From: Stentor roeselii
Lineage: Eukaryota > Ciliophora > Heterotrichea > Heterotrichida > Stentoridae
Assembly: GCA_006503475.1 (NCBI GenBank)
Contig: RSEH01000118.1
Location: 78,140 to 142,139, forward strand
DNA length: 64,000 nt
Reading direction: 5' to 3'
The number at the start of each line of letters is the position of its first letter. The stretch's first letter is position 1. The notes under the pieces were generated by a model. The model was given only the letters and a program-made list of their open reading frames with translations. It ran no database searches and was not told where the DNA came from. Shown piece after piece: positions 1-64,000 of the stretch. Both the position numbers and the translations under genes were made by a program.

Positions 1-189
1 TGACCGTGGAGCAGGTGCAAAGAATGTGAGCTTGCCTTTATTAGTTTCTTTAAAAGGCTGGTTCCTATTCTTTAACTTCATGAGTCCACCGTTATTTGAA
101 TTGATGTAGGTATCCCTACCTCCTCCATCACAACTGTAGTGAGTGTATTTAGGGTCGAATGTTCTTCGTAGAGACTGAGTTATGTCCAT
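1..189 (-). CDS. N-terminal part of an unknown protein with a GRDTYI...NGG motif (cut by window start)
   Basis: The minus-strand frame opens with ATG at 189 and stays open to base 1, giving the first 63 residues; the rest lies outside the window. The N terminus MDITQSLRRTFDPKY is followed by a Gly-rich stretch, DGGGRDTYINSNNGG (about residues 21-35), and then a basic segment. I recall similar short GRDTYI/NGG motifs in small conserved protist proteins, possibly axonemal, but I cannot name the family. It is divergent from the coiled-coil gene starting at 469, with a 279-bp shared upstream region that turns C/A-rich and G-poor towards 469. No intron is needed in the visible part. The frame is convincing; function is unknown. 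Confidence 0.6.
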   Translation of the reverse strand, partial: MDITQSLRRTFDPKYTHYSCDGGGRDTYINSNNGGLMKLKNRNQPFKETNKGKLTFFAPAPRS

Positions 190-468
190 TTCTATTATTA
201 ACTGAATAAAGTAAAAAGAATTTCCACGTAATCAACGAGATAAAACATAAAAATAAGTACCAGAAGCCCATAGAGTCCTTTAAATACTCTTAATTTTTAT
301 TAGAACTAACTTAACTATTTCTCTTAAAAATCTCTTTAAACTTATAACGGTTTTTTCCTATTAAGAAAACTTCACCTTCCAAACCCTTTAAACAACCTCT
401 TCAACAATCAAATCTTCTTCCAAATAATCCTCAACAAAATCTTTCATAAAACAATCAATAAACTAAAA

Positions 469-1536
469 ATGAAACCAAAGGAAATAAACTACCTTGAAAA
501 AATATACGAATACAACAACCAGCTAAAAGGAAACGTTAAAAACATGAACGATCACATCGACACTGTCCTCGTAAAACACGAGCAAGATTTTCTAAATGCT
601 TTCAAATGTCAAATGTTTTCACTGAACTCTCAAATCCGAGAACTCAAGAAAAAAAACGAAGAAAACGAAGTACGACTCAAACGCGATGAACAAATCAACA
701 AACTTCAAAAAACTTTAGAGTTTTTTCAGGAAGAAGCTGTAAAACTTGGTGAATCAAGCCAGTACTTCAAAAAAGAAGCTGACAAATGGAAAGCCAAAGC
801 TGAAAGTCTTGAAGACGATAGAAAATTCTTGGAAAATCAGCTGAAGGCTACTAAAAGGAAAATAAAACTTCTACAAATCGAACCTGAGCCTTCAAAAGAC
901 TCAGAAGATTCAATGAAAAGTTCAATTTTCAAGACAAACGACTTAGTCACCTTCAAATTTCTTCCAAACAGCAGGTCAGGCGAGTTGTTACTTGACTTGA
1001 TGTACAAGCATCACTTTCACTTAGAAGACTTTTTATCTGAAGCAGAAAAAACCTTTAACGAAATTGAAAACAAGTTCAACGAGTCAGTCAAACATTTAAA
1101 GAATTGTCTGGAAGTTGAGAAGAAGAAGAATAAAATCATCGCCGCTCAACAAAATTCAGTTCTTTCAGTAAAAAGCGAAATGGAGAATTTGTTTTTGGAA
1201 TGTGTTGATGAAGTTAAGAAAGACGTCTGGAAAAGAAGAGTTGAAAACTTTGCGAATCAAAAATTTAGAAGAAATAACCAGACTGCTAAGGAAAACAATT
1301 ATTTTCCTGCTGCTGATAAAAGGAAAATACTGGAATTGTTGGTTTCTAAGGAAAAGGTGCTTATGATGTTGTATGAAAAACTCTTTCCACATCGAGCTGC
1401 TCATTATTCGCAAACTATGAAGGTTGAGGATAAGGCTGAAATTGAAGATATTGAAGAACTTATCAAGAAAGTACCTTCTAAGTCGGAAACTGAAAGGATG
1501 AATCATTTTAGAGGGAAGTCTGCACCTAATTATTAG
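469..1536 (+). CDS. Coiled-coil protein, unknown function
   Basis: 355 residues from the first ATG to TAG. The protein is rich in Lys, Glu and Asn. Long heptad-like helices cover roughly residues 30-140 (start near SQIRELKKKNEEN) and 175-240, separated by a less charged linker with SSIFKTNDLV at about 150-160. There is no signal peptide, membrane segment or catalytic motif. The region before the ATG is strongly C/A-rich and the region after the stop is G/T-rich, as for other genes here. A structural or scaffold role is possible, but nothing in the sequence fixes it. The gene call rests on length and on coding-like base use that differs from both flanks. Confidence 0.8.
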   Translation: MKPKEINYLEKIYEYNNQLKGNVKNMNDHIDTVLVKHEQDFLNAFKCQMFSLNSQIRELKKKNEENEVRLKRDEQINKLQKTLEFFQEEAVKLGESSQYFKKEADKWKAKAESLEDDRKFLENQLKATKRKIKLLQIEPEPSKDSEDSMKSSIFKTNDLVTFKFLPNSRSGELLLDLMYKHHFHLEDFLSEAEKTFNEIENKFNESVKHLKNCLEVEKKKNKIIAAQQNSVLSVKSEMENLFLECVDEVKKDVWKRRVENFANQKFRRNNQTAKENNYFPAADKRKILELLVSKEKVLMMLYEKLFPHRAAHYSQTMKVEDKAEIEDIEELIKKVPSKSETERMNHFRGKSAPNY

Positions 1537-2421
1537 TCTTTTAAGTAAAGTTTGATGAGATAAATTAAGGATGTGAGTTTAGAAATTTTAGTTTGTGGGA
1601 TAAAGTATTTGAACTGATAATATTTTATGGAAGATCATTAAGAATAGATTGTATAAGCAACTTATTCACCACTTTCAAGCATTTATTTAACTACTCAAAT
1701 CCTAGAATATTATTTACTATTCATTCTATCCATTACATAGCCGCAAAAGCTAATGAAGAGGCATGATTGAAATTTAGAAATAGTTTCTAAGTTAGGATAT
1801 ACAAACATCAATATCAAAAACTTTGATTTTTCTACCTAGTAAATCTTAAATTCAAACAACTATCTTTATTTCTGAAGACTCGATCATTCTTCTAAGATTT
1901 TTATCTAAAGCAGAAATTTTGATAATCATTTATCAGATACCGATGAATTTTACATTTTTACAATTCATAATAAAATAAATGCTAACTGGATTCGACTTAG
2001 ACTGTGTGGAACTAAATGGCTAAGATCAACCATAAGAATAATTTCATCTTGAGATTATAAAATAATTAATTATCTGCTCTAACTAATATCTTTGCTACTC
2101 AGATGAACTGATTATATACTAGGTCTTGATCTATATTTAAGTAAATCAATGAAAAATAATCTTTGCTATGTTGTGATTATTTAGTACTGAAATGATCATG
2201 AGAATAATATGATACCATAGCCTCAAATATTCACTAAAACTATTATCTTTAAGATATTAATTTCTAAAATCTATTAAGTAATCATAAATATAATTTTGAA
2301 AGATTTCATAATTATCAAGTAGCAGTATCTTATAGCTTTTTTAAAAGTTAAATAAAAAATTATACTATGAAGGTTTAATCTACATAGACAATCAAAGAAT
2401 AAACTGCAGGATTATATAAAT
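1537..2421. other. Gene-free AT-rich stretch (885 bp)
   Basis: All six frames are broken by frequent stops and I see no 15-nt GT...AG intron that would rescue a gene. The first ~100 bases are C-poor and G/T-rich (3' flank of the upstream gene); the rest is mixed AT-rich sequence. No tRNA-like or repeat structure was seen. Confidence 0.6.
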
Positions 2422-3174
2422 ATGCTGGCTTTATTGATGATTTTGAAAGCTGCTATCTCTTGTAATGAATTTTGCTCTGTGGCTTGCCAGATTTTTAATG
2501 CTGAAGAAACATGCTACCAGAGTTGTGATTGTCCAGTCCAGCCAAAAATCAAGATCCTTCCATCATTCCTTCAAATAGCATTCGAAAGATTCAAGTCAGA
2601 TTTTTACAAATCGAGCGAATGCAACGAAACCAGTTTTCTTAAATGCAAACTCTTATCATCCTACTCTGACTTCCTAGCATGCTACTCAGAAAGTGGCTGT
2701 AAAAATTTAGTAGAGTTCAAATACCTGACTGAAAACCTTCCAAAAGACCTGTGGCTAGCGAGTTCTCCTCAACATCTTGTTTCATACATTCAAGACATGA
2801 CAGAAATGAACTTTTACCGAACTTTCGACATTTGCCAGAGAGGGTGCCTTGATGAGTTCTTCGCAGCATCCAACTCAGGGATTGAGTATTTTCCTTTTGA
2901 AGATTGCATCGGCCTTTGTGGCGAAAAACTTGACAAGGACATTGATGAGAATTGTTTAAATGCTTGTGTCGCGATTTGTCCATCGCAAGACTCTTTCTGC
3001 TTCAAAAATTGTTTAAAGAAAAAATGTGACATTCAGGAAGGGAAAAGGAAAAATAGAAAGTGTATTGGGTGTAATGAAAATTTACAGAAGGTCATGGAAC
3101 CTCCAAAAGAAATTAGATGTCCTGTTGATGATCCAGAGTTTAGGGATAAGTTCAAAATTAATCAATTTCTTTAG
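2422..3174 (+). CDS. Secreted cysteine-rich protein, unknown family
   Basis: 250 residues. The N terminus MLALLMILKAAIS is a short hydrophobic signal peptide, followed at once by a cluster of closely spaced cysteines (CNEFCSVAC, then CYQSCDC). A second Cys-rich part lies at about residues 135-220, with CX3C-type pairs (CQRGC, CLNACVAIC, CFKNCLKKKC), and a final CIGC near 217. No transmembrane segment follows the signal, so a secreted or vesicle-lumen protein with many disulfides is likely. The family is not recognised; the Cys spacing does not match EGF, kringle or furin-like repeats. An overlapping frame at 3026-3226 is a shadow. The ATG at 2422 is the only one that keeps the signal peptide. 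Confidence 0.75.
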   Translation: MLALLMILKAAISCNEFCSVACQIFNAEETCYQSCDCPVQPKIKILPSFLQIAFERFKSDFYKSSECNETSFLKCKLLSSYSDFLACYSESGCKNLVEFKYLTENLPKDLWLASSPQHLVSYIQDMTEMNFYRTFDICQRGCLDEFFAASNSGIEYFPFEDCIGLCGEKLDKDIDENCLNACVAICPSQDSFCFKNCLKKKCDIQEGKRKNRKCIGCNENLQKVMEPPKEIRCPVDDPEFRDKFKINQFL

Positions 3175-3375
3175 GATAAATGGATCAATAGGAGTTAGTG
3201 ACTTTTCAAGATTTTTTCAGATATAAAATTATTGGCAGACCAGGTTAAATTGATCATATAAATAAAGCATAATCACAAGAAACTGTAATCACTTCTAACG
3301 AAGAAGTATCCAAAATACTTAAAGTTTTAACTTAAGTAATTAAAACTTCTTCCCAAAATTCAATTTATTATTAAA

Positions 3376-4191
3376 ATGAATCACCCTCTAATAGAATCTT
3401 TATTTGAAGCAATCGACACTCATTTAAACAAAAAATCCAAACCGAAACTGGACTTCTTTCTCCAAAACTTAAAAGAAAACTTATTCGAAAACAATAATAA
3501 AGGCAAAAACCTTCAAAACCTTGTGAATTTCCTTTCTTCTCACACTGAAATTTTGATAAACAAATCAGACGGCACCACAACCCAATTACAAGTAGACCAC
3601 TCCATCAAGATTCAACTTCTATTAAAATTATCAGAAGATAAAATGGAAGTTCCAGATCTAAAGCTGCGAAGTCTCAATACAAATCACTCATTTTTTCTAG
3701 ATTTCAAATCCAAGTCATCTACCGAAATCCAAATCAACAATCAAAGTCTAAGATTCATAAAAAAATCAAAAAATTATTTTATTCAAGTTCACATTTCTTC
3801 TAAAAGTGTCTTTCAATGCAGTGAAGATTTCATAATTTATCCTTATTCTTCATTCATAACCAGAGGAGGCATCTTAAGTTTTTACTTTAATGAAAAAAAA
3901 TTAGTTCAAACCCTTGAGCCTCTTTACGACGATTATGCAGACCTGAAGCTCAGCGAAGTTTGGACGACTCAAAAAGTGAGTTCAAAAAACAACCAAATTT
4001 TTGAAGATCTAAAAAAAAATAACTCAAAAGAAGTTTTCTGGCAAATCTCTTCTTTAGACGACGTTTTTATCAAGAAGCTTTTGAGATCTACAGAAGGATG
4101 CCCAGATGGTTTCAGTTTCCCATTAGAACTAAAACACGGAATGATCTTCGACATAGGAAACGAAAACTTCCAGTTAGAATTAAAACAATAA
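3376..4191 (+). CDS. Hypothetical protein, 271 residues
   Basis: A clean frame from ATG to TAA. The N-terminal ~55 residues look helical (MNHPLIESLFEAIDTH..., then Asn/Lys-rich); the rest alternates short hydrophobic and polar runs typical of beta structure and ends in MIFDIGNENFQLELKQ. The end could be the last strand of a small beta-sandwich (an FHA-like fold was considered), but no diagnostic residues are present. There is no signal peptide or membrane helix. Only 62 bp separate its stop from the next gene on the same strand. Function unknown. Confidence 0.75.
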   Translation: MNHPLIESLFEAIDTHLNKKSKPKLDFFLQNLKENLFENNNKGKNLQNLVNFLSSHTEILINKSDGTTTQLQVDHSIKIQLLLKLSEDKMEVPDLKLRSLNTNHSFFLDFKSKSSTEIQINNQSLRFIKKSKNYFIQVHISSKSVFQCSEDFIIYPYSSFITRGGILSFYFNEKKLVQTLEPLYDDYADLKLSEVWTTQKVSSKNNQIFEDLKKNNSKEVFWQISSLDDVFIKKLLRSTEGCPDGFSFPLELKHGMIFDIGNENFQLELKQ

Positions 4192-4253
4192 CCAAATAAT
4201 TCACTTTCCCGAAAATCCTGCATTCTCCTGATTTCAATCAAAAATAATAAATA

Positions 4254-6791
4254 ATGGTAATAAAGTCGAAAATCTATGAATTCCTCAAGGAAAACCTCGG
4301 CGAATACCTTTACGGCTTCGAAAAAAACCAGCTAGACGTCGGTTTACTCTCAGGGCGCATCGAGCTGGTCAACGTGAATTTCCGTCCTGACAAAGTGAAT
4401 GAATTACTCGGGAGCCAAGGGCTCCCGATTCATATAAAAGCTGGCTTGATAGGAAAACTAAAGCTCAAATGCAACTACATCTCTTTCTTAACAAGTCCTG
4501 TCGAAGTCGAACTTGATGAACTTCTCCTGGTCTTTGGACCTATTTCTTTGATTTACAAGGAACAAAAAATGAATGTCGAGACTGACCCTGAAGTCATTCT
4601 TTGGCAATTGAATAAAGAAGATGAAATTCTTAATTATAGTAAAAGAAAAGCTAGAAGTCAGGCACTTTTTGATGCTTTTTCTGCCTCGGAAGCGGAAAAA
4701 TCTAGGGAAAATCAGGAAGTCTCGAGGAAAAGTCGCTCGAAAAATAGGGAAAGTCAGGAGAAAGGAAGGAGAAAGTCGAAAAGAAAACAAAATCATTCTG
4801 ATGTGCCTCATGGAGGGGATGAAGAAGTTCTTGATCCTTCTCATTTGCAGAATAATGGGTTTAACTTTGAGCAGAAGTTAAAAAGTGCGAAGTCTAGTTA
4901 TACTGAAGAGTCGTATTCAGAAAGACCTAAAAAAAAGACTTTTGTTGAGAAGTATTTTACGAAAGTACTGAGAAATCTTACATTGACTGTTAAAACTGTT
5001 CATATTAGCTATGAAGATGAATCTTATTCTTTTGAAAATCCTTTTTCTATTGGGTTTTCAGTCGAAAAAATTGAAATAAAAAATGTTTCGCAAGAGTGGA
5101 CAGTTTCTCAGGGAAAAGCAGTTAAAGTTGTCAGTAAAAACAAAACAAATATTAAGGAAATTTTAATCTCCAATGCTGCTGTTTATATTTATGGAATGGC
5201 TAGTGTGGTGATTCCGACCTCCTTATGGGAAGGCACAATAAACTCAGAGATCGGTATATTCGAGGCATTTCCCGCTTACGAAGTTCGAGAATTCATAATC
5301 CACCAGTCAAAACTCCTATCAAAAGACCACGCAAGCACATTCCTTCAACCAACCTCCGCAAAAGCCTGCATAACCTTCAGCGAAGAGTTTCCAGAGCTTA
5401 AAGCAGTAGGCCTAGTCGAAAGCATTTCATTTAAATTCACTCCAGTAATGGCTGAATGTCTAAGAAACTTCTACGATTACTGCACAAACGTCCAAATATG
5501 GCCCCTGGTCCTTCGATACCGTCCAGTTGATCGAATCCCAGGGCGAAAAGTGAAGCGCGAACACAGAAAAGAAAGAAAATTTCGAAAAGAAGTCATTTCT
5601 AAATGGTTTTTTTACGCTTTTCAATTCGCTAAACTAAAAAACGCCGCTTTGAGGTATGTTCGAGAAAGGAGAAAAGAAAGAGAATTTATACAAAAAATGG
5701 AAAATAATGAAAAAATCAGGGCAAAAGCCAATGCGTCGAGAAAAGTTGAGAAAAAAGTTGAGGAAAAAAAAAATGAAGGAACTCTTGCATCGATTTTTAA
5801 TATTGGGAAAAATATCACTGTTCCTTCTGGGATTGGAAATTTTATTGGAAATAACGCGAAAAAACCTCCTATTGTGCAGAAACAGCTGAAGAGACCTTAT
5901 GACGGTGAAAAGTACTTCAGCAAAGTTTTAACTAATTCTGAAATCGAGATTCATGTTAATCTTTGTAAAGTTTCTTTAAGTGATGATTCAAACTCATTTG
6001 AAATTGAAGTAATAGTTCATGAGTTCTCGAAATGCATGACAACTTTAATGGACGAAATGAATTCAATTATTTTAGTTCAAGATTTCTGTTTAAATGTCAA
6101 AGCGAAAAAGACCTGCCAAGAGTTTTTCAGATGTTCTGGGAAAAAGTTTTCAAAAAGCTCCTCTTCAGACTATGCCTTAAAAGCAAAAGTTGTATATCGA
6201 CCTGCCGAAGTTTTGAACCCAAATGATTTATTCACAACTCTCAACATGTATGAAAGTTCAATCGACATCGGGACTTTCAACATAAACTACAACCACTTCA
6301 CCATTTCCAGAATTCTCGAAATAATCCAATGCTTAAAATTTGATAAAGCCTTCAGAGCCAACCAAAACGAAGACTTCTTAAAAAAAGCTCTCGAAACCTT
6401 AACAAGAAAAAAAAATAACAAGTTTTTCAATAAAACCTTAAAAAAAAAAATCTCTTCTCAAAAACTTGCAAGTCAAATCGGAGACATTCAAAAGTGGGTA
6501 GAAGAGAAAATCGTTGAAATAAATTCAACTTTTTCTTTCATCATGTTTCGATTTGAACTGAATTCTTTTGGTGGAATTGCTGGACTTTGTGGAAAAGATG
6601 AAGTTGTTTTAAAGGCTGAATTTCCGAGCTGCAGTTTTTCTGTTGTGAAAGGGAAGGAATTGACTTGTTTAAACGGGTTTGGATTTTCTTTAAAAACCGC
6701 GAGTACACCTGCGGGGCTTTATGACTTTTTAAATATTATTGCTGGGATTCTTAATGACAAGCTAAAAAGATTGAAGCGGGTTAGTTGTTAG
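4254..6791 (+). CDS. VPS13-like chorein-domain protein, short form
   Basis: 845 residues. The N terminus (about 1-110) is a chorein_N domain: a leading helix IYEFLKENLGEYLYGFEKNQ, then LLSGRIELVNVNFRPDKVNELL and a following beta segment VEVELDELLLVFGP. This is the mouth of the lipid-transfer groove in VPS13/ATG2 bridge proteins, which move lipid between membranes at contact sites. Residues 140-225 are a charged, probably disordered insert; residues 225-440 and 590-835 resemble extended-chorein beta segments. Family members usually exceed 3000 residues. Here the frame ends in TAG at 6791 and the next gene runs the opposite way, so the protein really is short, resembling only the N-terminal part of VPS13. 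Neither VAB/WD-like nor C-terminal domains are present. Confidence 0.85.
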   Translation: MVIKSKIYEFLKENLGEYLYGFEKNQLDVGLLSGRIELVNVNFRPDKVNELLGSQGLPIHIKAGLIGKLKLKCNYISFLTSPVEVELDELLLVFGPISLIYKEQKMNVETDPEVILWQLNKEDEILNYSKRKARSQALFDAFSASEAEKSRENQEVSRKSRSKNRESQEKGRRKSKRKQNHSDVPHGGDEEVLDPSHLQNNGFNFEQKLKSAKSSYTEESYSERPKKKTFVEKYFTKVLRNLTLTVKTVHISYEDESYSFENPFSIGFSVEKIEIKNVSQEWTVSQGKAVKVVSKNKTNIKEILISNAAVYIYGMASVVIPTSLWEGTINSEIGIFEAFPAYEVREFIIHQSKLLSKDHASTFLQPTSAKACITFSEEFPELKAVGLVESISFKFTPVMAECLRNFYDYCTNVQIWPLVLRYRPVDRIPGRKVKREHRKERKFRKEVISKWFFYAFQFAKLKNAALRYVRERRKEREFIQKMENNEKIRAKANASRKVEKKVEEKKNEGTLASIFNIGKNITVPSGIGNFIGNNAKKPPIVQKQLKRPYDGEKYFSKVLTNSEIEIHVNLCKVSLSDDSNSFEIEVIVHEFSKCMTTLMDEMNSIILVQDFCLNVKAKKTCQEFFRCSGKKFSKSSSSDYALKAKVVYRPAEVLNPNDLFTTLNMYESSIDIGTFNINYNHFTISRILEIIQCLKFDKAFRANQNEDFLKKALETLTRKKNNKFFNKTLKKKISSQKLASQIGDIQKWVEEKIVEINSTFSFIMFRFELNSFGGIAGLCGKDEVVLKAEFPSCSFSVVKGKELTCLNGFGFSLKTASTPAGLYDFLNIIAGILNDKLKRLKRVSC

Positions 6792-6907
6792 TCGATAAAT
6801 TATGAAGAAACTTACAATATAGTGTAAAAAATAATAACTTATGATTGATTAATTATTAATCGTTATTTTTATTGAAAAAATTTTAGGTTTGATTATTTTT
6901 ACTCAAA

Positions 6908-8785
6908 TTAAATAAGTAGGACAGTTTCTGTCCTTGTATCTTCTTCGAAATAAGAGGAAACGTTCATTGGCATTGACATCTGCAATGGACTACTTCGGGG
7001 AAGTTTAGGTCCTATTAAGTTGTGAGTTGATTGATGTTTACGAAATTCTATATCTTGAAGTGCATTTAAAGCGTGGACTGCTTCGTTTCTGGCTAGTCCG
7101 GAATCTTGAGAGACTGTTAAAATCAGGGCTTTTACTGCTTTTTTCTGACGAATCCTTCCGATTAGATATATTGCATCAGCTTTTACTGTTTGATGGTCAG
7201 AGAACTGAGCTATTGAAGTCATTCCTTCGGAGTTCCTTGATACAAAATTGCCGTAGAGGTTTTTGTATTCGGCTTCAAGTCCTTGTGAGCAAGGTTCAAA
7301 GTTCTGATCCACTTCTTTATTAAGCGTTTCCTGTCTAATAATCAATTGAATATGCACTTTTTCAGCTCTAGCCAGAAACTTATAAATAGCCAAGTCCCCT
7401 TTAGCAGTATCCTTCGGTGTTTTTCCATCAATAGTCCTAATATAAACCTGTGCTCCAGCTTCCACAAGTGCAACAACAACCTTATAATGTCCAGAATGTG
7501 AAGCAAGGTGTAAAGGAGTCCAAGCATTTTTCCCTCCTTGAATATTCAAATCAAAAGCAACTTTTCCCTGTTTCCCAAGTTTAAAATTTTTCTCTTTAAC
7601 CCAATTAAAAGCAGAAGCCTGTCCTTTTCGAGCAGCAATATGAAGAGCAGACCAATTTTCATTATTCAAATGATTTTTATCCACATCACAATCAGTGATC
7701 ATATCAGCGATGAGAGCATTTCTATGTTTATGTTTTTTATAAACCGACATCAAATGATGCAGACAAGAGTTGCCGTCACTGTCATAAGCGGTGAGTCTCG
7801 ATTCAGATTTAAGAATAGTCGAAACAAGCCAAGGCTCGGACTTCAAAACGGCTAAATTAAGGACACTTCCGAAGACCCCTCCTCCAATATCGAATCGGGC
7901 TCCAGCTTGAACGAGGATCTTCGCGGCTTGAACGTTGTCCTCCTTCAACGCGACCATTAAAGGTGAAAAGCCGTCGACGTCGACAGGGTCCAAAAAGCAG
8001 CCAGCTTCAACAAGTCCTGTTAAAACTCCGATATCGCCACAGGCAGCAGCAAGATGCAAAAGACTTTTCTGCCGAGCGTCAAGTTTATCAATAAAAAAAT
8101 CTTCGTCGCTGAAGGTTTGCAAAAAGTCGAAAAGACGAAGACTTGAAAGATTCAGCATTTTTTTTAACTTTGAGATAATCGGGAAGCCGATGTGACCTTT
8201 GACTAGCTTTGGACTTGAAGGGATCAGGTATCTGAACCACTCGAGACTGATTTCTTCGAGATTTGAAAGTTTGCTTAGAGGACTGGGAAGGATGTTGAAC
8301 TCGTTTCCGTGCATGTGAAGGATTTTTAAATTGGATAATTCGCCTAATTCTTCTGGAAGGAGTTTTATGTGATTGTCTGCTATTGAAAGGGACTCTAGTT
8401 TTATCAGGTACTGGATTTGACTCGGAAGGGAAAAGAGAGAGTTGTCGCTTAGGGTTAGTGATTGAAGAGGAAGTTTAAAGAGGGACTCTGGTAAAACTGT
8501 CAGCAGGTTGTGGTCGAGCTTTAGAACTTTTAAGTGCTCTAAGCTGGATATTCGGTCTGTTAGCACCTCGAGTTTGTTGTTTCTTAGGTCTAGTGAACGG
8601 AGATGACTGAGAACACCAAATACATTACTTTCTAAATTTGAAATTTGATTATCCCTTAAATCCAAATGAATAATCTTCGCAGCAAATCCGGTAAACATAG
8701 CCTTATCCACCGTATTTAAATTCTTATCCTTAAGTACCAGTTCTCCAGTGGGTGTTAACAAATTTTCATATCTTTCTTGAGACAT
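6908..8785 (-). CDS. Leucine-rich-repeat plus ankyrin-repeat protein
   Basis: 625 residues read leftward from ATG at 8785. Residues ~25-190 hold about seven LRRs of the LxxLxLxxNxL type (for example LRSLDLRNNKLEVL and LKVLKLDHNLLTVLP). Residues ~235-470 hold ankyrin repeats with good consensus (KSLLHLAAACGDIGVL, TPLHLASHSGHYKVVVALVEAGA). The C-terminal ~150 residues are mixed, with a possible single helical repeat near ARNEAVHALNALQDIEF. Both modules mediate protein binding, so a scaffold or adaptor is likely; no catalytic domain is seen. Its start codon is 16 bp from that of the divergent LamG-like gene. No intron is needed. Confidence 0.9.
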   Translation of the reverse strand: MSQERYENLLTPTGELVLKDKNLNTVDKAMFTGFAAKIIHLDLRDNQISNLESNVFGVLSHLRSLDLRNNKLEVLTDRISSLEHLKVLKLDHNLLTVLPESLFKLPLQSLTLSDNSLFSLPSQIQYLIKLESLSIADNHIKLLPEELGELSNLKILHMHGNEFNILPSPLSKLSNLEEISLEWFRYLIPSSPKLVKGHIGFPIISKLKKMLNLSSLRLFDFLQTFSDEDFFIDKLDARQKSLLHLAAACGDIGVLTGLVEAGCFLDPVDVDGFSPLMVALKEDNVQAAKILVQAGARFDIGGGVFGSVLNLAVLKSEPWLVSTILKSESRLTAYDSDGNSCLHHLMSVYKKHKHRNALIADMITDCDVDKNHLNNENWSALHIAARKGQASAFNWVKEKNFKLGKQGKVAFDLNIQGGKNAWTPLHLASHSGHYKVVVALVEAGAQVYIRTIDGKTPKDTAKGDLAIYKFLARAEKVHIQLIIRQETLNKEVDQNFEPCSQGLEAEYKNLYGNFVSRNSEGMTSIAQFSDHQTVKADAIYLIGRIRQKKAVKALILTVSQDSGLARNEAVHALNALQDIEFRKHQSTHNLIGPKLPRSSPLQMSMPMNVSSYFEEDTRTETVLLI

Positions 8786-8801
8786 TTATCAAGCTATAAA
8801 T
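8786..8801. promoter_or_regulatory. 16-bp spacer between divergent start codons
   Basis: The ATG of the LRR-ankyrin gene (minus, 8785) and the ATG of the LamG-like gene (plus, 8802) are separated by only 16 bp. Any promoter elements and 5' UTRs must therefore overlap the opposite coding region or be extremely short. No motif can be assigned. Confidence 0.5.
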
Positions 8802-9830
8802 ATGTTATTACGCCTAATCACATTGATATATTTGAAAGTTTCAGCTTCTTATCTGTAACCTCTCCTTAGAGACGACTGCTGGTCAGTCCCATTCACAGTC
8901 TGCATCGACAAGCACGTCTTATCCGACGCCAACTCCGCTGAAAGCCTTGTAGGCTGGTGGACGTTCGACGACGAGTTCGGCCACGACTATTCTCCAAGTC
9001 TTAACCCGATGCAAGAAGTGCCCCCAGCAGGCCTCTCTTTATGTAAACACCAAACAGCAGGCAAAGGGTCTTCCTTACTTTTCAACGGTACAAACAACGG
9101 GAGAATCCCGCATTCGAGTTACTACGAATCAGACGAGTTTTCCATTTCTTTCTTTTTTTACTTGTCAGAAGACTCCACAGGTGACTGGCGGACAGTCTTT
9201 CATAAAGGGTCAAGTTCTCAAGAAATGACTCCAAGTGTCTTTCTCTGGCCGAAAGAAAGAAGACTGCATGTTCGAGCAAGTACTCAGTTCTCTTGGAATG
9301 AAGGACTTGACTCAACTGCTGTTATAAAACTTAGAAGATGGACACATTTAGCTGTTGTTGGCTCTGGACAGCTGCTTCAGTTATTTGTCAATGGAATTTT
9401 AGACTCTCAGGTTATTTTGAAAGCACCTATCAAGTCTAATAGAGGAGAAATTTATCTTGGGAAAGATCCTTGGCATTCTGGGTTCAAAGGGTTTTTAGAT
9501 GATCTTAGGATTTTTAATAAACCGCTTCATGAAGAGGATTTTAGACCTATTGCTGCACCCACTACGCCTTTACCTGCTGTTTCTGGAGTTATGCTCGGGT
9601 GTCAACTGTGTAACTATGATGATGCTCTTGCTAGTTGTAGAGATGATTATCATCTTTGCTCGCTTGAAGAACTTTATTCGGGACCTTTTGAAATGGCAAG
9701 GGCCATGGGATGGTTCAGGTTTACTGCTGATGTTTGGACTAGGAATACTGATGACCAGACTACTACCACTGCGGATGAAATGCAAGACCCGGATTTGTTT
9801 AAGTTGGGGATGTGCTGTTGGGATTATTAA
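8802..9830 (+). CDS. Secreted LamG/concanavalin A-like lectin-domain protein (one 15-nt intron)
   Basis: The frame is joined over an intron at 8855-8869, giving 337 residues (exons 8802-8854 and 8870-9830). Exon 1 supplies a signal peptide (MLLRLITLIYLKVSASY), then LDDCWSVPFTVCIDKH. A LamG_3-like jelly-roll spans about residues 50-250: a WW pair with the start of a beta sandwich, SLLFNGTNN, WTHLAVVG, LFVNGILDSQ, then FKGFLDDLRIFNKPL near the end. The C-terminal ~80 residues carry a Cys-rich module (GCQLCNYDDALASC, HLCSLEELY, MCCWDY) that I associate with LamG proteins of alveolates. It probably binds carbohydrate at the surface or in secretory vesicles. A frame starting only at the ATG at 9009 would lose the signal peptide and the start of the domain. 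Confidence 0.85.
8855..8869 (+). other. 15-nt spliceosomal intron (LamG-like gene)
   Basis: GTAACCTCTCCTTAG. It splits codon CT|A between signal peptide and mature protein; retention gives an immediate TAA. Unlike the other six introns in the window it has C, not A, at position 10. Confidence 0.85.
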
Positions 9831-9941
9831 GTAGTTGATTAGAGATTGGTGTAATTTTTTTTTAATAGAAGATTATTTTATTGAAAGGGAAAAATTTTAA
9901 TGGGTTTCAAAGGTTTTAAGATTTGGTTATTTACATTTAAT

Positions 9942-12251
9942 TTATGAGAATTCTAGAAGGTATACTGGAAGTACTCCTTGGGCAGAATTACAACGGAAGA
10001 TATAACCGTCGTCAGTCTTTAAATTACCAGGCGATGCCAGACACAATAAAATAAAATTAACAGAGTCCAGTTTGCAAGTAGTCCTCGAAACACTCAAGCT
10101 AAAATTCAAGTCATCATTTGTAAAATTATCAAAAAGGTACTCAAATCCTTTATTATAAGTGAACACAGTTTTAAGTACCTCTTCTTTATTATAATAAAAC
10201 AACAAATTGTAATCCTTCGCAGAAAAAGACTGAGCCTGAGTCATCTCCAAAGATCGATGCAAGCAATGAGTATAAGTTTTCGATAAAAACCTTAAATTGT
10301 ACCCTTCCAAAAAAAGCAGATGTTTGACTAAAGAGAACTCATAAGAATTGTTATTGATCTGGCTTATTAAAGGAGACGAGCTTTCATGAGTTAGGACTGG
10401 CCTTGGGGGAGTTCTTGCAAAAGTGAAGATATGAGACAAGTTCTCAGTTTTCGGTTTGAAATTTTTACTCACTTCTTTTTTTTGAAGTCTCAAAGGCTCA
10501 TAGTTAATTTTTTTGTAAGTATTCTCGATATTCGAACTTAAAACAGTTCCAAAGTCCCTAGAAATAAAAGGAGAAGTGCCTTGATCCCTGAAAGAATCTG
10601 ACTTTTTCTGAGAATCCATGCTGAAATCACTTTGATTTTCAATTAAAACCGTAGAATTTCCTTCATTTTTTCGATGTTTTTTGCATCCAGGCTTCCTACA
10701 GATCCTTTTTTTTGTCGTATTCAAACTCTTGCCCTGAGATTTTCCCCTTTCAGGATACCTGATATTTTGAGGTATCTCATAATTTCGCTCAGGCTTTCTG
10801 TCACTTCCTTGATTATTTCCCATAAAAGTGAACCTATCTGAAGACTGAGGAGTTTGATATCTTTTCTGTCTTTTTTCAGTAGTTTTTAGTTGTTTTTCAT
10901 TGAAGCCTTCCTTATTTTCTCCAGAAAATCTTCCAGTGATTTCCGCATGTGGATCTTGATATCGATTAAAAGAGTTCCCAGAAGTGTTCAAGTCTTGTTT
11001 CATATCAGAAAAAATTGAAGTGTAAGTCGCTCCTGCCATCACTGAAGGAGTCATCAGGCCTGTCATTGAACTTCGACAAGACGGGAATAGTCGAGACTTT
11101 GAAAGCGCGTCCCAATAGTTTGAACTACGGAAATGATGGATGTCGGAATTTAAGGAACGGAATGGAACTGCGTCTTTGTTAAGCTCTGAAAGAAATGGAA
11201 GACGCACTATCAGCTCTTCTTTCAGGTCTTCAGGGATTGGGTCTGGAAGGGATAATGACCTTAACTTTAAAACTGATAAGTCTTCTATTAGAGCTTCTGA
11301 GTAAATTATTGGATTGTTGCTTAGGTCTAGGTTTTGTAGGCTGCTGCAAAGTCGAAAACACTTTAAGGATCTGAACTGGTTGAATGAAACGTTTATTGAT
11401 AATGCTGAAGGTAAATCGGGAAGGTCACTTAAATGGTTGTTTATTAAAATAACTTCTTGAACTTTCCCGCCAAATTTAGGAATTTCTATCAAATTGTTAT
11501 TTGAAGCATCTAGAATCTCAAGTCGAGGAATGAATGGAAACTTGTGTATATAATTATTATTGCACAAGAGAACAACCAATTTCGTCTCTTCAATCCTATC
11601 AGGAAGGTCCTTGAATTCATTTTGACTTATATCAAGTTCATTCAAATTCATACATTTTTCAATTCCTAAGAAATACCTGAGTCGATTCTGCTTTAAAATG
11701 ATTTTCTGAAGACAAACCATAGGCTTTTCAAAAGCAATTTCTCCTAATTTGTTCTGCTCCAAATCAAGAACCTTTAATTTTTCTAATGAAAATCTAAGAA
11801 TCCAAGTTTCAAACTGATTATTTTTGCATTTAAGTTCTTCAAGTTGTTTGAAATTCTTCAAAACTCTGAGAAACTCTTCACTTCTCAGATGATTTCTGGA
11901 GACATCTAAAGTTCGAAGACTTGTAAGTTGATTAAGTCCTAAAATTTCTTCATCTCCGATAAAGTTGTTGCAAAGGACGAGTTCTTGAAGAGAGTAACAC
12001 TGAGAAATGCCTTTTATTGATATTAACTTGTTGTTGCTAAGGTTAAGAATAGAGAGATAGGGAGATTGCAAGGATAGGTCTTGAAGGAAACTTAATTTGT
12101 TGTTAGTCGCTGATAGATAGTTCAGGCTTGAAGGAAGGGATGAGAGGGAAGTCAGAGAGTTGTTATCGAGGTAAAGGGTTTCTGTTTCTGTGTCGATCTT
12201 TGGCAGAAGAGATAGGTTTTGACTTGAGTAGTCTTCAATTTTTGAATTCAT
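9942..12251 (-). CDS. SDS22-like leucine-rich-repeat protein
   Basis: 769 residues. LRRs of the 21-22-residue kind fill about residues 20-350 (TLYLDNNSLTSLSSLP, LNLSNNKLISIKGI, LDVSRNHLRSEEFL, LDLEQNKLGEIAF, LDLSNNPIIYSEAL). Residues 380-620 are low-complexity and basic, probably disordered, with Ser/Arg-rich stretches. The last ~130 residues form a compact conserved-looking block with hydrophobic and Cys residues (FSLVKHLLFLEGYNLRFL, FILLCLASPGNL). Proteins of this type often act as adaptors on cytoskeleton or phosphatase, but no partner can be named. The stop is TAA at 9942; 111 bp separate it from the convergent lectin gene. Confidence 0.88.
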   Translation of the reverse strand: MNSKIEDYSSQNLSLLPKIDTETETLYLDNNSLTSLSSLPSSLNYLSATNNKLSFLQDLSLQSPYLSILNLSNNKLISIKGISQCYSLQELVLCNNFIGDEEILGLNQLTSLRTLDVSRNHLRSEEFLRVLKNFKQLEELKCKNNQFETWILRFSLEKLKVLDLEQNKLGEIAFEKPMVCLQKIILKQNRLRYFLGIEKCMNLNELDISQNEFKDLPDRIEETKLVVLLCNNNYIHKFPFIPRLEILDASNNNLIEIPKFGGKVQEVILINNHLSDLPDLPSALSINVSFNQFRSLKCFRLCSSLQNLDLSNNPIIYSEALIEDLSVLKLRSLSLPDPIPEDLKEELIVRLPFLSELNKDAVPFRSLNSDIHHFRSSNYWDALSKSRLFPSCRSSMTGLMTPSVMAGATYTSIFSDMKQDLNTSGNSFNRYQDPHAEITGRFSGENKEGFNEKQLKTTEKRQKRYQTPQSSDRFTFMGNNQGSDRKPERNYEIPQNIRYPERGKSQGKSLNTTKKRICRKPGCKKHRKNEGNSTVLIENQSDFSMDSQKKSDSFRDQGTSPFISRDFGTVLSSNIENTYKKINYEPLRLQKKEVSKNFKPKTENLSHIFTFARTPPRPVLTHESSSPLISQINNNSYEFSLVKHLLFLEGYNLRFLSKTYTHCLHRSLEMTQAQSFSAKDYNLLFYYNKEEVLKTVFTYNKGFEYLFDNFTNDDLNFSLSVSRTTCKLDSVNFILLCLASPGNLKTDDGYIFRCNSAQGVLPVYLLEFS

Positions 12252-12639
12252 TTGGATATGAATTTCTTTATGAAATTTAGAATATGGATGATGAAAGTAA
12301 AGAGTTTTTTTAGAATTTTGTTTGGTAAGGGTATGAAGATTAATAGTGGTTTTGGATAGAATTTAAATTAAAGTATTTGGGAGAATGGATGTAGCTTAGA
12401 GATTATTGGATGAAAATAGCTTGGATTTGATATATAATATCACTTAATTAATCATTAGGATAAACCCGCAATACTTTCCAGTTTAAATATGCATATCAGA
12501 CTGAATGATTAAGACTATTTATTTAAACTTCTCTAATCTAAACAATGTTATAATTCATATCCCTTAAAATCCTCAACCTCAATAACCTCCAAATTCTCTA
12601 AAATCAACCACTCTATAAAAATCCTCTAAATTTAATTCT
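12252..12639. other. Gene-free stretch (388 bp) with a skew switch
   Basis: The right strand near 12252-12420 is G/T-rich (5' flank of the leftward LRR gene), then changes to C/A-rich near 12530-12639 (3' flank of the leftward membrane-protein gene). No open frame, RNA gene or repeat was seen. Confidence 0.6.
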
Positions 12640-13356
12640 CTAACTACTTCCTCGTTTAAACCTATTCTGAACACTTCTGAAATACTCCCCAAGAAAACTC
12701 CTAGCATCTCCAAGTCCACTTTTCATAATCCCCCTGAAATTCTGCCAAATCGCATCGGGATACATCCACCTTAAAGTATTATACCAAAACACCAAAAGAC
12801 TATCAAAGCACAAAAAAATCCAAGCAACGATTCCATAAAAGAAGTCAGCATTATGCCGATCATTAATCACAACAAACGAGACAATACATCCAATAACATC
12901 AAGCAAAATACAAACAGCAGAAACGACTAAAAACCGAGTCATCTGCGAATTCGCTCTTTTAAAATGCGCAAAAATAACAGGCTGCATAGAACTCGCATCA
13001 GTTAAACTCGGAAGTTCTTCAAACACATCATGCGACTTCGGCAAGGAGCTGATAACCTTAAGTCCTAAAAAAGGTCTTGCAAAGTGCAACAAATGAAGAA
13101 AAATCCAAAACCGTCCTGCCATCAACAGCAAAACAAAAGCAATAGTCATTAACCCAAGTTCAATTAAACTGGTCCAATAAATCAAAAATCTAAATTCATT
13201 CATAGTGATTTCAGCTTTAATAGAATACAAGACCCACCTGACATATCCCTTCACATCCAGATTTTGCATCATGGCGTTAGCAAAGCCTTCAAAAGGACTT
13301 TTACGTTCTTCATTCTCCGGCAAGTCCAGCTTAATGTCGACGTCTTCAAGCATCAT
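12640..13356 (-). CDS. Multi-span membrane protein, unknown function
   Basis: 238 residues. A polar N terminus (about 1-55) is followed by hydrophobic segments at about 57-92 (long enough for two spans), 141-164 and 172-195, then a basic C-terminal tail (SVQNRFKRGSS). A conserved-looking loop of about 45 residues, containing PSLTDASSMQPVIFAHFKRA, lies between the second and third spans. The frame begins with two ATGs; the first (13356) is used here. It is divergent from the dynein heavy-chain gene, with 13 bp between start codons, which could couple expression, so a ciliary role is a guess only. I do not recognise the family. Confidence 0.75.
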   Translation of the reverse strand: MMLEDVDIKLDLPENEERKSPFEGFANAMMQNLDVKGYVRWVLYSIKAEITMNEFRFLIYWTSLIELGLMTIAFVLLLMAGRFWIFLHLLHFARPFLGLKVISSLPKSHDVFEELPSLTDASSMQPVIFAHFKRANSQMTRFLVVSAVCILLDVIGCIVSFVVINDRHNADFFYGIVAWIFLCFDSLLVFWYNTLRWMYPDAIWQNFRGIMKSGLGDARSFLGEYFRSVQNRFKRGSS

Positions 13357-13369
13357 ATTCTAGGGAAAA
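13357..13369. promoter_or_regulatory. 13-bp spacer between divergent start codons (membrane protein / dynein)
   Basis: Only 13 bp lie between the ATG at 13356 (minus) and the ATG at 13370 (plus). Initiation of both genes must occur within this spacer or inside the neighbour's coding sequence. No recognisable TATA-type element fits inside it. Confidence 0.5.
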
Positions 13370-16300
13370 ATGGAAGGTTATAAAATGGACGAACGGTTAC
13401 CTTACCCAATAGAAAACCAGCCGCGTAGTCGTCTGGCTCGAATCGCAGGAAGAGACTCAGAGTTGGCTTCAACGGCAGTGCTTAGTTTGAATTCTGGAGC
13501 CAACTACTCAAAAAACCAGTTCAAATCACTTTATAAGGTCGATCTTAAAAAAGAACTCGAAGAATGGGACCTTCCATTTGCAGCTGCAAGAAACAAGCCC
13601 TCAGGCGCCATCATCAGCAACACGAAACTACCTCCAATTGCGATGGAGGAGACAGGAGAAGAGGATGAGCAACATTCGCCTTTATCACAAGAGTTCGACA
13701 TGCATTCCTTGCAAAAAATGCTGAACAAGTCAAAAAAAACAAGAGGAGGTCTTTCCTCAGGTGCTCAGGAGACTTTATTTGTCGACCGGGAAAGCATGAT
13801 TTTTAAAGAACTGAAAAAAATCATCACAGGTGAAGACGCGATCAGCTTTTTCGCTAAAAACGGGAACACGTCTCCTGTGAAGTTTCTTTATTGCAATAAA
13901 GCAGCGGCTGATGGGAAGGTCTTCAGGCCGTATGACTTGGTCGTAGTGCCGGAGAAAGAGATTCACTCGGAGTACTTCACGATTTCTGCACAAGGAGTCG
14001 TACATGTCATGCCTAAGACGAGTGAAGGGTCTGTGACGACTTTTTACTCTTTGGCTGATTGGATGCATCAGAGCAAATTGTTTAACTTGTTGACTAGCAT
14101 GAATTTGTTTAAAAATTATTTGAATGAAAAGGTATTTTCGCTTTGGAGGGGAAATGTCAGGTATAATCATTATTGTGCTACGAGGAATAAATTGAAAAGA
14201 AGCTTGTTTTTTGCGAAACCTGTTTTTGTTGAGTCTTTGCCGAAGGTGAATGATACGATGTACTCTATGACTTCTACTCATTTACTGGAATTGAATGAAA
14301 AGACACCTTATGAACTTAGCACTTATGTTGATATACAAAAGACTGAAAAAGCTAAAGCGAGGAAAGAGTTCGATCATGCAATGGAAAATCTGAAAAATGA
14401 ATGTGAATCTGTCAAACAGGTTGTTATTGAAAGTGCAAATTTACCTGAAATGGAAGACTTGGATCCTGCCAAACTTGGACAGAGAAATAAAAAAAAATCA
14501 ATGGTTCAACAGAAACTAGAGGAAAAGGAAAGGAAACATAAACTCAAATTGGCGAAGGAACATAAGGAAATGCTTCCTAATTTTGTAAGGCTTATTGATT
14601 ATATGAGCACTGAAACTATTGTTACTCTTATTATTGATCGTACTAGTAAGTTTTTAAAGGCTATTTTGGAAAAGAAGGCTGGAGCGAAGTTGTTTTCTAC
14701 TAGGGTTATGTATGGAAAGGATTGTATGGTGTTTGATCCGAATGAAGAAGAGTTCTTGGAAAGGGTTGATACGATTTTTGAAGGGATCCTGTCAGAAGTC
14801 AACAATGTAACCCGTTTAAGTCAAGGTTTCGAAGAGCTCTTCGGAAACGACCGTTCAAACCTTGCGCAAATCTCCGAAATAGTAAAAGGTTCCGAGGTAT
14901 ACCAAGAGACAATAAAGCGTATAAAAGACAAATTTATCGACGACTTCAAAGAAGCCTACAACTACGCCGAGACCTACTTCGAAAAAGCACGATACGTGAA
15001 TGACTACGTGGCGACTTGGAACTTCGAGGCTTACAAAGCAGAAGGCCACACAGTGCAGCACATAAAAGACGAGTTAAACAAAATAAAAGACTCGATGACA
15101 AAAGACCTAAACAACTACGTCCCTTCGATTCCAAACGCATCAGTCAAAGGAATCCTCAACATTGAAGGAAAAATCATCAAACAACAGCTTCAAACAAGCC
15201 TGGCCAGTGCACAACAGGACCTGAAAAACTACTTAACCGCCATGTCTGCATCGAAAACTGAATCTGCAATGAAAGAACTTGACAATATGATACAAAATCT
15301 CAGTCAACCCCCTACTGCTTTGAAGTCATTCATCAAGTATATGGAAGACTTGAATCAAAGTAAAATTTCTATTCAAAATATTGAAACCTCGAAAGCTGAA
15401 CTTGATGAAATTGAAAGAACTCTTAAACGTGAAAGTAAAGGACATGAATCAACCAATAGTGTTGAAATCATGAAACTTGATGGAAAAATCAAAACTTGCA
15501 AAACTAATATTGACCAGGCTAATGATTATATTGAAAAGAAAAAAGCGGATATGGAAAAAAGACTTGCTGGTCGAGTTGAAAAACTGAAAAGTCAACTTTC
15601 TGATGATTTGCTTAAGAAATTAGATGAAGGGGCTATTGTCTCTGTCGAAGCTCAGCCTATTGAAGCTCTTAATGAATTGAAGAAAATTGAGACTAAATTG
15701 AAAAAATGTGAACAAAATGCCGAGAAGTTTAAACATTATCAGGAAGTTTTCCAAGTTGGCATCACTCGAATCAAAGAACTAGAAGAAACCTCCTACAAGT
15801 TCTCCCGTAAAAACAAGCTCTGGTCTCTACGAAAAGAATACGAAGAGTTCCGCAGCAACTTAGAGCACGCAGACTTCGTAACTCTCGGTCAAGACCTAAA
15901 GAAAAAAGTATCCTACTTCGACAAAGAGTCAGTAAACCTAAAGCTAGAGTTAATGAAAATCTCAAAAGACGGAAAAGACCAAGTAGCCGAGGAGCTTTCA
16001 ATAAAAGTGAAAGAAATCACCAACATGTTACCAGTGATTGAAAATTTAAGCATCGAGGCGATGAAATCACGTCATTGGGTGAAAATTTTCCAGGAACTCG
16101 AAGCAGAAGTTGACTACAGTGAAGGAAAGTTCTTTTGTCTTCAAGAACTCGTCGAATGGGGCGTGATGAACATAAAAGACAAGGTGGAAGAGATCTCTGC
16201 AACAGCCGCTGGGGAGTTTTCCTTAGAAAACACGATAGAAGAGATAAGAAAAGCTTGGGAAGCGACGAATTTCGAGTTGAGCAACTACAGAGAACAAAAA

Positions 16301-19300
16301 GATAAATTTTACCTCACGAAAGTAGAAGATATTCTTACTCAACTTGAAGATCATCAGGTCTCAGTCCAGACCATGCTGAGCAATAGATACGTCGCTGAAA
16401 TCAAGTCTTTCATTGAAGAATGGGACAAAAAACTCAGACTTGTTCAAGACGTGATTGACGAGTGGCTTATTTGCCAGAAGCAGTGGATGTACCTTGAAAA
16501 CATCTTCAGTGCCCCTGATATTCAAAAGCAACTTCCACGAGAAACTACAAAGTTTCAAGGTGTTGACAGGTTCTGGAGAGAACTCATGCTTAGAACTAAT
16601 AAAAACCCTTCGGTCATTGAAGCTTGTGTCTCTGAAGGACTTCTTGATAAGTTTAAGAGGAATAATAAGATCTTGGAGGAGATCAAAAAGTCACTTGATG
16701 AGTACCTTGAAAGTAAAAGACTCGCTTTTCCAAGGTTTTACTTTCTAGCTGATGATGAACTACTTGAAATTCTCAGTCAAACCAGAAACCCTAGAAAAGT
16801 TCAAGACCATTTGAGAAAGTGCTTTGATAATATGGATAAAATCATTTTTGAAGAAGGAAAAGATGCTTTGACTGTCACAGGAATGATCAGTGGTGAGAGA
16901 GAAACTGTTTCTTTCTCGGAGACTGTTGTACCTGAAGGCAATGTCGAGCATTGGCTCACGAAAATAGAGGAAATGATGAAAAAAACTCTTTATGATTGGA
17001 CTAAAAAGGCGCTTCATGAGTATCCAAGGGATGAACTTAAGAGAAGGCACTGGTTTTTTGATATGAATATTCCTGCTCAGTGTATTTTAGTTGTTGATCA
17101 GATTAAATGGACCTTCGGAGCTGCTACTGCTATTGATAACTTAGAACATGCCAGGAATGATAATGCTGTTCATGAATATAATGAATTTCTTAGGCTTCAA
17201 ATAAATGATAGTGTTGGAATCGTTCGAGGAGACTTGACTGGATTGCAAAGAACGCTTATGGGAGCACTTATTACTTTAGATGTTCATGGAAGGGATGTCA
17301 TTGGAAGTCTGGCTGATAAAGGAGTCAAAAGCTTGTGGGACTTTGAGTGGAGTAAACAGCTTAGGTATTACTGGGAGGCTGATGTTGATGACTGCATGGT
17401 CAGACAGACTAATGCGAAGTTTAAGTACTCTTATGAGTACCTTGGAAATGGACCTAGGCTTGTTATCACTCCTTTGACTGATAAGTGCTATCTTACACTT
17501 ACTGGAGCTCTTCATCTCTATTATGGAGGGGCTCCAGCAGGTCCAGCAGGTACAGGAAAGACCGAGACAACAAAAGACCTCGGAAAAGCTCTAGCAATCC
17601 AATGCGTGGTCTTCAACTGTTCAGACGGTCTAGACGTGAACATAATGGCTCGTTTTTTCTCCGGTCTTGCTCAAGCCGGTGCCTGGTCATGTTTCGACGA
17701 GTTCAACCGTATCGACATAGAGGTGTTATCAGTGATAGCCCAGCAGATCCTAACAATCCAGCACGCAGTTCGAAACAATCAAGAAGAATTCGAGTTTTTC
17801 GGGCGAAACATAAAACTTGACAAGCGATTCGGTGTCTTCATCACAATGAATCCAGGTTACGCAGGCCGAACAGAACTTCCTGACAACTTGAAAGCCTTGT
17901 TCCGACCAGTTGCGATGATGATTCCAGATTACGCCATGATCGCTGAAATCATGTTGTTCAGTGAAGGGTTTGAAAAAGCTCGAATCCTTGCAAGGAAAAT
18001 GGTCCAGCTTTACAAACTCGCTTCTGAACAGCTTTCAAAGCAGGACCATTACGACTTCGGAATGAGAGCCGTCAAGTCAGTCCTGGTCATGGCCGGGCAG
18101 CTTAGAAGGAAAAATCCTGACCTTTCTGAAGACGTGGTGCTCATCAGGGCCATGAGAGACTCGAACGTCCCTAAGTTTCTGGAACAGGACTTGCCGTTAT
18201 TCAGAGGAATCATCACTGACTTGTTTCCTTCAGTCACTGTGCCGTTTATTGACTATGGAGACCTGGAGAGAAGCATTAGAGAGCAGCTTGAGAAGAAAGA
18301 GTACCGACCTCTGGATTCTTTCGTGTTGAAGATCATCCAGTTGTTTGAAACGATGCTTGTCAGACATGGAAATATGATTGTCGGCCCAGCTGCTACAGGG
18401 AAGACCACTTTGTATAAAACTCTTGCGGATGCCCTTGGGCAGCTTTTCACGGAAGAAGAAGAAGATGAGACTAGAGTGAAGGACTCCTCACATCAGAAAA
18501 TATTTTACTATCCGCTTAACCCGAAAGCCATCAGCATGGGCGAGTTATACGGGCAGACTAGTCTCACAGGCGACTTCACTGACGGAATCGTTCCTATTCT
18601 TGTTAGAAGTGCAAAGTCGGATAACACCCCCGCGAAAAAGTGGATCGTTTTCGATGGTCCTGTTGATTCTCTGTGGATTGAAAGTATGAACACTGTCCTT
18701 GATGATAATAAAATGCTTTGCTTGACCTCAGGAGAACGTATTAAACTGCCGGATACCATTACTATGCTCTTTGAAGTGCAGGACCTTTCCCAGGCTTCTC
18801 CTGCGACGGTCTCTCGATGTGGCATGGTCTACCTGGACCCGGTTCACCTCGGATGGGAACCTTTGATTGACACCTGGTCAGTCAATTTCAAAAAGCAACT
18901 CGACTCTAAATTGGCAGATCATGTTGTTGAAAATGTGAAAAAATTTATCAAGATTCTCCTGCCCTTTGTAAAATCGGAGTGTAAAGAGGAGATACAGTCA
19001 AGTAGCTCTAATCTTGTCACGTCTTGTCTTAATCTTATTGGAGCCATGGTTAAACAGGAGCTTATTGCTAAGAAAAGACCTGATGATGCGGAAAATTTAA
19101 TCAATTTGTACTTGATCTTTGCGTTTACTTGGTCTTTAGGAGCGAATTTGAATGACTCTTCGAGAGCAGCTTTTGATAAGAAGCTTCGAACGGAGATTGA
19201 GGTGATTTATCGTCATTTTCCTTACTCGAATACAGTTTTTGATTATTGTATTGATGATGATATGTGTGAGTTTGTTCCGTGGGAGACTCGAGTGCCTACG

Positions 19301-22300
19301 TTTAACTACAACAGCAAACAGCCTTACTTCACAATTTTAGTACCAACCGTAGACACGGTCCGAAATCGTTTCGTTTTAGAAGTGCTCGCTAAAAAGTCTC
19401 ACCACATCCTCTTCACCGGTAACACAGGTGTCGGTAAAACCGTAGTAATAAAAGACTACCTAGCAATGGGTGGTAGCGACTGGTTCGTCTCAACAGTAAT
19501 CAACTGTTCAGCCCAAACTTCGACTCAAAACATAAACGACGTCTTCGAAGACAAACTCGAAGCTCCCCGTAAAAAGATCAGAAGACCTCCTCCAGGTAAA
19601 AAAATGATAATGTTCATCGATGACGTCAACATGCCTGCCCTTGACTTGTTCGGCTCGCAGCCGCCCGTCGAGCTTCTTCGTCAAATAATCGAAGCCGGGT
19701 TCTACGACTTAAAAAACTACTTCTTTAAAAACGTCGAAGACGTCATTTTCGTCGCCGCTTGTGCACCTCCTGGAGGCGGCAGAAATCAGGTCAGTCCTAG
19801 ATTTTTCAGACATTTTAACATGATTTGGCAGGTTCAGCTTTCTCAAGGGTCCATGGAAGCTATTTTTTCTTCGATTTTAAGAGGGTTCCTTGATGAGCAC
19901 CCTGATGAGAACTTGTCGGAATATGCTGACCCGATTGTTAAGACTTCAGTTGAAACTTATACAAAAATTTGTAATGATTTGCTGCCTACTCCGAGTAAGT
20001 CTCATTATACTTTTAACTTGAGGGACTTGAGTAAGGTTGTGCAAGGAATGCTTATGGTCACTTATGAAAATTTGAGAGGACTTAATACTTTGTTGTTGCT
20101 TTGGCTGCATGAATGCTGTAGGGTCTTTCGTGATCGACTTATTGATGATAAAGATCGCAATTGGTTCAATGATGAATTGGAAAGGAAAATGAAGATGAAT
20201 ATTAATACTGATCTTACTAAAGATAAGTGGGTTGATGTCATTTTTGGAGATTTTATGAGTGGGCCTTATAAGGATTATATCAGGATTGAGTATAATGATA
20301 AGTTGTTTGATCAGCTTGCTATGTCGCTTGAACAGTATAACTCGGAGTATAATCGCATGAATTTAGTCTTTTTCAAGGATGCTATCAATCACCTAACCCG
20401 AGTATGCAGAATACTGAAACAACCTCGTGGAAACGCCTTACTCGTAGGTGTGGGAGGAAGCGGTCGTCAAAGTCTAGCCCGTTTAGCAGTATGCATGGCA
20501 GGTCAAAAGCCAAGATCAATCGAAATAACAAGAATCTACGGAGTGATCCAATTCCGCGAGGACCTAAAAAACCTTTTAAAGCAAGCAGGAGCGCAAGGTG
20601 AAAAAATCGCCTTCATCTTCTCCGACACCCAAATCGTGAAAGAAAGTTTTCTTGAAGACATAAACAACATCTTAAACACAGGAGAAGTGCCGAACCTTTA
20701 CGAAATCGCAGACATGGAAGAAATAATTAACAATGTTCGAGATTTAGCAAGGTCCGCAGGCAAGCCCGACACAAAAGACGCGATTTTCCAGCATTACGTG
20801 CAACAATGTCGAGATAACCTTCACATAATCCTTGCTTTCAGTCCAGTGGGCGAGCAGTTCCGAGTGAGATGCCGTCAGTTCCCGTCAATAGTAAACTGTT
20901 GCACTTTAGACTGGTACAGCGCGTGGCCGAAAGACGCTCTTTTTTCAGTCGCTCAGAGATTTTTCAATGAAAATGAACATCTGGGGATTAAGGACCTGAA
21001 GGAGCAGCTTTGCAATATTTGCGTCGAGATTCACTTCTCAGTGACGAAAAAGTCGAAAGACTTTGAACTTGAATTGAGAAGGAAAAATTATACAACTCCT
21101 ACTTCTTACTTGGAACTTATTAAACTGTACCTTGATATGCTCACCATTCAACAGAAGAAAGTACCTGAACAGATCAATAAATACGTCACGGGACTTAAAA
21201 GACTCAAAGAAACTAATGAAATGGTCTCACAGATGCAAGTCACTCAGGCGGAACTTAAGGTTAAACTTGTTAAAAGCTCTGAAGATAATGCGAAACTTCT
21301 GGTTGATCTTCAGGTCAAACAAGCAGATGCTAAAGTCAAAGAAGAAGCTTGTGCTAAAGATGAAGCCGAATGCTCTGCTACTATGAAAGAAGTCACTGAA
21401 ATTAAAAATGAATGTCAACAGGACTTGGATGAAGCTCTTCCTGCTTTGAATGCGGCGAATAAAGCTCTGCAGTCTTTGAATAAAAATGATATTGTTGAAG
21501 TTAAAAGTTATACTAAACCTCCTCCTGCTGTTGAAATGGTCATGAATGCTGTTTGTTTGCTTATGAAGGAAAAACAAACTTGGGATCAGGGAAAGAAACT
21601 ACTGGGTGATATGAACTTCTTGCAAAATTGCATGAACTTTCCTAAAGATGATATTTCTAATCAAACTTTGAGGAAACTTCAGACGTATATTTCGAATCCT
21701 GATTTTAATAAAGATGTTGTTGCTGGAGTCTCTAAAGCCGCAGGTTCTCTCTGCGAATGGGTGGTAGCCATGGACAAATACGCAAAAATCTCTCGAAACA
21801 TCGAGCCAAAAAGAAACCGTTTACAACAAGCAGAATCCAACCTAAAAGTAGTTCAAGATCAACTAAACGAAAAGCAAAGTGCCCTTCGAGCAATTCAAAA
21901 CGAAGTAGCAGAATTAGAAGCGACATTCCAAGCAAGTGTAAAAAAAGGTGAAGAACTTCGCAAGAGCAGTGAACTAACCGAGCAGCGTCTAATAAGAGCA
22001 GAAAAACTAGTAAGTGGTTTAAGCAGTGAAAGTAAAAGATGGGCTGAAAGCGCGAAACTTTTAGAAGGTGACCTTAAGAACCTAGTAGGAAACATCATGC
22101 TTGCTGCAGGGTTCGTGGCTTACCTGGGGCCATTTACTTTAAACTACCGAAACAGTTTAATGGAAGGTTGGGTCTCCTTCGCTCGAAGCCAAAGAGTGCC
22201 AGTTAATCCAGTCTTTTCGGCTGAAAGGATTCTGGCAGACCCTGTCGAAGTCCGAGAATGGACACTTGCAGGACTTCCAGCAGATCAGCTCTCAGTGGAC

Positions 22301-25300
22301 AACGCAATCATCGTCACTCAAGGACGCAGGTGGCCACTTATCATCGACCCACAAGGCCAGGCAAATAAGTGGGTCAAGACAATGGACCGAGAAACTTTAA
22401 AAGTGATAAAACTCACTGATTCAAATTTCTTGAAAATATTGGAAAATGGAATTAGGTATGGAAATCCAATCTTATTGGAAAATGTTGAAGAAAAACTTGA
22501 TCCTAGCATTGATCCGGTACTTTTAAAGAATTTAACGAAAAAAGCAGGAGGGTTCTTTTTGAGACTTGGAGATACGGAAGTGCCTTATAGTAACGACTTC
22601 CGGTTTTATATCACTACGAAATTGTCTAATCCTCATTATTTACCTGAAATTTGTATTAAAGTCACTATCATCAACTTCACTGTCACTCCTCAGGGCTTGG
22701 AAGACCAGCTCTTGGTCGATGTGGTCAAAGCTGAAAAACCTCAACTAGAAGAAATGAAGAATAAGTTGATTGTTCAGATTTCAAGTGATAAAGATATGCT
22801 TCAGGAGCTGGAAGATAAGATATTGACTATGATTTCAAAGGCTAGTGGAGATATCTTAGATGATGAAGTACTTATTGAAACACTTGGAGCTAGTAAAAAG
22901 ACCAGCGAAGTTATTCATGTTCGAATGGCTGAAGCTGAAGAAACTTCGAAAAATATTAATGCGGCTCGTGAAGAGTATAGAACTGTTGCTACTCGCGGGT
23001 CGATTCTTTACTTTGTGGTTGCTGATATGGGACTTGTTGATCCTATGTATCAGTATTCTTTGGATTTCTTTAGCAAACTGTTTAACTTGCGACTGTTAAA
23101 GTCACAGAAAAGTGATGATTTAAATACTCGACTTGATATTCTTGTTGAAGATATTACTAGAAGCTTTTACTTTAATATTTGTAGGGGACTGTTTGAAAAA
23201 GATAAACTTTTGTACTCGTTTTTAAATGCTGTTAGGATTTCTTTGAAGAAAGAACGAGTTAGTGTGAAAGAGTGGAGTTTCTTCTTAAAGGGTTCAGACG
23301 AATACGACGGAGAGCCATTCTCCGCATCAGGTTTACACCTAGACGGTATGACATGGGGAGCCTTAAAAGCCCTAGAAGACTTAAACGAGAACTTCATCGG
23401 TCTTCCTCATTCAATCGAAACCCTATCCGAAAAATGGCGAGCTCTTCTTCATTCCGACGACATTTTCAAAGAGCGTCTTCCAAGTCCATACGAAGGAGCC
23501 CTGACAAGTTTCCAAAAGTTAATCTTAGGTTCAATCCTCCGTCCAGAGAAGTTAATGCTCGGCCTTCGAATGTTCGTCGGGCGAGAACTCGGCCAAGTCT
23601 TCGTCGAGTCTCCTCCATTCGACTTGAAAGGTGCCTTTGAAGACTCAGTGAGTACCAGTCCAATAATTTTCATTCTGAGTCCAGGAGCAGATCCAATAAG
23701 CGACCTTTTAAAACTTGCGAAAGAATACGAAATGGACTCTCGCTTTAGAATGCTCAGTCTCGGGCAGGGCCAAGGAAAACTCGCTGAAAAATATATCGAC
23801 AATGGAAGAAGAAATGGAGATTGGGTCTGTCTTCAGAACTGTCATCTGGCAGCCTCTTGGATGGGCGACTTGGAAAGAATTCAAGAGCAGCAAGTGGAAG
23901 GCGACATTCACCCTGAATATAGAATTTGGCTTACTTCAATGCCAAGTAGCAAGTTTCCAGTACCTGTTCTTCAAAGTGGAGTAAAATTAACTAACGAGCC
24001 GCCGAAAGGACTGAAGGCAAATTTGGGAAGGACCTTTCAAGACGTGACTCCTGAGAACTATGAAGGGTGCTCGAAGGTCTTTGAGTATAAAAGAATGCTT
24101 TTTGCTCTTGCTTTCTTCCATGCAGTTATTTTAGAAAGGAGGAAATTCGGAGCTATTGGGTGGAATATTCCTTATGAGTGGATGACAAGTGACTTCGTCA
24201 CTTCCAAATCACAACTTTTCATGTATCTCAATGAACATGCGGTAACACCTTATGGAACTTTGAAAGTCCTCGTCGCTGAAATCAACTACGGCGGGCGAGT
24301 CACTGACGATAAAGACGTTCGACTGATAACCGCCTTACTCGACAGGTACTTCACGCCAGACGTCATGACAGAAGACTTCAGCTTTTCAAACAACGAGACT
24401 TACAAGCCTCCAAAAGGAATGACCCTTGACGACATGAAAGACTACATCAAAGGACTTCCCCTCGAAGACGATCCTGAGCTGTTCGGCCTTCATTCAAACG
24501 CGAACATCACGTTCAACAAAAAAACAGTCTACGAGTTCCGAGAAGCCATTTCTCTTATTCACCCTCGAGTCAGCGGGGGGTCAGCCGGGAAGAGTTCAGA
24601 CGACATGGTGAACGAAATCGCGAAGGACATCGAAGAACGCCTACCAAAGCCGATGAACACACAAAAAGAAGCCCATCCTGAAACTTTCTCCAAAAATGAA
24701 TTCGGCGCAATGAACTCTTTGGGAGTCTTCGTGGGTCAAGAAATTTACAGATTCAACAAACTTCTGGTCGTGATGCGTAACTCATTAGTCCAACTGCAGA
24801 AAGCGATTCGAGGTGATGTCGTCATGGGTCAGGAGCTGGAAAGGATGTATTCTTGCTTCCTTAATCAAAAAGTCCCCAAGAACTGGTCAGACCAAGCTTA
24901 TCCTTCATTGAAACCTTTGGGCTCCTGGGTAAAGGACTTGATTTTAAGAGTTGAGTTCATCGCGTCTTGGCTCACGCAAGGCCCGAGGCCGACTTACTGG
25001 TTGTCAGCGTTTTTCTTCCCGCAGGGGTTCATGACTGCTGCACTTCAGATGTACGCCAGGCAGACCCAGACGCCGATCGACACTTTGAAGTTCAGGACTG
25101 AAGTACTGCCCAAGACTCACCATCAAATCAAGGACATGCCGAGCAAAGGGGTGAATATTCATGGACTCTTCATGCAAGGCGCTCGGTGGGACCTGCACCG
25201 AAATAGAATTGATGAAAGCGAGCCTGGCTCGCTTTTTATTGAAATGCCAGTCGTTTGGCTTGACCCTGTCCCAACTGAGCAGAAGCCAGATGGACTTATG

Positions 25301-25459
25301 TACCCGGCACCTCTTTACAAGACATCTTTAAGGGCAGGAGAACTCAGCACCACTGGACACTCGACGAATTTTGTCCTTTTCTTTGAACTTCCTACAACGC
25401 AACAGGCGGTTCATTGGATTAGAAGAGGAGTGGCTTTGCTTTGCCAACTTGATGATTAA
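13370..25459 (+). CDS. Inner-arm axonemal dynein heavy chain (DNAH3/7/12-like)
   Basis: 4029 residues in a single exon. The N-terminal ~1150 residues are tail and coiled coil, followed by the linker (about 1150-1360, with VDRFWRELM). Six AAA modules follow. P-loops are AAA1 GPAGTGKT at ~1391, AAA2 GPAATGKT at ~1672, AAA3 GNTGVGKT at ~2017 and AAA4 GVGGSGRQS at ~2360. AAA1 carries the Walker B-like CFDEFNRI. The stalk coiled coils and microtubule-binding tip lie at about 2600-2900 (PPPAVEMVMNAVCLLM near the tip). The C-terminal cap ends in HWIRRGVALLCQLDD, typical of single-headed inner-arm dyneins, and the length matches that group. It hydrolyses ATP to drive microtubule sliding in cilia. AAA4 has Arg at the usual Lys of the P-loop motif, as I recall for this clade. 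Confidence 0.97.
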   Translation: MEGYKMDERLPYPIENQPRSRLARIAGRDSELASTAVLSLNSGANYSKNQFKSLYKVDLKKELEEWDLPFAAARNKPSGAIISNTKLPPIAMEETGEEDEQHSPLSQEFDMHSLQKMLNKSKKTRGGLSSGAQETLFVDRESMIFKELKKIITGEDAISFFAKNGNTSPVKFLYCNKAAADGKVFRPYDLVVVPEKEIHSEYFTISAQGVVHVMPKTSEGSVTTFYSLADWMHQSKLFNLLTSMNLFKNYLNEKVFSLWRGNVRYNHYCATRNKLKRSLFFAKPVFVESLPKVNDTMYSMTSTHLLELNEKTPYELSTYVDIQKTEKAKARKEFDHAMENLKNECESVKQVVIESANLPEMEDLDPAKLGQRNKKKSMVQQKLEEKERKHKLKLAKEHKEMLPNFVRLIDYMSTETIVTLIIDRTSKFLKAILEKKAGAKLFSTRVMYGKDCMVFDPNEEEFLERVDTIFEGILSEVNNVTRLSQGFEELFGNDRSNLAQISEIVKGSEVYQETIKRIKDKFIDDFKEAYNYAETYFEKARYVNDYVATWNFEAYKAEGHTVQHIKDELNKIKDSMTKDLNNYVPSIPNASVKGILNIEGKIIKQQLQTSLASAQQDLKNYLTAMSASKTESAMKELDNMIQNLSQPPTALKSFIKYMEDLNQSKISIQNIETSKAELDEIERTLKRESKGHESTNSVEIMKLDGKIKTCKTNIDQANDYIEKKKADMEKRLAGRVEKLKSQLSDDLLKKLDEGAIVSVEAQPIEALNELKKIETKLKKCEQNAEKFKHYQEVFQVGITRIKELEETSYKFSRKNKLWSLRKEYEEFRSNLEHADFVTLGQDLKKKVSYFDKESVNLKLELMKISKDGKDQVAEELSIKVKEITNMLPVIENLSIEAMKSRHWVKIFQELEAEVDYSEGKFFCLQELVEWGVMNIKDKVEEISATAAGEFSLENTIEEIRKAWEATNFELSNYREQKDKFYLTKVEDILTQLEDHQVSVQTMLSNRYVAEIKSFIEEWDKKLRLVQDVIDEWLICQKQWMYLENIFSAPDIQKQLPRETTKFQGVDRFWRELMLRTNKNPSVIEACVSEGLLDKFKRNNKILEEIKKSLDEYLESKRLAFPRFYFLADDELLEILSQTRNPRKVQDHLRKCFDNMDKIIFEEGKDALTVTGMISGERETVSFSETVVPEGNVEHWLTKIEEMMKKTLYDWTKKALHEYPRDELKRRHWFFDMNIPAQCILVVDQIKWTFGAATAIDNLEHARNDNAVHEYNEFLRLQINDSVGIVRGDLTGLQRTLMGALITLDVHGRDVIGSLADKGVKSLWDFEWSKQLRYYWEADVDDCMVRQTNAKFKYSYEYLGNGPRLVITPLTDKCYLTLTGALHLYYGGAPAGPAGTGKTETTKDLGKALAIQCVVFNCSDGLDVNIMARFFSGLAQAGAWSCFDEFNRIDIEVLSVIAQQILTIQHAVRNNQEEFEFFGRNIKLDKRFGVFITMNPGYAGRTELPDNLKALFRPVAMMIPDYAMIAEIMLFSEGFEKARILARKMVQLYKLASEQLSKQDHYDFGMRAVKSVLVMAGQLRRKNPDLSEDVVLIRAMRDSNVPKFLEQDLPLFRGIITDLFPSVTVPFIDYGDLERSIREQLEKKEYRPLDSFVLKIIQLFETMLVRHGNMIVGPAATGKTTLYKTLADALGQLFTEEEEDETRVKDSSHQKIFYYPLNPKAISMGELYGQTSLTGDFTDGIVPILVRSAKSDNTPAKKWIVFDGPVDSLWIESMNTVLDDNKMLCLTSGERIKLPDTITMLFEVQDLSQASPATVSRCGMVYLDPVHLGWEPLIDTWSVNFKKQLDSKLADHVVENVKKFIKILLPFVKSECKEEIQSSSSNLVTSCLNLIGAMVKQELIAKKRPDDAENLINLYLIFAFTWSLGANLNDSSRAAFDKKLRTEIEVIYRHFPYSNTVFDYCIDDDMCEFVPWETRVPTFNYNSKQPYFTILVPTVDTVRNRFVLEVLAKKSHHILFTGNTGVGKTVVIKDYLAMGGSDWFVSTVINCSAQTSTQNINDVFEDKLEAPRKKIRRPPPGKKMIMFIDDVNMPALDLFGSQPPVELLRQIIEAGFYDLKNYFFKNVEDVIFVAACAPPGGGRNQVSPRFFRHFNMIWQVQLSQGSMEAIFSSILRGFLDEHPDENLSEYADPIVKTSVETYTKICNDLLPTPSKSHYTFNLRDLSKVVQGMLMVTYENLRGLNTLLLLWLHECCRVFRDRLIDDKDRNWFNDELERKMKMNINTDLTKDKWVDVIFGDFMSGPYKDYIRIEYNDKLFDQLAMSLEQYNSEYNRMNLVFFKDAINHLTRVCRILKQPRGNALLVGVGGSGRQSLARLAVCMAGQKPRSIEITRIYGVIQFREDLKNLLKQAGAQGEKIAFIFSDTQIVKESFLEDINNILNTGEVPNLYEIADMEEIINNVRDLARSAGKPDTKDAIFQHYVQQCRDNLHIILAFSPVGEQFRVRCRQFPSIVNCCTLDWYSAWPKDALFSVAQRFFNENEHLGIKDLKEQLCNICVEIHFSVTKKSKDFELELRRKNYTTPTSYLELIKLYLDMLTIQQKKVPEQINKYVTGLKRLKETNEMVSQMQVTQAELKVKLVKSSEDNAKLLVDLQVKQADAKVKEEACAKDEAECSATMKEVTEIKNECQQDLDEALPALNAANKALQSLNKNDIVEVKSYTKPPPAVEMVMNAVCLLMKEKQTWDQGKKLLGDMNFLQNCMNFPKDDISNQTLRKLQTYISNPDFNKDVVAGVSKAAGSLCEWVVAMDKYAKISRNIEPKRNRLQQAESNLKVVQDQLNEKQSALRAIQNEVAELEATFQASVKKGEELRKSSELTEQRLIRAEKLVSGLSSESKRWAESAKLLEGDLKNLVGNIMLAAGFVAYLGPFTLNYRNSLMEGWVSFARSQRVPVNPVFSAERILADPVEVREWTLAGLPADQLSVDNAIIVTQGRRWPLIIDPQGQANKWVKTMDRETLKVIKLTDSNFLKILENGIRYGNPILLENVEEKLDPSIDPVLLKNLTKKAGGFFLRLGDTEVPYSNDFRFYITTKLSNPHYLPEICIKVTIINFTVTPQGLEDQLLVDVVKAEKPQLEEMKNKLIVQISSDKDMLQELEDKILTMISKASGDILDDEVLIETLGASKKTSEVIHVRMAEAEETSKNINAAREEYRTVATRGSILYFVVADMGLVDPMYQYSLDFFSKLFNLRLLKSQKSDDLNTRLDILVEDITRSFYFNICRGLFEKDKLLYSFLNAVRISLKKERVSVKEWSFFLKGSDEYDGEPFSASGLHLDGMTWGALKALEDLNENFIGLPHSIETLSEKWRALLHSDDIFKERLPSPYEGALTSFQKLILGSILRPEKLMLGLRMFVGRELGQVFVESPPFDLKGAFEDSVSTSPIIFILSPGADPISDLLKLAKEYEMDSRFRMLSLGQGQGKLAEKYIDNGRRNGDWVCLQNCHLAASWMGDLERIQEQQVEGDIHPEYRIWLTSMPSSKFPVPVLQSGVKLTNEPPKGLKANLGRTFQDVTPENYEGCSKVFEYKRMLFALAFFHAVILERRKFGAIGWNIPYEWMTSDFVTSKSQLFMYLNEHAVTPYGTLKVLVAEINYGGRVTDDKDVRLITALLDRYFTPDVMTEDFSFSNNETYKPPKGMTLDDMKDYIKGLPLEDDPELFGLHSNANITFNKKTVYEFREAISLIHPRVSGGSAGKSSDDMVNEIAKDIEERLPKPMNTQKEAHPETFSKNEFGAMNSLGVFVGQEIYRFNKLLVVMRNSLVQLQKAIRGDVVMGQELERMYSCFLNQKVPKNWSDQAYPSLKPLGSWVKDLILRVEFIASWLTQGPRPTYWLSAFFFPQGFMTAALQMYARQTQTPIDTLKFRTEVLPKTHHQIKDMPSKGVNIHGLFMQGARWDLHRNRIDESEPGSLFIEMPVVWLDPVPTEQKPDGLMYPAPLYKTSLRAGELSTTGHSTNFVLFFELPTTQQAVHWIRRGVALLCQLDD

Positions 25460-25466
25460 TAGTTAA

Positions 25467-26678
25467 CTAATTTCTATTTGGCCGAATTAGCACTTCTTCT
25501 TGGATCATGCTGATTCTTAAGAGAACTGCTTGGGTTGTCTTCACGAAGTCTTTTGCACTGTTTAAAACACTTTTGTGAAGCTTGTTTTTTTGGTCTATTT
25601 GTCTGGATCTTACTACTTTTTCATGAGCGTCGATTCGTGCGTCGACCTTTCCTTCAGTTATCAGCTTTGAAAGACGCTCTTTGATGAAATTTTCTGACAT
25701 TTCGAAGTTTAAGCAGAGGTCACTTATTTGAACGGTTTTGAAGGCTTTAAGGTATTGGATGAGACATTTGTTCTTGATTTCGTCACAAAGGACTGATAGG
25801 GTCTTTCCTATGAAGTAGTCTGGGAAGTACCTGGATCGGAGATGCTCGATGTTTTGCATTACTTTGGAGAATTTGCAGTTCAGGTAAGAATCGACCAGGT
25901 CGAGAAGAAGGGACTCGTCTTCGGAGAATACCAGGAATGACTTGGATTGCATTAGTTCTGTTTTGATTGAGGACCTGTCCATAGAAGCCAGCGCACAAAG
26001 AACAAGATAGACTGCCAAGTCGGTGTTACTTGCAAGTTCAACGTTATTTTCTCCTTCTAGTCCTAAAAAATATTCTGTTGCTGTCTTGAAAGTGTTACTC
26101 TGCATATTGCAAAGTCCCATTATGATCCTGCTTGTAACTATTTGACTTGCGGGAATTCCAGTTAAATGGATTATCTTTTGTGCATTGTTCTGAGCGAATG
26201 AAATGTTTTTCTTGTATAGAGATACTAAGGACATCAATGAAAATAACTCGAATTGATGATCTGCTGTGACTGTCACGTCTTTAGCTCTCTGGAGCACTTT
26301 CATGGCATTGACCAAGTCTCCTGTTTTCAAGTAAAAGTCTGCTAATTCAATCAGGTGGACTCGGTAAGAGTCTTTCAGGCCTGCATTTTTAGATTGGCTG
26401 ATTTTGAACTCTTTGTTATCAGCGATATCTTTCACTTGCAGCTCCCATCTCGCTAACTCTTCTGAGGATAACACTGGGAGGGCTTCGAAACCAGTCTTCT
26501 TACTTATAGAAGGAATCAGCTCGTTGTAAAAACTCACTCGGTTCTCTGATTTCAACTTGTTTATCAGATACCGTCCGACCTCGATGAATGAAGCACCTTG
26601 AACTTCTTGAATTATGCTCATTAGCCGAATTGATTGGATTAGGTCTGGATATACTTGAACTGAATCGAGGATTTCCAT
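25467..26678 (-). CDS. CSN1: COP9 signalosome subunit 1 (PCI-domain protein)
   Basis: 403 residues. An N-terminal helical repeat region (about 90-290, Rpn7-type TPR-like helices such as LADFYLKTGDLVNAMKVLQRA) is followed by a PCI winged helix at about 300-370. The stretch EGKVDARIDAHEKVV then SRQIDQKNKL matches the diagnostic CSN1 segment in which RIDSH and DVDQR occur in animals. The C-terminal helix (SAKDFVKTTQAVLLRISMIQEEV) packs into the CSN helical bundle. The COP9 signalosome removes Nedd8 from cullins. Rpn6/Rpn7 of the proteasome lid are the main alternatives; the RIDAH and IDQKN motifs favour CSN1. Its stop lies 7 bp from the stop of the convergent dynein gene. Confidence 0.85.
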   Translation of the reverse strand: MEILDSVQVYPDLIQSIRLMSIIQEVQGASFIEVGRYLINKLKSENRVSFYNELIPSISKKTGFEALPVLSSEELARWELQVKDIADNKEFKISQSKNAGLKDSYRVHLIELADFYLKTGDLVNAMKVLQRAKDVTVTADHQFELFSLMSLVSLYKKNISFAQNNAQKIIHLTGIPASQIVTSRIIMGLCNMQSNTFKTATEYFLGLEGENNVELASNTDLAVYLVLCALASMDRSSIKTELMQSKSFLVFSEDESLLLDLVDSYLNCKFSKVMQNIEHLRSRYFPDYFIGKTLSVLCDEIKNKCLIQYLKAFKTVQISDLCLNFEMSENFIKERLSKLITEGKVDARIDAHEKVVRSRQIDQKNKLHKSVLNSAKDFVKTTQAVLLRISMIQEEVLIRPNRN

Positions 26679-27877
26679 ATTGATAATTTGGAAGAGCTCA
26701 GAGAAAGGATTGAAAGATTAGAGAAGGTTATACTAGATAGAAAACTTGAAGGGGTATTCATTGAATGCCAAAGAAAATTTGATTATTGATGTTTACATTT
26801 GATAATGATTTATTATTTTTAGAGATGTGAGGTTATTTATTGAATAATTTTCAAAAATAAGGAAATTGAGTTGGATCGTTTTAGTGATATGAAAGATATT
26901 TAAGTATTATGCAGTAAATGCAGGCTTCAATTTGATAGGAAGATCTATCAAATAAAAAAAAAACTCTTCTATGATACTCATATTAAATAAAAGATTTAGA
27001 TTAGATTTGAATTAAAAATAATAGATATAGAGTTACAGTTCCAATACTATCCTATATATTTTATGAAGAAAATTAAATTTATTCTTTGTGCTCTTTTAGG
27101 CGAGGGCAAGTATATTAGCTATGACTATGGACTTCTTTAATTGGTGTGTTAAATAAAATGATATTGAACTATTCTTACAAGATTTAATTCCAGATGATTC
27201 GATAATTTTCAGTCTTAAAGGAAAAATATTTGTGAACAGAAGATTGTGATTAATTTGAAAATAAAAAGCCCATTATATGAATATAGTAACCTAGTAAATG
27301 GATAAAAAGAATTTAGATATAATTTCTATGTAGATCAATCAGATAAATTATCAGAGCAGAGGAATATATATTAAAATATTTAGGATATTTATATTTAGTT
27401 GTATTTAGTTATGAATTTATTAAATCATAAAATATGTCTTTAATACATTCTTCTCTGCTAGCGAGTTAAATTCGATGTTTAGTATAAAATATTGGTATTT
27501 TCATGGTTCAAAGATGTATATTGTTCACTTAAATTTGATCACAATATTAATAATAGAACAAAAGATAAAATTTTTATAATGGAATTATAATTTTTAAATC
27601 TTTATTTCATCTTGAAAAACATTAATTTTATGATTATACATTTCATGTTCAAATCGATATTCTAATGATATTTATCAAAATCCATCTCCACCAGCTCATT
27701 AATATTTTACAATCAACAAACTTCTGCCAAAAATCCCAAAAAAAAAAAAAATCTTGTCAATAATTTCAATTTCAAATTATTCTTCTAGAACATTTTACAT
27801 ATGAAAATTTCCTTCCCTCATATTTCCTAAGTTTGAGTCATCACCACCCCTTTTACATCATTGATATAAAAACCTAA
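26679..27877. other. Gene-free AT-rich stretch (1.2 kb)
   Basis: Stop-dense in all frames. The first ~250 bases are C-poor on the plus strand, matching the 5' flank of the leftward CSN1 gene. An oligo-A run lies near 27729-27741. No RNA gene, repeat or hidden spliced gene was seen. The last ~150 bases turn C-rich ahead of the zinc-finger frame. Confidence 0.6.
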
Positions 27878-28306
27878 TTAATAAAATCCTATAATATTAA
27901 ACTGCTCCAACCAAGAACCAGCAACAAGCCCGAGTACAAGTGTTATTACGAAGACTGTCAAAAATACTTCCAAAATAAAATTTACTTAGTGACCCACATC
28001 AACTCCCAGCATCTTCACGTGCCAGTCTACAGCTGCGTCCTTTGTGAAACTTTCTTCAATTCTTCTGATGACTATTTCGCGCACATGAGAAGTCATGCAA
28101 AGAAACCCATCAAAAGTACTTCTGCAATCCTTTCTAAAGTAACATTAGAACCCTCAATCGATAACTTGCCAACAAGCATCACATCGCTACCAACACTTCC
28201 AGGTATCGAAAGTGACCGAAGAAGATTCGCATTTGGCTACAAGATTCCCTTATCAGTCAAAATCTTTGAAATCCTGTCAACGCAAATAGGATCAGGAAGA
28301 AACTAA
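27878..28306 (+). CDS. Two-finger C2H2 zinc-finger frame, start unclear (possibly a broken gene)
   Basis: An open frame of 142 codons encodes two C2H2 fingers in tandem: CYYEDC, twelve residues, H-x3-H; then CVLC, twelve residues, H-x3-H, ending AHMRSH. The match to the zinc ligands is complete in both. However, no in-frame ATG precedes finger 1. The frame is preceded by TAA at 27875, and no 15-nt GT...AG intron could remove that stop, since there is no GT between ~27835 and the GAGTAC just before finger 1. It could be a gene with a longer 5' intron, a non-AUG start, a sequence error, or a decayed copy. The tail after the fingers is Ser/Thr-rich. A nucleic-acid-binding role is the family default. 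Confidence 0.55.
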   Translation, partial: LIKSYNIKLLQPRTSNKPEYKCYYEDCQKYFQNKIYLVTHINSQHLHVPVYSCVLCETFFNSSDDYFAHMRSHAKKPIKSTSAILSKVTLEPSIDNLPTSITSLPTLPGIESDRRRFAFGYKIPLSVKIFEILSTQIGSGRN

Positions 28307-28699
28307 GTAGTTTAAAGTAAAAAATATTCAAAAAGTCCTGAAAAATAAAAACCCTTCAAATTTTCACTCGAATTGGAAGAAGCAAGTTGATAGTTAGAGC
28401 CAGGAGTTAAAAATGAGATAATGAAATAATTTTATTGAATATCGAACCTTCAAATTTTTCTCACTTTAACAGGGAAACTTTTAACAGACTTTGTTTAAAA
28501 TCAAAAGGTCGCCCATGATGATTTGGGTTGAAAAGTCTTCTAAGAATTGACATTTTCTTATTTTGGAAATATTTGATCTGGGAGTTAAGTTTGAATGATT
28601 TTTTTGAGAAGGTTGAAGTATTTGAAAGGGTTTAGATTTGGATTGGCTTGGATTGGAAAATAGAAATTATTAGATTTTAGTTGTTTTAAGCTAGGTGTG
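28307..28699. other. Gene-free stretch between convergent genes (393 bp)
   Basis: No frame, RNA gene or repeat was recognised. The sequence near 28600-28690 is G/T-rich. It holds the 3' ends of the zinc-finger frame (plus) and the STPG gene (minus). Confidence 0.55.
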
Positions 28700-29269
28700 T
28701 TAAATGTTTTCCTTATGGCTCAGGGTGTACTTGGATTTGACGAAATCGTATGGCGAGTAGGCTGAAGGTCCTGGGGATTCCTTGTGTGCTAGTTCAAGAA
28801 CTCTTTTTTCCTTGTTAAATACTGTGCTTGGAGACCTGCTCCTGTTTTTTGGATGTGATGTGTCGTAATCTCCCGGCCCTGGAGTCACTGGAATTTCTTT
28901 TTGAATCTCTCGTTTTTGTTTGGAGAATGTTGTACTAACTTGGACTTTTGATACATTTTTCAAGTTAGCACAAGAGTTAACGGATTTTTTTAATGCCTTC
29001 GTTGGAGTGATTGAGTTGTTTCGATGAGATGAGATTGGAGGTGACTGATCAATGTTTTCAGGGAAATCCCAAATATGATCAATAAGTTCATTCACAATAA
29101 CCTTAAGACACTTTTTGAATTCCTGAGTCTTAAAGCTTTTATTCTGTGAATGCAAAGATTGAAAAGAAGTGAAAAACAAGTTATAAAATCCCTGATTCTG
29201 TATTTTATCTAAAGTTTTCGCTAGACCAGCATAGCTTTCCAACTGCATGCGAATCTCTTCAATATTCAT
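28700..29269 (-). CDS. STPG/SHIPPO-repeat protein
   Basis: 189 residues. The N-terminal half is helical (about residues 5-85). The C-terminal part holds two sperm-tail PG-rich repeats: TPGPGDYD at about 133-140 and SPGPSAYSP at about 168-176, each preceded by a basic, Ser-rich stretch (STTFSKQKR, STVFNKEKR) as is usual for the family. STPG/SHIPPO proteins line or enter axonemal and other stable microtubules. With a ciliate host and a dynein gene nearby, an axonemal microtubule-associated protein is the natural reading. The start codon follows the Kelch gene by 22 bp on the same strand. Confidence 0.8.
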   Translation of the reverse strand: MNIEEIRMQLESYAGLAKTLDKIQNQGFYNLFFTSFQSLHSQNKSFKTQEFKKCLKVIVNELIDHIWDFPENIDQSPPISSHRNNSITPTKALKKSVNSCANLKNVSKVQVSTTFSKQKREIQKEIPVTPGPGDYDTSHPKNRSRSPSTVFNKEKRVLELAHKESPGPSAYSPYDFVKSKYTLSHKENI

Positions 29270-29291
29270 CTTTCCTTATAATAATCATAAA

Positions 29292-30839
29292 TTATTGATT
29301 ATAAAATAAATCCCTCGAAGGAGTATTAGAAACCCTGGAAAACGCTTTCGAGCTGCTTTTACTAATAACAGACTTCGACTTTTTCCCTCTTTTCGCCTTA
29401 TAACTTTCCACATCCAGTAGAAACTGTTTTTTCTTTTCATCCTTCTGCAAATAATTAAAAACACTTTGCCTGTTAGTTTCCAAGACATACATATCACTGC
29501 TGCAATAACAAGTATTACTAACTCCTCCAAAGATATACATTCCACTTCCCAAAACAGCTGCACAATGTCCAGACCGAGCAGTAGGGACTTCCCCAAGAAC
29601 TTTGACCCTGACCCACATCAGCCTCTGCATGCAGAGCATGTAGACATCATTAAAGCAGGTGTAAGTGCTTGTTTGTGACACGTCGATTCTGCCTCCAAAT
29701 ATCATGACGTAATTCTGCACGTGGACCATGCTGTGTAAAAAACGAGGTGAAGGACCCAAGCCCTCTGTTTCAAGTTCTTGCCAGGATAATGGCTTTTGTC
29801 CGACGTTCACCAACCATAGCTTGTTGTGGGCTTGCTTGTCACTACCGATTCCTCCGAATATGTATATTCCTGGACGCTTTACTTGACGGGTATGAACTGG
29901 AACTTTGTAGATGCTTAGGTATGACTTCTCGTCGGTACCTAGGACTGGAAGAGAGGTTTGGAATGCGTTTTCGGTGGGACCGTCGATGAATATGCTTTTC
30001 CAGGTTTTCTTTTCTAGATTTAGTAGAGCGCAATCTGATAGGAGATTGTTTTTTTGGTTTAGGCCGCCGTAGATAAAGAGATGTTTTCCGACGATAGAAG
30101 CTGAGTGGTACTTGCGAGTAGAAATATAAGTTCCACTAGTTTTAAGATACTCCCAAATATTTTTACTCGGATGAAAAATTTTGATTCCGTTGAGACATTC
30201 CCTCAACTTATGAACAGTATTAAAGTTAGTCCCTCCTCCAAAGACAATGATTTCTCCCTTATACTCAAGTGCACTATGTCCAAAGCGTGGGTCAGGCTCG
30301 ACACCTCCAGGATAAAGTTTTTCCCATCGACTAGAAAAGGGATGAGAAACATTGATATCATAATTGATGCTTCGAGAAACCCCTCCAATCAAAAACAACT
30401 TTGTTTCAACAGTAGTTAAAGTAGCTTCTTGCCGAGTTTCTGGTTTCCATCCTAATGTCGAGACTTTATACCAGTACACCTCACACTCTTCAGGTATGGC
30501 TTTTTCTTTAACGTTACGTTGCTTAACCATTGAATAAGCTTCTTGAAATAAAGGTTGGTTAAAGGACTTTACTGGAGTTTTTCGAATGCTGGGCATTAAG
30601 TAAAATTTACTTCTCGTCTTCCTGTCGTATTCTTCTGTCATCGTCGCTGAAGTGCTTGGTCGCATGAAGTCGCGTTGAATTTCTTTGATTTGCTGACGCT
30701 TTGCTTCTAGCAGGTCAAAAACTAACTGAGTGTCGGTGTTTTCATTTGGCGATATCAACTTTCCAAGGGCTGTTTCCATGAATTTCTTTGGGGATGACTT
30801 GAATGGGGATCCAGGCTTGTCTGCTTCTTTGCTGTCCAT
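29292..30839 (-). CDS. Kelch-repeat beta-propeller protein
   Basis: 515 residues. After an ~80-residue charged N terminus, at least five Kelch blades are visible between residues ~145 and 450, each with the hallmark double Gly: LFLIGGVS, IIVFGGG, LFIYGGL, GIYIFGGIG, VMIFGGR and GMYIFGGVS. Tyr and Trp of the repeat also recur at expected spacing (WEKLYPGG, WEYLKTSG, WKSIFIDG, WQELETEG, WVRVKVLGE). There is no BTB or F-box, so it is a stand-alone propeller with a Lys/Ser-rich tail, as common in ciliates. It probably mediates protein-protein contact; the partner is unknown. Confidence 0.88.
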   Translation of the reverse strand: MDSKEADKPGSPFKSSPKKFMETALGKLISPNENTDTQLVFDLLEAKRQQIKEIQRDFMRPSTSATMTEEYDRKTRSKFYLMPSIRKTPVKSFNQPLFQEAYSMVKQRNVKEKAIPEECEVYWYKVSTLGWKPETRQEATLTTVETKLFLIGGVSRSINYDINVSHPFSSRWEKLYPGGVEPDPRFGHSALEYKGEIIVFGGGTNFNTVHKLRECLNGIKIFHPSKNIWEYLKTSGTYISTRKYHSASIVGKHLFIYGGLNQKNNLLSDCALLNLEKKTWKSIFIDGPTENAFQTSLPVLGTDEKSYLSIYKVPVHTRQVKRPGIYIFGGIGSDKQAHNKLWLVNVGQKPLSWQELETEGLGPSPRFLHSMVHVQNYVMIFGGRIDVSQTSTYTCFNDVYMLCMQRLMWVRVKVLGEVPTARSGHCAAVLGSGMYIFGGVSNTCYCSSDMYVLETNRQSVFNYLQKDEKKKQFLLDVESYKAKRGKKSKSVISKSSSKAFSRVSNTPSRDLFYNQ

Positions 30840-30910
30840 TTTATTGAGATGTTACTGGAAGGTATGCTTGGGAAGTGGGTGTTAGGTAGTTATGGTTATT
30901 TATAGTTCAA

Positions 30911-31480
30911 CTATTTAACTGTAAATATGTTTTCTTTCATTTGCCTACTCGATGTTCGCGATTTCTGAGATAAAATCGTTTTGTCTGTTGAGTCGCCATC
31001 ACCTGAATCAGGAGGAGAGTACTTTCGTAAGCCAGCACTTTTGTATTTAGATTTGTTGTTTAAATGAATCATCAGTCGATTTACTACGAGGAAGCTCTTC
31101 CAGAAATAAACAAAAGCTCCGATATAAACAAGACAACTGGTGATAACAATCGCTAGAAATTTAACCTTGTCTTCACCTTTAGAGTCTAGAGAAATTGTAA
31201 TCACACAGACGATTCCTCCAAAGTCCCAAGCACATAACAGGATTATTTGAAGTGCAAAAAAGGTTTTGATTAGAGAGACTTTCGTATCTTTTGTTAGTTT
31301 TCGCCCTGTTATACCTGAAACCAGGGTTATCAATGAAATTGCTATCAAAGTAGAGATTATGGGCCACTTCGGTAATATTATTCCAAAAATTACTGAGAGA
31401 ACTGAAGATAAAACACATAGAGTCAGGTGAATCATCGAGTGGAAGTTGATACTATTGATAAAAGCTTCTAAATTTTCCAT
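30911..31480 (-). CDS. Four-span membrane protein, unknown function
   Basis: 189 residues. Hydrophobic helices lie at about 16-36, 40-58, 73-97 and 107-128. The loops between them are short, and the cytoplasmic-type C-terminal tail is long and polar, with a Ser/Asp cluster (SPPDSGDGDSTDKT). The topology resembles small tetraspan proteins, but no CCG or other tetraspanin signature is present. It is in tandem with the Kelch gene, 71 bp upstream of its start on the same strand. Function unknown. Confidence 0.75.
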   Translation of the reverse strand: MENLEAFINSINFHSMIHLTLCVLSSVLSVIFGIILPKWPIISTLIAISLITLVSGITGRKLTKDTKVSLIKTFFALQIILLCAWDFGGIVCVITISLDSKGEDKVKFLAIVITSCLVYIGAFVYFWKSFLVVNRLMIHLNNKSKYKSAGLRKYSPPDSGDGDSTDKTILSQKSRTSSRQMKENIFTVK

Positions 31481-31806
31481 TTATTAATCATTATATATGA
31501 AAGAAGAAGGAAGCTCGTGAGTGAAATAGTAAAAAAAAAGGTAATAAAGTTTCGATTTATTTAAAATTTTTTTTTACTTGGGAGATAATCTCATCCTAAA
31601 AGGGACCATCATAGATATAACAGAATTTTTAAATTATTAATAATTTCTCCTAAATCCTCTTCAAAATAATTTACAACAAAAATCTCCAAAAAACTAAAAC
31701 CTTCATAACCCATAAACTCCACAATGCCAAATCTTCAAATCCCTTAAAATCTTTCCATACTGACCAGAAGTCGAGCCATGTCAAATATTAACCTATAAAA
31801 CAAAAA
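31481..31806. other. Divergent intergenic region (326 bp)
   Basis: Shared upstream region of the leftward membrane-protein gene and the rightward SEC14-like gene. The left part is G/T-rich and the right part (from ~31640) is C/A-rich and G-poor, so both coding strands see a C/A-rich 5' flank. A TATAAA sits close to the SEC14 ATG but cannot be proved to act. Confidence 0.5.
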
Positions 31807-32634
31807 ATGGAAAGAACCCGTCCTCCAGAACAAACAAGCATTCTCGAAACCCTGACATCCGAAGAACAAAAAACTCTCGATCAGTTCCGCAGTCAAGTTC
31901 CAGGTCGTTGGGAAGACCGAGATCTAGCCCGTTTCCTTCGAGCGCGTAAGTTCAATTTCGACAAATCAATGGAGATGATAACGAAATACATAACATGGCG
32001 TCGAGAAAGCGACGTGGACAACGTCAGTTCATTTGACTTCCCCGAGGTGAACCAATTGAAAGAGATTTACCCTCACGGTTTCCACAAGACAGACAAATTC
32101 GGCCGAGTGATTTACATTGAAAGGTACGGAATGATCGACATGGAGCGAATCCACGCGATCACCAGTGAAGAGAGACTGATTCGCTACTACATCCGTGAAT
32201 ATGAAAGCATGGTCAAACTTCGCATTCCAGCCTGCATCAGAAGGGCAGGAGTCCCCGTCGAACAGTCCTTAACCATCCTCGACCTCGGCGGGTCTTCAAT
32301 GAAACTAATGAAAAAAAGTGTTTATAATTTCGTAAAGCTCGCCTCCGGCATCGCTCAGGACTATTACCCAGAAATTTTAGGAAAAATGTTTATTGTCAAC
32401 TCACCCACTTTGTTTTCAATGGCTTGGAAAGTAATTAAACCTTGGATTGATGAGAGGACTCAGAAGAAAATTACTATTGAAGGAAGTAAGTTTCAGAAGA
32501 AATTGTTGGAGCTTGTTGATGCTCAAAATCTTCCTGATTTCTTAGGAGGGACTTGCAATTGCACTGGAGGATGCCTGAGTAGCGACTTGGGGCCTTGGAG
32601 AGATGAATCTGGAGCTTTGATCCAAATAAACTAG
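31807..32634 (+). CDS. SEC14-like (CRAL-TRIO) lipid-binding protein
   Basis: 275 residues. A CRAL-TRIO N-terminal segment (about 15-65) contains LARFLRARKFNFDKSMEMI, followed by the CRAL-TRIO fold at about 85-255. Recognisable parts are FGRVIYIERYG, LTILDLGGSSMKL, DYYPEILGKMFIVNSP, and FSMAWKVIKPWIDERTQKKI then LPDFLGGTC near the end. This order is that of yeast Sec14, which exchanges phosphatidylinositol and phosphatidylcholine and primes lipid signalling at Golgi and other membranes. The length is close to the minimal Sec14 form. The C terminus, GTCNCTGGCLSSDLGPW, matches the Cys-rich ends seen in Sec14 homologues. No intron. Confidence 0.92.
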   Translation: MERTRPPEQTSILETLTSEEQKTLDQFRSQVPGRWEDRDLARFLRARKFNFDKSMEMITKYITWRRESDVDNVSSFDFPEVNQLKEIYPHGFHKTDKFGRVIYIERYGMIDMERIHAITSEERLIRYYIREYESMVKLRIPACIRRAGVPVEQSLTILDLGGSSMKLMKKSVYNFVKLASGIAQDYYPEILGKMFIVNSPTLFSMAWKVIKPWIDERTQKKITIEGSKFQKKLLELVDAQNLPDFLGGTCNCTGGCLSSDLGPWRDESGALIQIN

Positions 32635-32704
32635 TTAGATTATTATGAAAATGATGACAAATGACTCATCAACTATTCGGTCTAACCGAAAACTCAAAAT
32701 TAAC

Positions 32705-33325
32705 TTAAGTAAAAGCACTGGAGTGTCTTTCATGAATAACTGAATGACTTTTCTGTTTTTCCACTATTTCAAGGCCACTATCAGTAAAAATTCTTTCCCT
32801 TTTCGCTTTCATCACCTTTTTTCCATAATCATTTCTTTTATCATTAACTCCTTTTCGACGTACCCAGTCATCAGTTCCAATATTAACAGGTCCAAGTCCT
32901 CCAAGTTGATAATACTTTGCAGGTTTTATCGAGTTATAATCTTGGATTGTGTAAGGTTTAAACTCGTTATACTTGAAAGGTCCTGAAGGAATCTCTTCTA
33001 ATGGTGACATGAAAGAATTAGGAGGAGCTTGTGAGAACTGCCTTTTCGGAGAAATCACTTTTCGACTAGGCGATGCAGAATTTGGGACTTTTATTGGCTG
33101 GATTCGCTCGAATTGGTTGTTTTGCTCGACTATCGACCTGCCTGAGGACTTAATGACTGGACTGTGGACCTGCAAGGCTGTGGGCTTCACAACGGCTCGG
33201 TCAGGGATCACGTCAAGTTCACCTGATTTGCCGACTGTTGAGCTTTTGGCTTTGAACCGCTCTTGAAAGGATTGCATTAAATAATAAGCATATGGAGATG
33301 GATGATTTACCAGATGAAGTGGCAT
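32705..33325 (-). CDS. Basic protein with a KYYQLGGLGP motif, possibly JHY-like
   Basis: 206 residues. The first ~120 residues are Ser/Pro-rich and probably disordered. A conserved-looking block follows: FKPYTIQDYNSIKPAKYYQL then GGLGPVNIGTDDW and a basic helix to about residue 185. I recall a similar YTLxDY...KLGGLGP segment in the ciliogenesis protein JHY and its protist relatives; this identification is from memory and weak. No membrane segment or enzyme motif is present. It lies 12 bp downstream of the ArfGAP gene on the same strand. Confidence 0.6.
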   Translation of the reverse strand: MPLHLVNHPSPYAYYLMQSFQERFKAKSSTVGKSGELDVIPDRAVVKPTALQVHSPVIKSSGRSIVEQNNQFERIQPIKVPNSASPSRKVISPKRQFSQAPPNSFMSPLEEIPSGPFKYNEFKPYTIQDYNSIKPAKYYQLGGLGPVNIGTDDWVRRKGVNDKRNDYGKKVMKAKRERIFTDSGLEIVEKQKSHSVIHERHSSAFT

Positions 33326-33337
33326 GATTAACTAGAT

Positions 33338-34120
33338 TTAATCTTGTTTAGAGCTTTTTTCCTCGATTTCTCGGATCATGTTTAGGGTTTCTTCTTTTAA
33401 CTTGGCAAGGTTTAGGTTGGATTGAAGTTTTGAGTAGACGTTGTGAGCTTCTTCTATCAGAGAGTCGCGGTTTGACATTTTTCTTATGAATTTTTTTCCT
33501 TGTTGAGCACTCCATTCTAAACCTTCTTTACCTCGCTCTGCTCCCCATTTTACTCCTTGGCTGAAGAAATCGAATGCACCGGTCGTGATTCCTTTTATTA
33601 CTGAAAATGTCTCACTGTCTTTTAGCTTGCCTAAAGCGTTTTCGTAACCTGGAGGTTCTTTTATCTCGGTTTCTTCTTGAGTGATTGGCTCAGGTTCTCT
33701 AAACTCTTCCATAAGTAAAGGTCCTTCTTCTTCACTAGGTGTGAGCATCATAATTCGATCTCCATCAGCCATCATCTTAAGCATTTCCCTGTAATACTCA
33801 CAAGCAACAGTCTTATACTTAAAATCATCAGAAGCATTAAGCGGAATAGAGTACATAGCAAAGAAAGTCTTAAGAGAAGTATTCCCTCCAGCAGTCATCA
33901 ACTTCAAATGACGAGTAGTCCAAGGTTCTTTTAACGACTTGACATGACTGATGTTGATTCCCAAAGAAGAATGTTGATTAGCACATTTAGAACAAAGCAT
34001 AATGCCAAGATTTACAGAAGCATGAGTCAAATCCACATTATTGCAGTCAAAACAAGTACGATTTTCAGGGTCTTCTCTAAGTTTCCTGAATATTTCAATA
34101 GTTGTGTGCCCTGAAATCAT
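33338..34120 (-). CDS. ArfGAP-domain protein lacking the arginine finger
   Basis: 260 residues. An ArfGAP zinc module fills residues ~5-120: zinc ligands C23, C26, C43 and C46, then NQHSSLGINISHVKSL. In active ArfGAPs the motif is (I/V)HRSLG, the Arg being the catalytic finger that completes the Arf active site; here that position is Ser51. The rest of the fold is intact (TRHLKLMTAGGN). Residues ~170-225 contain amphipathic segments rich in Phe, Trp and Gly (FDFFSQGVKWGAERGKEGLE), like the curvature-sensing helices of ArfGAP1. It may bind Arf-GTP or membrane without stimulating hydrolysis. It is divergent from the zinc/Kelch gene, with 44 bp between starts. Confidence 0.85.
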   Translation of the reverse strand: MISGHTTIEIFRKLREDPENRTCFDCNNVDLTHASVNLGIMLCSKCANQHSSLGINISHVKSLKEPWTTRHLKLMTAGGNTSLKTFFAMYSIPLNASDDFKYKTVACEYYREMLKMMADGDRIMMLTPSEEEGPLLMEEFREPEPITQEETEIKEPPGYENALGKLKDSETFSVIKGITTGAFDFFSQGVKWGAERGKEGLEWSAQQGKKFIRKMSNRDSLIEEAHNVYSKLQSNLNLAKLKEETLNMIREIEEKSSKQD

Positions 34121-34164
34121 TTAAAAGATTAATAATCAAATAAAACTTAAATTTGAAATAAAGA

Positions 34165-35697
34165 ATGGATAATGTTTGTTATATCTGTGGATGCACCAGT
34201 CAAGAACAAGAACTCAACCCGATAAGTGGACAACAGGTGAAGTTTGTCTGTAATGATGATCTTGAAAAGCATTTGAATTTTCAAAGAGAATTTGCTTTTC
34301 AAGATAATGAAATCTGCAAAATATGTCTTATTAACCAGCCGACATTTATCAGCATCACTGAAGTGCCTTTTCAGAAATACTGCAACACTTGTGCTTGTCT
34401 GATGTTTCGAATCACTCCAGGAGGACCAAAAAGCGAGTTTTTTATCCCGATTGAATGGAAAAAAATAGTAAAAAATAAGGAAAGTCTGGAAGAGTACAAA
34501 AAGCTTAGAGCGAAGATAAAAATAGTGAAGAATAAATGCAGGAACTTTAAACAGTCTTTTGACAATTCGATGAAACAACTGCAATTAACTCAATATGCTG
34601 CGCGTATGTTTCCAGCAGTAGAGAGTTATTTTACTAATAAAATCAGAGTTGTTCAAAACTATAAAGCTGAGTACCAAGGAAGGTATAAAGACGTTTTACG
34701 TAACATCAAAGAGTCGATTATCGCTGGAAACAACAAAAACAACGACGTTGTTTCGAAGTTCTTGAAAAATCAGCGTGTTTTCGATATGATGGACTCGAAT
34801 AGTCTGGTAAAAGCAAAGCTTAATCTAAATCCTGATACTATAAAAGATGAAAACTTCTACAATATCCAGTTCAAGCCACTTAACGAGCTAATCCATCATC
34901 AGCACCTCGTGATTTTCTTCGAAGAAAAAGAAGACATTTTCGAGTTCTCTCCTAATGATGACCAGCATAAACTCATCAGGTACAAAGAGTACCAATACAA
35001 GTACTGGAAAAATAAAGCCTTTTGGGCAAGTTTTGAAAATGGAGACGTTCTGTATACTGGAGGGTCTTACAACAGAAAGCCTTGCGGGAACTGCTTTTTA
35101 GTTAATCCAAGAGAAAAGTTAATGAGTTATCAAAAGCTTGTCATGAAAAGGCACGCTCATACAATTACGACTTTTAATGATGTGGCTTATATCTTTGGAG
35201 GAGAAACTCTTATTAATGATCAAATCATGCAAACTCTTGATAATGAGAAGTTCATACATAAAAACAACCAATGGGAAAAAATTACTTCTTCTCCTGAAAG
35301 GCTGGGAAGGCCAACATCTGCTTTTTTTAAAGAAGAAATCTTTTTAACTGGGAATAAAATCAGCAGGATTTTCGTTTATAACATTCGAAAAAACTGTTTT
35401 GCAAAAGAAGATTTGAATATAAAGAACAGTGGAGAAAAACTATTGTTAAGGGTCCAAGGTGAACTTGTGTTACTCGTCGGTTCTGACGTACTTTTATTTG
35501 ACAATACGAAAAACATCTTCCAAAAAATCGGCGAAAGTAACGAAAAGTTCACCACATCAGTAATGGAGCCAAGAATGTTAAGCAATCAAAAGGTTTACTG
35601 GCTCACAATCGACGGAAACATCTGTTCTTTCAACATGGCCACTAAAAAATGTCGCGTAGAGATGTTAAAATCCGAGATATTCAACAGAAGTTTCTAA
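34165..35697 (+). CDS. Zinc-binding, coiled-coil and Kelch-like protein
   Basis: 510 residues. The N terminus has several Cys pairs (CYICGC at 5-10, CKICLI around 53, CNTCAC around 78) that could bind zinc in a B-box or RING-like manner, though the spacing fits no standard family. A basic coiled coil follows (about 110-200), then Kelch-like blades from ~285 on: DVLYTGGSYN, VAYIFGGE, EIFLTGNK. The order zinc, coiled coil, propeller recalls TRIM-type proteins that use a propeller for substrate choice, but ligase activity is not shown. The stop is 9 bp from that of the convergent Rpt4 gene. Confidence 0.8.
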   Translation: MDNVCYICGCTSQEQELNPISGQQVKFVCNDDLEKHLNFQREFAFQDNEICKICLINQPTFISITEVPFQKYCNTCACLMFRITPGGPKSEFFIPIEWKKIVKNKESLEEYKKLRAKIKIVKNKCRNFKQSFDNSMKQLQLTQYAARMFPAVESYFTNKIRVVQNYKAEYQGRYKDVLRNIKESIIAGNNKNNDVVSKFLKNQRVFDMMDSNSLVKAKLNLNPDTIKDENFYNIQFKPLNELIHHQHLVIFFEEKEDIFEFSPNDDQHKLIRYKEYQYKYWKNKAFWASFENGDVLYTGGSYNRKPCGNCFLVNPREKLMSYQKLVMKRHAHTITTFNDVAYIFGGETLINDQIMQTLDNEKFIHKNNQWEKITSSPERLGRPTSAFFKEEIFLTGNKISRIFVYNIRKNCFAKEDLNIKNSGEKLLLRVQGELVLLVGSDVLLFDNTKNIFQKIGESNEKFTTSVMEPRMLSNQKVYWLTIDGNICSFNMATKKCRVEMLKSEIFNRSF

Positions 35698-35706
35698 AAA
35701 AATACT

Positions 35707-36888
35707 CTAAACTGGGTTATAATCTATTTTCCCTTCAAGTTTCTTTGTCTCTTTAATCTTCCTAGCAGCTTTCATAAAATCCTCCTGATCAACATGATCC
35801 CTCATTTCCCGAATAGCGAACATTCCCGCTTCAGTGCAAATATTTCTCATATCAGCTCCATTGAACCCTTCACAAAGTTTAGAAATCGCTTCATAGTCAA
35901 TTTCAGCAGCTTTTCTAATAGTCCTTGCATGAATCTTTAAAATATCAGTCCTAGCGCTTTCATTCGGCAGAGGAATCTCGATTTTTCTATCAAGTCTTCC
36001 AGGTCTCAGCAATGCTGGGTCAAGTACATCAGGTCTATTGGTGGCCATGACCATTTTCACCTTTCCCAGTTCTTCAAACCCATCAAGTTGGTTAAGCAGT
36101 TCCATCAAAGTCCTTTGAATCTCCCTGTCGGCTGACGTCCCTTCGCTGAAGCGTCTTCCTCCAATAGCATCGATTTCATCCATGAAGATAATGCAAGGCT
36201 GATGTTCTTTCGCATAAGCAAACATTTCTCGTATCACTCGAGCGCTTTCTCCGATGTACTTGTCGACGATGGCACTGGCGACAACTTTCATGAACTTCGC
36301 ATCTACGTTGCACGCAAGAGCTCTGGCTATGAGAGTCTTCCCAGTACCTGGCGGACCGTAAAGCAAAACGCCTTTAGGGGTCTTTATGCCGACTCTTTGG
36401 AAAAGCTCTGGATTTGTTATTGGCAACTCGATGGCTTCACGAAGTTCTCGAAGTTGTTCACTTAGTCCTCCTATTGCGGAGTAAGGAACGTCGCCTGGAC
36501 TTTCAGTGGTCATGTTGAAGACCATCGGGTCTACCTCTCGGGGAAGCTTGCGCATGATGGTCAGGGTTGTCATGTCGAGAGCTACCCGGCTTCCTGACTT
36601 TAAAGTTGATTTGTCGATTTTTGGACGGGAACCCACCACGTATCTTGGACCACTTGAGGCTTTTACTATGAACTTCTCGTCGTCTACTTGTTTTAAGACC
36701 TCTCCGATGATTAGACCCGCGTTTTGGACTGCTTTTAAGTCGTCTTCTGTTTTTGCGTATTCTTGACGGGTCTTGGATAGCATTTCTTTGGCTTAGTAGA
36801 GGTTACCTGTGTCTGTTTTTGACTTATTCTCGTTGTACTCTATTTCTTTTTTGAAGTACTGTGCTAGAAGCTGCTCTCTTTCGTCCAT
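35707..36888 (-). CDS. PSMC6: 26S proteasome regulatory ATPase Rpt4 (one 15-nt intron)
   Basis: Joining exons 36807-36888 and 35707-36791 over a 15-nt intron gives 388 residues, close to the usual ~389. The N-terminal coiled coil ([20 protein letters not shown]) is followed by the OB ring ([28 protein letters not shown]) and one AAA+ domain: Walker A GPPGTGKT at ~173-180, Walker B FMDEID at ~230-235, the arginine-finger region RPGRLDRK, and sensor/tail [33 protein letters not shown] and the end [12 protein letters not shown] identify Rpt4 rather than Rpt1-3, 5 or 6. It unfolds ubiquitinated substrates at the base of the 19S cap. The penultimate three residues YNPV vary from the HbYX type. Confidence 0.96.
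36792..36806 (-). other. 15-nt spliceosomal intron (Rpt4 gene)
   Basis: On the coding strand GTAACCTCTACTAAG, phase 1, splitting G|CC. Retention gives an in-frame TAA. Removal restores the conserved Rpt4 coiled-coil start. A at position 10. Confidence 0.9.
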
Positions 36889-37268
36889 TTATTTAGATTG
36901 GCTTGCTAAGAACTCATCGGGTTGATCAGGAGAAGGGCTTTTGGAACTTTAATGAAATGAGTTTTAAGATTTGTGATGAATTTTTTATGTTTGAATTGGA
37001 GATATTCGAATATAAAGAGGATCTTTATTTTAATTGTTATGATCTGAGAATTGCAGGATTTTAAGTAATTCTTCATTATTTTTATAGATTGATTTAAACT
37101 AAGTAACATGCTAGATCGTAATCTTTGTGTATCTGGTAGATAATCTTAGAAGACTTGATATGAATAGAGATCTTTAATCACTTAAATAGCTCTAAATTCC
37201 TTTACATAAAATAATTCCCTAACTAAAATTCGATCCTTTAATAAAATTTCTAAGAGTTAATTAAGTTT
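36889..37268. other. Gene-free stretch (380 bp)
   Basis: AT-rich and stop-dense. The left part (36950-37040) is G/T-rich on the plus strand, matching the 5' flank of leftward Rpt4; the right part is C/A-rich, matching the 3' flank of the leftward hypothetical gene. No element was recognised. Confidence 0.55.
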
Positions 37269-37721
37269 TCACATCATCTGACGTCCTTCATCTTCCAGTC
37301 CAGAAGTCTGTATCTCAATAGTATTAGTTAATGATGACCGATTTACTTTTCCTTCTCGTCTAAGCCTACATCGAAAAGAGTCCTTAAAACTCTTAACATT
37401 CTTACAAGGAGTAAGTTTCAAAACCTTCACAAAATCCTGAGCCAGAAAAAACTCATCACATTTTTGAAAGCCGTTAACTTTCGGCCACAAGCCAATCTTT
37501 TTCCCAACAGATCTCAAAGATTTCACATTTTTCTGTGCATGCAAGCTACTAGAGAAGTGACATGGAGAACAAAAGGTAATTTTTTTCTCATAAATAGCTT
37601 CACTACTTTTAACTCTCTCAGGTTTTTCCTGTTTGCCAGTCCTTCTCAAAACATAATTCGGCTTCAAAGCAAGATTTGAAACCGTAGAAAGTCTCTCCAA
37701 CAAAGCATCATTCCCTTTCAT
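37269..37721 (-). CDS. Hypothetical basic protein, 150 residues
   Basis: The first ATG on the coding strand is at 37721 (MKGNDALLERLSTVSNLALK). The frame is open a little further upstream but without an ATG. The protein is Lys/Arg/Ser-rich with scattered Cys (CSPCHF, LTPCKN, FRCRLRR) and has no hydrophobic segment. It ends in TGA, one of only two TGA stops found here. Codon use is coding-like, and it sits head-to-head with POLD2 (59 bp between starts). Family not recognised. Confidence 0.65.
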   Translation of the reverse strand: MKGNDALLERLSTVSNLALKPNYVLRRTGKQEKPERVKSSEAIYEKKITFCSPCHFSSSLHAQKNVKSLRSVGKKIGLWPKVNGFQKCDEFFLAQDFVKVLKLTPCKNVKSFKDSFRCRLRREGKVNRSSLTNTIEIQTSGLEDEGRQMM

Positions 37722-37780
37722 TACCTTATAACTTTCCAATTAAATCATCCAGTCATCTCCATATTACCTCTCTAAAAAAA

Positions 37781-39076
37781 ATGAACCCGGGGAAAGTGAG
37801 GCAAGTATCTTTCGACTACAAACTAACCGGTACTCGCTTCATGCAAGAGCTGCAGTTTTCCTCTCAGTACTTCCACATCTACCGTCACCGTCTGAACGAG
37901 TTGCGTTTGAAGATCGATAATGAAGAAAACAGTAACATTTACGTGGATCGAATAACAGAAGTCAAACAAGACCAACACGTTTTTTTGACTGGAATCATTG
38001 TAAGGTCTCACATGGGCAGGTCTTCTAACATTGAGAAGTACATCGTCAAAGTAGGATCTATGGACTCACGGCCAGGCATCGGAAACTTTTCATCATCGGA
38101 AGATAAAATTTTCATTGAAGATGAAAATGGAAGACTTACTGTTGATACCAGTCATCTTGATACTGATTGGTCAGACCTCGTCACTGGAATCGTTGTTGGC
38201 ATCAGGGGGGTCATCAAGGAAGACGCCACTCTTCAAGCTCTTGAATTGTTCTTTCCTAAAGCTAGTCCTTTTAAAAGTATTCTTCAGTTTAAAGACGAAT
38301 ATATTTGCTTTGTTTCTGGACTTGAAATTGGAAAACCAAATTTTAATCATACACTTTTCAATACTTTGACTGATTATTTCTTGGGGAATTTCTCGGATGA
38401 TGATCCAGTTGTTGGGAAAATTGCGAGACTTGTTATTCTTGGAGATTCGATTTTTAAACCACTTGCTGCTAGAACTGTGGATCGAAGGGCTGTTGGTGAA
38501 AGTGAGTTGAAAGGTTTTCAGGAAATGAGCTCTTCGCTTAAACAACTTGATACATTGGTTTCGGAACTTTCTGGAATGTTTCCTGTTGATTTGGTCCCTG
38601 GAGAGCTAGACCCGACTAATGCCTCTTGGCCGCAGCAGCCACTAAGTCCTTATCTCTTTCCAAAGTCATCTTATTACGGAGCATTACAATCCGTTCCAAA
38701 TCCCTACGAGTTCGAATTAGACGGAGTATCATTCCTTTGCACAAGCGGTCAAAACATTTCCGCACTATCCCAATTCCTCCCTCCAGAAAAGTCCGAAATT
38801 CAAATAATGAACCTAACACTAAAGGCAAAACATTTAGTTCCAAACGCTCCAGACGCCCTTCAATGCATTCCAATGCAGCAAAACGACCCTTTCATAATCG
38901 GAAAGCTTCCTCACTGCTACCTTGCAGGCAACACCAAAGAATTCAGAACCGCCTTCAGTGATGAACGTGTTCGACTTATCTGTGTTCCAAAGTTCTCCGT
39001 TTCAAAGAGCATAGTTCTTGTGCATCGGTTTTCATTAGAGCCATTCGAGTTCTTTTTCGAAGAAAAATATGATTAA
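37781..39076 (+). CDS. POLD2: DNA polymerase delta small subunit
   Basis: 431 residues. The N-terminal OB-fold part (about 20-150) contains the family-typical region with QFSSQYFHIYRHRL near residue 27. The C-terminal inactive calcineurin-like phosphoesterase domain follows (about 165-425): FVSGLEIG, LVILGDS, LDTLVSELSGMFPVDLVPGELDPTN, LPQQP-equivalent WPQQPLSPYLFP, LQSVPNPYEFELDGVSFLCTSGQN and PHCYLAGNT. These are diagnostic for the B-subunit of DNA polymerase delta. It bridges the catalytic subunit and other subunits at the replication fork. The active-site metal ligands of true phosphatases are degenerate, as expected. Single exon. Confidence 0.93.
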   Translation: MNPGKVRQVSFDYKLTGTRFMQELQFSSQYFHIYRHRLNELRLKIDNEENSNIYVDRITEVKQDQHVFLTGIIVRSHMGRSSNIEKYIVKVGSMDSRPGIGNFSSSEDKIFIEDENGRLTVDTSHLDTDWSDLVTGIVVGIRGVIKEDATLQALELFFPKASPFKSILQFKDEYICFVSGLEIGKPNFNHTLFNTLTDYFLGNFSDDDPVVGKIARLVILGDSIFKPLAARTVDRRAVGESELKGFQEMSSSLKQLDTLVSELSGMFPVDLVPGELDPTNASWPQQPLSPYLFPKSSYYGALQSVPNPYEFELDGVSFLCTSGQNISALSQFLPPEKSEIQIMNLTLKAKHLVPNAPDALQCIPMQQNDPFIIGKLPHCYLAGNTKEFRTAFSDERVRLICVPKFSVSKSIVLVHRFSLEPFEFFFEEKYD

Positions 39077-39116
39077 TGCAGGTTTTATTCAATTATGATT
39101 TAATAGAAGTTAATTT

Positions 39117-39926
39117 ATGGAAAAAGTTGTTCTTATCACTGGAGCCAATCAAGGTATCGGCCTGGCCCTCGCGAAATTACTTCTGGAAAGGGCACCAGAG
39201 TACACAAAAATCATTTTAACTGCGAGGAACACTCAAAAAGGCCTTCAGGCTGCAGAAAGTTTAAATGCTCCTGATCGGGTTGATTTTCAACAGTTGGACG
39301 TCACGAACCCTGGGCAGGTTCGTTCTGTTGCTGAGTATGTCAGAAGGACTTATGGGAAACTTGAAGTACTTGTTAATAACGCTGGGGCTGGATGGGCTTC
39401 TGGGGAAAATCCTTTGTGGGTCATTCCTAACTACTTGTCTGTCAATTTTTATGGACTTAAAAGTGTCACTGAAGAGTTCTTGGATTTGATGGGTGAAGGA
39501 GGGCACGTTGTTAATGTTAGTTCTGTACTTGGACTTCCTCAAAATATTGAGGATTTAAGGATTAGGGGAAGAATTTATGATACGAATTTGCAGATTGAAG
39601 GACTTATGCAAATTGCTCAAGAATTTGCTGCTCTTGGAAGTGATTGGAAAGATATTGGATGGAAACTTCAAGGGAATGGAGTTTATAGTATTACGAAGGG
39701 ACTTGTTAATGCTTATACTAGGATACTTGATCAGGAAATGAAAAGGAATGGTAGAAGGGTCAGAGTTAATGCCGTTCATCCAGGATGGGTAAAAACAACT
39801 CTAGGTGGAAAAAACGCTCCTCTAACTCCAGAGCAAGGTGCTTTAATCCCATTCTGGGTAATAAAAGACGAAAGCGGCATAAGTGGAAAATACTGGTCTA
39901 AAGGTCTCTGCAGCGATTTTATTTAG
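39117..39926 (+). CDS. Short-chain dehydrogenase/reductase, carbonyl-reductase-like
   Basis: 269 residues. Rossmann fold: cofactor motif TGANQGIG at 8-15, Arg at ~37 (TARN) favouring NADP(H), LDVTNPGQ at ~60, NNAGAG at ~87, Ser of NVSSVLG (~135-136), and the catalytic YSITK (Tyr190, Lys194). PGWVKTTLGG near 225 follows. The order and the HPGWVKT segment resemble carbonyl reductase 1-type classical SDRs, which reduce aldehydes and ketones with NADPH; the true substrate is not readable. The stop of POLD2 is 40 bp upstream and PWP1 starts 11 bp downstream, all on one strand. Confidence 0.93.
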   Translation: MEKVVLITGANQGIGLALAKLLLERAPEYTKIILTARNTQKGLQAAESLNAPDRVDFQQLDVTNPGQVRSVAEYVRRTYGKLEVLVNNAGAGWASGENPLWVIPNYLSVNFYGLKSVTEEFLDLMGEGGHVVNVSSVLGLPQNIEDLRIRGRIYDTNLQIEGLMQIAQEFAALGSDWKDIGWKLQGNGVYSITKGLVNAYTRILDQEMKRNGRRVRVNAVHPGWVKTTLGGKNAPLTPEQGALIPFWVIKDESGISGKYWSKGLCSDFI

Positions 39927-39937
39927 TCTAATTAAAA

Positions 39938-41185
39938 ATGAGCCTGATCACTTGTCTCAGCTGGGTTCCAAAAGGTTTCGCAAAGTCCAACCCGCAGGCC
40001 GAGCTGATAACAACAGAGGACCTAGCAGAAATCAAGTCAGGCGAATTAGACGACATGGACATGGAGAACTACGACAAAGAAGAAGCGCTTCCAGAGTTCG
40101 CAAACGTGGAATACGAGCCTCAACTAGAAAGTTACGACGACAAGTCAGAGGCAGAGGACAACCTGATCCAAGCCAGTGATTCTCTGATCGTGGCAGGGGT
40201 TCAAAATGGTGACTTCAGTGAATTGCATGTTTATGTCTATGTTCATGAGTCCAGCTCTTTATACGTGCATCATGATATCATCCTACCTGCTTATCCTCTC
40301 GCTCTTCAATGGTTGCCTTTTAATCCTTTAACACCTTCTGTGCCTGGCAATTGTCTCGCAGTTGGAAGCTTTTTACCTGAAGTTGAAATTTGGGACTTGG
40401 ATGTTTTGGAAGTCTTGGAACCTGTCCAGAGACTTGGAGGACTCAAAAGAGTTGAGTCTAAGTCGGGAAAGAAAAGGAAAAAGACGGTATTTTTTAGGTA
40501 GAAGACTTATCGCACTGGAAGTCATCATGATGCTGTTATTGCTCTTGACTTACACCCTACCAGGAAGTAATAGTTATGAAGCAACTTTTTAGCCAGTGGA
40601 TCAGCTGATAAAAAAATCAAGATATGGGATTTGTTGGATGGAAAATGCAAAAACAGTCTCGACTACCACAACGACAAAGTCCAGAGCGTGAAATGGAATC
40701 CAAGTGAAGAAAAAGTGATCGCAAGTGGAGGACTAGAAGGAAACATTCACGTAAAAGCAGCTGACAACCCAAAAAGTGGTGTTCACTCTTCCGTCCCTTC
40801 CTCAATAGAATCCTTATCATGGAACCCATTAATCCACCACGAGTTATCAATTTCCACAGAAGACGGTTATTTTTACACTTTCGACGTCAGATCAATGTCT
40901 CGTCCATTATTTGAGCAAAAGACTCATCAAGGTTCAAGTTGTTTCGCCTTCAGTCCATCAGTCTCAGGTCTTTTAGCAACAGCAGGAAAAGACAAACTCG
41001 TAAAACTCTGGGACTCAAGAACCATGACCCAAGTCGCTGAACGTGAAATGAGGGCCGAAGAGCTCTTTTCCGTTGAGTTCAGCAAAGACCTGCCCTTTGT
41101 CCTTGCAACAGGAGGCCTTGGAGGGAACCTTGCTGTTTGGGACACTGAAGAGAATGAAAGCGTGAGGGCAAGATGGGCTAGTTAG
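39938..41185 (+). CDS. PWP1: PWP1-type WD40 protein (two 15-nt introns)
   Basis: Three exons (39938-40486, 40502-40566, 40582-41185) join to 405 residues. The N terminus has the PWP1 pattern MSLITCLSWVPKGFAK, an acidic region (~20-85), then DSLIVAGVQNGDFSELHVYVY. WD repeats follow: LQWLPFNP, CLAVGSFLPEVEIWDLD, HHDAVIALDLHP, FLASGSADKKIKIWDL, VKWNPSEEKVIASGG, LATAGKDKLVKLWDS and FVLATGGLGGNLAVWD. PWP1 is a nucleolar/chromatin factor needed for rRNA synthesis and ribosome assembly. The two unspliced halves share one frame because 15 is divisible by three. The middle exon is only 65 nt. Confidence 0.93.
40487..40501 (+). other. 15-nt spliceosomal intron 1 (PWP1)
   Basis: GTATTTTTTAGGTAG, phase 0. 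Retention ends the frame at its last three bases (TAG). A at position 10. Removal links KRKKT to KTYRTGSHHDAV. Confidence 0.88.
40567..40581 (+). other. 15-nt spliceosomal intron 2 (PWP1)
   Basis: GTAATAGTTATGAAG, phase 2. Retention gives TAA. A at position 10. Removal restores NNFLASGSADKKIKIWD, a clear WD blade. Confidence 0.92.
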
Positions 41186-41220
41186 ACGTGATATAATTGA
41201 ATGACTTAGCTATAATAAGC

Positions 41221-41607
41221 ATGGAGGGCTTTTATAAGGATATCAGCAAGAAACTGGAAGAGAAAAGTGAAGAGTTTGGCAAGACTATTGAACCTAAACA
41301 TAAAATTATCATCGCGAATAGCTACCAGTGCATGGCTGATTGCTATAGAATCCCTGGAAGTATTGAAAATAGCAGTCTTTGTGCGGAAAAGTGTCATAGC
41401 AAAGTACAGTATGTTCATGGGGAACTTCAAGGTATTGTTGAAAACATTCAAAATTACTTTCAGAGCTGTATACAGACTTGCAGAGTTGGACATTCGAAAA
41501 AAGAAGATGAGGCTCGGCAGTGTATTCATGAATGTACTGATGGAGCTATGGCCAAATTCACAAGTTCTGTTTCGATTGCTGAAGAAATAGTCAATAAGTA
41601 CCTTTAA
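41221..41607 (+). CDS. FAM136A: FAM136A-like (DUF842) small Cys-rich protein
   Basis: 128 residues from ATG at 41221 (the frame is open a little upstream but without ATG). Four CX3C pairs are visible: C37-C41, C54-C58, C83-C87 and C101-C105, in helical context (YQCMADCYR, CAEKCHSKVQYVHGEL, CIQTCRVG, CIHECTDG). This arrangement and length match FAM136A/DUF842, a conserved mitochondrial protein thought to reside in the intermembrane space, where CX3C/CX9C-type cysteines are oxidised. No signal peptide is present, as expected. It lies 35 bp after PWP1 on the same strand. Confidence 0.82.
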   Translation: MEGFYKDISKKLEEKSEEFGKTIEPKHKIIIANSYQCMADCYRIPGSIENSSLCAEKCHSKVQYVHGELQGIVENIQNYFQSCIQTCRVGHSKKEDEARQCIHECTDGAMAKFTSSVSIAEEIVNKYL

Positions 41608-41744
41608 GTCTAGATAAAGATTAGGTGTGATTATTGGATTTGCTTTTAAGGATGGCTTTTTAGTGGGAGGTGGGTAAGTGAATGTAAAGAAAACTCTATT
41701 TCATAATAATATTCTTATTACTGTCATAAACTTTTCATCATGGG

Positions 41745-42782
41745 TTAATTTCTATTCACTCCAGGAAGAGTCTCTTCCCTATCCACTCTTCTCATGAGAT
41801 TAATTTTTTTTCTCAAGTCATTCGAAAAATCAGGAGCCTGCATTTTTATTGTAGAGCAAGCAGAGAGTAACTGATCCACTCCTTGAACCTGAGTTTTACA
41901 TCTTAAAACAGAAACTCTTTTAATCCCCTTTTTTACTTTTTTACTCCTAACTCGAATCTCCTCAGTTCTATCCTGCAAGTAAAAATTTTTGCATTGAGCG
42001 AGCAAGTTAATCATATACAAATAATCCGGTTTCTGGTAAAAGCCAAGACTTAATGCGTACTCATAACATTGACTGATTTCAAAAGGCACCCCTTTGACAA
42101 GACTTGCAAAAGAAACAGCTTGTCTTTTAGTGACCATGGATTCAACACTTTGAGTATCTCGACTCCAAGGCAGTCCTCTCCGTGCCATGCAAATACAAAT
42201 AAGCAGAACAGAAATCACATCATCTCTTCTGCTGGCCTCTATTCCAGTTAAAACGTTATCTGAGCAAAAAATGAGGTTTCCTTTGAAATGGACTCCAGTT
42301 TTCTGCATCATATGAAAATTGTTGCTTTTATCGAAATACTTCTTCGCAAGGCCGAAGTCAATCAAATGAAATTTTTTATCGTTTTTACGACCTGTGACAA
42401 TGTTTTCAGGTTTTATGTCTTTATGTAAAAAGCAACTTTCATGTAGTTTTTCTAGAATTTTCAGTAGTTGTTGAGCAAAATTGCAAGTATCTACAGTTGT
42501 GTAAAAATCGCTTGTCACCTTTCGACTTAAAGGAGCTCCTAATAGCTTCATTACTATAAAAAAACTATCTTCTGACTCTCCTTGCCACAGCAACTTGGGA
42601 AAACCCGGTTTTCCTGAGAGCTGTGAAAGAACTTCGCATTCCAGTTTGAATAAGGATTTGAAACGTTTTGAACATTGTTTAATCGCAACTGGAGAACCTG
42701 TTTTCGAATCGGTTCCTTGGTAAACAGAGGCAAAACTTCCTTGCCCGATCAGGTTTTCAATTAGAAATCTACAGCCTATCAT
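41745..42782 (-). CDS. CK1-like protein kinase
   Basis: 345 residues. The kinase domain covers ~5-270: Gly loop IGQGSFASVY, VAIK (Lys35), HKD (120-122) in LHKDIKPEN, DFG (142-144) in LIDFGLAKKY, then FKGNLIFCSDN and RRDDVISV in place of the usual CK1 GTARYAS and RRDDLES. The CK1 hallmarks (HLIDFGLAKKY, RRDD) are clear, while the activation-segment motif has diverged. All catalytic residues are present, so activity is expected. The C-terminal ~75 residues are basic and not conserved. Ciliates carry large CK1 expansions. It is divergent from the gene at 43201. Confidence 0.9.
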   Translation of the reverse strand: MIGCRFLIENLIGQGSFASVYQGTDSKTGSPVAIKQCSKRFKSLFKLECEVLSQLSGKPGFPKLLWQGESEDSFFIVMKLLGAPLSRKVTSDFYTTVDTCNFAQQLLKILEKLHESCFLHKDIKPENIVTGRKNDKKFHLIDFGLAKKYFDKSNNFHMMQKTGVHFKGNLIFCSDNVLTGIEASRRDDVISVLLICICMARRGLPWSRDTQSVESMVTKRQAVSFASLVKGVPFEISQCYEYALSLGFYQKPDYLYMINLLAQCKNFYLQDRTEEIRVRSKKVKKGIKRVSVLRCKTQVQGVDQLLSACSTIKMQAPDFSNDLRKKINLMRRVDREETLPGVNRN

Positions 42783-43200
42783 TATTTTTATCAGGAAATA
42801 TTATGGATAAATATTGAATGGGTTTTTCGAGGATTTTTGGAAAATTTTAGATTTCAATTTTTACTTTTTATATAACGCAGAACTCTGCATAATAGAAAAT
42901 ATACTTGTTTGAAGAAAAGAGTTGCTGTTCTTTTATAGTTGTGTTAAAGTTGAGTTTTAGAGAATGTTAAGGAGTTTCAAGTAATATTTAGAAAAAATTT
43001 ACCCTGGATGGTTAAAATATATTGTAAAATAATTGTTTAAATATGCAATTGTAATAAGTTTTCCTCAAAAATAACCTAATTTCGAACAACATGCCCTGAT
43101 TCAATCAATACTTTAAAAAAACTAACCTAAAAAATTTCCCAAGTTTCCAAAATTTTTCCTTGTTAAACCTATTATCTTTACGAATTTATCCAATTAAATT
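42783..43200. other. Divergent intergenic region with skew switch (418 bp)
   Basis: Left half G/T-rich, right half (from ~43060) C/A-rich, so each diverging gene has a C/A-rich 5' flank on its own coding strand. A small inverted repeat GCAGA-AC-TCTGC lies near 42885. No other structure was seen. Confidence 0.55.
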
Positions 43201-43530
43201 ATGAATCTTCAAAACTCAAAAAAACTCAAAGCAAATCCTGCAAGTCAAAGAGAAAGAGAAACTTTGCCTCGGATCTACCCTTCTAGTTTAAGCAACAATC
43301 CAAGTGAAGGAAGTTCTGGTATAGGAAGAATATCAGCCCAAAGTGCACTTCTGAAAGAATCTCAATCAAAACAAGTTAAATCCGAATCAAGACCGACACA
43401 ACAGATAATGATCGAGTTTATCCCTGACAAGTTTTTCATGAACAGTTCATCTGAAGTGAATTTTATTGCAAATCCTGTGATTCCAGCCTTTTCAGTACCA
43501 TCAGGTTTCCCTTCTATTAACTTAAACTAG
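43201..43530 (+). CDS. Small hypothetical protein, 109 residues
   Basis: ATG to TAG. Ser/Asn/Lys-rich N-terminal 70 residues (probably disordered), then a more hydrophobic end with IMIEFIPDKFFMNSSSEVNF and VIPAFSVPSGFPSINLN. No domain recognised. It is followed 32 bp later by the SET gene in another frame. A spliced fusion was considered and rejected, because the stop precedes any GT...AG pair. Coding-like composition and the C/A-rich 5' flank support it as a gene, but it is short. Confidence 0.55.
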   Translation: MNLQNSKKLKANPASQRERETLPRIYPSSLSNNPSEGSSGIGRISAQSALLKESQSKQVKSESRPTQQIMIEFIPDKFFMNSSSEVNFIANPVIPAFSVPSGFPSINLN

Positions 43531-43562
43531 AAAGAATAGTATTGATAATAGAGCCAAAGTAA

Positions 43563-45107
43563 ATGATTGACTTTCTAGATTATGAAACTCGTGCAAGACG
43601 TGCTTTTGAAGGAAAGGACTGGCGCACTGCGAGTTTGATACTAAAAAAGCTTATTCTTTTAGAACCTGATGAAGAAGCACATAAAATGCTGATAAAATGC
43701 TACATCAACCTTCATCAATACGACTTGGCTCATCAAACAATTGATTCTTCAAGTTTTAACCAAGAAGTATTTCGTTATTACAAGTCTAAAGTCCTCAGAC
43801 TTCAAGGAAAACTTGAAAAAGCTTTGAATTTTTCTAATGAAAAGCAGAAAAGGAGAATTTTGAATGAAATCGAAGACTATCAATTAGGAGACTTTAAAGA
43901 TGAATATCAAGAGTTTATCAAATGGTTTAAAAATAATGGAGGAACGAAGGGTTCTATCAAACTTAAACTTTTTCATCAGAAGTTTCGAGGAATCTCTGCA
44001 AAGACCTTCATCGAACCAGGGACTGTCTTGGTTTCAGTTCCAAGTCATTTGATTTTATTCGCAGATACCTGCAAACAAGCTCTTCCTGCAGGTATTGAAC
44101 GCAATTTTCAGTCCTACCACTCAACATTCGCCTGTTTTTTAGCACAAGAACTGAAAAACCCTTCAAGTTTTTGGCTATCCTACCTAAAAACTCTTCCAAA
44201 AGACTTTATCAACTTTCCAATATATTTCAACGAAAAAGAACTAATTAATCTTCAAGGTTCTTCTCTATTAAAATTGATAGAAATCCAAAAAAAAGAGATT
44301 CTTGATGACTTTAACATCATCAGTCACCTTGAAATTTGTTCTTTTGATGATTTTTTACAAGCTAAGCTAATAGTGAGTTCCCGTCTTCATTCAATAAAAA
44401 CAAAGCAGGATGAAAGCGGGTTGGTTCCATTAGCCGACATGTTTAATCATCATTCAGGAAGCAATGTGGGCTGGTTTTACGACTTCGAGTCAAATTCTTT
44501 TGCTGTCCAGGCGAATCAGTCTTTTGAAAGAGGTCAAGAAATTTGTATCGACTATGGAGACAAAAGCAATCTTAAACTCATGATTGGATATGGCTTCGCT
44601 ATTGAAAATAATGAATTTGATGAATATCTTTTGAAGGTTGACTTTAAAAATAATGATCCTTGTTTGGAGTTAAAACAAGAAATTAAGGGAAATAGAAATT
44701 TTTTTCATGTTAATATGAAAACTGGGTCTAGATATTTTAAAGAACTTGCTGGGGTTTTAAGGATCAGGTTTTGCTTTGATAGATGTTTTTTAACAGAGAA
44801 TAAGGAAAGGTTTTTTAATTTGAAAAATGTTGAAGTTATCAGCAAGGATAATGAAATCAATGTTTTGAGATTTTTAAGGAAAAAGTGTATTCAGGCGCTT
44901 GGGTTGTTTAAGTCTGAATGGCAAGAGCTTGATGATGTCAACTCGAAAAATTCTTTTTTAGTTGTGCAAGGGGAAAAAAATGCCTTGAAGTGGATGGTTT
45001 CTTTTTGTGATTACTTTTTAAATGTTTTTTCCAACAATTTAGCTATACAGGAAAACAAAGAATATCAAGATTACTTAAACTCTTTAAATAATTCAGTAAA
45101 CATTTGA
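43563..45107 (+). CDS. SET-domain protein with N-terminal TPR-like helices (SETD3/LSMT-like)
   Basis: 514 residues. Residues ~5-105 form TPR-like helices (ARRAFEGKDWRTASLILKKL, KMLIKCYINLHQYDLAHQTI). The split SET domain of the SETD3/Rubisco-methyltransferase type follows at ~125-365: FRGISAKTFIEPGTVLVSVP, a long insert, LVPLADMFNHHSGSNVGW (the catalytic NH motif), then RGQEICIDYGDKSNLKLMIGYGF (the SET-C Tyr). Such enzymes methylate Lys or His of proteins such as actin, ribosomal proteins or EF1A, using S-adenosylmethionine; the substrate here is unknown. The C-terminal ~145 residues are the substrate-binding helical region. It ends in TGA. Confidence 0.9.
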   Translation: MIDFLDYETRARRAFEGKDWRTASLILKKLILLEPDEEAHKMLIKCYINLHQYDLAHQTIDSSSFNQEVFRYYKSKVLRLQGKLEKALNFSNEKQKRRILNEIEDYQLGDFKDEYQEFIKWFKNNGGTKGSIKLKLFHQKFRGISAKTFIEPGTVLVSVPSHLILFADTCKQALPAGIERNFQSYHSTFACFLAQELKNPSSFWLSYLKTLPKDFINFPIYFNEKELINLQGSSLLKLIEIQKKEILDDFNIISHLEICSFDDFLQAKLIVSSRLHSIKTKQDESGLVPLADMFNHHSGSNVGWFYDFESNSFAVQANQSFERGQEICIDYGDKSNLKLMIGYGFAIENNEFDEYLLKVDFKNNDPCLELKQEIKGNRNFFHVNMKTGSRYFKELAGVLRIRFCFDRCFLTENKERFFNLKNVEVISKDNEINVLRFLRKKCIQALGLFKSEWQELDDVNSKNSFLVVQGEKNALKWMVSFCDYFLNVFSNNLAIQENKEYQDYLNSLNNSVNI

Positions 45108-45335
45108 TTTCATGATTTTAACTCAAGTAGACTAAACTTAAAAAAGGAATATTTACAAAACCAGATACCTTCAAACCCTTATCAAACAAAAGCCAATAAA
45201 TTACCTCCAAACCTTCTAAATCACTAAAATAAACCCCTTAAATTATTTAAACAAATCCCAAAAATTCAAACAGATCCTAAAACTTCTAAAAAAATTAAAC
45301 AATCCTAAAACTTTATTCACCCAATTTACATTAAA

Positions 45336-46637
45336 TTACTCCTTAATCCCAGCTCTTTTCGTGAAGGCAGGTTTATCAATTTTAATCAAAGTTGGGACTT
45401 TCCACAATTCAACTTCCCCTGAGCAAGAATTTGCAGTGACAGGAGTGATTTCTTTCTGTTCTACCCTTTTTGCTATCCAAGGATGTCTAAGAGCTTCCAG
45501 AGCACTTAATCGGGAATCTGGGTCAGGATTTAAAAGTTTTTGTACGAAATCTAAAGCTGACCTTGAATAAAGATTCCAGATTTTTGGTTGATATTCTATT
45601 TTGCATTGCTTGTTTTTTATTAGGATTTCTTTCGCGTTTCTTCCGACGAAGGGAGAATTACCAACGAGAAGCATGTAGAGAATTACACCCACGGAGAAGA
45701 TATCCACTTTTTCTGAATAGTCGTGGTTGTGGAGAATCTCAGGAGCTACGTATCCGGGAGATCCGCATCGGGATACTTGTTTATCATTGACTAAGCAGGA
45801 AAGTCCAAAGTCACAAACTAAAATATCATCATTATTCCCCCGAACCAGCAGATTTTCCGGTTTCAAGTCTCGATGCATAATTGACAATCCATGAAGATAA
45901 GCCAAAACAGTCATCAAATTTAAAGCCAAGTCCGAAACACACTCTTCCGAAAACCTTCCAGATTTCGAAAGCCGTTCAAACAAGTCCCCAGAAGCATGAG
46001 TTATAATAAACGATATTCTTTCATCATCATCATAAACCCTTTCAAGTTTAACAATTCTAGGATGTTCGACTTGCCTCATAATCTGAATTTCATTTTTAAG
46101 ACTCTTAGCCGCTTGTTCACTCTTCTCCAAACTTCTTTTTTCTAAAGCTTTCATGGCAAATAAACTATGCGTCGAGCGGTCTTCAACAAGATAAACTCTT
46201 CCATAGTTCCCTGAGCCGATTTCTTTTAAAACAATGAAATCCTCGTCGATATCTTGAAGAATTGTGAGCGATGTCAGAAAAGACAACCAACCGTCGAGTT
46301 CTTCTGAAGAACCAGTGTAAAAATCTTGGAAAACTTGAGAATGACCTAATCGAAACCCAAACCTTTTATCAGATTTGTTTACTTCTGTGAAAGGCTCCAG
46401 TTTTTTCCAGTTAAGTCTAGAAAAACTTTTAATCTTCGCTCCTGTTTTGTTGAATCGAAAGATGTGAGTTTTGTTGATCTCCACTTGTCTTGGTTTCAAA
46501 TTTTTTTGCCTGGTTAGGAAGAAAAGAGTTCCAGAATGTAGAGTTTTTTGAGGTACTTGTGGAAGAGAATAAGGATTCCAAAAGGTAGGAAAGTCCGATT
46601 CTTCATTATCGAAAATATCGAATGGCCACGACGACAT
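45336..46637 (-). CDS. PH-domain protein kinase (CAMK/AGC-like)
   Basis: 433 residues. A PH-like domain at ~32-128 (HSGTLFFLTRQ ... SEELDGWLSFLTSL, with the C-terminal Trp of the PH helix) is followed by a complete kinase at ~135-395: GSGNYG (141-146), Lys163 in FAMKALEKR, HRD (255-257), DFG (276-278), and SPGYVAPEIL. Regulation probably runs through lipid binding by the PH domain, as in Akt, but the kinase part looks CAMK-like (HDYSEKVDIFSVGVILYMLLVGNSPF). There are no EF-hands and no AGC hydrophobic motif at the end. Convergent with the SET gene, 228 bp away; that spacer is almost free of G on the plus strand. Confidence 0.9.
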   Translation of the reverse strand: MSSWPFDIFDNEESDFPTFWNPYSLPQVPQKTLHSGTLFFLTRQKNLKPRQVEINKTHIFRFNKTGAKIKSFSRLNWKKLEPFTEVNKSDKRFGFRLGHSQVFQDFYTGSSEELDGWLSFLTSLTILQDIDEDFIVLKEIGSGNYGRVYLVEDRSTHSLFAMKALEKRSLEKSEQAAKSLKNEIQIMRQVEHPRIVKLERVYDDDERISFIITHASGDLFERLSKSGRFSEECVSDLALNLMTVLAYLHGLSIMHRDLKPENLLVRGNNDDILVCDFGLSCLVNDKQVSRCGSPGYVAPEILHNHDYSEKVDIFSVGVILYMLLVGNSPFVGRNAKEILIKNKQCKIEYQPKIWNLYSRSALDFVQKLLNPDPDSRLSALEALRHPWIAKRVEQKEITPVTANSCSGEVELWKVPTLIKIDKPAFTKRAGIKE

Positions 46638-46822
46638 TATAAGGTATTAAATACATTTTGATTATTCATGAAGAATTGTTTTACTTTTCTAATTAGCCAA
46701 TATTCATAATTCTAAAGTTTCTGAATTACAGAAATTTCTTTAGAAAAAATTTGATTTTATTAGGAATGAATAGAAATATAAAAAGGATTAATTTTGGATT
46801 TGGGGTTTTAAAAGGCTTATTA

Positions 46823-47455
46823 TTAACCTCGTATTTCTTGGCAAGCTCCCCAGTTGCAAGGTGTGTTGACACTGCAAATGCTTGGTAATGTCAAGATACC
46901 GCTTGGAAGAGTTAGGTTCCTGGGGCCAAAGTCCATGAAATTGCTGGGCATTTCATAGATACTTACTGTTACTCGGTTTGTTGGAACTGGATCTGTTGTT
47001 TCGTAGAAATAGTTCTGTTGATTTCCTGATTTAAGCCATTTATAGCACTTTTGACCTTCATGAACTTCAGTGTCGATGTATTGACCACCAGACATCCAGT
47101 TTGGTAGAAGGACTCCACAGCCGCTGGTTGAGTTGCAGCAGTAGCAGCAGTAGTTCTTCTCAGGGAAGTGCAGATATCGATTTCCGCTCACAACATAAGA
47201 ATTGCAGGGAGTCGAAACATTTGCGTAAGGACCACCCACACCACAAAAGTAGTCGTATTGGCCAGTGTTTCTGTCTATTCTGTATGATGGCAAGTTATAG
47301 TTGTAATAATAAGTCCCTGTATTGTCGTGGTTTCCAAGCTGAGGATCCACTCTTCGTTCTTTGAAGTTTTGCCAGAAAGTGTTCGGCCAGACTGGCGATT
47401 GAGGAGCTTGACTGAGAACCCCTATGATTAGGAGACAAAGAATCAGCTTTGACAT
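46823..47455 (-). CDS. Secreted Cys/Tyr-rich protein, possibly ependymin-like
   Basis: 210 residues. Signal peptide MSKLILCLLIIGVLSQA (1-17), then a Tyr- and Asn-rich segment. A central Cys cluster (NYCCYCCNSTSGCGVL, ~102-117) is followed by PNWMSGGQYI, KCYKWL, NYFYETTDPVP and a C-terminal LPSICSVNTPC. I recall a family of ciliate secreted proteins with this order of elements and a possible ependymin-type fold, but I cannot be sure. No membrane anchor, so lumenal or secreted. Short in-frame GCAGCAGTAGCAGCAGTAG-type sequence codes the Cys cluster. Confidence 0.75.
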   Translation of the reverse strand: MSKLILCLLIIGVLSQAPQSPVWPNTFWQNFKERRVDPQLGNHDNTGTYYYNYNLPSYRIDRNTGQYDYFCGVGGPYANVSTPCNSYVVSGNRYLHFPEKNYCCYCCNSTSGCGVLLPNWMSGGQYIDTEVHEGQKCYKWLKSGNQQNYFYETTDPVPTNRVTVSIYEMPSNFMDFGPRNLTLPSGILTLPSICSVNTPCNWGACQEIRG

Positions 47456-47866
47456 ATTTAGAATATTTCTTCACCTGATAAGAGTGTTTTTTATGAAATT
47501 TATCGATGTGGTTAGAAAATTGATTGAAAACTCTACATTTTTTTAGAATGCTGTTGAAATTTATTATGAATTATGTTTTCAGCTGGTTTGAAAATTATCT
47601 GATATGATAAAAATTTTTAAGATCCTAGCATTGATATAAGCTAAAATAATGACTATATTGATTGAATATATGGCTAAAATTTTGATATAAAGACTAGTTT
47701 TAAATACTCTTTTTGATAAAGAATTCTTAAGTTTCTTTTTATTATTCCAATATTTATAATAAGGATTATCTTTATAAAAGACCGGCATTATAAAAATTTA
47801 AATAACTCGACCAACAATAAGAATTAAAATGTTAAATGTCCCCTTAAACTCAACCTAATAAACCTA
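47456..47866. other. Divergent intergenic region (411 bp)
   Basis: AT-rich. Frames present here are explained by low GC and look random. The last ~50 bases before 47867 are C/A-rich. No other element was recognised. Confidence 0.5.
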
Positions 47867-48586
47867 ATGGAAAACCAACTCCATACTCCAATTTCAAAAT
47901 TTTCACATTCAAGTAAATCAGAGTCTCGTCCGAACCGAACTCCACTATCAGAGCTAAACCCATTCACCCAGCGTTTATCTCTAACACCTCTAACCAAACA
48001 AGAGCTCTCAAAGCCGACCTACTTCGGTTTCAGCCACCTTGAAACCCAAAGCCAAAAGAAATCCTCTCGAATTCCTTTAGAACTTTTGATAAACCCAAAA
48101 AAATCCTGTTCAAAACACATGAACCAAGTTCTAACCTCACTTCGTTCAAAGTCCAGTAAAAGTATTCTAAAAAATTCTTCTCAGCCTTCTCAGAAAAATG
48201 TTCATTTTGGCGACTCAGTTCAAAATTCTGAAAGAAAATCAGAAAACAAGACTCAAAGCCTTGCAACAACAAACAACTCAGTGACTGAAAGTCGCTTAGA
48301 GGTGAATGAAGAAGAAAAAAATGAGTTTAAATATGAAGAAGACTTGAAAGCGAGTGTCTTGTTTCAGGAATTTGATGAGTACCCCACTGTTGTATTTTGT
48401 AGACAGTGTAAAAGGGAAAATGTTACAGTTGTTTCGCTTGAAAAGGTCAGACCGGAAGCTGGGGTTTTTGCTTTGATGGTTTGGGGAATTTGCTGGTGTT
48501 TGCCGGCTTGCTTTTATCATGAGACTCAGCTTGTTCATAAGTGTTCATTTTGCTTTGGAGAAATCGCAAGGTTTAATAGTGCTTAA
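47867..48586 (+). CDS. LITAF-domain membrane-associated protein
   Basis: 239 residues. The first ~160 residues are Ser/Lys/Asn-rich and probably disordered. The C-terminal LITAF/SIMPLE domain has split zinc ligands C178-x2-C181 (VVFCRQC) and C226-x2-C229 (HKCSFC), with the typical hydrophobic hairpin between them (GVFALMVWGICWCLPACFYHET), which inserts into the cytosolic leaflet of endosomal membranes. LITAF proteins act in endosome and lysosome trafficking. The domain is complete; the long N-terminal extension holds the PSAP-type or other binding sites in other members, but no PPxY or PSAP is seen here. Confidence 0.88.
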   Translation: MENQLHTPISKFSHSSKSESRPNRTPLSELNPFTQRLSLTPLTKQELSKPTYFGFSHLETQSQKKSSRIPLELLINPKKSCSKHMNQVLTSLRSKSSKSILKNSSQPSQKNVHFGDSVQNSERKSENKTQSLATTNNSVTESRLEVNEEEKNEFKYEEDLKASVLFQEFDEYPTVVFCRQCKRENVTVVSLEKVRPEAGVFALMVWGICWCLPACFYHETQLVHKCSFCFGEIARFNSA

Positions 48587-51124
48587 TCGTTTTTGGATGG
48601 GGAAGGTTAAGGTTAAATAAACTTTGGAATTATGTTATGGTTTTATTTGGTTTATATTTTGAATCTCTTTTCTTGAATCTGGATTTAATGAGGTTTTTGT
48701 TTAGGATATATTTAGAATGGTTTTTGTGATTTGAATAGTTTTGATGATAGAATTATTTTGGTGCTCAACTCTGAAGAATGAAAATCTGAAAGTTTGAATA
48801 TGTCAAGATTTTTAAAGGAGAATATTGTAAAATATGATCAAAGCAGTGAATGTTCAAAACGTCCTAAAACTAATGAAAATCTGTTTAAATTTTACTGCAA
48901 CAAACCTGAAATCAAACTTCTCTAAACCTGTCCGAATCTCTTGAAATTTAACCCTAATAAAGAAAAAAAATGAAAAGCAACCTTAATAAAACATCTAGAA
49001 ATCAACTTAAAATAATCATTTTCTAAATAATAATCTGAAATACTTTCAATTTTCTGACTCCTTACCTTCTCCCTATTTCCACAACGAAAAACGTGAAAAA
49101 TTCGCAACAATTCAACAGAATAAAATATCCTTCATTAACGAAAACGAAATTCAATCAATTTTGAAGTCGAGAAATCGCTTCAGTAAATTTTAAATCGAAA
49201 GCTTTAAAGTTGGAATTTGTTGTTGATTTTGACGGACCCATGAATATGTAGAAGGTTTCATGAAAACTAACGTCGTATAGGGCTAAATAGAGTAAAGCTG
49301 AACCGAATTCAAAAAGCTATAAAAAGAGTAAGGTTTTATGTAAAAACTCGAATATACAGCGAACCTTGTGCCTTTTTGAATCAGTTTTTTAATTTTAAAT
49401 CCAAATCAGGTTCGTTGATTTCATTTATTTTACATCTTTCAAGAAAGTTTTAATTTAAAGTGGTTTAAAGGAGAAGCTTTGTTTAGAGATCTTAAGTTCT
49501 TAGGAAGTTGAATTATTTAAAGTTTTTTACTTTTTTATCAAAATATTCATCAATATTAGCTGAATACAACAATGAGAGGATTTGACTCAATGATTGAAAA
49601 TTTTAAGTAATTCATTTAAATCAATGTGATTTTTATATCAAAATTTATTGAAATTGAAACCTTAAATATTTTCCTTGAACATATTCTACTTTGAATTATA
49701 AATCCTTCTTCACATTCGCAAAGAAACTATTTTTTCGTGAATTTTCAGATCAATTCAACAAACTGAGTGATTTTCAGATGTTTCGCATAAATCTGGGAAT
49801 TTTTCACATGAAGAAGCTAAAATCATTTTTAAGTCATTTCTGGCATATTCCAGAAAGTAACTAATAACCTTATCCATTTCAAGCAAAGAATGGAGCTTGG
49901 TAGAACTGACAGTGAAGGTCTTTGACAAACGGCACATGCTGACTCTTTGATGCAGCTGTTTTGAAGAAAATCAGGATTGATTCAAATAGGCTAAGACAAT
50001 TATCTAGAAAATGAAGACCCAGTCCTTTTTGCTGAGCTTTAGAGAGATTAAAGTTAATAACCAAAGTTTAATGAAACATTTGTGTGGGGTAGTTGAGATC
50101 AGAAAATTAAATATTATGGATTCAACCTTCACTTTGGCTGTAGATGCATACCTTTAAAATAAAATCATGACTCTTTTAATCTCATTGAAATAGTAATATT
50201 TTGCTGACTAGTCAAAATAAGAAAAGATTTTAGCCTTAACCACAAAGATCATTTCAGGTTCAAAAGGCTTGAAAACAATTGAGAAGAAGAAAGTCGGAGT
50301 GATAGCTCAACAATTTGATAATCTCAAGTTGCTGGTGTTCATTAAGAAAAATTCACTGGATTTTGTTGGGATTGAAGTCACTTTTGAATTTTGTTATAGT
50401 GGCGAATGACCCAATTAATTTTAATTAAGCATCTGGATGTTAAAAATTGTGGGTAAAGATATTTTTTGGAATTTGAACAAAGATTGTTTATTGATTGAAA
50501 CCGTCTGGATATTGATTAAGACCACTAATTTATTGAAGTGAAGAAGGAATTGAAGTATGTGTTTTAGGGATCATTCAAACAGAATAGATTTGAAGCGCCG
50601 AAGTTTAGAAAGAAGATTTTGAGGATTCTACGCATATGTATGATAGTAAAATATACAAGATGATTACCTTATTTAATCAGATGAATAGTTTTGCTATAAG
50701 ATAGGAATTTACCAAAAAAATAACAAGATCAATCAATCAATGAACTGAATAAAAATAATAGAAAGTCTAAATTTCAAACATAAATTAGAGATTATTAATC
50801 TCAATTGAGCATCTTCATTAATAACCCCAAATACGCAAGCTACTTTAAATCTAACTCCCTATTAAAAACTAGCCAAATTTTATAAATAACAAAGATTCAA
50901 AATTCTGCAAATGACTGATAATCGATTCAAAAACTCCTCCACTCCAAATCCAAATCCATATAATTTCATATAAAAAATTTCCAAATCCTCCCAACCCATC
51001 TAAACTCCAAAACCACCCAAACCCTCTTCACTCCATCCTCTCCTAACCCATCCCTTCCAAATCTACCCAAATCCCTAAACTATCCCAAAACCCTCTAAAA
51101 TCCAAAAGCTGTTAATCATAAATC
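48587..51124. other. Largest gene-free stretch (2.5 kb)
   Basis: The left end (48590-48830) is G/T-rich and C-poor; the right end is C/A-rich and culminates in a G-free run. Open runs of about 60 codons occur on both strands (near 49020-49190, 49755-50064 and 50213-50404), but they lack ATG or clash in frame, and about that many are expected by chance at this base composition. No tRNA, rRNA, repeat or known transposon signature was recognised. Confidence 0.6.
50925..51107 (+). other. 183-nt G-free (C/A/T-only) tract upstream of the FHA/RING gene
   Basis: From the G at 50924 to the G at 51108 no guanine occurs on the plus strand; the tract is rich in CCAAAT, CTCC and CCCAAA-like words. It ends 17 bp before the ATG at 51125 and is the extreme case of the G-poor 5' flanks seen at other genes. 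It may be a promoter or 5'-UTR feature, or a mutational signature. Confidence 0.75.
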
Positions 51125-52582
51125 ATGAAAAAAAGTGGAGCAAGGTAACATTCAGCTAGTGTAATAATCCATTCACAGACCTGGTCTCGTGACTCTCACG
51201 GTTTATTCGACTACGAAGCGAGTAAAGTGACAAAATCAACAATAAAATCAACATCTTCCTGTTTCATCCAGCGTCGCGACCAAGAAGTGACGATTTCCTT
51301 AACTCATCCAACAAACCTTCCAGAAGTGCGTTTATTGCTTCATCTTCAAGTAATCGAAGGGCACTTCGCAGTGAGTCCTGTTTTTCCCCCGTCAGGGGGG
51401 CGGTCGCCTTCATACGAAAAGGCCTGGCTAGTGGTGCGTTCTCTAAACTCCAGCAAAGGCTACCAAATCACTGAAGGAGACGTGTTAAAAATGGGAAGAC
51501 TTAAATTTCGCGTTAAAGAACTCAAAGGTGCAGACCCCAGCAAAAGAGTAAAAGACTTCCAGTTATCTGACCTCATCGCCTTTCGAGATGATGAAAGTGA
51601 TGACTCAGAAAGTGAGGACTGCAACAAATTTTCATTGCCTTGCAGAATCTGCTTATCTGAGAAGTACAAAGATGACAATCCTCTGATCTGCCCTTGCAAC
51701 TGTGATGGGACTATGAAGTACATCCACCTTCGATGCTTGCAACGAGCTTTAAGGTCTAAAGTAACGACCAGAGCCTCTGAAAGCACTTTGTCCTTCTCTT
51801 GGAAAGTGATGAGTTGTGACCTGTGTAAAAAGCCTTATCCTTATCGTTTTATTTTAGGAGATCAAAACATTGAATTGATTCAAATCCCGAAGCCTCCTGA
51901 AAAATTTATTATCCTTGAAGGGCTTTGCAAAGATAAGAACTCAAGTAAATGGCTTCATGTGATCTGTCTGAACTCAAAAGACTCTATTCGTCTAGGCCGT
52001 GCAAATGAATGTGAGTTAAGAATGACGGATATTTCAGTATCAAGAATGCATGGGAACATTAAATTAGTCGGTGAGAATTTTTACCTGGAAGATAAAGGAA
52101 GCAAGTTCGGAACCCTCGTTCAAATAAAGCGCCCAGTCGCCCTGGACCCTTCGAACGAGTTGAGCATTCAAACAGGCAGAAGCCTTCTAACTCTTTCAAT
52201 TAAAAAGCCCTGGTCTCTCATTCCAGCTTGTTTCCGAAGTTCAAGTTCACCTTATGACCTGTTGTCTTCTCCTTACACTGAAGGAGTCGTTCCTTTGCTG
52301 CCTATCAATACTGGCATTCCTCTTTCTATCAATGACGCTGAAGAACTACTTGCAAGAGCAGGAATCAACAAGTGCCGAAGTGAAAAATACAAAAATAATG
52401 ACAACCTTTTGTTTGAACATGGACAACTCGGCGCTAACTCCTCGCTTGAAGATGAAGGAATCGATGGAGTTGAACCTGTTCAAGCCATCGAAGTCGCCGC
52501 TGAGGAAAACGCTGAACCTTTACCTCAGGAAAACATCTCTGATGATATCGGTGAACACAGAAGGAGTCACTCTTTTGTTTAA
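51125..52582 (+). CDS. FHA and RING-CH domain protein (one 15-nt intron)
   Basis: Exons 51125-51144 (only 20 nt) and 51160-52582 give 480 residues. After the N terminus MKKSGASVIIHSQTWSRDS, a first FHA-like beta region spans ~50-130 (GYQITEGDVLKMGRLKFRV). A RING-CH (C4HC3) finger follows at ~168-235: CRIC, CPC, HLRC, CDLC. A full FHA domain is at ~268-355 (RLGRANECELRMTDISVSRMHGNI, LEDKGSKFGTLV), with the phosphothreonine-binding Arg, Ser and His of the fold. RING-CH domains usually act as E3 ubiquitin ligases; FHA would select phosphorylated targets. Unlike MARCH proteins it has no transmembrane segments. Without the intron the frame would have to start at a GTG at 51227. Confidence 0.88.
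51145..51159 (+). other. 15-nt spliceosomal intron (FHA/RING-CH gene)
   Basis: GTAACATTCAGCTAG, splitting AG|T. Retention gives TAA. A at position 10. It follows a 20-nt first coding exon. Confidence 0.88.
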
Positions 52583-52609
52583 GGTAAGTTCGGAATATTT
52601 TAATAATTA

Positions 52610-53650
52610 ATGACTGCTGTTGTTGACTTCTTACTTGATTATCTCTCATTAGAAGACTTACCTGAAGCTTGGAGTGTTTATGTCGTTTGTAGTGATACCT
52701 GCCAAGTCTCAAGTGAAGTCTCAGCTAACTTCGTTGAAAGTACTGATGTTGAAAAACTTATAAGAGGGGGAAAGTTCTTGTCAAGAGTATCAAATGATAT
52801 TCAAAGTGGCTTTTTGCTTAGTTACCTGGTAAACCGCCTACAAGCTGAAGTATATTCACATAGACCTGAAGTAATTTCAAGACTTCTCGGAATCCAATCA
52901 GTGCGTCTTCTGTCAACTCCTGATAAAATCCTGGAAAATCGTTCAGTCTTCCAAGTTCCTGCATCAGTTCCTGAATACTTACAAGCCCGTCCAGTGGACG
53001 CATACGACAAAGTCTACCAAGAGTCTCTAGAAAAATACGTAGAAACGATTCTTTGCCAACAAATCCGTGCATCGAAGGTGAAATCAGCGAGAGCTCAACT
53101 AAAGAACATCATCGACGGTATTATCATTTCAAATAACAAAAAAGGAGGAATACAACTTGAAGCCTCTTCAGAAGAAATAACAGATGCGATTTATTCAGAC
53201 TTGGAAAATCATGGAATAATTGCCATTAGTATGAATAATGTGAGTTACTTTGATGAGTGGATTGAGTGTTACTTTGGAAAGAAGAAGGTCAAAGCTTTTA
53301 TGCCCAGACATCGCAACCCGAATGGTGTTGATGTCAGACCGCAGGCTGCCCGGCAGCCTGTTGACGATCAGTGTGAGGCTTTAGTGCAGGAAATCATTTC
53401 TAGTTATAAAGAACGCTCGAGGTACATGCAGGTCAAGTCAGTTGGAGAACTTTCTCATATGGTCCGATTAGCTTTAAATGAAAAAATACCTGATCAGAGC
53501 ATGTCCCAAGCCCAAAAGGATGTGATTGGAAATAAAGTCATGGCCGGAGTCATTAGAGCTTATTTTATGACTGAAGACGGAAGAGATTTAGAAGAAATAT
53601 TGAAAAACTTGAGCTTTCATTTTGCTACAAAGTTAATTAGGAAAAATTAG
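52610..53650 (+). CDS. Hypothetical protein, 346 residues
   Basis: Starts 27 bp after the FHA/RING-CH gene on the same strand. The predicted structure is mainly helical with two conserved-looking parts: ~1-130 (FLLDYLSLEDLPEAW, LVNRLQAEVYSHRPEVISRLLG) and ~140-346 (VKSARAQLKNIIDGIIISNN, VQEIISSYKERSRYMQVKS). No Cys pairs, P-loop, signal peptide or membrane segment. A short Gln/Arg-rich linker lies near 240. I do not recognise the family. Confidence 0.75.
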   Translation: MTAVVDFLLDYLSLEDLPEAWSVYVVCSDTCQVSSEVSANFVESTDVEKLIRGGKFLSRVSNDIQSGFLLSYLVNRLQAEVYSHRPEVISRLLGIQSVRLLSTPDKILENRSVFQVPASVPEYLQARPVDAYDKVYQESLEKYVETILCQQIRASKVKSARAQLKNIIDGIIISNNKKGGIQLEASSEEITDAIYSDLENHGIIAISMNNVSYFDEWIECYFGKKKVKAFMPRHRNPNGVDVRPQAARQPVDDQCEALVQEIISSYKERSRYMQVKSVGELSHMVRLALNEKIPDQSMSQAQKDVIGNKVMAGVIRAYFMTEDGRDLEEILKNLSFHFATKLIRKN

Positions 53651-53660
53651 TATCATAAAT

Positions 53661-54641
53661 ATGGTGATTTTATTCAATACGCTACTGGCAGCTGCCCTGG
53701 CACTTGACTGGAGAATACATAACTTGCCGGACAAGACTCAAACTCCAGTCTTCGCAGTTTTGACCCTTCCTTTAACTACTGAGTTTAAAGTCGGGTTTAA
53801 TACTAGCGCGAATGCTTATGTGGCTTCTTCTTATGTAAAGTTCCTTGAAATGAGCGGAGCTCAGGTCATTCCGTTATTTTCTAACAGCTCGAAGGAAGAG
53901 GTCGACCAGATCTTGTCCTGGGTCAATGGAGTGCTTTTCACTGGAGGCGATTATCCTTTCTGGGTCACGGGTGAAAAGCCTGTCTTGACTCCTGATTATG
54001 CGGAAACTGGATGTTATGTTATGAAACAGGTTGAATTACTTAGTCAAAAAGGAATCGTCTTACCTTTGTGGGCTACTTGTCTTGGGTTTGAATTGATTCA
54101 TGTTTGTAAAAGAAATCAGTTTGATACTATTGGAAACTTCACTGGAATGCCACCTTATAGCAAAGAGCAGGAATTTAAATGGGGAGCCTCGAAAAGCGCT
54201 GTTTTTACTTTTAGGGGAAGAGAGGCTAAAGATGTTATGAAAATTTTAAGTCAACAGAAGGTCTCGTCTTTGGCTCATAACTTTGGAGTTAGTCCTAAGA
54301 CTTATGAAAAGAGTTTTGAACTGAAGAATTCTTTTCAGATACTTAGCACGATTAAAGACCAAGCTGGTTTAGAATTCGTCGGTTTTATAGAAGGTAAAAC
54401 AGCTCCAATATTCGGTACTCAATTCCACCCAGAAAAAAACAGTTTCGAGTTCGGTCGGACTACAATTCCTCACACCAACGACGGTATCTACGCGATGAGT
54501 TACTTTTCCCAGTTCCTAATAAGCCTTAGCAAGAAAAACAGTAACAACATCCCACCAGAAGAATTAGAAAAACGTCAAATGTTCAACTTCCCTCCAGTCC
54601 GAACTCACTTAATCTTCACTTCCGTTATTTTATTCCCTTAG
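53661..54641 (+). CDS. GGH: Gamma-glutamyl hydrolase (folate gamma-glutamyl hydrolase)
   Basis: 326 residues. Signal peptide MVILFNTLLAAALA (1-14), then the class I glutamine-amidotransferase-like fold: TPVFAVLTLP, YVASSYVKFLEMSGAQVIPLF, GVLFTGGDYPF, WATCLGFE with the nucleophile Cys140, and GTQFHPEKNSFEF with His256. These are the signature residues of gamma-glutamyl hydrolases, which trim polyglutamate tails from folates in lysosomes or outside the cell. The C terminus (HLIFTSVILFP) is hydrophobic and might be a GPI signal or simply an end. Starts 10 bp after the preceding gene. Confidence 0.93.
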   Translation: MVILFNTLLAAALALDWRIHNLPDKTQTPVFAVLTLPLTTEFKVGFNTSANAYVASSYVKFLEMSGAQVIPLFSNSSKEEVDQILSWVNGVLFTGGDYPFWVTGEKPVLTPDYAETGCYVMKQVELLSQKGIVLPLWATCLGFELIHVCKRNQFDTIGNFTGMPPYSKEQEFKWGASKSAVFTFRGREAKDVMKILSQQKVSSLAHNFGVSPKTYEKSFELKNSFQILSTIKDQAGLEFVGFIEGKTAPIFGTQFHPEKNSFEFGRTTIPHTNDGIYAMSYFSQFLISLSKKNSNNIPPEELEKRQMFNFPPVRTHLIFTSVILFP

Positions 54642-54713
54642 TTATTAACCATCATCACTAAACAACCACAATAAATTTATTCAATTTTCATCCATCTCAA
54701 TATTTCTAATACA

Positions 54714-57700
54714 ATGTCAATTTTTGAATACTGCCAAAAGAACACCTGGGTAGATATAAAATCAGAAGACCACATCTGGAGAATGGCAAAAATCATTCAA
54801 GTCCATTCAGATCACTTAGAAATCGAATACGACGCCTGGGGCAGTGGGACTTTCAAAGTTCCTTTCAACTCTAAACGAATTTCACCCTTTCGAACACATA
54901 CATCGCTTTACACTGGAAGACCCGAATCACGGAAAGAAAATTTTTTCAGTCTTTCAGAGATTTCTTCTCAAACAGCGAAACTTGAAACACTTCTGGAAAA
55001 ACCTTTTGTATCTTTAACTCCTTTTGAATTGATTCAGTTTCTTCGAGGCGATTTCAGCTTTTTCATTGAAAATTTCATTGAACTTGATTGCCAGGGACAT
55101 GAAGAGATAATGATTCAAGTCATTCGGTTTTTAGAGAAAAGTCTTGAAATCATTTCTAAGTTTTTTCAAGAGTTTTCTAAAGTTTTCGCAAATTTTCAAC
55201 TTTTGATGCAAAATCCGAAAAAATTTATGAATGATAGTAACTTCGCTCTTGCTTCTTGTTTAGATGATGTCGCTGATTGTTTAGAGAAAGTTTTGGGACT
55301 TAGCAGCAGGTGCAGGAAACTTTTGGGAAAAAGGGAAAAAGATGCTGAAACTTTGAATGGGTTTGAAATGGTTATGAAAAATGATGAGTTTTCTTCTGTT
55401 TTCTTTCATTTACTTGAGTATTTTTTGAAGATTGAAGGATTTTCTGTGATGGATAAAGCACTTGATGAGGATAATGATGGACTTTGGCCACCGGTTCAGT
55501 ATTTTAAGTGTCTTTGTCTTCAGAGTTTTAAAAGGTTTATCAATCCTTTGATTTTCGCTGATCTTAGAATGGAAATGTTGAAAGGTTTGCAGAAACGTGT
55601 TAAGGTTTTAAATGATAAAGATTTCAAGTTTTTAGATTTGGATGTTTTGAAAAAGTTGATGATTGATGATGAATCAAAAGATAAACAAATTTTTGAAGGG
55701 TTACTTGAACTTTATGTGAAAATGGTCAAATGTCCTTACCTGGAAAAAAGGATCAAAGGATTAAATGAAATCACTGGAATGGTAAATTCAAATCAAATAG
55801 AAAATGAAAAAATCGCTGCTTTTTTAAAGTTTCATAAAATTATAGAAGAAATTTTGCAGGTCAGACCTCATGAAGAACTAATAAAAAGATCTGCGAAAAT
55901 TTTAAAACTTATGAGCAAATTTCACCATTTAGAAAAAAATCATTGCAAAGTGATCATCAATTTCATGAAAAATGGAAATTTAAAAGATATTGAAGTAGGT
56001 TTCAAGATTTTAAATGAAATCGCTAAGCACATAGATGAAACTCTTCAACTTTTCATCTACGATCATCTCCTTCTTTTCCCTCCTGACCATCAAAACCTGC
56101 AGCTTTTGACTAACTTTACCTTAAAATCCAGAAACTTTTCAATTCTCATAAAAATCGAGAATTTTTTACTTAAAAACATGGAAGACGGTTCAAATTTCCC
56201 ATTTTTCAAACAATGTATAAAAAGTTTGGAAAATTTATACACAAGTCCTGAAGCCGCAAGTCTTTCATCCTGTTATCTCGAGTCTCTTCCTTCAAAGTTC
56301 TCATCTTTACTCTCCATTCCTCAGCACATCCAAGTTTCCCTCTCGATGCTGAAAAGACTTTCAAAATCTGAACTTCAAGACTTTTGCACTTCCTGGAAAC
56401 TGAAAAGACTCATCATCAACAACATCATGCTTTACATGAAATCAGACACCCCAGGGTTAAACTTCTGTCATAAAGACCAACTTGCCTTTCGCTTTAAACT
56501 TCTTGAGTTCATCTCAGTGAAAACTGAATACAATGTCGCACTTCGCACTTCAGAAATATCAAAACTTTGGGAAATTTTTGTAAGAAGCTCAAAATCGGAC
56601 TTTCAAGCTTTTCTTACTCATCTCAGCGTCGGCACCTTTAAAGGTCCGCTTGTTCAGGACTGTTCGAAAATATTTAACAACTTTTTTTTAGACAGTAAAA
56701 AATTCAATATTTCTGCATGTTCAGTTCGAGAGTTCACTGCATTTAAAAAATTTTTTATTAAGAGTAATTTGGGAAAATCATTAAAAATGACTGAAAATGG
56801 AAAATTTTCTTGTGTTGTTCATGAAAAAATTTTAGGAATTGAAAAAATTTTTGAAGCTTTTTTGGAAAGTTCTGATGAAGTTTATGAAAAAGTGAAAAAA
56901 GTCTTGTTTAGAATTTTTCGAGTTTTTGAAGAGGAGGATGATGCGGAAAGGATTTTTTTTAAGAATTTTGAGAAGTTTATAGAAAAAGTTGATGTTGAGG
57001 AAAAACATTCGGTTCAGAGAGCTTTGCAGTTTTTTTATCTTTTACTTGATTTGCCTCATCAGGCCTTGGAAGATTCGAAATATTATATTTTAGTTGAAGG
57101 AGAAAGGAAAAAAGTTTACTTGTCACATAGACCCACTGTTCGAGTCATCAGAAAAAAAATATCAGAAACTCTTGAAATTCCTTTGAATCTTGTTGCTTTT
57201 AAGATAGACCAAACACTTTTTAATCATTTAAATGACTTTCAAATGTTGAAACTAAAAAAGGCTAAAAGAATTGAATATGTTTTAGAAGAATCGAATCTTT
57301 TTGAAATCGATTCAGCTCAGATGATGGCGAAAAGTGAGAAACTTTTACATCTGGTTTTTGAAATACTCATGAAAAATCAACAGTTTTTGGATATAACCTG
57401 GGAATTCGCAAAACATTTAAAGGTAGGTCAACAATTCACCCTTAATTTAAAGAACTTGAATGAAAATTTAGAGTTTCCTGAAGATCCCCACATGTTTTTA
57501 CATACCCTAACCGAAGTCCTCAGATATTCAAACAATCAAGACTGGCTCAGTGCCTTAAACAGTTCTCCGATTCAAGAGAAAATCTTGAATTATATAATAA
57601 ATTGCAAGAAAAATCCTGAAAATCACCTAAGTTCAAACCAAGAAGCCTTAATCATTCAAATCTTGACATATTTAACTCTGCCTAAAACCCACTCCGAAAA

Positions 57701-60700
57701 TATCTTAAAAATACTTCTCAAAAGTCTCGAAAATCTTTTAAATACTCTTGATTCATCAGAAACCGTGCGAAAAGTTCTTGAAAACTCCGAAAAAATAATA
57801 AAAACTTACGAAACCTGCCATTTTGAATCACTTAAAAAAGTATTAAACTCTGAATTATCTTCTTTTTTTTCACGAATCACAGAAAAACTAGTTCAATCAA
57901 CTTGTTCCCGCTCAAATTTTCGGGTTTTAGAGTCTTTTTTGATTTCTTTATTAAAAAACAGTTCTGAAACCAGAGAGATCTTTGAACATTTTTTCAATGA
58001 AAAGGTTTTATCAGAGATGAACGACTTGAAATCCTGTCGAAATTATTTGAGTTTATTAAAAACATTAGTAAAAACCTCAGAAATCCAAGAAAAACATCTG
58101 AAAAGTCTTCATCATTATTTCCAAATTGCCCTTTGCAAGTTAACTGAAGGAGAAGAATACGATGAAAGACTCGACTTTTCACTGAAACTCGAAAAAGCAG
58201 TACTAAAAAAGTTTCCTGAAATTTTACCACCTTCAAATTCCATTCTCTTAACTCACTTCTGTTCACTTCTCGCAGGAAAAAACGAGGACCCATCACAAGT
58301 CCAATGCAAATCATTAAAATCACGTCTTTCAGCAGTTCGCTACACCCTACAACTAATTCAAAGTAATCCTTCATCATCCCAAGATTTAGAGTTATTCCTT
58401 CTAAACATTTTCCAAGAAATTCCATGGAGGTCCTTAAAATCCTGGAATCTTTCCTTTTGCAGCAAATTCAAACATGTTCCCTTCTTAGGTTTAAAGAACT
58501 TATCAAACACTTGCTACATGAATTCCTTATTCCAGCAACTTTTTTTCATTATTCCTTTCAGGTCTACAATATTAAGACAGGACTGTTCATTAACGTCAAG
58601 TATATTCCAAGTAAAGCATTTATTCACAAAGCTCAGTTATTTGAACTCGCCTTCCACCTCTCCTCGGGCCTTCTGTAGAAATTTCTATGATTTTGAAGGA
58701 AGACCTGTGAATATTCGAGAACAAATGGACGTTGATGAGTTCTTTTGTCGACTTCTTGATAGGATTGAAGAGGACTTGAAAGGAAGTCTTGAAGAAGATT
58801 TGATAAAAGACACGTTTTGTTTGTCTTCTTATGTCGAGATGTTAAGTGAATGTTCACATGTGTCTCAAAGGGAAGAAATGATGATTTCTATTCCAATTGA
58901 AGTAAGGAATAAAACTAGTTTAACTGAAGGACTTCTTGCTTTGACTCAAGGAGAAATGATGAGAGGTGAAAACTCGTATTTTTGTGGAGAATGTGGAAAA
59001 AAAGTAAGCAGTTGTCGAAGGACTAGCTTTAAGTCTCTTCCGAATGTCTTGGTTTTCGCTTTAAGACGCTTTGAGTTCAACTATGACCTGATGCAGAGGA
59101 ACAAATTGAATGACTGGTTTCAGTTTGATGATAAACTTGACATGAAACAGTTCACGACTGAGAGTTTGAATAGAAAAAACTTGGCAAATGATGATTATTA
59201 TCTATTTCAACTCACTGGAATTATCATGCACTATGGAAAGGCGGAGCAAGGACATTACTATAGTTATGTTAAAGTCAATGAAAAATGGATCGAGTTCAAT
59301 GATAGTCATGTTTCTTTTGTTGAGGTGCAGGTTGTCAAGGATAGAGCTTTTGGAAGTAAGACTGGAAATGAAGGATCACATTCTGCTTATTTACTTGTTT
59401 ATCAAAGGGAAAAATTCTACAAGTTTAAAGAAAAAGAAAATTTTTCTATTATTCAAAGGAATGATAACCTCGACCTGCCTTATGTGAAAATGAAAAATAA
59501 GGGAATATGGGTGAAAAGACTTATTGTTTCTCAGGAGTTTTTAATTTTTATGGTTAAAGGTATAAAAAAGAAACTTTTTTCGTTGATTCTTGTTGTGGAG
59601 TACTTTTTTACTACCCTTATTAGGGTTGAGAAATGTTTCTATGAAAAATTTCAAGTTTTTAGCTTTTTGTTTAGGAATTTGGATGAATATACGGCCCAAG
59701 CTGTGCTTGGGCTTACTTGCACTGAACAGGGAATGCTTGAATTTATTTTGACTTGCACTGTTTCAGTCTCAAGGTTACTTGTTTGTAAATTGATACAGAA
59801 AAGTATCGGTCTTGTTAAGCCTGATGGTCTTTTAATGTACTTCGAAATACTTGTTAGTTTTTTCAAAAATTTGAAGAGATTTAGCTATACTGCTCAGTAC
59901 TTCGAAGTGCTTTTAGAGTTTTCTTTGGCACTACCTGAATATGCTGAAAAAATGATGGTCTCTGAAGAAGTTGCAAGGTATCTGCTCGACCTAGACAGCC
60001 GAATGCCAGAAAGTTCATCAAAAGACTGCCCTCGTCGTCCAAGGTACCCAGTAAACCCATCAACCGATCAATATCCAAGCAACAAGTCTTCAGCCTTATC
60101 CTTCCTTCAATCCTTCACCTGCAAATCATTGACACCTCTAAACATCCCAAGTCTTTCTCCAACCTTAAAAACCTTTACCCTAAACTCGAACCAAGACCTC
60201 TTAGAACGTCTAATTCAGCAACTTTCAACAAAATCCAGTCAATTCACTTTAAGCAAGTTTTTCCAGACCTTCCTGAAAACAGACCGAAAGTCATCATTGC
60301 TTTTTATCCAGTTCTTATTAAAAGACATTCTACAAAAGTCAAACGAGTTAAAAATGAAAAATTTGTTTATTTTAACTTATTTTTTGAATAACCACAATTA
60401 TCAGAAGGAAATTTTAATGGAAATTCTTCCTTTTTTATTTGACTTGATGCCTGTGACTGATGCGGGTGAATTTGTGTATTTTATTGAGTTTTTAATGAAA
60501 ATTGTTTATTGTGAGGAAAAAGGAGAAGCTTGGGATGTGGTTGATCTGGAAAAAATTCAGAAAATGATGCAGATTGTTTTGGAGTTCATGGATCAGGGGT
60601 ATGAAGGCTTGGAAAATGCTTTAAGTATGTTGCAGAAGTTTCCTAGGATTGATGCTGAAGATGTTGTTTTAGAGAAGGGAATATTTTCTGTTCAGCCTTT

Positions 60701-60869
60701 TGATGGATGTCAGGTTTTCGTTGTTGATGGGAAGAAAATGAAAAAGGTCAGAGCTGTCATTGAAAAGATTGAAGCTAATCATGTCGCTTTGGTTAAGATG
60801 AATTTGAATGGAAGAGAAGAAATCATGATTAAGTCGCTTTTGTATGATGAAATTGAGATGGTGGGTTAA
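54714..60869 (+). CDS. Giant ubiquitin-specific protease (USP9X/USP34-like)
   Basis: 2051 residues in one exon. Residues ~8-65 form a Tudor-knot-like module (NTWVDIKSEDHIWRMAKII, EIEYDAWGSGTF, SPFRTHTSL). Helical ARM/HEAT-type repeats fill most of ~90-1250, with a short ubiquitin-like stretch near ~800-830. The USP catalytic domain spans ~1255-1580: Cys box GLKNLSNTCYMNSLFQQL (Cys1267), zinc ribbon CGECGKKVSSC, and His box GHYYSYV (His1514) followed by FNDSHV (the Asn/Asp of the triad). The C-terminal ~470 residues are helical. The architecture resembles USP9X and USP34, which remove ubiquitin from many substrates. All catalytic residues are present. Confidence 0.93.
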   Translation: MSIFEYCQKNTWVDIKSEDHIWRMAKIIQVHSDHLEIEYDAWGSGTFKVPFNSKRISPFRTHTSLYTGRPESRKENFFSLSEISSQTAKLETLLEKPFVSLTPFELIQFLRGDFSFFIENFIELDCQGHEEIMIQVIRFLEKSLEIISKFFQEFSKVFANFQLLMQNPKKFMNDSNFALASCLDDVADCLEKVLGLSSRCRKLLGKREKDAETLNGFEMVMKNDEFSSVFFHLLEYFLKIEGFSVMDKALDEDNDGLWPPVQYFKCLCLQSFKRFINPLIFADLRMEMLKGLQKRVKVLNDKDFKFLDLDVLKKLMIDDESKDKQIFEGLLELYVKMVKCPYLEKRIKGLNEITGMVNSNQIENEKIAAFLKFHKIIEEILQVRPHEELIKRSAKILKLMSKFHHLEKNHCKVIINFMKNGNLKDIEVGFKILNEIAKHIDETLQLFIYDHLLLFPPDHQNLQLLTNFTLKSRNFSILIKIENFLLKNMEDGSNFPFFKQCIKSLENLYTSPEAASLSSCYLESLPSKFSSLLSIPQHIQVSLSMLKRLSKSELQDFCTSWKLKRLIINNIMLYMKSDTPGLNFCHKDQLAFRFKLLEFISVKTEYNVALRTSEISKLWEIFVRSSKSDFQAFLTHLSVGTFKGPLVQDCSKIFNNFFLDSKKFNISACSVREFTAFKKFFIKSNLGKSLKMTENGKFSCVVHEKILGIEKIFEAFLESSDEVYEKVKKVLFRIFRVFEEEDDAERIFFKNFEKFIEKVDVEEKHSVQRALQFFYLLLDLPHQALEDSKYYILVEGERKKVYLSHRPTVRVIRKKISETLEIPLNLVAFKIDQTLFNHLNDFQMLKLKKAKRIEYVLEESNLFEIDSAQMMAKSEKLLHLVFEILMKNQQFLDITWEFAKHLKVGQQFTLNLKNLNENLEFPEDPHMFLHTLTEVLRYSNNQDWLSALNSSPIQEKILNYIINCKKNPENHLSSNQEALIIQILTYLTLPKTHSENILKILLKSLENLLNTLDSSETVRKVLENSEKIIKTYETCHFESLKKVLNSELSSFFSRITEKLVQSTCSRSNFRVLESFLISLLKNSSETREIFEHFFNEKVLSEMNDLKSCRNYLSLLKTLVKTSEIQEKHLKSLHHYFQIALCKLTEGEEYDERLDFSLKLEKAVLKKFPEILPPSNSILLTHFCSLLAGKNEDPSQVQCKSLKSRLSAVRYTLQLIQSNPSSSQDLELFLLNIFQEIPWRSLKSWNLSFCSKFKHVPFLGLKNLSNTCYMNSLFQQLFFIIPFRSTILRQDCSLTSSIFQVKHLFTKLSYLNSPSTSPRAFCRNFYDFEGRPVNIREQMDVDEFFCRLLDRIEEDLKGSLEEDLIKDTFCLSSYVEMLSECSHVSQREEMMISIPIEVRNKTSLTEGLLALTQGEMMRGENSYFCGECGKKVSSCRRTSFKSLPNVLVFALRRFEFNYDLMQRNKLNDWFQFDDKLDMKQFTTESLNRKNLANDDYYLFQLTGIIMHYGKAEQGHYYSYVKVNEKWIEFNDSHVSFVEVQVVKDRAFGSKTGNEGSHSAYLLVYQREKFYKFKEKENFSIIQRNDNLDLPYVKMKNKGIWVKRLIVSQEFLIFMVKGIKKKLFSLILVVEYFFTTLIRVEKCFYEKFQVFSFLFRNLDEYTAQAVLGLTCTEQGMLEFILTCTVSVSRLLVCKLIQKSIGLVKPDGLLMYFEILVSFFKNLKRFSYTAQYFEVLLEFSLALPEYAEKMMVSEEVARYLLDLDSRMPESSSKDCPRRPRYPVNPSTDQYPSNKSSALSFLQSFTCKSLTPLNIPSLSPTLKTFTLNSNQDLLERLIQQLSTKSSQFTLSKFFQTFLKTDRKSSLLFIQFLLKDILQKSNELKMKNLFILTYFLNNHNYQKEILMEILPFLFDLMPVTDAGEFVYFIEFLMKIVYCEEKGEAWDVVDLEKIQKMMQIVLEFMDQGYEGLENALSMLQKFPRIDAEDVVLEKGIFSVQPFDGCQVFVVDGKKMKKVRAVIEKIEANHVALVKMNLNGREEIMIKSLLYDEIEMVG

Positions 60870-60946
60870 AGGTTAATGGTTAATCGTTTTAATTACTTGA
60901 ATATCTTCGCTACTTTTATACTTACCTTAACCTTCTAAAGACTTAG

Positions 60947-61681
60947 CTAAAATAGTAAACATCCACAAGAACTCGCTTTTGTATCTCGCATCGCAGAGGT
61001 TAACTTCTTCTTAAGTTCTTCATTTTCCGCTTTTAACCTGCTCAACTCATCCGAGGCATTCAAGAGTTTCTTAATTTCCAAGTCCTTACTCTCCAAATCA
61101 CGAGAAAACCTTTCAACTTTCGCCTTCTCCTCAAAAAGTTCCTTATTTACTTTCTGGGTGATTTCATCAGTCATCATTCGACTTTCCCTATCAATCTGTT
61201 CAATTTTTCTTCCAAGTTTCTCAATTTCCAAGTCTTTTTCCCCAACACGATTTTCCATTTCACTAACTTTTTCTTCCAATTCTTTTCTTCTTCCAATTTC
61301 CGCAATTCTTAAATCAGTTTCATTTTCAAGACTTTTTCGAAGATTTTCCAAAATAAGCTAATTTTTTCTTACATTTTTTTCATCACTTTCACAGTTGTTG
61401 CAGAATCTTTCATTACTTTGAGAGGTTTGATTGAAACAACTGATTGAAGAGCAGTTAAGACAGACAGCATTATGACAAAAACAACAAGAAAACTTCTCAA
61501 ATGATCCTTCAGAAGACTCGAAGTTAGTTTTGCAAACAGAGCAAGTTGTTTGAATGCTGCTGAAAGTGCGAGTGCTATTTGTTGACTTGAAACTTCCTCC
61601 ATTTCTAGAATAAAAACTTGCGGCTCTTGGGTTTGGATTGGCTTCTGGGTAGAGAAAGTTTGAAAAGCTGTCATCATTCAT
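60947..61681 (-). CDS. FYVE-like zinc finger plus coiled coil with C-terminal CaaX box (one 15-nt intron)
   Basis: Exons 61373-61681 and 60947-61357 join to 239 residues. Eight cysteines in four pairs (C47-C50, C66-C69, C74-C77, C94-C97) give a FYVE-type cross-brace zinc finger, though the basic R(R/K)HHCR phosphoinositide motif is absent (FEKFSCCFCHNAVCLNC instead). A continuous coiled coil covers ~104-228. The last residues are CGCLLF: Cys-Leu-Leu-Phe fits a CaaX box, with Phe favouring geranylgeranylation, and the Cys two before it could be palmitoylated. So it is probably a membrane-tethered coiled-coil tether. The two exons share one frame, with a TAG inside the intron. Confidence 0.85.
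61358..61372 (-). other. 15-nt spliceosomal intron (FYVE-like gene)
   Basis: On the coding strand GTAAGAAAAAATTAG, phase 0; retention ends at its TAG. A at position 10. Joins ESDEKN to LILENLRKS at the start of the coiled coil. Confidence 0.85.
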
Positions 61682-61710
61682 TTTCAGGTTATAATAGGAT
61701 GTTAGGATGA

Positions 61711-62007
61711 CTAGTCTGATTTATATTTATTCAACTCTTCTGTTAGTTCTGCCTTTTCTCGCTCTAAGTAAACGTTTCTTTCTTTTTCAGCTTCGTACTC
61801 GGAACGTAGGGTCTCGACGTCGATGTCTGCAGGGCTGCCAAGGTACTTTTTGACGAAGCTTTTTAAAAATTACTCAATTGCGTTGGAAGGCTTTTCTGGT
61901 TCCTCGTAGAGACCGACTAGAACTCTTGTCAGTTGGTCTATGACTCCGCTTTTTTCGAGATATTTTCGAAATTCTTCCTTTTTTGAGTCGGTTGTTTGAA
62001 AGCTCAT
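61711..62007 (-). CDS. MYCBP: MYCBP (AMY-1)-like protein (one 15-nt intron)
   Basis: Exons 61874-62007 and 61711-61858 join to 93 residues. MSFQTTDSKKEEFRKYLEKS, then GVIDQLTRVLVGLYEEPEKP and SNAIDFVKKYLGSPADID align along the whole length with C-Myc-binding protein (AMY-1: same YLEKSGV...LVALYEEPEKP core), followed by a C-terminal coiled coil. In flagella the homologue FAP174 sits in the central-pair C2a projection and binds A-kinase anchors, which fits a ciliate. The gene is invisible as a single open frame because the intron holds a stop. It lies 29 bp upstream of the FYVE-like gene on the same strand. Confidence 0.92.
61859..61873 (-). other. 15-nt spliceosomal intron (MYCBP gene)
   Basis: On the coding strand GTAATTTTTAAAAAG, splitting GA|C. 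Retention gives TAA. A at position 10. Removal restores AIDFVKKYLG, the conserved helix. Confidence 0.92.
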
Positions 62008-62236
62008 ATTTATTACCATGGGAATAGTTGGATTGATGGAGGTTTAGTGAAAGAGGGTTAAGGAATGTAAGGAATTTAATGATTTTAAGATAATTACTGC
62101 AGGCGAAGTGATCTTGAAGAATAAATAAAGGTGAAATGTTCTTAAATAAAAAACATTTCATTGAATATGACAAAATTATCACCCTGTTATATATTAATAC
62201 AAATTTGATATATTCTCTCGTCAGTACTCAGCAAAA

Positions 62237-63022
62237 ATGGAAATCTTGAAAGGAACTCTTGACTTTTACCGTTGTCTTCACATCAAACAACCCTCTCTTC
62301 CTGTTCCCTTCGAGTCGATCCTATCCTCCTCAATCTCTGAATGGCGATCAGAAAAGTTAAAAGCAGTCTGGTTGACGATCCCTACATCTCAACTAGAGCT
62401 TTCAGGAATAGCTCAAAAGTTAGGATTTTACCCTCACCACGTGAATTCCACAGGTCTTCAAATGGCTTTATGGCTGGAAAATCGCGCGAATTCCCTTCCA
62501 GACTACTCAACTCACTACGTGGGAGTAGGCGGGGTAGTTTTTAATGAGAACTCTGAAATCTTGTTGGTGAAAAACAGGTATTCAGGAATTGGAGTTTATA
62601 ATTGGAGAGTCCCTGGAGGACTTGTTGAAGCTAATGAGACTATTCTTGATGGAGCCTCTCGAGAACTCAGGGAAGAGACTCGCATTGAAACTCGTCCTGT
62701 TGGCATTATTGGGTTTAGGGAAAAGAAAAATTATCAGTTTGAAAGACCTGATATTTATTTTTTAGCACTTTTGCAACCTCTTAACTTTCAGTTTGTTTTA
62801 GACCCAGAGGAAATCACTGATTGTGAATGGAAAAACTTTCAGGAGTGGATTGATGAAGATTTGCCTGGAGATGCTAGAGTTATGTTGAGGAACTTGTATA
62901 GTGATCGCAGTGTTAAACCTTTTGAGTTCTTTCAAAGGATTTGTTTGAGGTACTCGGAAATGGAATATCGTAGTCCGAATTATAATGCGATACATTATTA
63001 TCATTTGAATATGAATAATTAG
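62237..63022 (+). CDS. Nudix hydrolase (NUDT6-like)
   Basis: 261 residues. An N-terminal ~90-residue pre-Nudix domain (LDFYRCLHIKQPS, then KAVWLTIPTSQLELSGIAQKLGF YPHHV in two pieces) precedes the Nudix fold at ~93-225. The Nudix box GX5EX7REUXEEXGU runs from Gly128: GLVEANE, seven residues, RELREETRI. The Gly near its end is replaced by Arg149; the metal-binding Glu residues (143, 146, 147) are intact. The pre-Nudix region and HHVNSTGLQMALWL recall NUDT6 and plant NUDX-type proteins. It probably hydrolyses a nucleoside diphosphate derivative; the substrate is unknown. Its stop is 2 bp from the end of the convergent MORN gene. Confidence 0.9.
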   Translation: MEILKGTLDFYRCLHIKQPSLPVPFESILSSSISEWRSEKLKAVWLTIPTSQLELSGIAQKLGFYPHHVNSTGLQMALWLENRANSLPDYSTHYVGVGGVVFNENSEILLVKNRYSGIGVYNWRVPGGLVEANETILDGASRELREETRIETRPVGIIGFREKKNYQFERPDIYFLALLQPLNFQFVLDPEEITDCEWKNFQEWIDEDLPGDARVMLRNLYSDRSVKPFEFFQRICLRYSEMEYRSPNYNAIHYYHLNMNN

Positions 63023-63024
63023 CA

Positions 63025-64000
63025 TTAATTTACGATTTCATCATGATTCCAAAACCCATCAAAAACAACATCTCCAGTTCCAATATCTTTTAAAATTCCC
63101 TCGCCACTTTTAACATCATCCATCCATTCACCCTCATATCTTTTCCCAGTAGTGAAATAATTCATGTTTCCCCTTCCAGCTCTTTTTCCATTTTCCCAAT
63201 TACCTTCATAAACATCTCCATTCTGATAAACCATTCTTCCAAGGCCATCAATAATTCCATCACAAAATTCTCCCTGAAAGACTTTTCCATTATTCCACTT
63301 CATTCTTCCATTTCCATGCGGAGTTAAATTTACAAGACAGCCTTCATAAGTCCTTCCATCAGAATATTGGATAAAGGCTTGTCCATTCATGTTTCCTCGG
63401 TAAAACCTTGCATGAACTGTCATGTTTCTTTTGAATAACTTGAAAAGACCTTCAAGTTTATCGTCAATCCAAGTTCCTTGGTAAATTTCGCCATTTTTAA
63501 AGATAAGCTGACCTTGGTTTCTTCTGTCTTGGCTAAAAGTGCCCTTAAAAACCAACCCTCCAGGCCAGGTCATTTGCCCATGTCCATGTCTTTTGTTATC
63601 TCTAAAGCTTCCAATATACTCCCCGATTGATTCACCTAGACCTGCAACTGTCTTATGAACATCATTATAAATCATTTTTCCTATTCCTGAACGTTTTCCA
63701 TCTTTAAAAGTCCCAAAAAAAGTCCCAAAAGTTCCATATTTCGCAATTCCAGCTCCATTTAACCTTCCAGCAACAAATTTTCCATCTTCCACCTTTTTCT
63801 GTAGTATATTTTCCAGAACCTTTGCAGGAATCGCAATAAAAATCGAGTGATTCTGAGAAAATTGTGAAATATCCAAAGAAAATCCCTGCAAAATATTCTG
63901 AATTTCAATATTTTTAAAAAATTCCTCACTTTTTTTCACTTTTATTTCAGGAAAACCAAAAGTTTTAACGATTAAAACACCAGGACCATCTGTATAATCA
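63025..64000 (-). CDS. MORN-repeat protein (5' part beyond the window end)
   Basis: The frame runs from the window edge leftward to TAA at 63025, giving about 325 residues; the start is outside, because no ATG-bounded start is needed and the frame stays open to base 64000. A GTG at 63939 is not a start. From about residue 85 of the visible part there are about eight MORN repeats: YGTFFGTFKDGKRSG, GEYIGSFRDNKRHGHGQM, YQGTWIDDKLEG, YEGCLVNLTPHGNGRM, FQGEFCDGIIDGLGRM, YEGNWENGKRAGRGNM and YEGEWMDDVKSGEG. MORN proteins bind membranes or cytoskeleton and are common in basal bodies and cilia. Confidence 0.9.
   Translation of the reverse strand, partial: DYTDGPGVLIVKTFGFPEIKVKKSEEFFKNIEIQNILQGFSLDISQFSQNHSIFIAIPAKVLENILQKKVEDGKFVAGRLNGAGIAKYGTFGTFFGTFKDGKRSGIGKMIYNDVHKTVAGLGESIGEYIGSFRDNKRHGHGQMTWPGGLVFKGTFSQDRRNQGQLIFKNGEIYQGTWIDDKLEGLFKLFKRNMTVHARFYRGNMNGQAFIQYSDGRTYEGCLVNLTPHGNGRMKWNNGKVFQGEFCDGIIDGLGRMVYQNGDVYEGNWENGKRAGRGNMNYFTTGKRYEGEWMDDVKSGEGILKDIGTGDVVFDGFWNHDEIVN

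What the first reader, a model, noticed from the sequence alone, without database searches (positions are those of the whole stretch)
13370..25459. Sawtooth synonymous-site composition inside the dynein gene
Seen in sequence: long stretches using T-ending codons (GAT, AAT, TTT) switch abruptly to C-ending codons (GAC, AAC, TTC), then drift back over 1-1.8 kb. By eye, resets fall near 14805, 15765, 17535, 19300, 20390, 21735, 23270 and 24210. Hand counts: 20281-20340 has C7/T21, 20521-20580 has C13/T12; 23101-23160 has C7/T20, 23281-23340 has C16/T15. The resets have the direction of the change seen at gene starts, so they may mark internal transcription starts, pausing, nucleosome phasing or another strand-asymmetric process. 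Some resets sit just before P-loop codons (AAA1, AAA3, AAA4). I know of no described cause.
Basis: partly seen in the sequence, partly recalled or inferred. Interest (0 to 1): 0.8.

Follow-up and report, generated by a model that had tools for sequence, protein, structure and literature searches.

The report
DNA strand-polarity sawtooth in ciliate genome
In this ciliate's working genome the base make-up of the two DNA strands swaps abruptly every one to two thousand letters and then fades back, through genes and between them, which looks like a lasting trace of something that keeps happening to the DNA at fixed points.

Summary
The sawtooth is real and far above chance: 146 change points at silent sites in 12 long ORFs, against 0, 0, 0, 0, 1 and 0 in six codon-shuffled sets. 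A three-state model finds a one-way cycle A/C-rich -> mixed -> T/G-rich -> abrupt reset; transitions HM 79, ML 89, LH 73, LM 9, MH 1, HL 0.

It is not codon choice. The extreme states are reverse complements context by context (r = 0.93 over 16 contexts). The asymmetry also runs into adjacent non-coding DNA (60 nt: r = 0.64 and 0.48; control 0.16 and 0.10). So it is a strand asymmetry of the DNA that flips at points, reaches about 0.6-0.8 kb to each side, depends little on the spacing of points on its A/C-rich side, and is sharp to a codon or two. No motif, TA or palindrome was found.

The assembly carries CCCTAACA telomeres, the heterotrich ciliate type. The strand whose 3' end faces a point has lost A and C for G and T, as if repeatedly single-stranded. 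My best guess, not shown: fixed germline break or elimination points.

The parts
13370..25459 (+). dynein heavy chain ORF (4029 aa) in which the sawtooth was reported
   Evidence: PDB matches to axonemal dynein heavy chains, DHC6 among the best
14012..14785 (+). T/G-rich (L) stretch left of polarity switch 1
   Evidence: Viterbi L 214-472
14786..15118 (+). polarity switch 1 at 14786 and the A/C-rich (H) plateau after it
   Evidence: Viterbi H 472-583; nucleotide model 14792, posterior 1.0
15749..16036 (+). polarity switch 2 at 15749 and H plateau
   Evidence: Viterbi H 793-889; 15758
17534..17872 (+). polarity switch 3 at 17534 and H plateau; two codons before the AAA1 P-loop, same codon as in two paralogues
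   Evidence: Viterbi H 1388-1501; alignment column 2274 shared by C101, C45 and the window gene; 17531
19304..19516 (+). polarity switch 4 at 19304 and H plateau
   Evidence: Viterbi H 1978-2049; 19304
20390..20725 (+). polarity switch 5 at 20390 and H plateau
   Evidence: Viterbi H 2340-2452; 20375
21734..22096 (+). polarity switch 6 at 21734 and H plateau
   Evidence: Viterbi H 2788-2909; 21740
23264..23554 (+). polarity switch 7 at 23264 and H plateau
   Evidence: Viterbi H 3298-3395; 23264
54714..60869 (+). second long ORF (2051 aa, ubiquitin carboxyl-terminal hydrolase domain) with the same sawtooth; switches at 57393 and 59985
   Evidence: domain; Viterbi resets at codons 893 and 1757; 57405 and 59976
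27200..28200 (.). mostly non-coding DNA with a likely switch near 27600: C-G skew of 100-nt windows goes from -0.47..-0.11 to +0.50..+0.71
   Evidence: by eye; the nucleotide model did not call it at posterior 0.5
48500..49200 (.). likely switch near 48900, from a gene 3' end into non-coding DNA (C-G skew -0.62 to +0.45 and +0.63)
   Evidence: by eye; not called at posterior 0.5
50400..51300 (.). switch near 50700 in non-coding DNA (C-G skew -0.38 to +0.57..+1.00); a C-rich tandem repeat at 50980-51035 adds to it
   Evidence: 50708 with posterior 0.54; repeat

Best explanation
SHOWN: the sawtooth is a strand asymmetry of the DNA itself that flips at discrete points. To the left of a point the + strand is G/T-rich, to the right it is A/C-rich; since a reverse complement of this is the same thing, gene orientation does not matter. 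The asymmetry decays over about 0.6-0.8 kb to each side, and between distant points the DNA is near neutral. By composition, on both sides it is the strand whose 3' end faces the point that has T for C and G for A. INFERRED: that strand is recurrently exposed as single-stranded DNA and deaminates (C to U, A to hypoxanthine), as 3' tails do when the 5' ends of a break are resected. The points would be fixed break or break-prone sites in the germline nucleus. MORE SPECULATIVE: they are sharp and have no motif because the actual source, a germline-limited element of IES type, lies between the two sides in the micronucleus and has been removed from the macronuclear DNA sequenced here.
For: Reverse-complement relation of the two states by neighbour context: r = 0.91 for L C/(C+T) against H G/(A+G), 0.86 for the other pairing, 0.93 for the H-L differences; 16 contexts, none of 10000 permutations as high; the middle state is near its own reverse complement. 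Continuation into non-coding flanks never used in fitting the states; C-G variance in non-coding DNA is 5.8 times and A-T variance 2.6 times the iid expectation in 153 windows. Limited range: H length 101, 114, 130, 118 codons in quartiles of interval length 271, 433, 665, 961; M takes up most of the rest (slope 0.75; 55 intervals). Two-sided decay: C/(C+T) 0.15 at the left edge rising to about 0.42 by 275 codons, 0.69 at the right edge falling to about 0.45 by 200 codons. From neutral to L, T over C is up in 16 of 16 contexts and G over A in 13 of 16. Sharpness: 72 switches fit a 0.3-codon width best, with the likelihood profile of a simulated perfect step. Ciliate macronucleus: telomere repeat, 271 forward and 389 reverse matches, 0 for the reversed control. 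A Spo11-family gene is present. Density 0.73 per kb over 264 kb (193 expected switches), of the order of Blepharisma's 39,799 IESs on 41 Mb (passages of PMC9942856).
Against: No germline sequence was seen. The junctions carry no TA (16.2 weighted hits against 22.1 background), whereas three quarters of Blepharisma IESs are TA-bound. No PiggyBac-domain match in the genome, but the controls rang nowhere either, so this says nothing. No near-identical, interrupted copy of the gene among the 45 listed matches in the assembly (the gene's own place is not listed there either). Chromosome ends, also borders of eliminated DNA, do not start with a clear A/C-rich state: 13 subtelomeres, mostly non-coding, show only a weak C (0.150 against G 0.108) and A (0.387 against T 0.355) excess in the first 200 nt. 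The range is not wholly independent of spacing: L length grows with the interval (105, 212, 240, 281 codons by quartile; rho 0.69) and H weakly (rho 0.30). L and H lengths at the same switch do not correlate (rho -0.03, n = 73). Indels are not raised at junctions. The reverse-complement symmetry is not exact: pyrimidines differ by 2.6 logits, purines by 1.7. In context G_T the direction of change is reversed, and the purine share at fourfold sites changes too (0.53 in H, 0.38 in L), so simple deamination is not the whole story. Continuity across gene-gene borders was not seen. Elimination itself happens in the new macronucleus and is not inherited, so a germline mutational source must be assumed.
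Confidence: 0.35

Rival explanations
1. Replication polarity: each switch is a very local replication start (or a fixed fork meeting point), and the two strands mutate differently.
For: Abrupt jump, slow return and reverse-complement symmetry are the known form of origin skew domains; [quoted passage not shown] L length grows with the interval.
Against: H length hardly grows with the interval and M fills the middle; sharpness to a codon or two; one switch per about 1.4 kb, whereas Tetrahymena has about one origin per 15 kb (passage of PMC5182062). If the lagging template is what deaminates, an origin would give the opposite sign.
Confidence: 0.2
2. Transcription: short outward or inward transcripts, R-loops or termination zones at the switches expose one strand.
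For: Switch density is highest just after stop codons (2.18 and 2.12 per kb in 0-150 nt) and above the coding level upstream of ATG (0.8-1.3 against 0.65 per kb). Gene ends are L-rich (0.58 against 0.35 overall) and starts mildly H-rich (0.32 against 0.19). A small gene-oriented residue exists in the neutral state: C share exceeds its counterpart in 15 of 16 contexts.
Against: 150 of 193 expected switches lie in coding DNA; no motif; the step is sharp to a codon or two; outward transcription with an exposed non-template strand predicts the opposite sign.
Confidence: 0.15
3. Selection on the DNA sequence itself (chromatin, packaging or protein tracking) keeps a strand polarity around fixed points.
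For: Very strong bias (C share 0.97 against 0.09 in context A_A) and strong context dependence, more than usual for mutational skews (recalled).
Against: No motif found at the points; positions largely unshared between paralogues.
Confidence: 0.12
4. Codon choice for translation speed, tRNA supply or co-translational folding.
For: Amino-acid composition changes little between H and L (chi-square 36.9 on 19 degrees of freedom, P = 0.008), and a few switches sit at P-loops. Seven of 55 paralogue pairs have similar profiles at z 2.0 or more.
Against: Same asymmetry in non-coding flanks; the two codon regimes are near reverse complements; mean r between paralogue profiles is 0.07 over 55 pairs.
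Confidence: 0.02

Closest known systems
Replication skew domains (human N-domains; origin skew jumps in Saccharomyces cerevisiae and Kluyveromyces lactis)
   Same: Abrupt skew jump, slow return, no link to gene direction, seen at third positions and between genes; yeast leading strand A/C-rich (passages of PMC3459929).
   Different: Spacing about 1.4-2 kb; asymmetric range of 0.6-0.8 kb with near-neutral DNA in longer intervals; steps sharp to a codon or two; a far stronger bias (the comparison with usual skews is recalled).
Internal eliminated sequences of ciliates (Blepharisma, Paramecium)
   Same: Ciliate macronucleus with CCCTAACA telomeres; many points inside genes; density of the same order as in Blepharisma.
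   Different: No eliminated DNA seen; no TA at the points; no strand asymmetry at IES borders in the passages and listings seen.
Mutagenesis at meiotic breaks (human hotspots; abstract start of PMC7615360 in the listing)
   Same: Strand-biased changes would be expected on resected 3' tails to both sides of a break (my expectation); a Spo11-family gene is present.
   Different: Here the points are sharp to a codon or two and silent sites are near saturation; meiotic breaks in this species are unmapped.
Purine skew near telomeres of single-gene macronuclear chromosomes (Nyctotherus, passages of PMC2633312)
   Same: Strand asymmetry that is symmetric when read inward from both ends.
   Different: Purine/pyrimidine, within about 130 nt of the telomere; here amino/keto, 0.6-0.8 kb, inside chromosomes, and at most weak at the 13 chromosome ends tested.

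Membership tests
Replication-origin skew domain | abrupt jump of skew with slow return, reverse-complement symmetric | tested here: met
Replication-origin skew domain | asymmetry spans the interval between origins and scales with it | tested here: not met
   H slope 0.04 and M slope 0.75 of interval length; L slope 0.21 grows in part; 55 intervals
Replication-origin skew domain | coincidence with mapped origins | not testable with these tools
   no replication data
Ciliate IES junction | macronuclear genome of a ciliate with nuclear dimorphism | tested here: met
Ciliate IES junction | germline-limited DNA present between the two sides in the micronucleus | not testable with these tools
   no micronuclear sequence; no near-identical interrupted copy among 45 listed matches
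Ciliate IES junction | TA or other terminal direct repeat at the junction (most Blepharisma IESs) | tested here: not met
   TA 16.2 against 22.1 background in the 6-nt junction interval, 72 switches; longer repeats not tested
Ciliate IES junction | domesticated PiggyBac excisase in the genome | tested here: inconclusive
   PF13843 no match, but controls rang in 0 of 14; DDE_3 no match, controls rang in 3 of 14
Transcription-start skew | asymmetry oriented by gene direction and peaking at gene starts | tested here: not met
   state pair is near reverse-complement symmetric; switch density highest after stop codons
Break and resection mutagenesis | C>T (and A>G) on the strand whose 3' end faces the break, limited range on both sides | tested here: inconclusive
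   composition agrees, but the direction of substitution is inferred, without an outgroup
Break and resection mutagenesis | physical breaks at these points | not testable with these tools
   no break mapping
Translational codon selection | restricted to coding codons | tested here: not met
   non-coding flanks carry it

The most novel reading that the evidence does not exclude
The macronuclear DNA of this ciliate carries a codon-sharp fossil map of tens of thousands of fixed germline points (extrapolated from 0.73 per kb in the 264 kb examined), probably sites of eliminated DNA or programmed breaks, written in strand polarity. The germline's cut or break sites could then be read from the somatic genome alone.
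Probability: 0.3. Interest if true: 0.92.

Novelty: new variant of a known kind. Interest (0 to 1): 0.8.

Why it matters
Strand skews are normally faint and spread over many kilobases (recalled). Here one nuclear genome has skew domains a thousand bases wide with edges sharp to a codon or two and near-saturated silent sites. Whatever causes them acts at fixed places long enough to rewrite silent positions, then moves: two paralogue pairs at 61-62% identity have profile correlations of -0.05 and 0.00. If the points are germline elimination or break sites, a somatic assembly would suffice to map them, and the range of the asymmetry would measure how far the DNA is opened. It also warns against reading codon-usage shifts inside ciliate genes as translational signals.

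Tried and rejected
Codon-level causes: avoidance of stops in another frame looked possible because T before A or G is rare in H and frame +2 stops are depleted there (207 against 412), but T is avoided before A whatever follows (0.03-0.06), and frame +1 stops are enriched (977 against 756). tRNA or queuosine effects were dropped. Six tubulin genes do not prefer the H codons, so H is not simply the optimal set.

Conservation with protein structure: 55 paralogue pairs, mean r 0.07, mean z 0.47, 7 pairs at z 2.0 or more, the 75%-identical pair r = 0.34. Coincidences of resets within 2 columns 5 against 2.5 expected (67 of 500 shuffles as high), within 40 columns 46 against 37.9 (33 of 500). Conservation in the 8 codons after a switch is slightly raised, 0.391 against 0.343 +- 0.023.

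Continuity across gene-gene borders: hand-picked cases looked continuous, but for 18 tandem borders with gaps up to 60 nt r = 0.06, 0.11 and -0.03 (windows of 25, 40 and 60 codons), and for 9 opposite-strand borders 0.14, 0.16 and -0.05; within-gene windows 50 nt apart give 0.50. I explain this by the excess of switches at gene borders, but it is a result against me. Non-coding flanks gave the positive result; it weakens with flank length (250 nt: 3' r = 0.26, P = 0.19; 5' r = 0.42, P = 0.015; controls 0.20 and 0.27) and A-T skew alone is weak (0.30 and 0.21 at 60 nt).

DNA-end model: predicted H at chromosome ends, not clearly seen. Motifs of 5-7 nt within 20 codons of 72 switches: best z about 4-5 among thousands of words, none frequent. 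Parabasalid origin, my first idea, was dropped: ribosomal protein L3 matched entry 5xxb (Toxoplasma, recalled) best, and I recognised no Trichomonas ribosome among the 60 rows shown. No confirmed relative of a 1033-aa dynein piece in viral contigs.

Full report
WHAT IS THERE. The window is the end of contig C24 (78140-142139) of a 44.4 Mb, 522-contig assembly. Over 264 kb (the window plus ten 20-kb stretches around other dynein genes) 88 ATG-started ORFs of at least 120 codons cover 87% of the DNA. Eleven dynein heavy chain ORFs of 4016-4622 codons, out of 24 dynein places in the genome, and one ORF of 2051 codons run without TAA, TAG or TGA, with 740 TGG codons; so TGA is not read as tryptophan here. 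Blepharisma itself reads TGA as tryptophan, so this is another species of that kind. The name is not known.

THE OBSERVATION. The hand counts (three of four exactly, the fourth off by one T) and seven of eight reset positions hold. Change points on silent-site choice number 146 over 12 ORFs against 0,0,0,0,1,0 in six shuffled sets. A three-state synonymous-codon model converges to the same likelihood from three seeds. The path is a one-way cycle: H (A/C-ending) to M to L (T/G-ending) and back by an abrupt jump; counts HM 79, ML 89, LH 73, LM 9, MH 1, HL 0. On one shuffled set the same model gains 130 log units instead of 3284 and its transitions show no cycle. States were fitted and decoded on the same 12 ORFs. 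Third-position composition at 74 resets changes from A 0.19 C 0.09 G 0.28 T 0.44 in the last five codons to A 0.38 C 0.36 G 0.12 T 0.14 in the first five.

DNA, NOT CODONS. Amino-acid composition differs little between H and L (chi-square 36.9 on 19 degrees of freedom, P = 0.008, for 26,276 codons; serine the largest change). The share of C among silent pyrimidines in each context of previous and next base in L follows the share of G among silent purines in the reverse-complement context in H: for example 0.09 and 0.11, 0.25 and 0.23, 0.03 and 0.03, 0.49 and 0.47, the worst being 0.13 and 0.33; r = 0.91 over 16 contexts. The H-L differences agree with r = 0.93, and no permutation of 10,000 does as well. 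The symmetry is not exact: pyrimidines differ by 2.6 logits and purines by 1.7 on average, and in the near-neutral state M the C share exceeds its counterpart in 15 of 16 contexts. A codon-level cause has no reason to give reverse complements; a DNA-level cause does. Independently, the skew of non-coding DNA next to genes, never used in fitting the states, follows the silent-site state of the adjacent 30 codons in gene orientation: r = 0.64 (59 3' flanks) and 0.48 (62 5' flanks) for 60 nt, against 0.16 and 0.10 for codons 100-150 away; it weakens with flank length. Flips are visible by eye in non-coding DNA near 27600, 48900 and 50700, of which the nucleotide model calls only the last, at 0.54. 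Because L|H is its own reverse complement, genes on either strand show the same direction, which is why the pattern seemed to follow transcription.

GEOMETRY. Among 55 complete intervals (483-3672 nt, median 546 codons) the H stretch stays near 115 codons (rho 0.30 with interval length), M takes up most of the rest (slope 0.75), and L grows in part (105 to 281 codons). The asymmetry fades over about 275 codons to the left and about 200 to the right. The switch is as sharp as a simulated perfect step: for 72 switches a width of 4 codons is worse by 104 log units, and a simulated step gives 101, a simulated 2-codon width 71. No word of 5-7 nt, no TA and no palindrome marks it. A combined model over coding and non-coding DNA expects 193 switches in 264 kb: 0.65 per kb in coding and 1.31 in non-coding DNA, highest in the 150 nt after stop codons. 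The window has 35 with summed posterior over 0.5. Positions differ between most paralogues, including pairs at 61% and 62% identity (r -0.05 and 0.00); a pair at 75% identity has r = 0.34. Three of 11 dyneins share a switch at exactly the same AAA1 P-loop codon.

WHAT IT LOOKS LIKE. From neutral to L, T gains on C in 16 of 16 contexts and G gains on A in 13 of 16; from neutral to H, G loses to A in 15 of 16 and T loses to C in 12 of 16. So on each side it is the strand whose 3' end faces the point that carries keto in place of amino bases, the pattern expected of deamination in single-stranded DNA (recalled, known from mitochondrial DNA). A break with resected 5' ends exposes exactly these strands over some hundred bases (recalled). 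A range that depends little on spacing argues against forks that run until they meet. Sharpness without a motif suggests that whatever lies at the point is no longer in the sequence, as at joints of macronuclear DNA after elimination of germline DNA. Blepharisma has 39,799 such segments on 41 Mb, about 70% inside genes (passages of PMC9942856). A Spo11-family gene is present. All of this is inference. No germline sequence, break map or mutation data were available, the TA of most known IESs is missing, and chromosome ends show the state at most weakly.

PRIOR WORK. Searches (2 listed of 2; 20 of 150; 20 of 39; 12 of 348; 15 of 18; 15 of 433; 15 of 567) listed no title that describes a kilobase sawtooth of strand composition in a ciliate or other nuclear genome. 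Beyond the listings I saw only passages of PMC9942806, PMC9942856, PMC2633312, PMC5182062 and PMC3459929. The nearest is the skew jump at yeast origins, with A/C-rich leading strands.

VERDICT. The reading as internal transcription is unlikely. I am nearly certain that it is a DNA-level strand polarity that flips at points, and I hold the germline-break or elimination reading at about one in three. The facts mended on checking (L growing in part with spacing, imperfect symmetry) did not require a change of odds.

Noticed in passing
L036:1186-2340 (G000:C316): Single match for the Spo11/topoisomerase VI-A family in the genome, a 384-codon GTG-started open frame that matches Topo VI-A chains and a solved SPO11 chain.
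   Followed up: partly
L031 (G000:C220:63253-63882): A tubulin gene (gamma-tubulin by its N-terminus, recalled) shows a clear reset: C share of pyrimidine-ending codons 21/27, 18/32, 5/31, 3/38, 7/36, then 23/31 and 20/29 per 60 codons.
   Followed up: no
G000:C350:23560-23874, G000:C364:21891-22235: Tubulin fragments with in-frame stops and short frames, unlike the many intact tubulin genes; pseudogenes or germline-derived contigs are possible.
   Followed up: no
window 13370-25459 and ten other dynein ORFs: Eleven dynein genes of 12-14 kb without any interruption, although Blepharisma and Stentor (title of a paper in its reference list) are known for tiny introns.
   Followed up: no
window 63025-63939: Minus-strand open frame at the contig end; on the + strand the last kb has a GC skew of -0.41, the strongest of the 64 one-kb windows, with two switches called at 63028 and 63649.
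   Followed up: no
alignment column 2274 (window 17534; C101 codon 1551; C45 codon 1466): Three of 11 dynein paralogues at 36-38% identity switch polarity at the identical AAA1 P-loop codon, and a fourth (C44) 13 columns before it.
   Followed up: partly
L-state stretches of the 12 long ORFs, e.g. window 14012-14785: In T/G-rich stretches the words GACTTG, AACTTG and ACTTGA are 2.3 to 3.1 times commoner than in codon-shuffled copies, a neighbour effect not explained.
   Followed up: no
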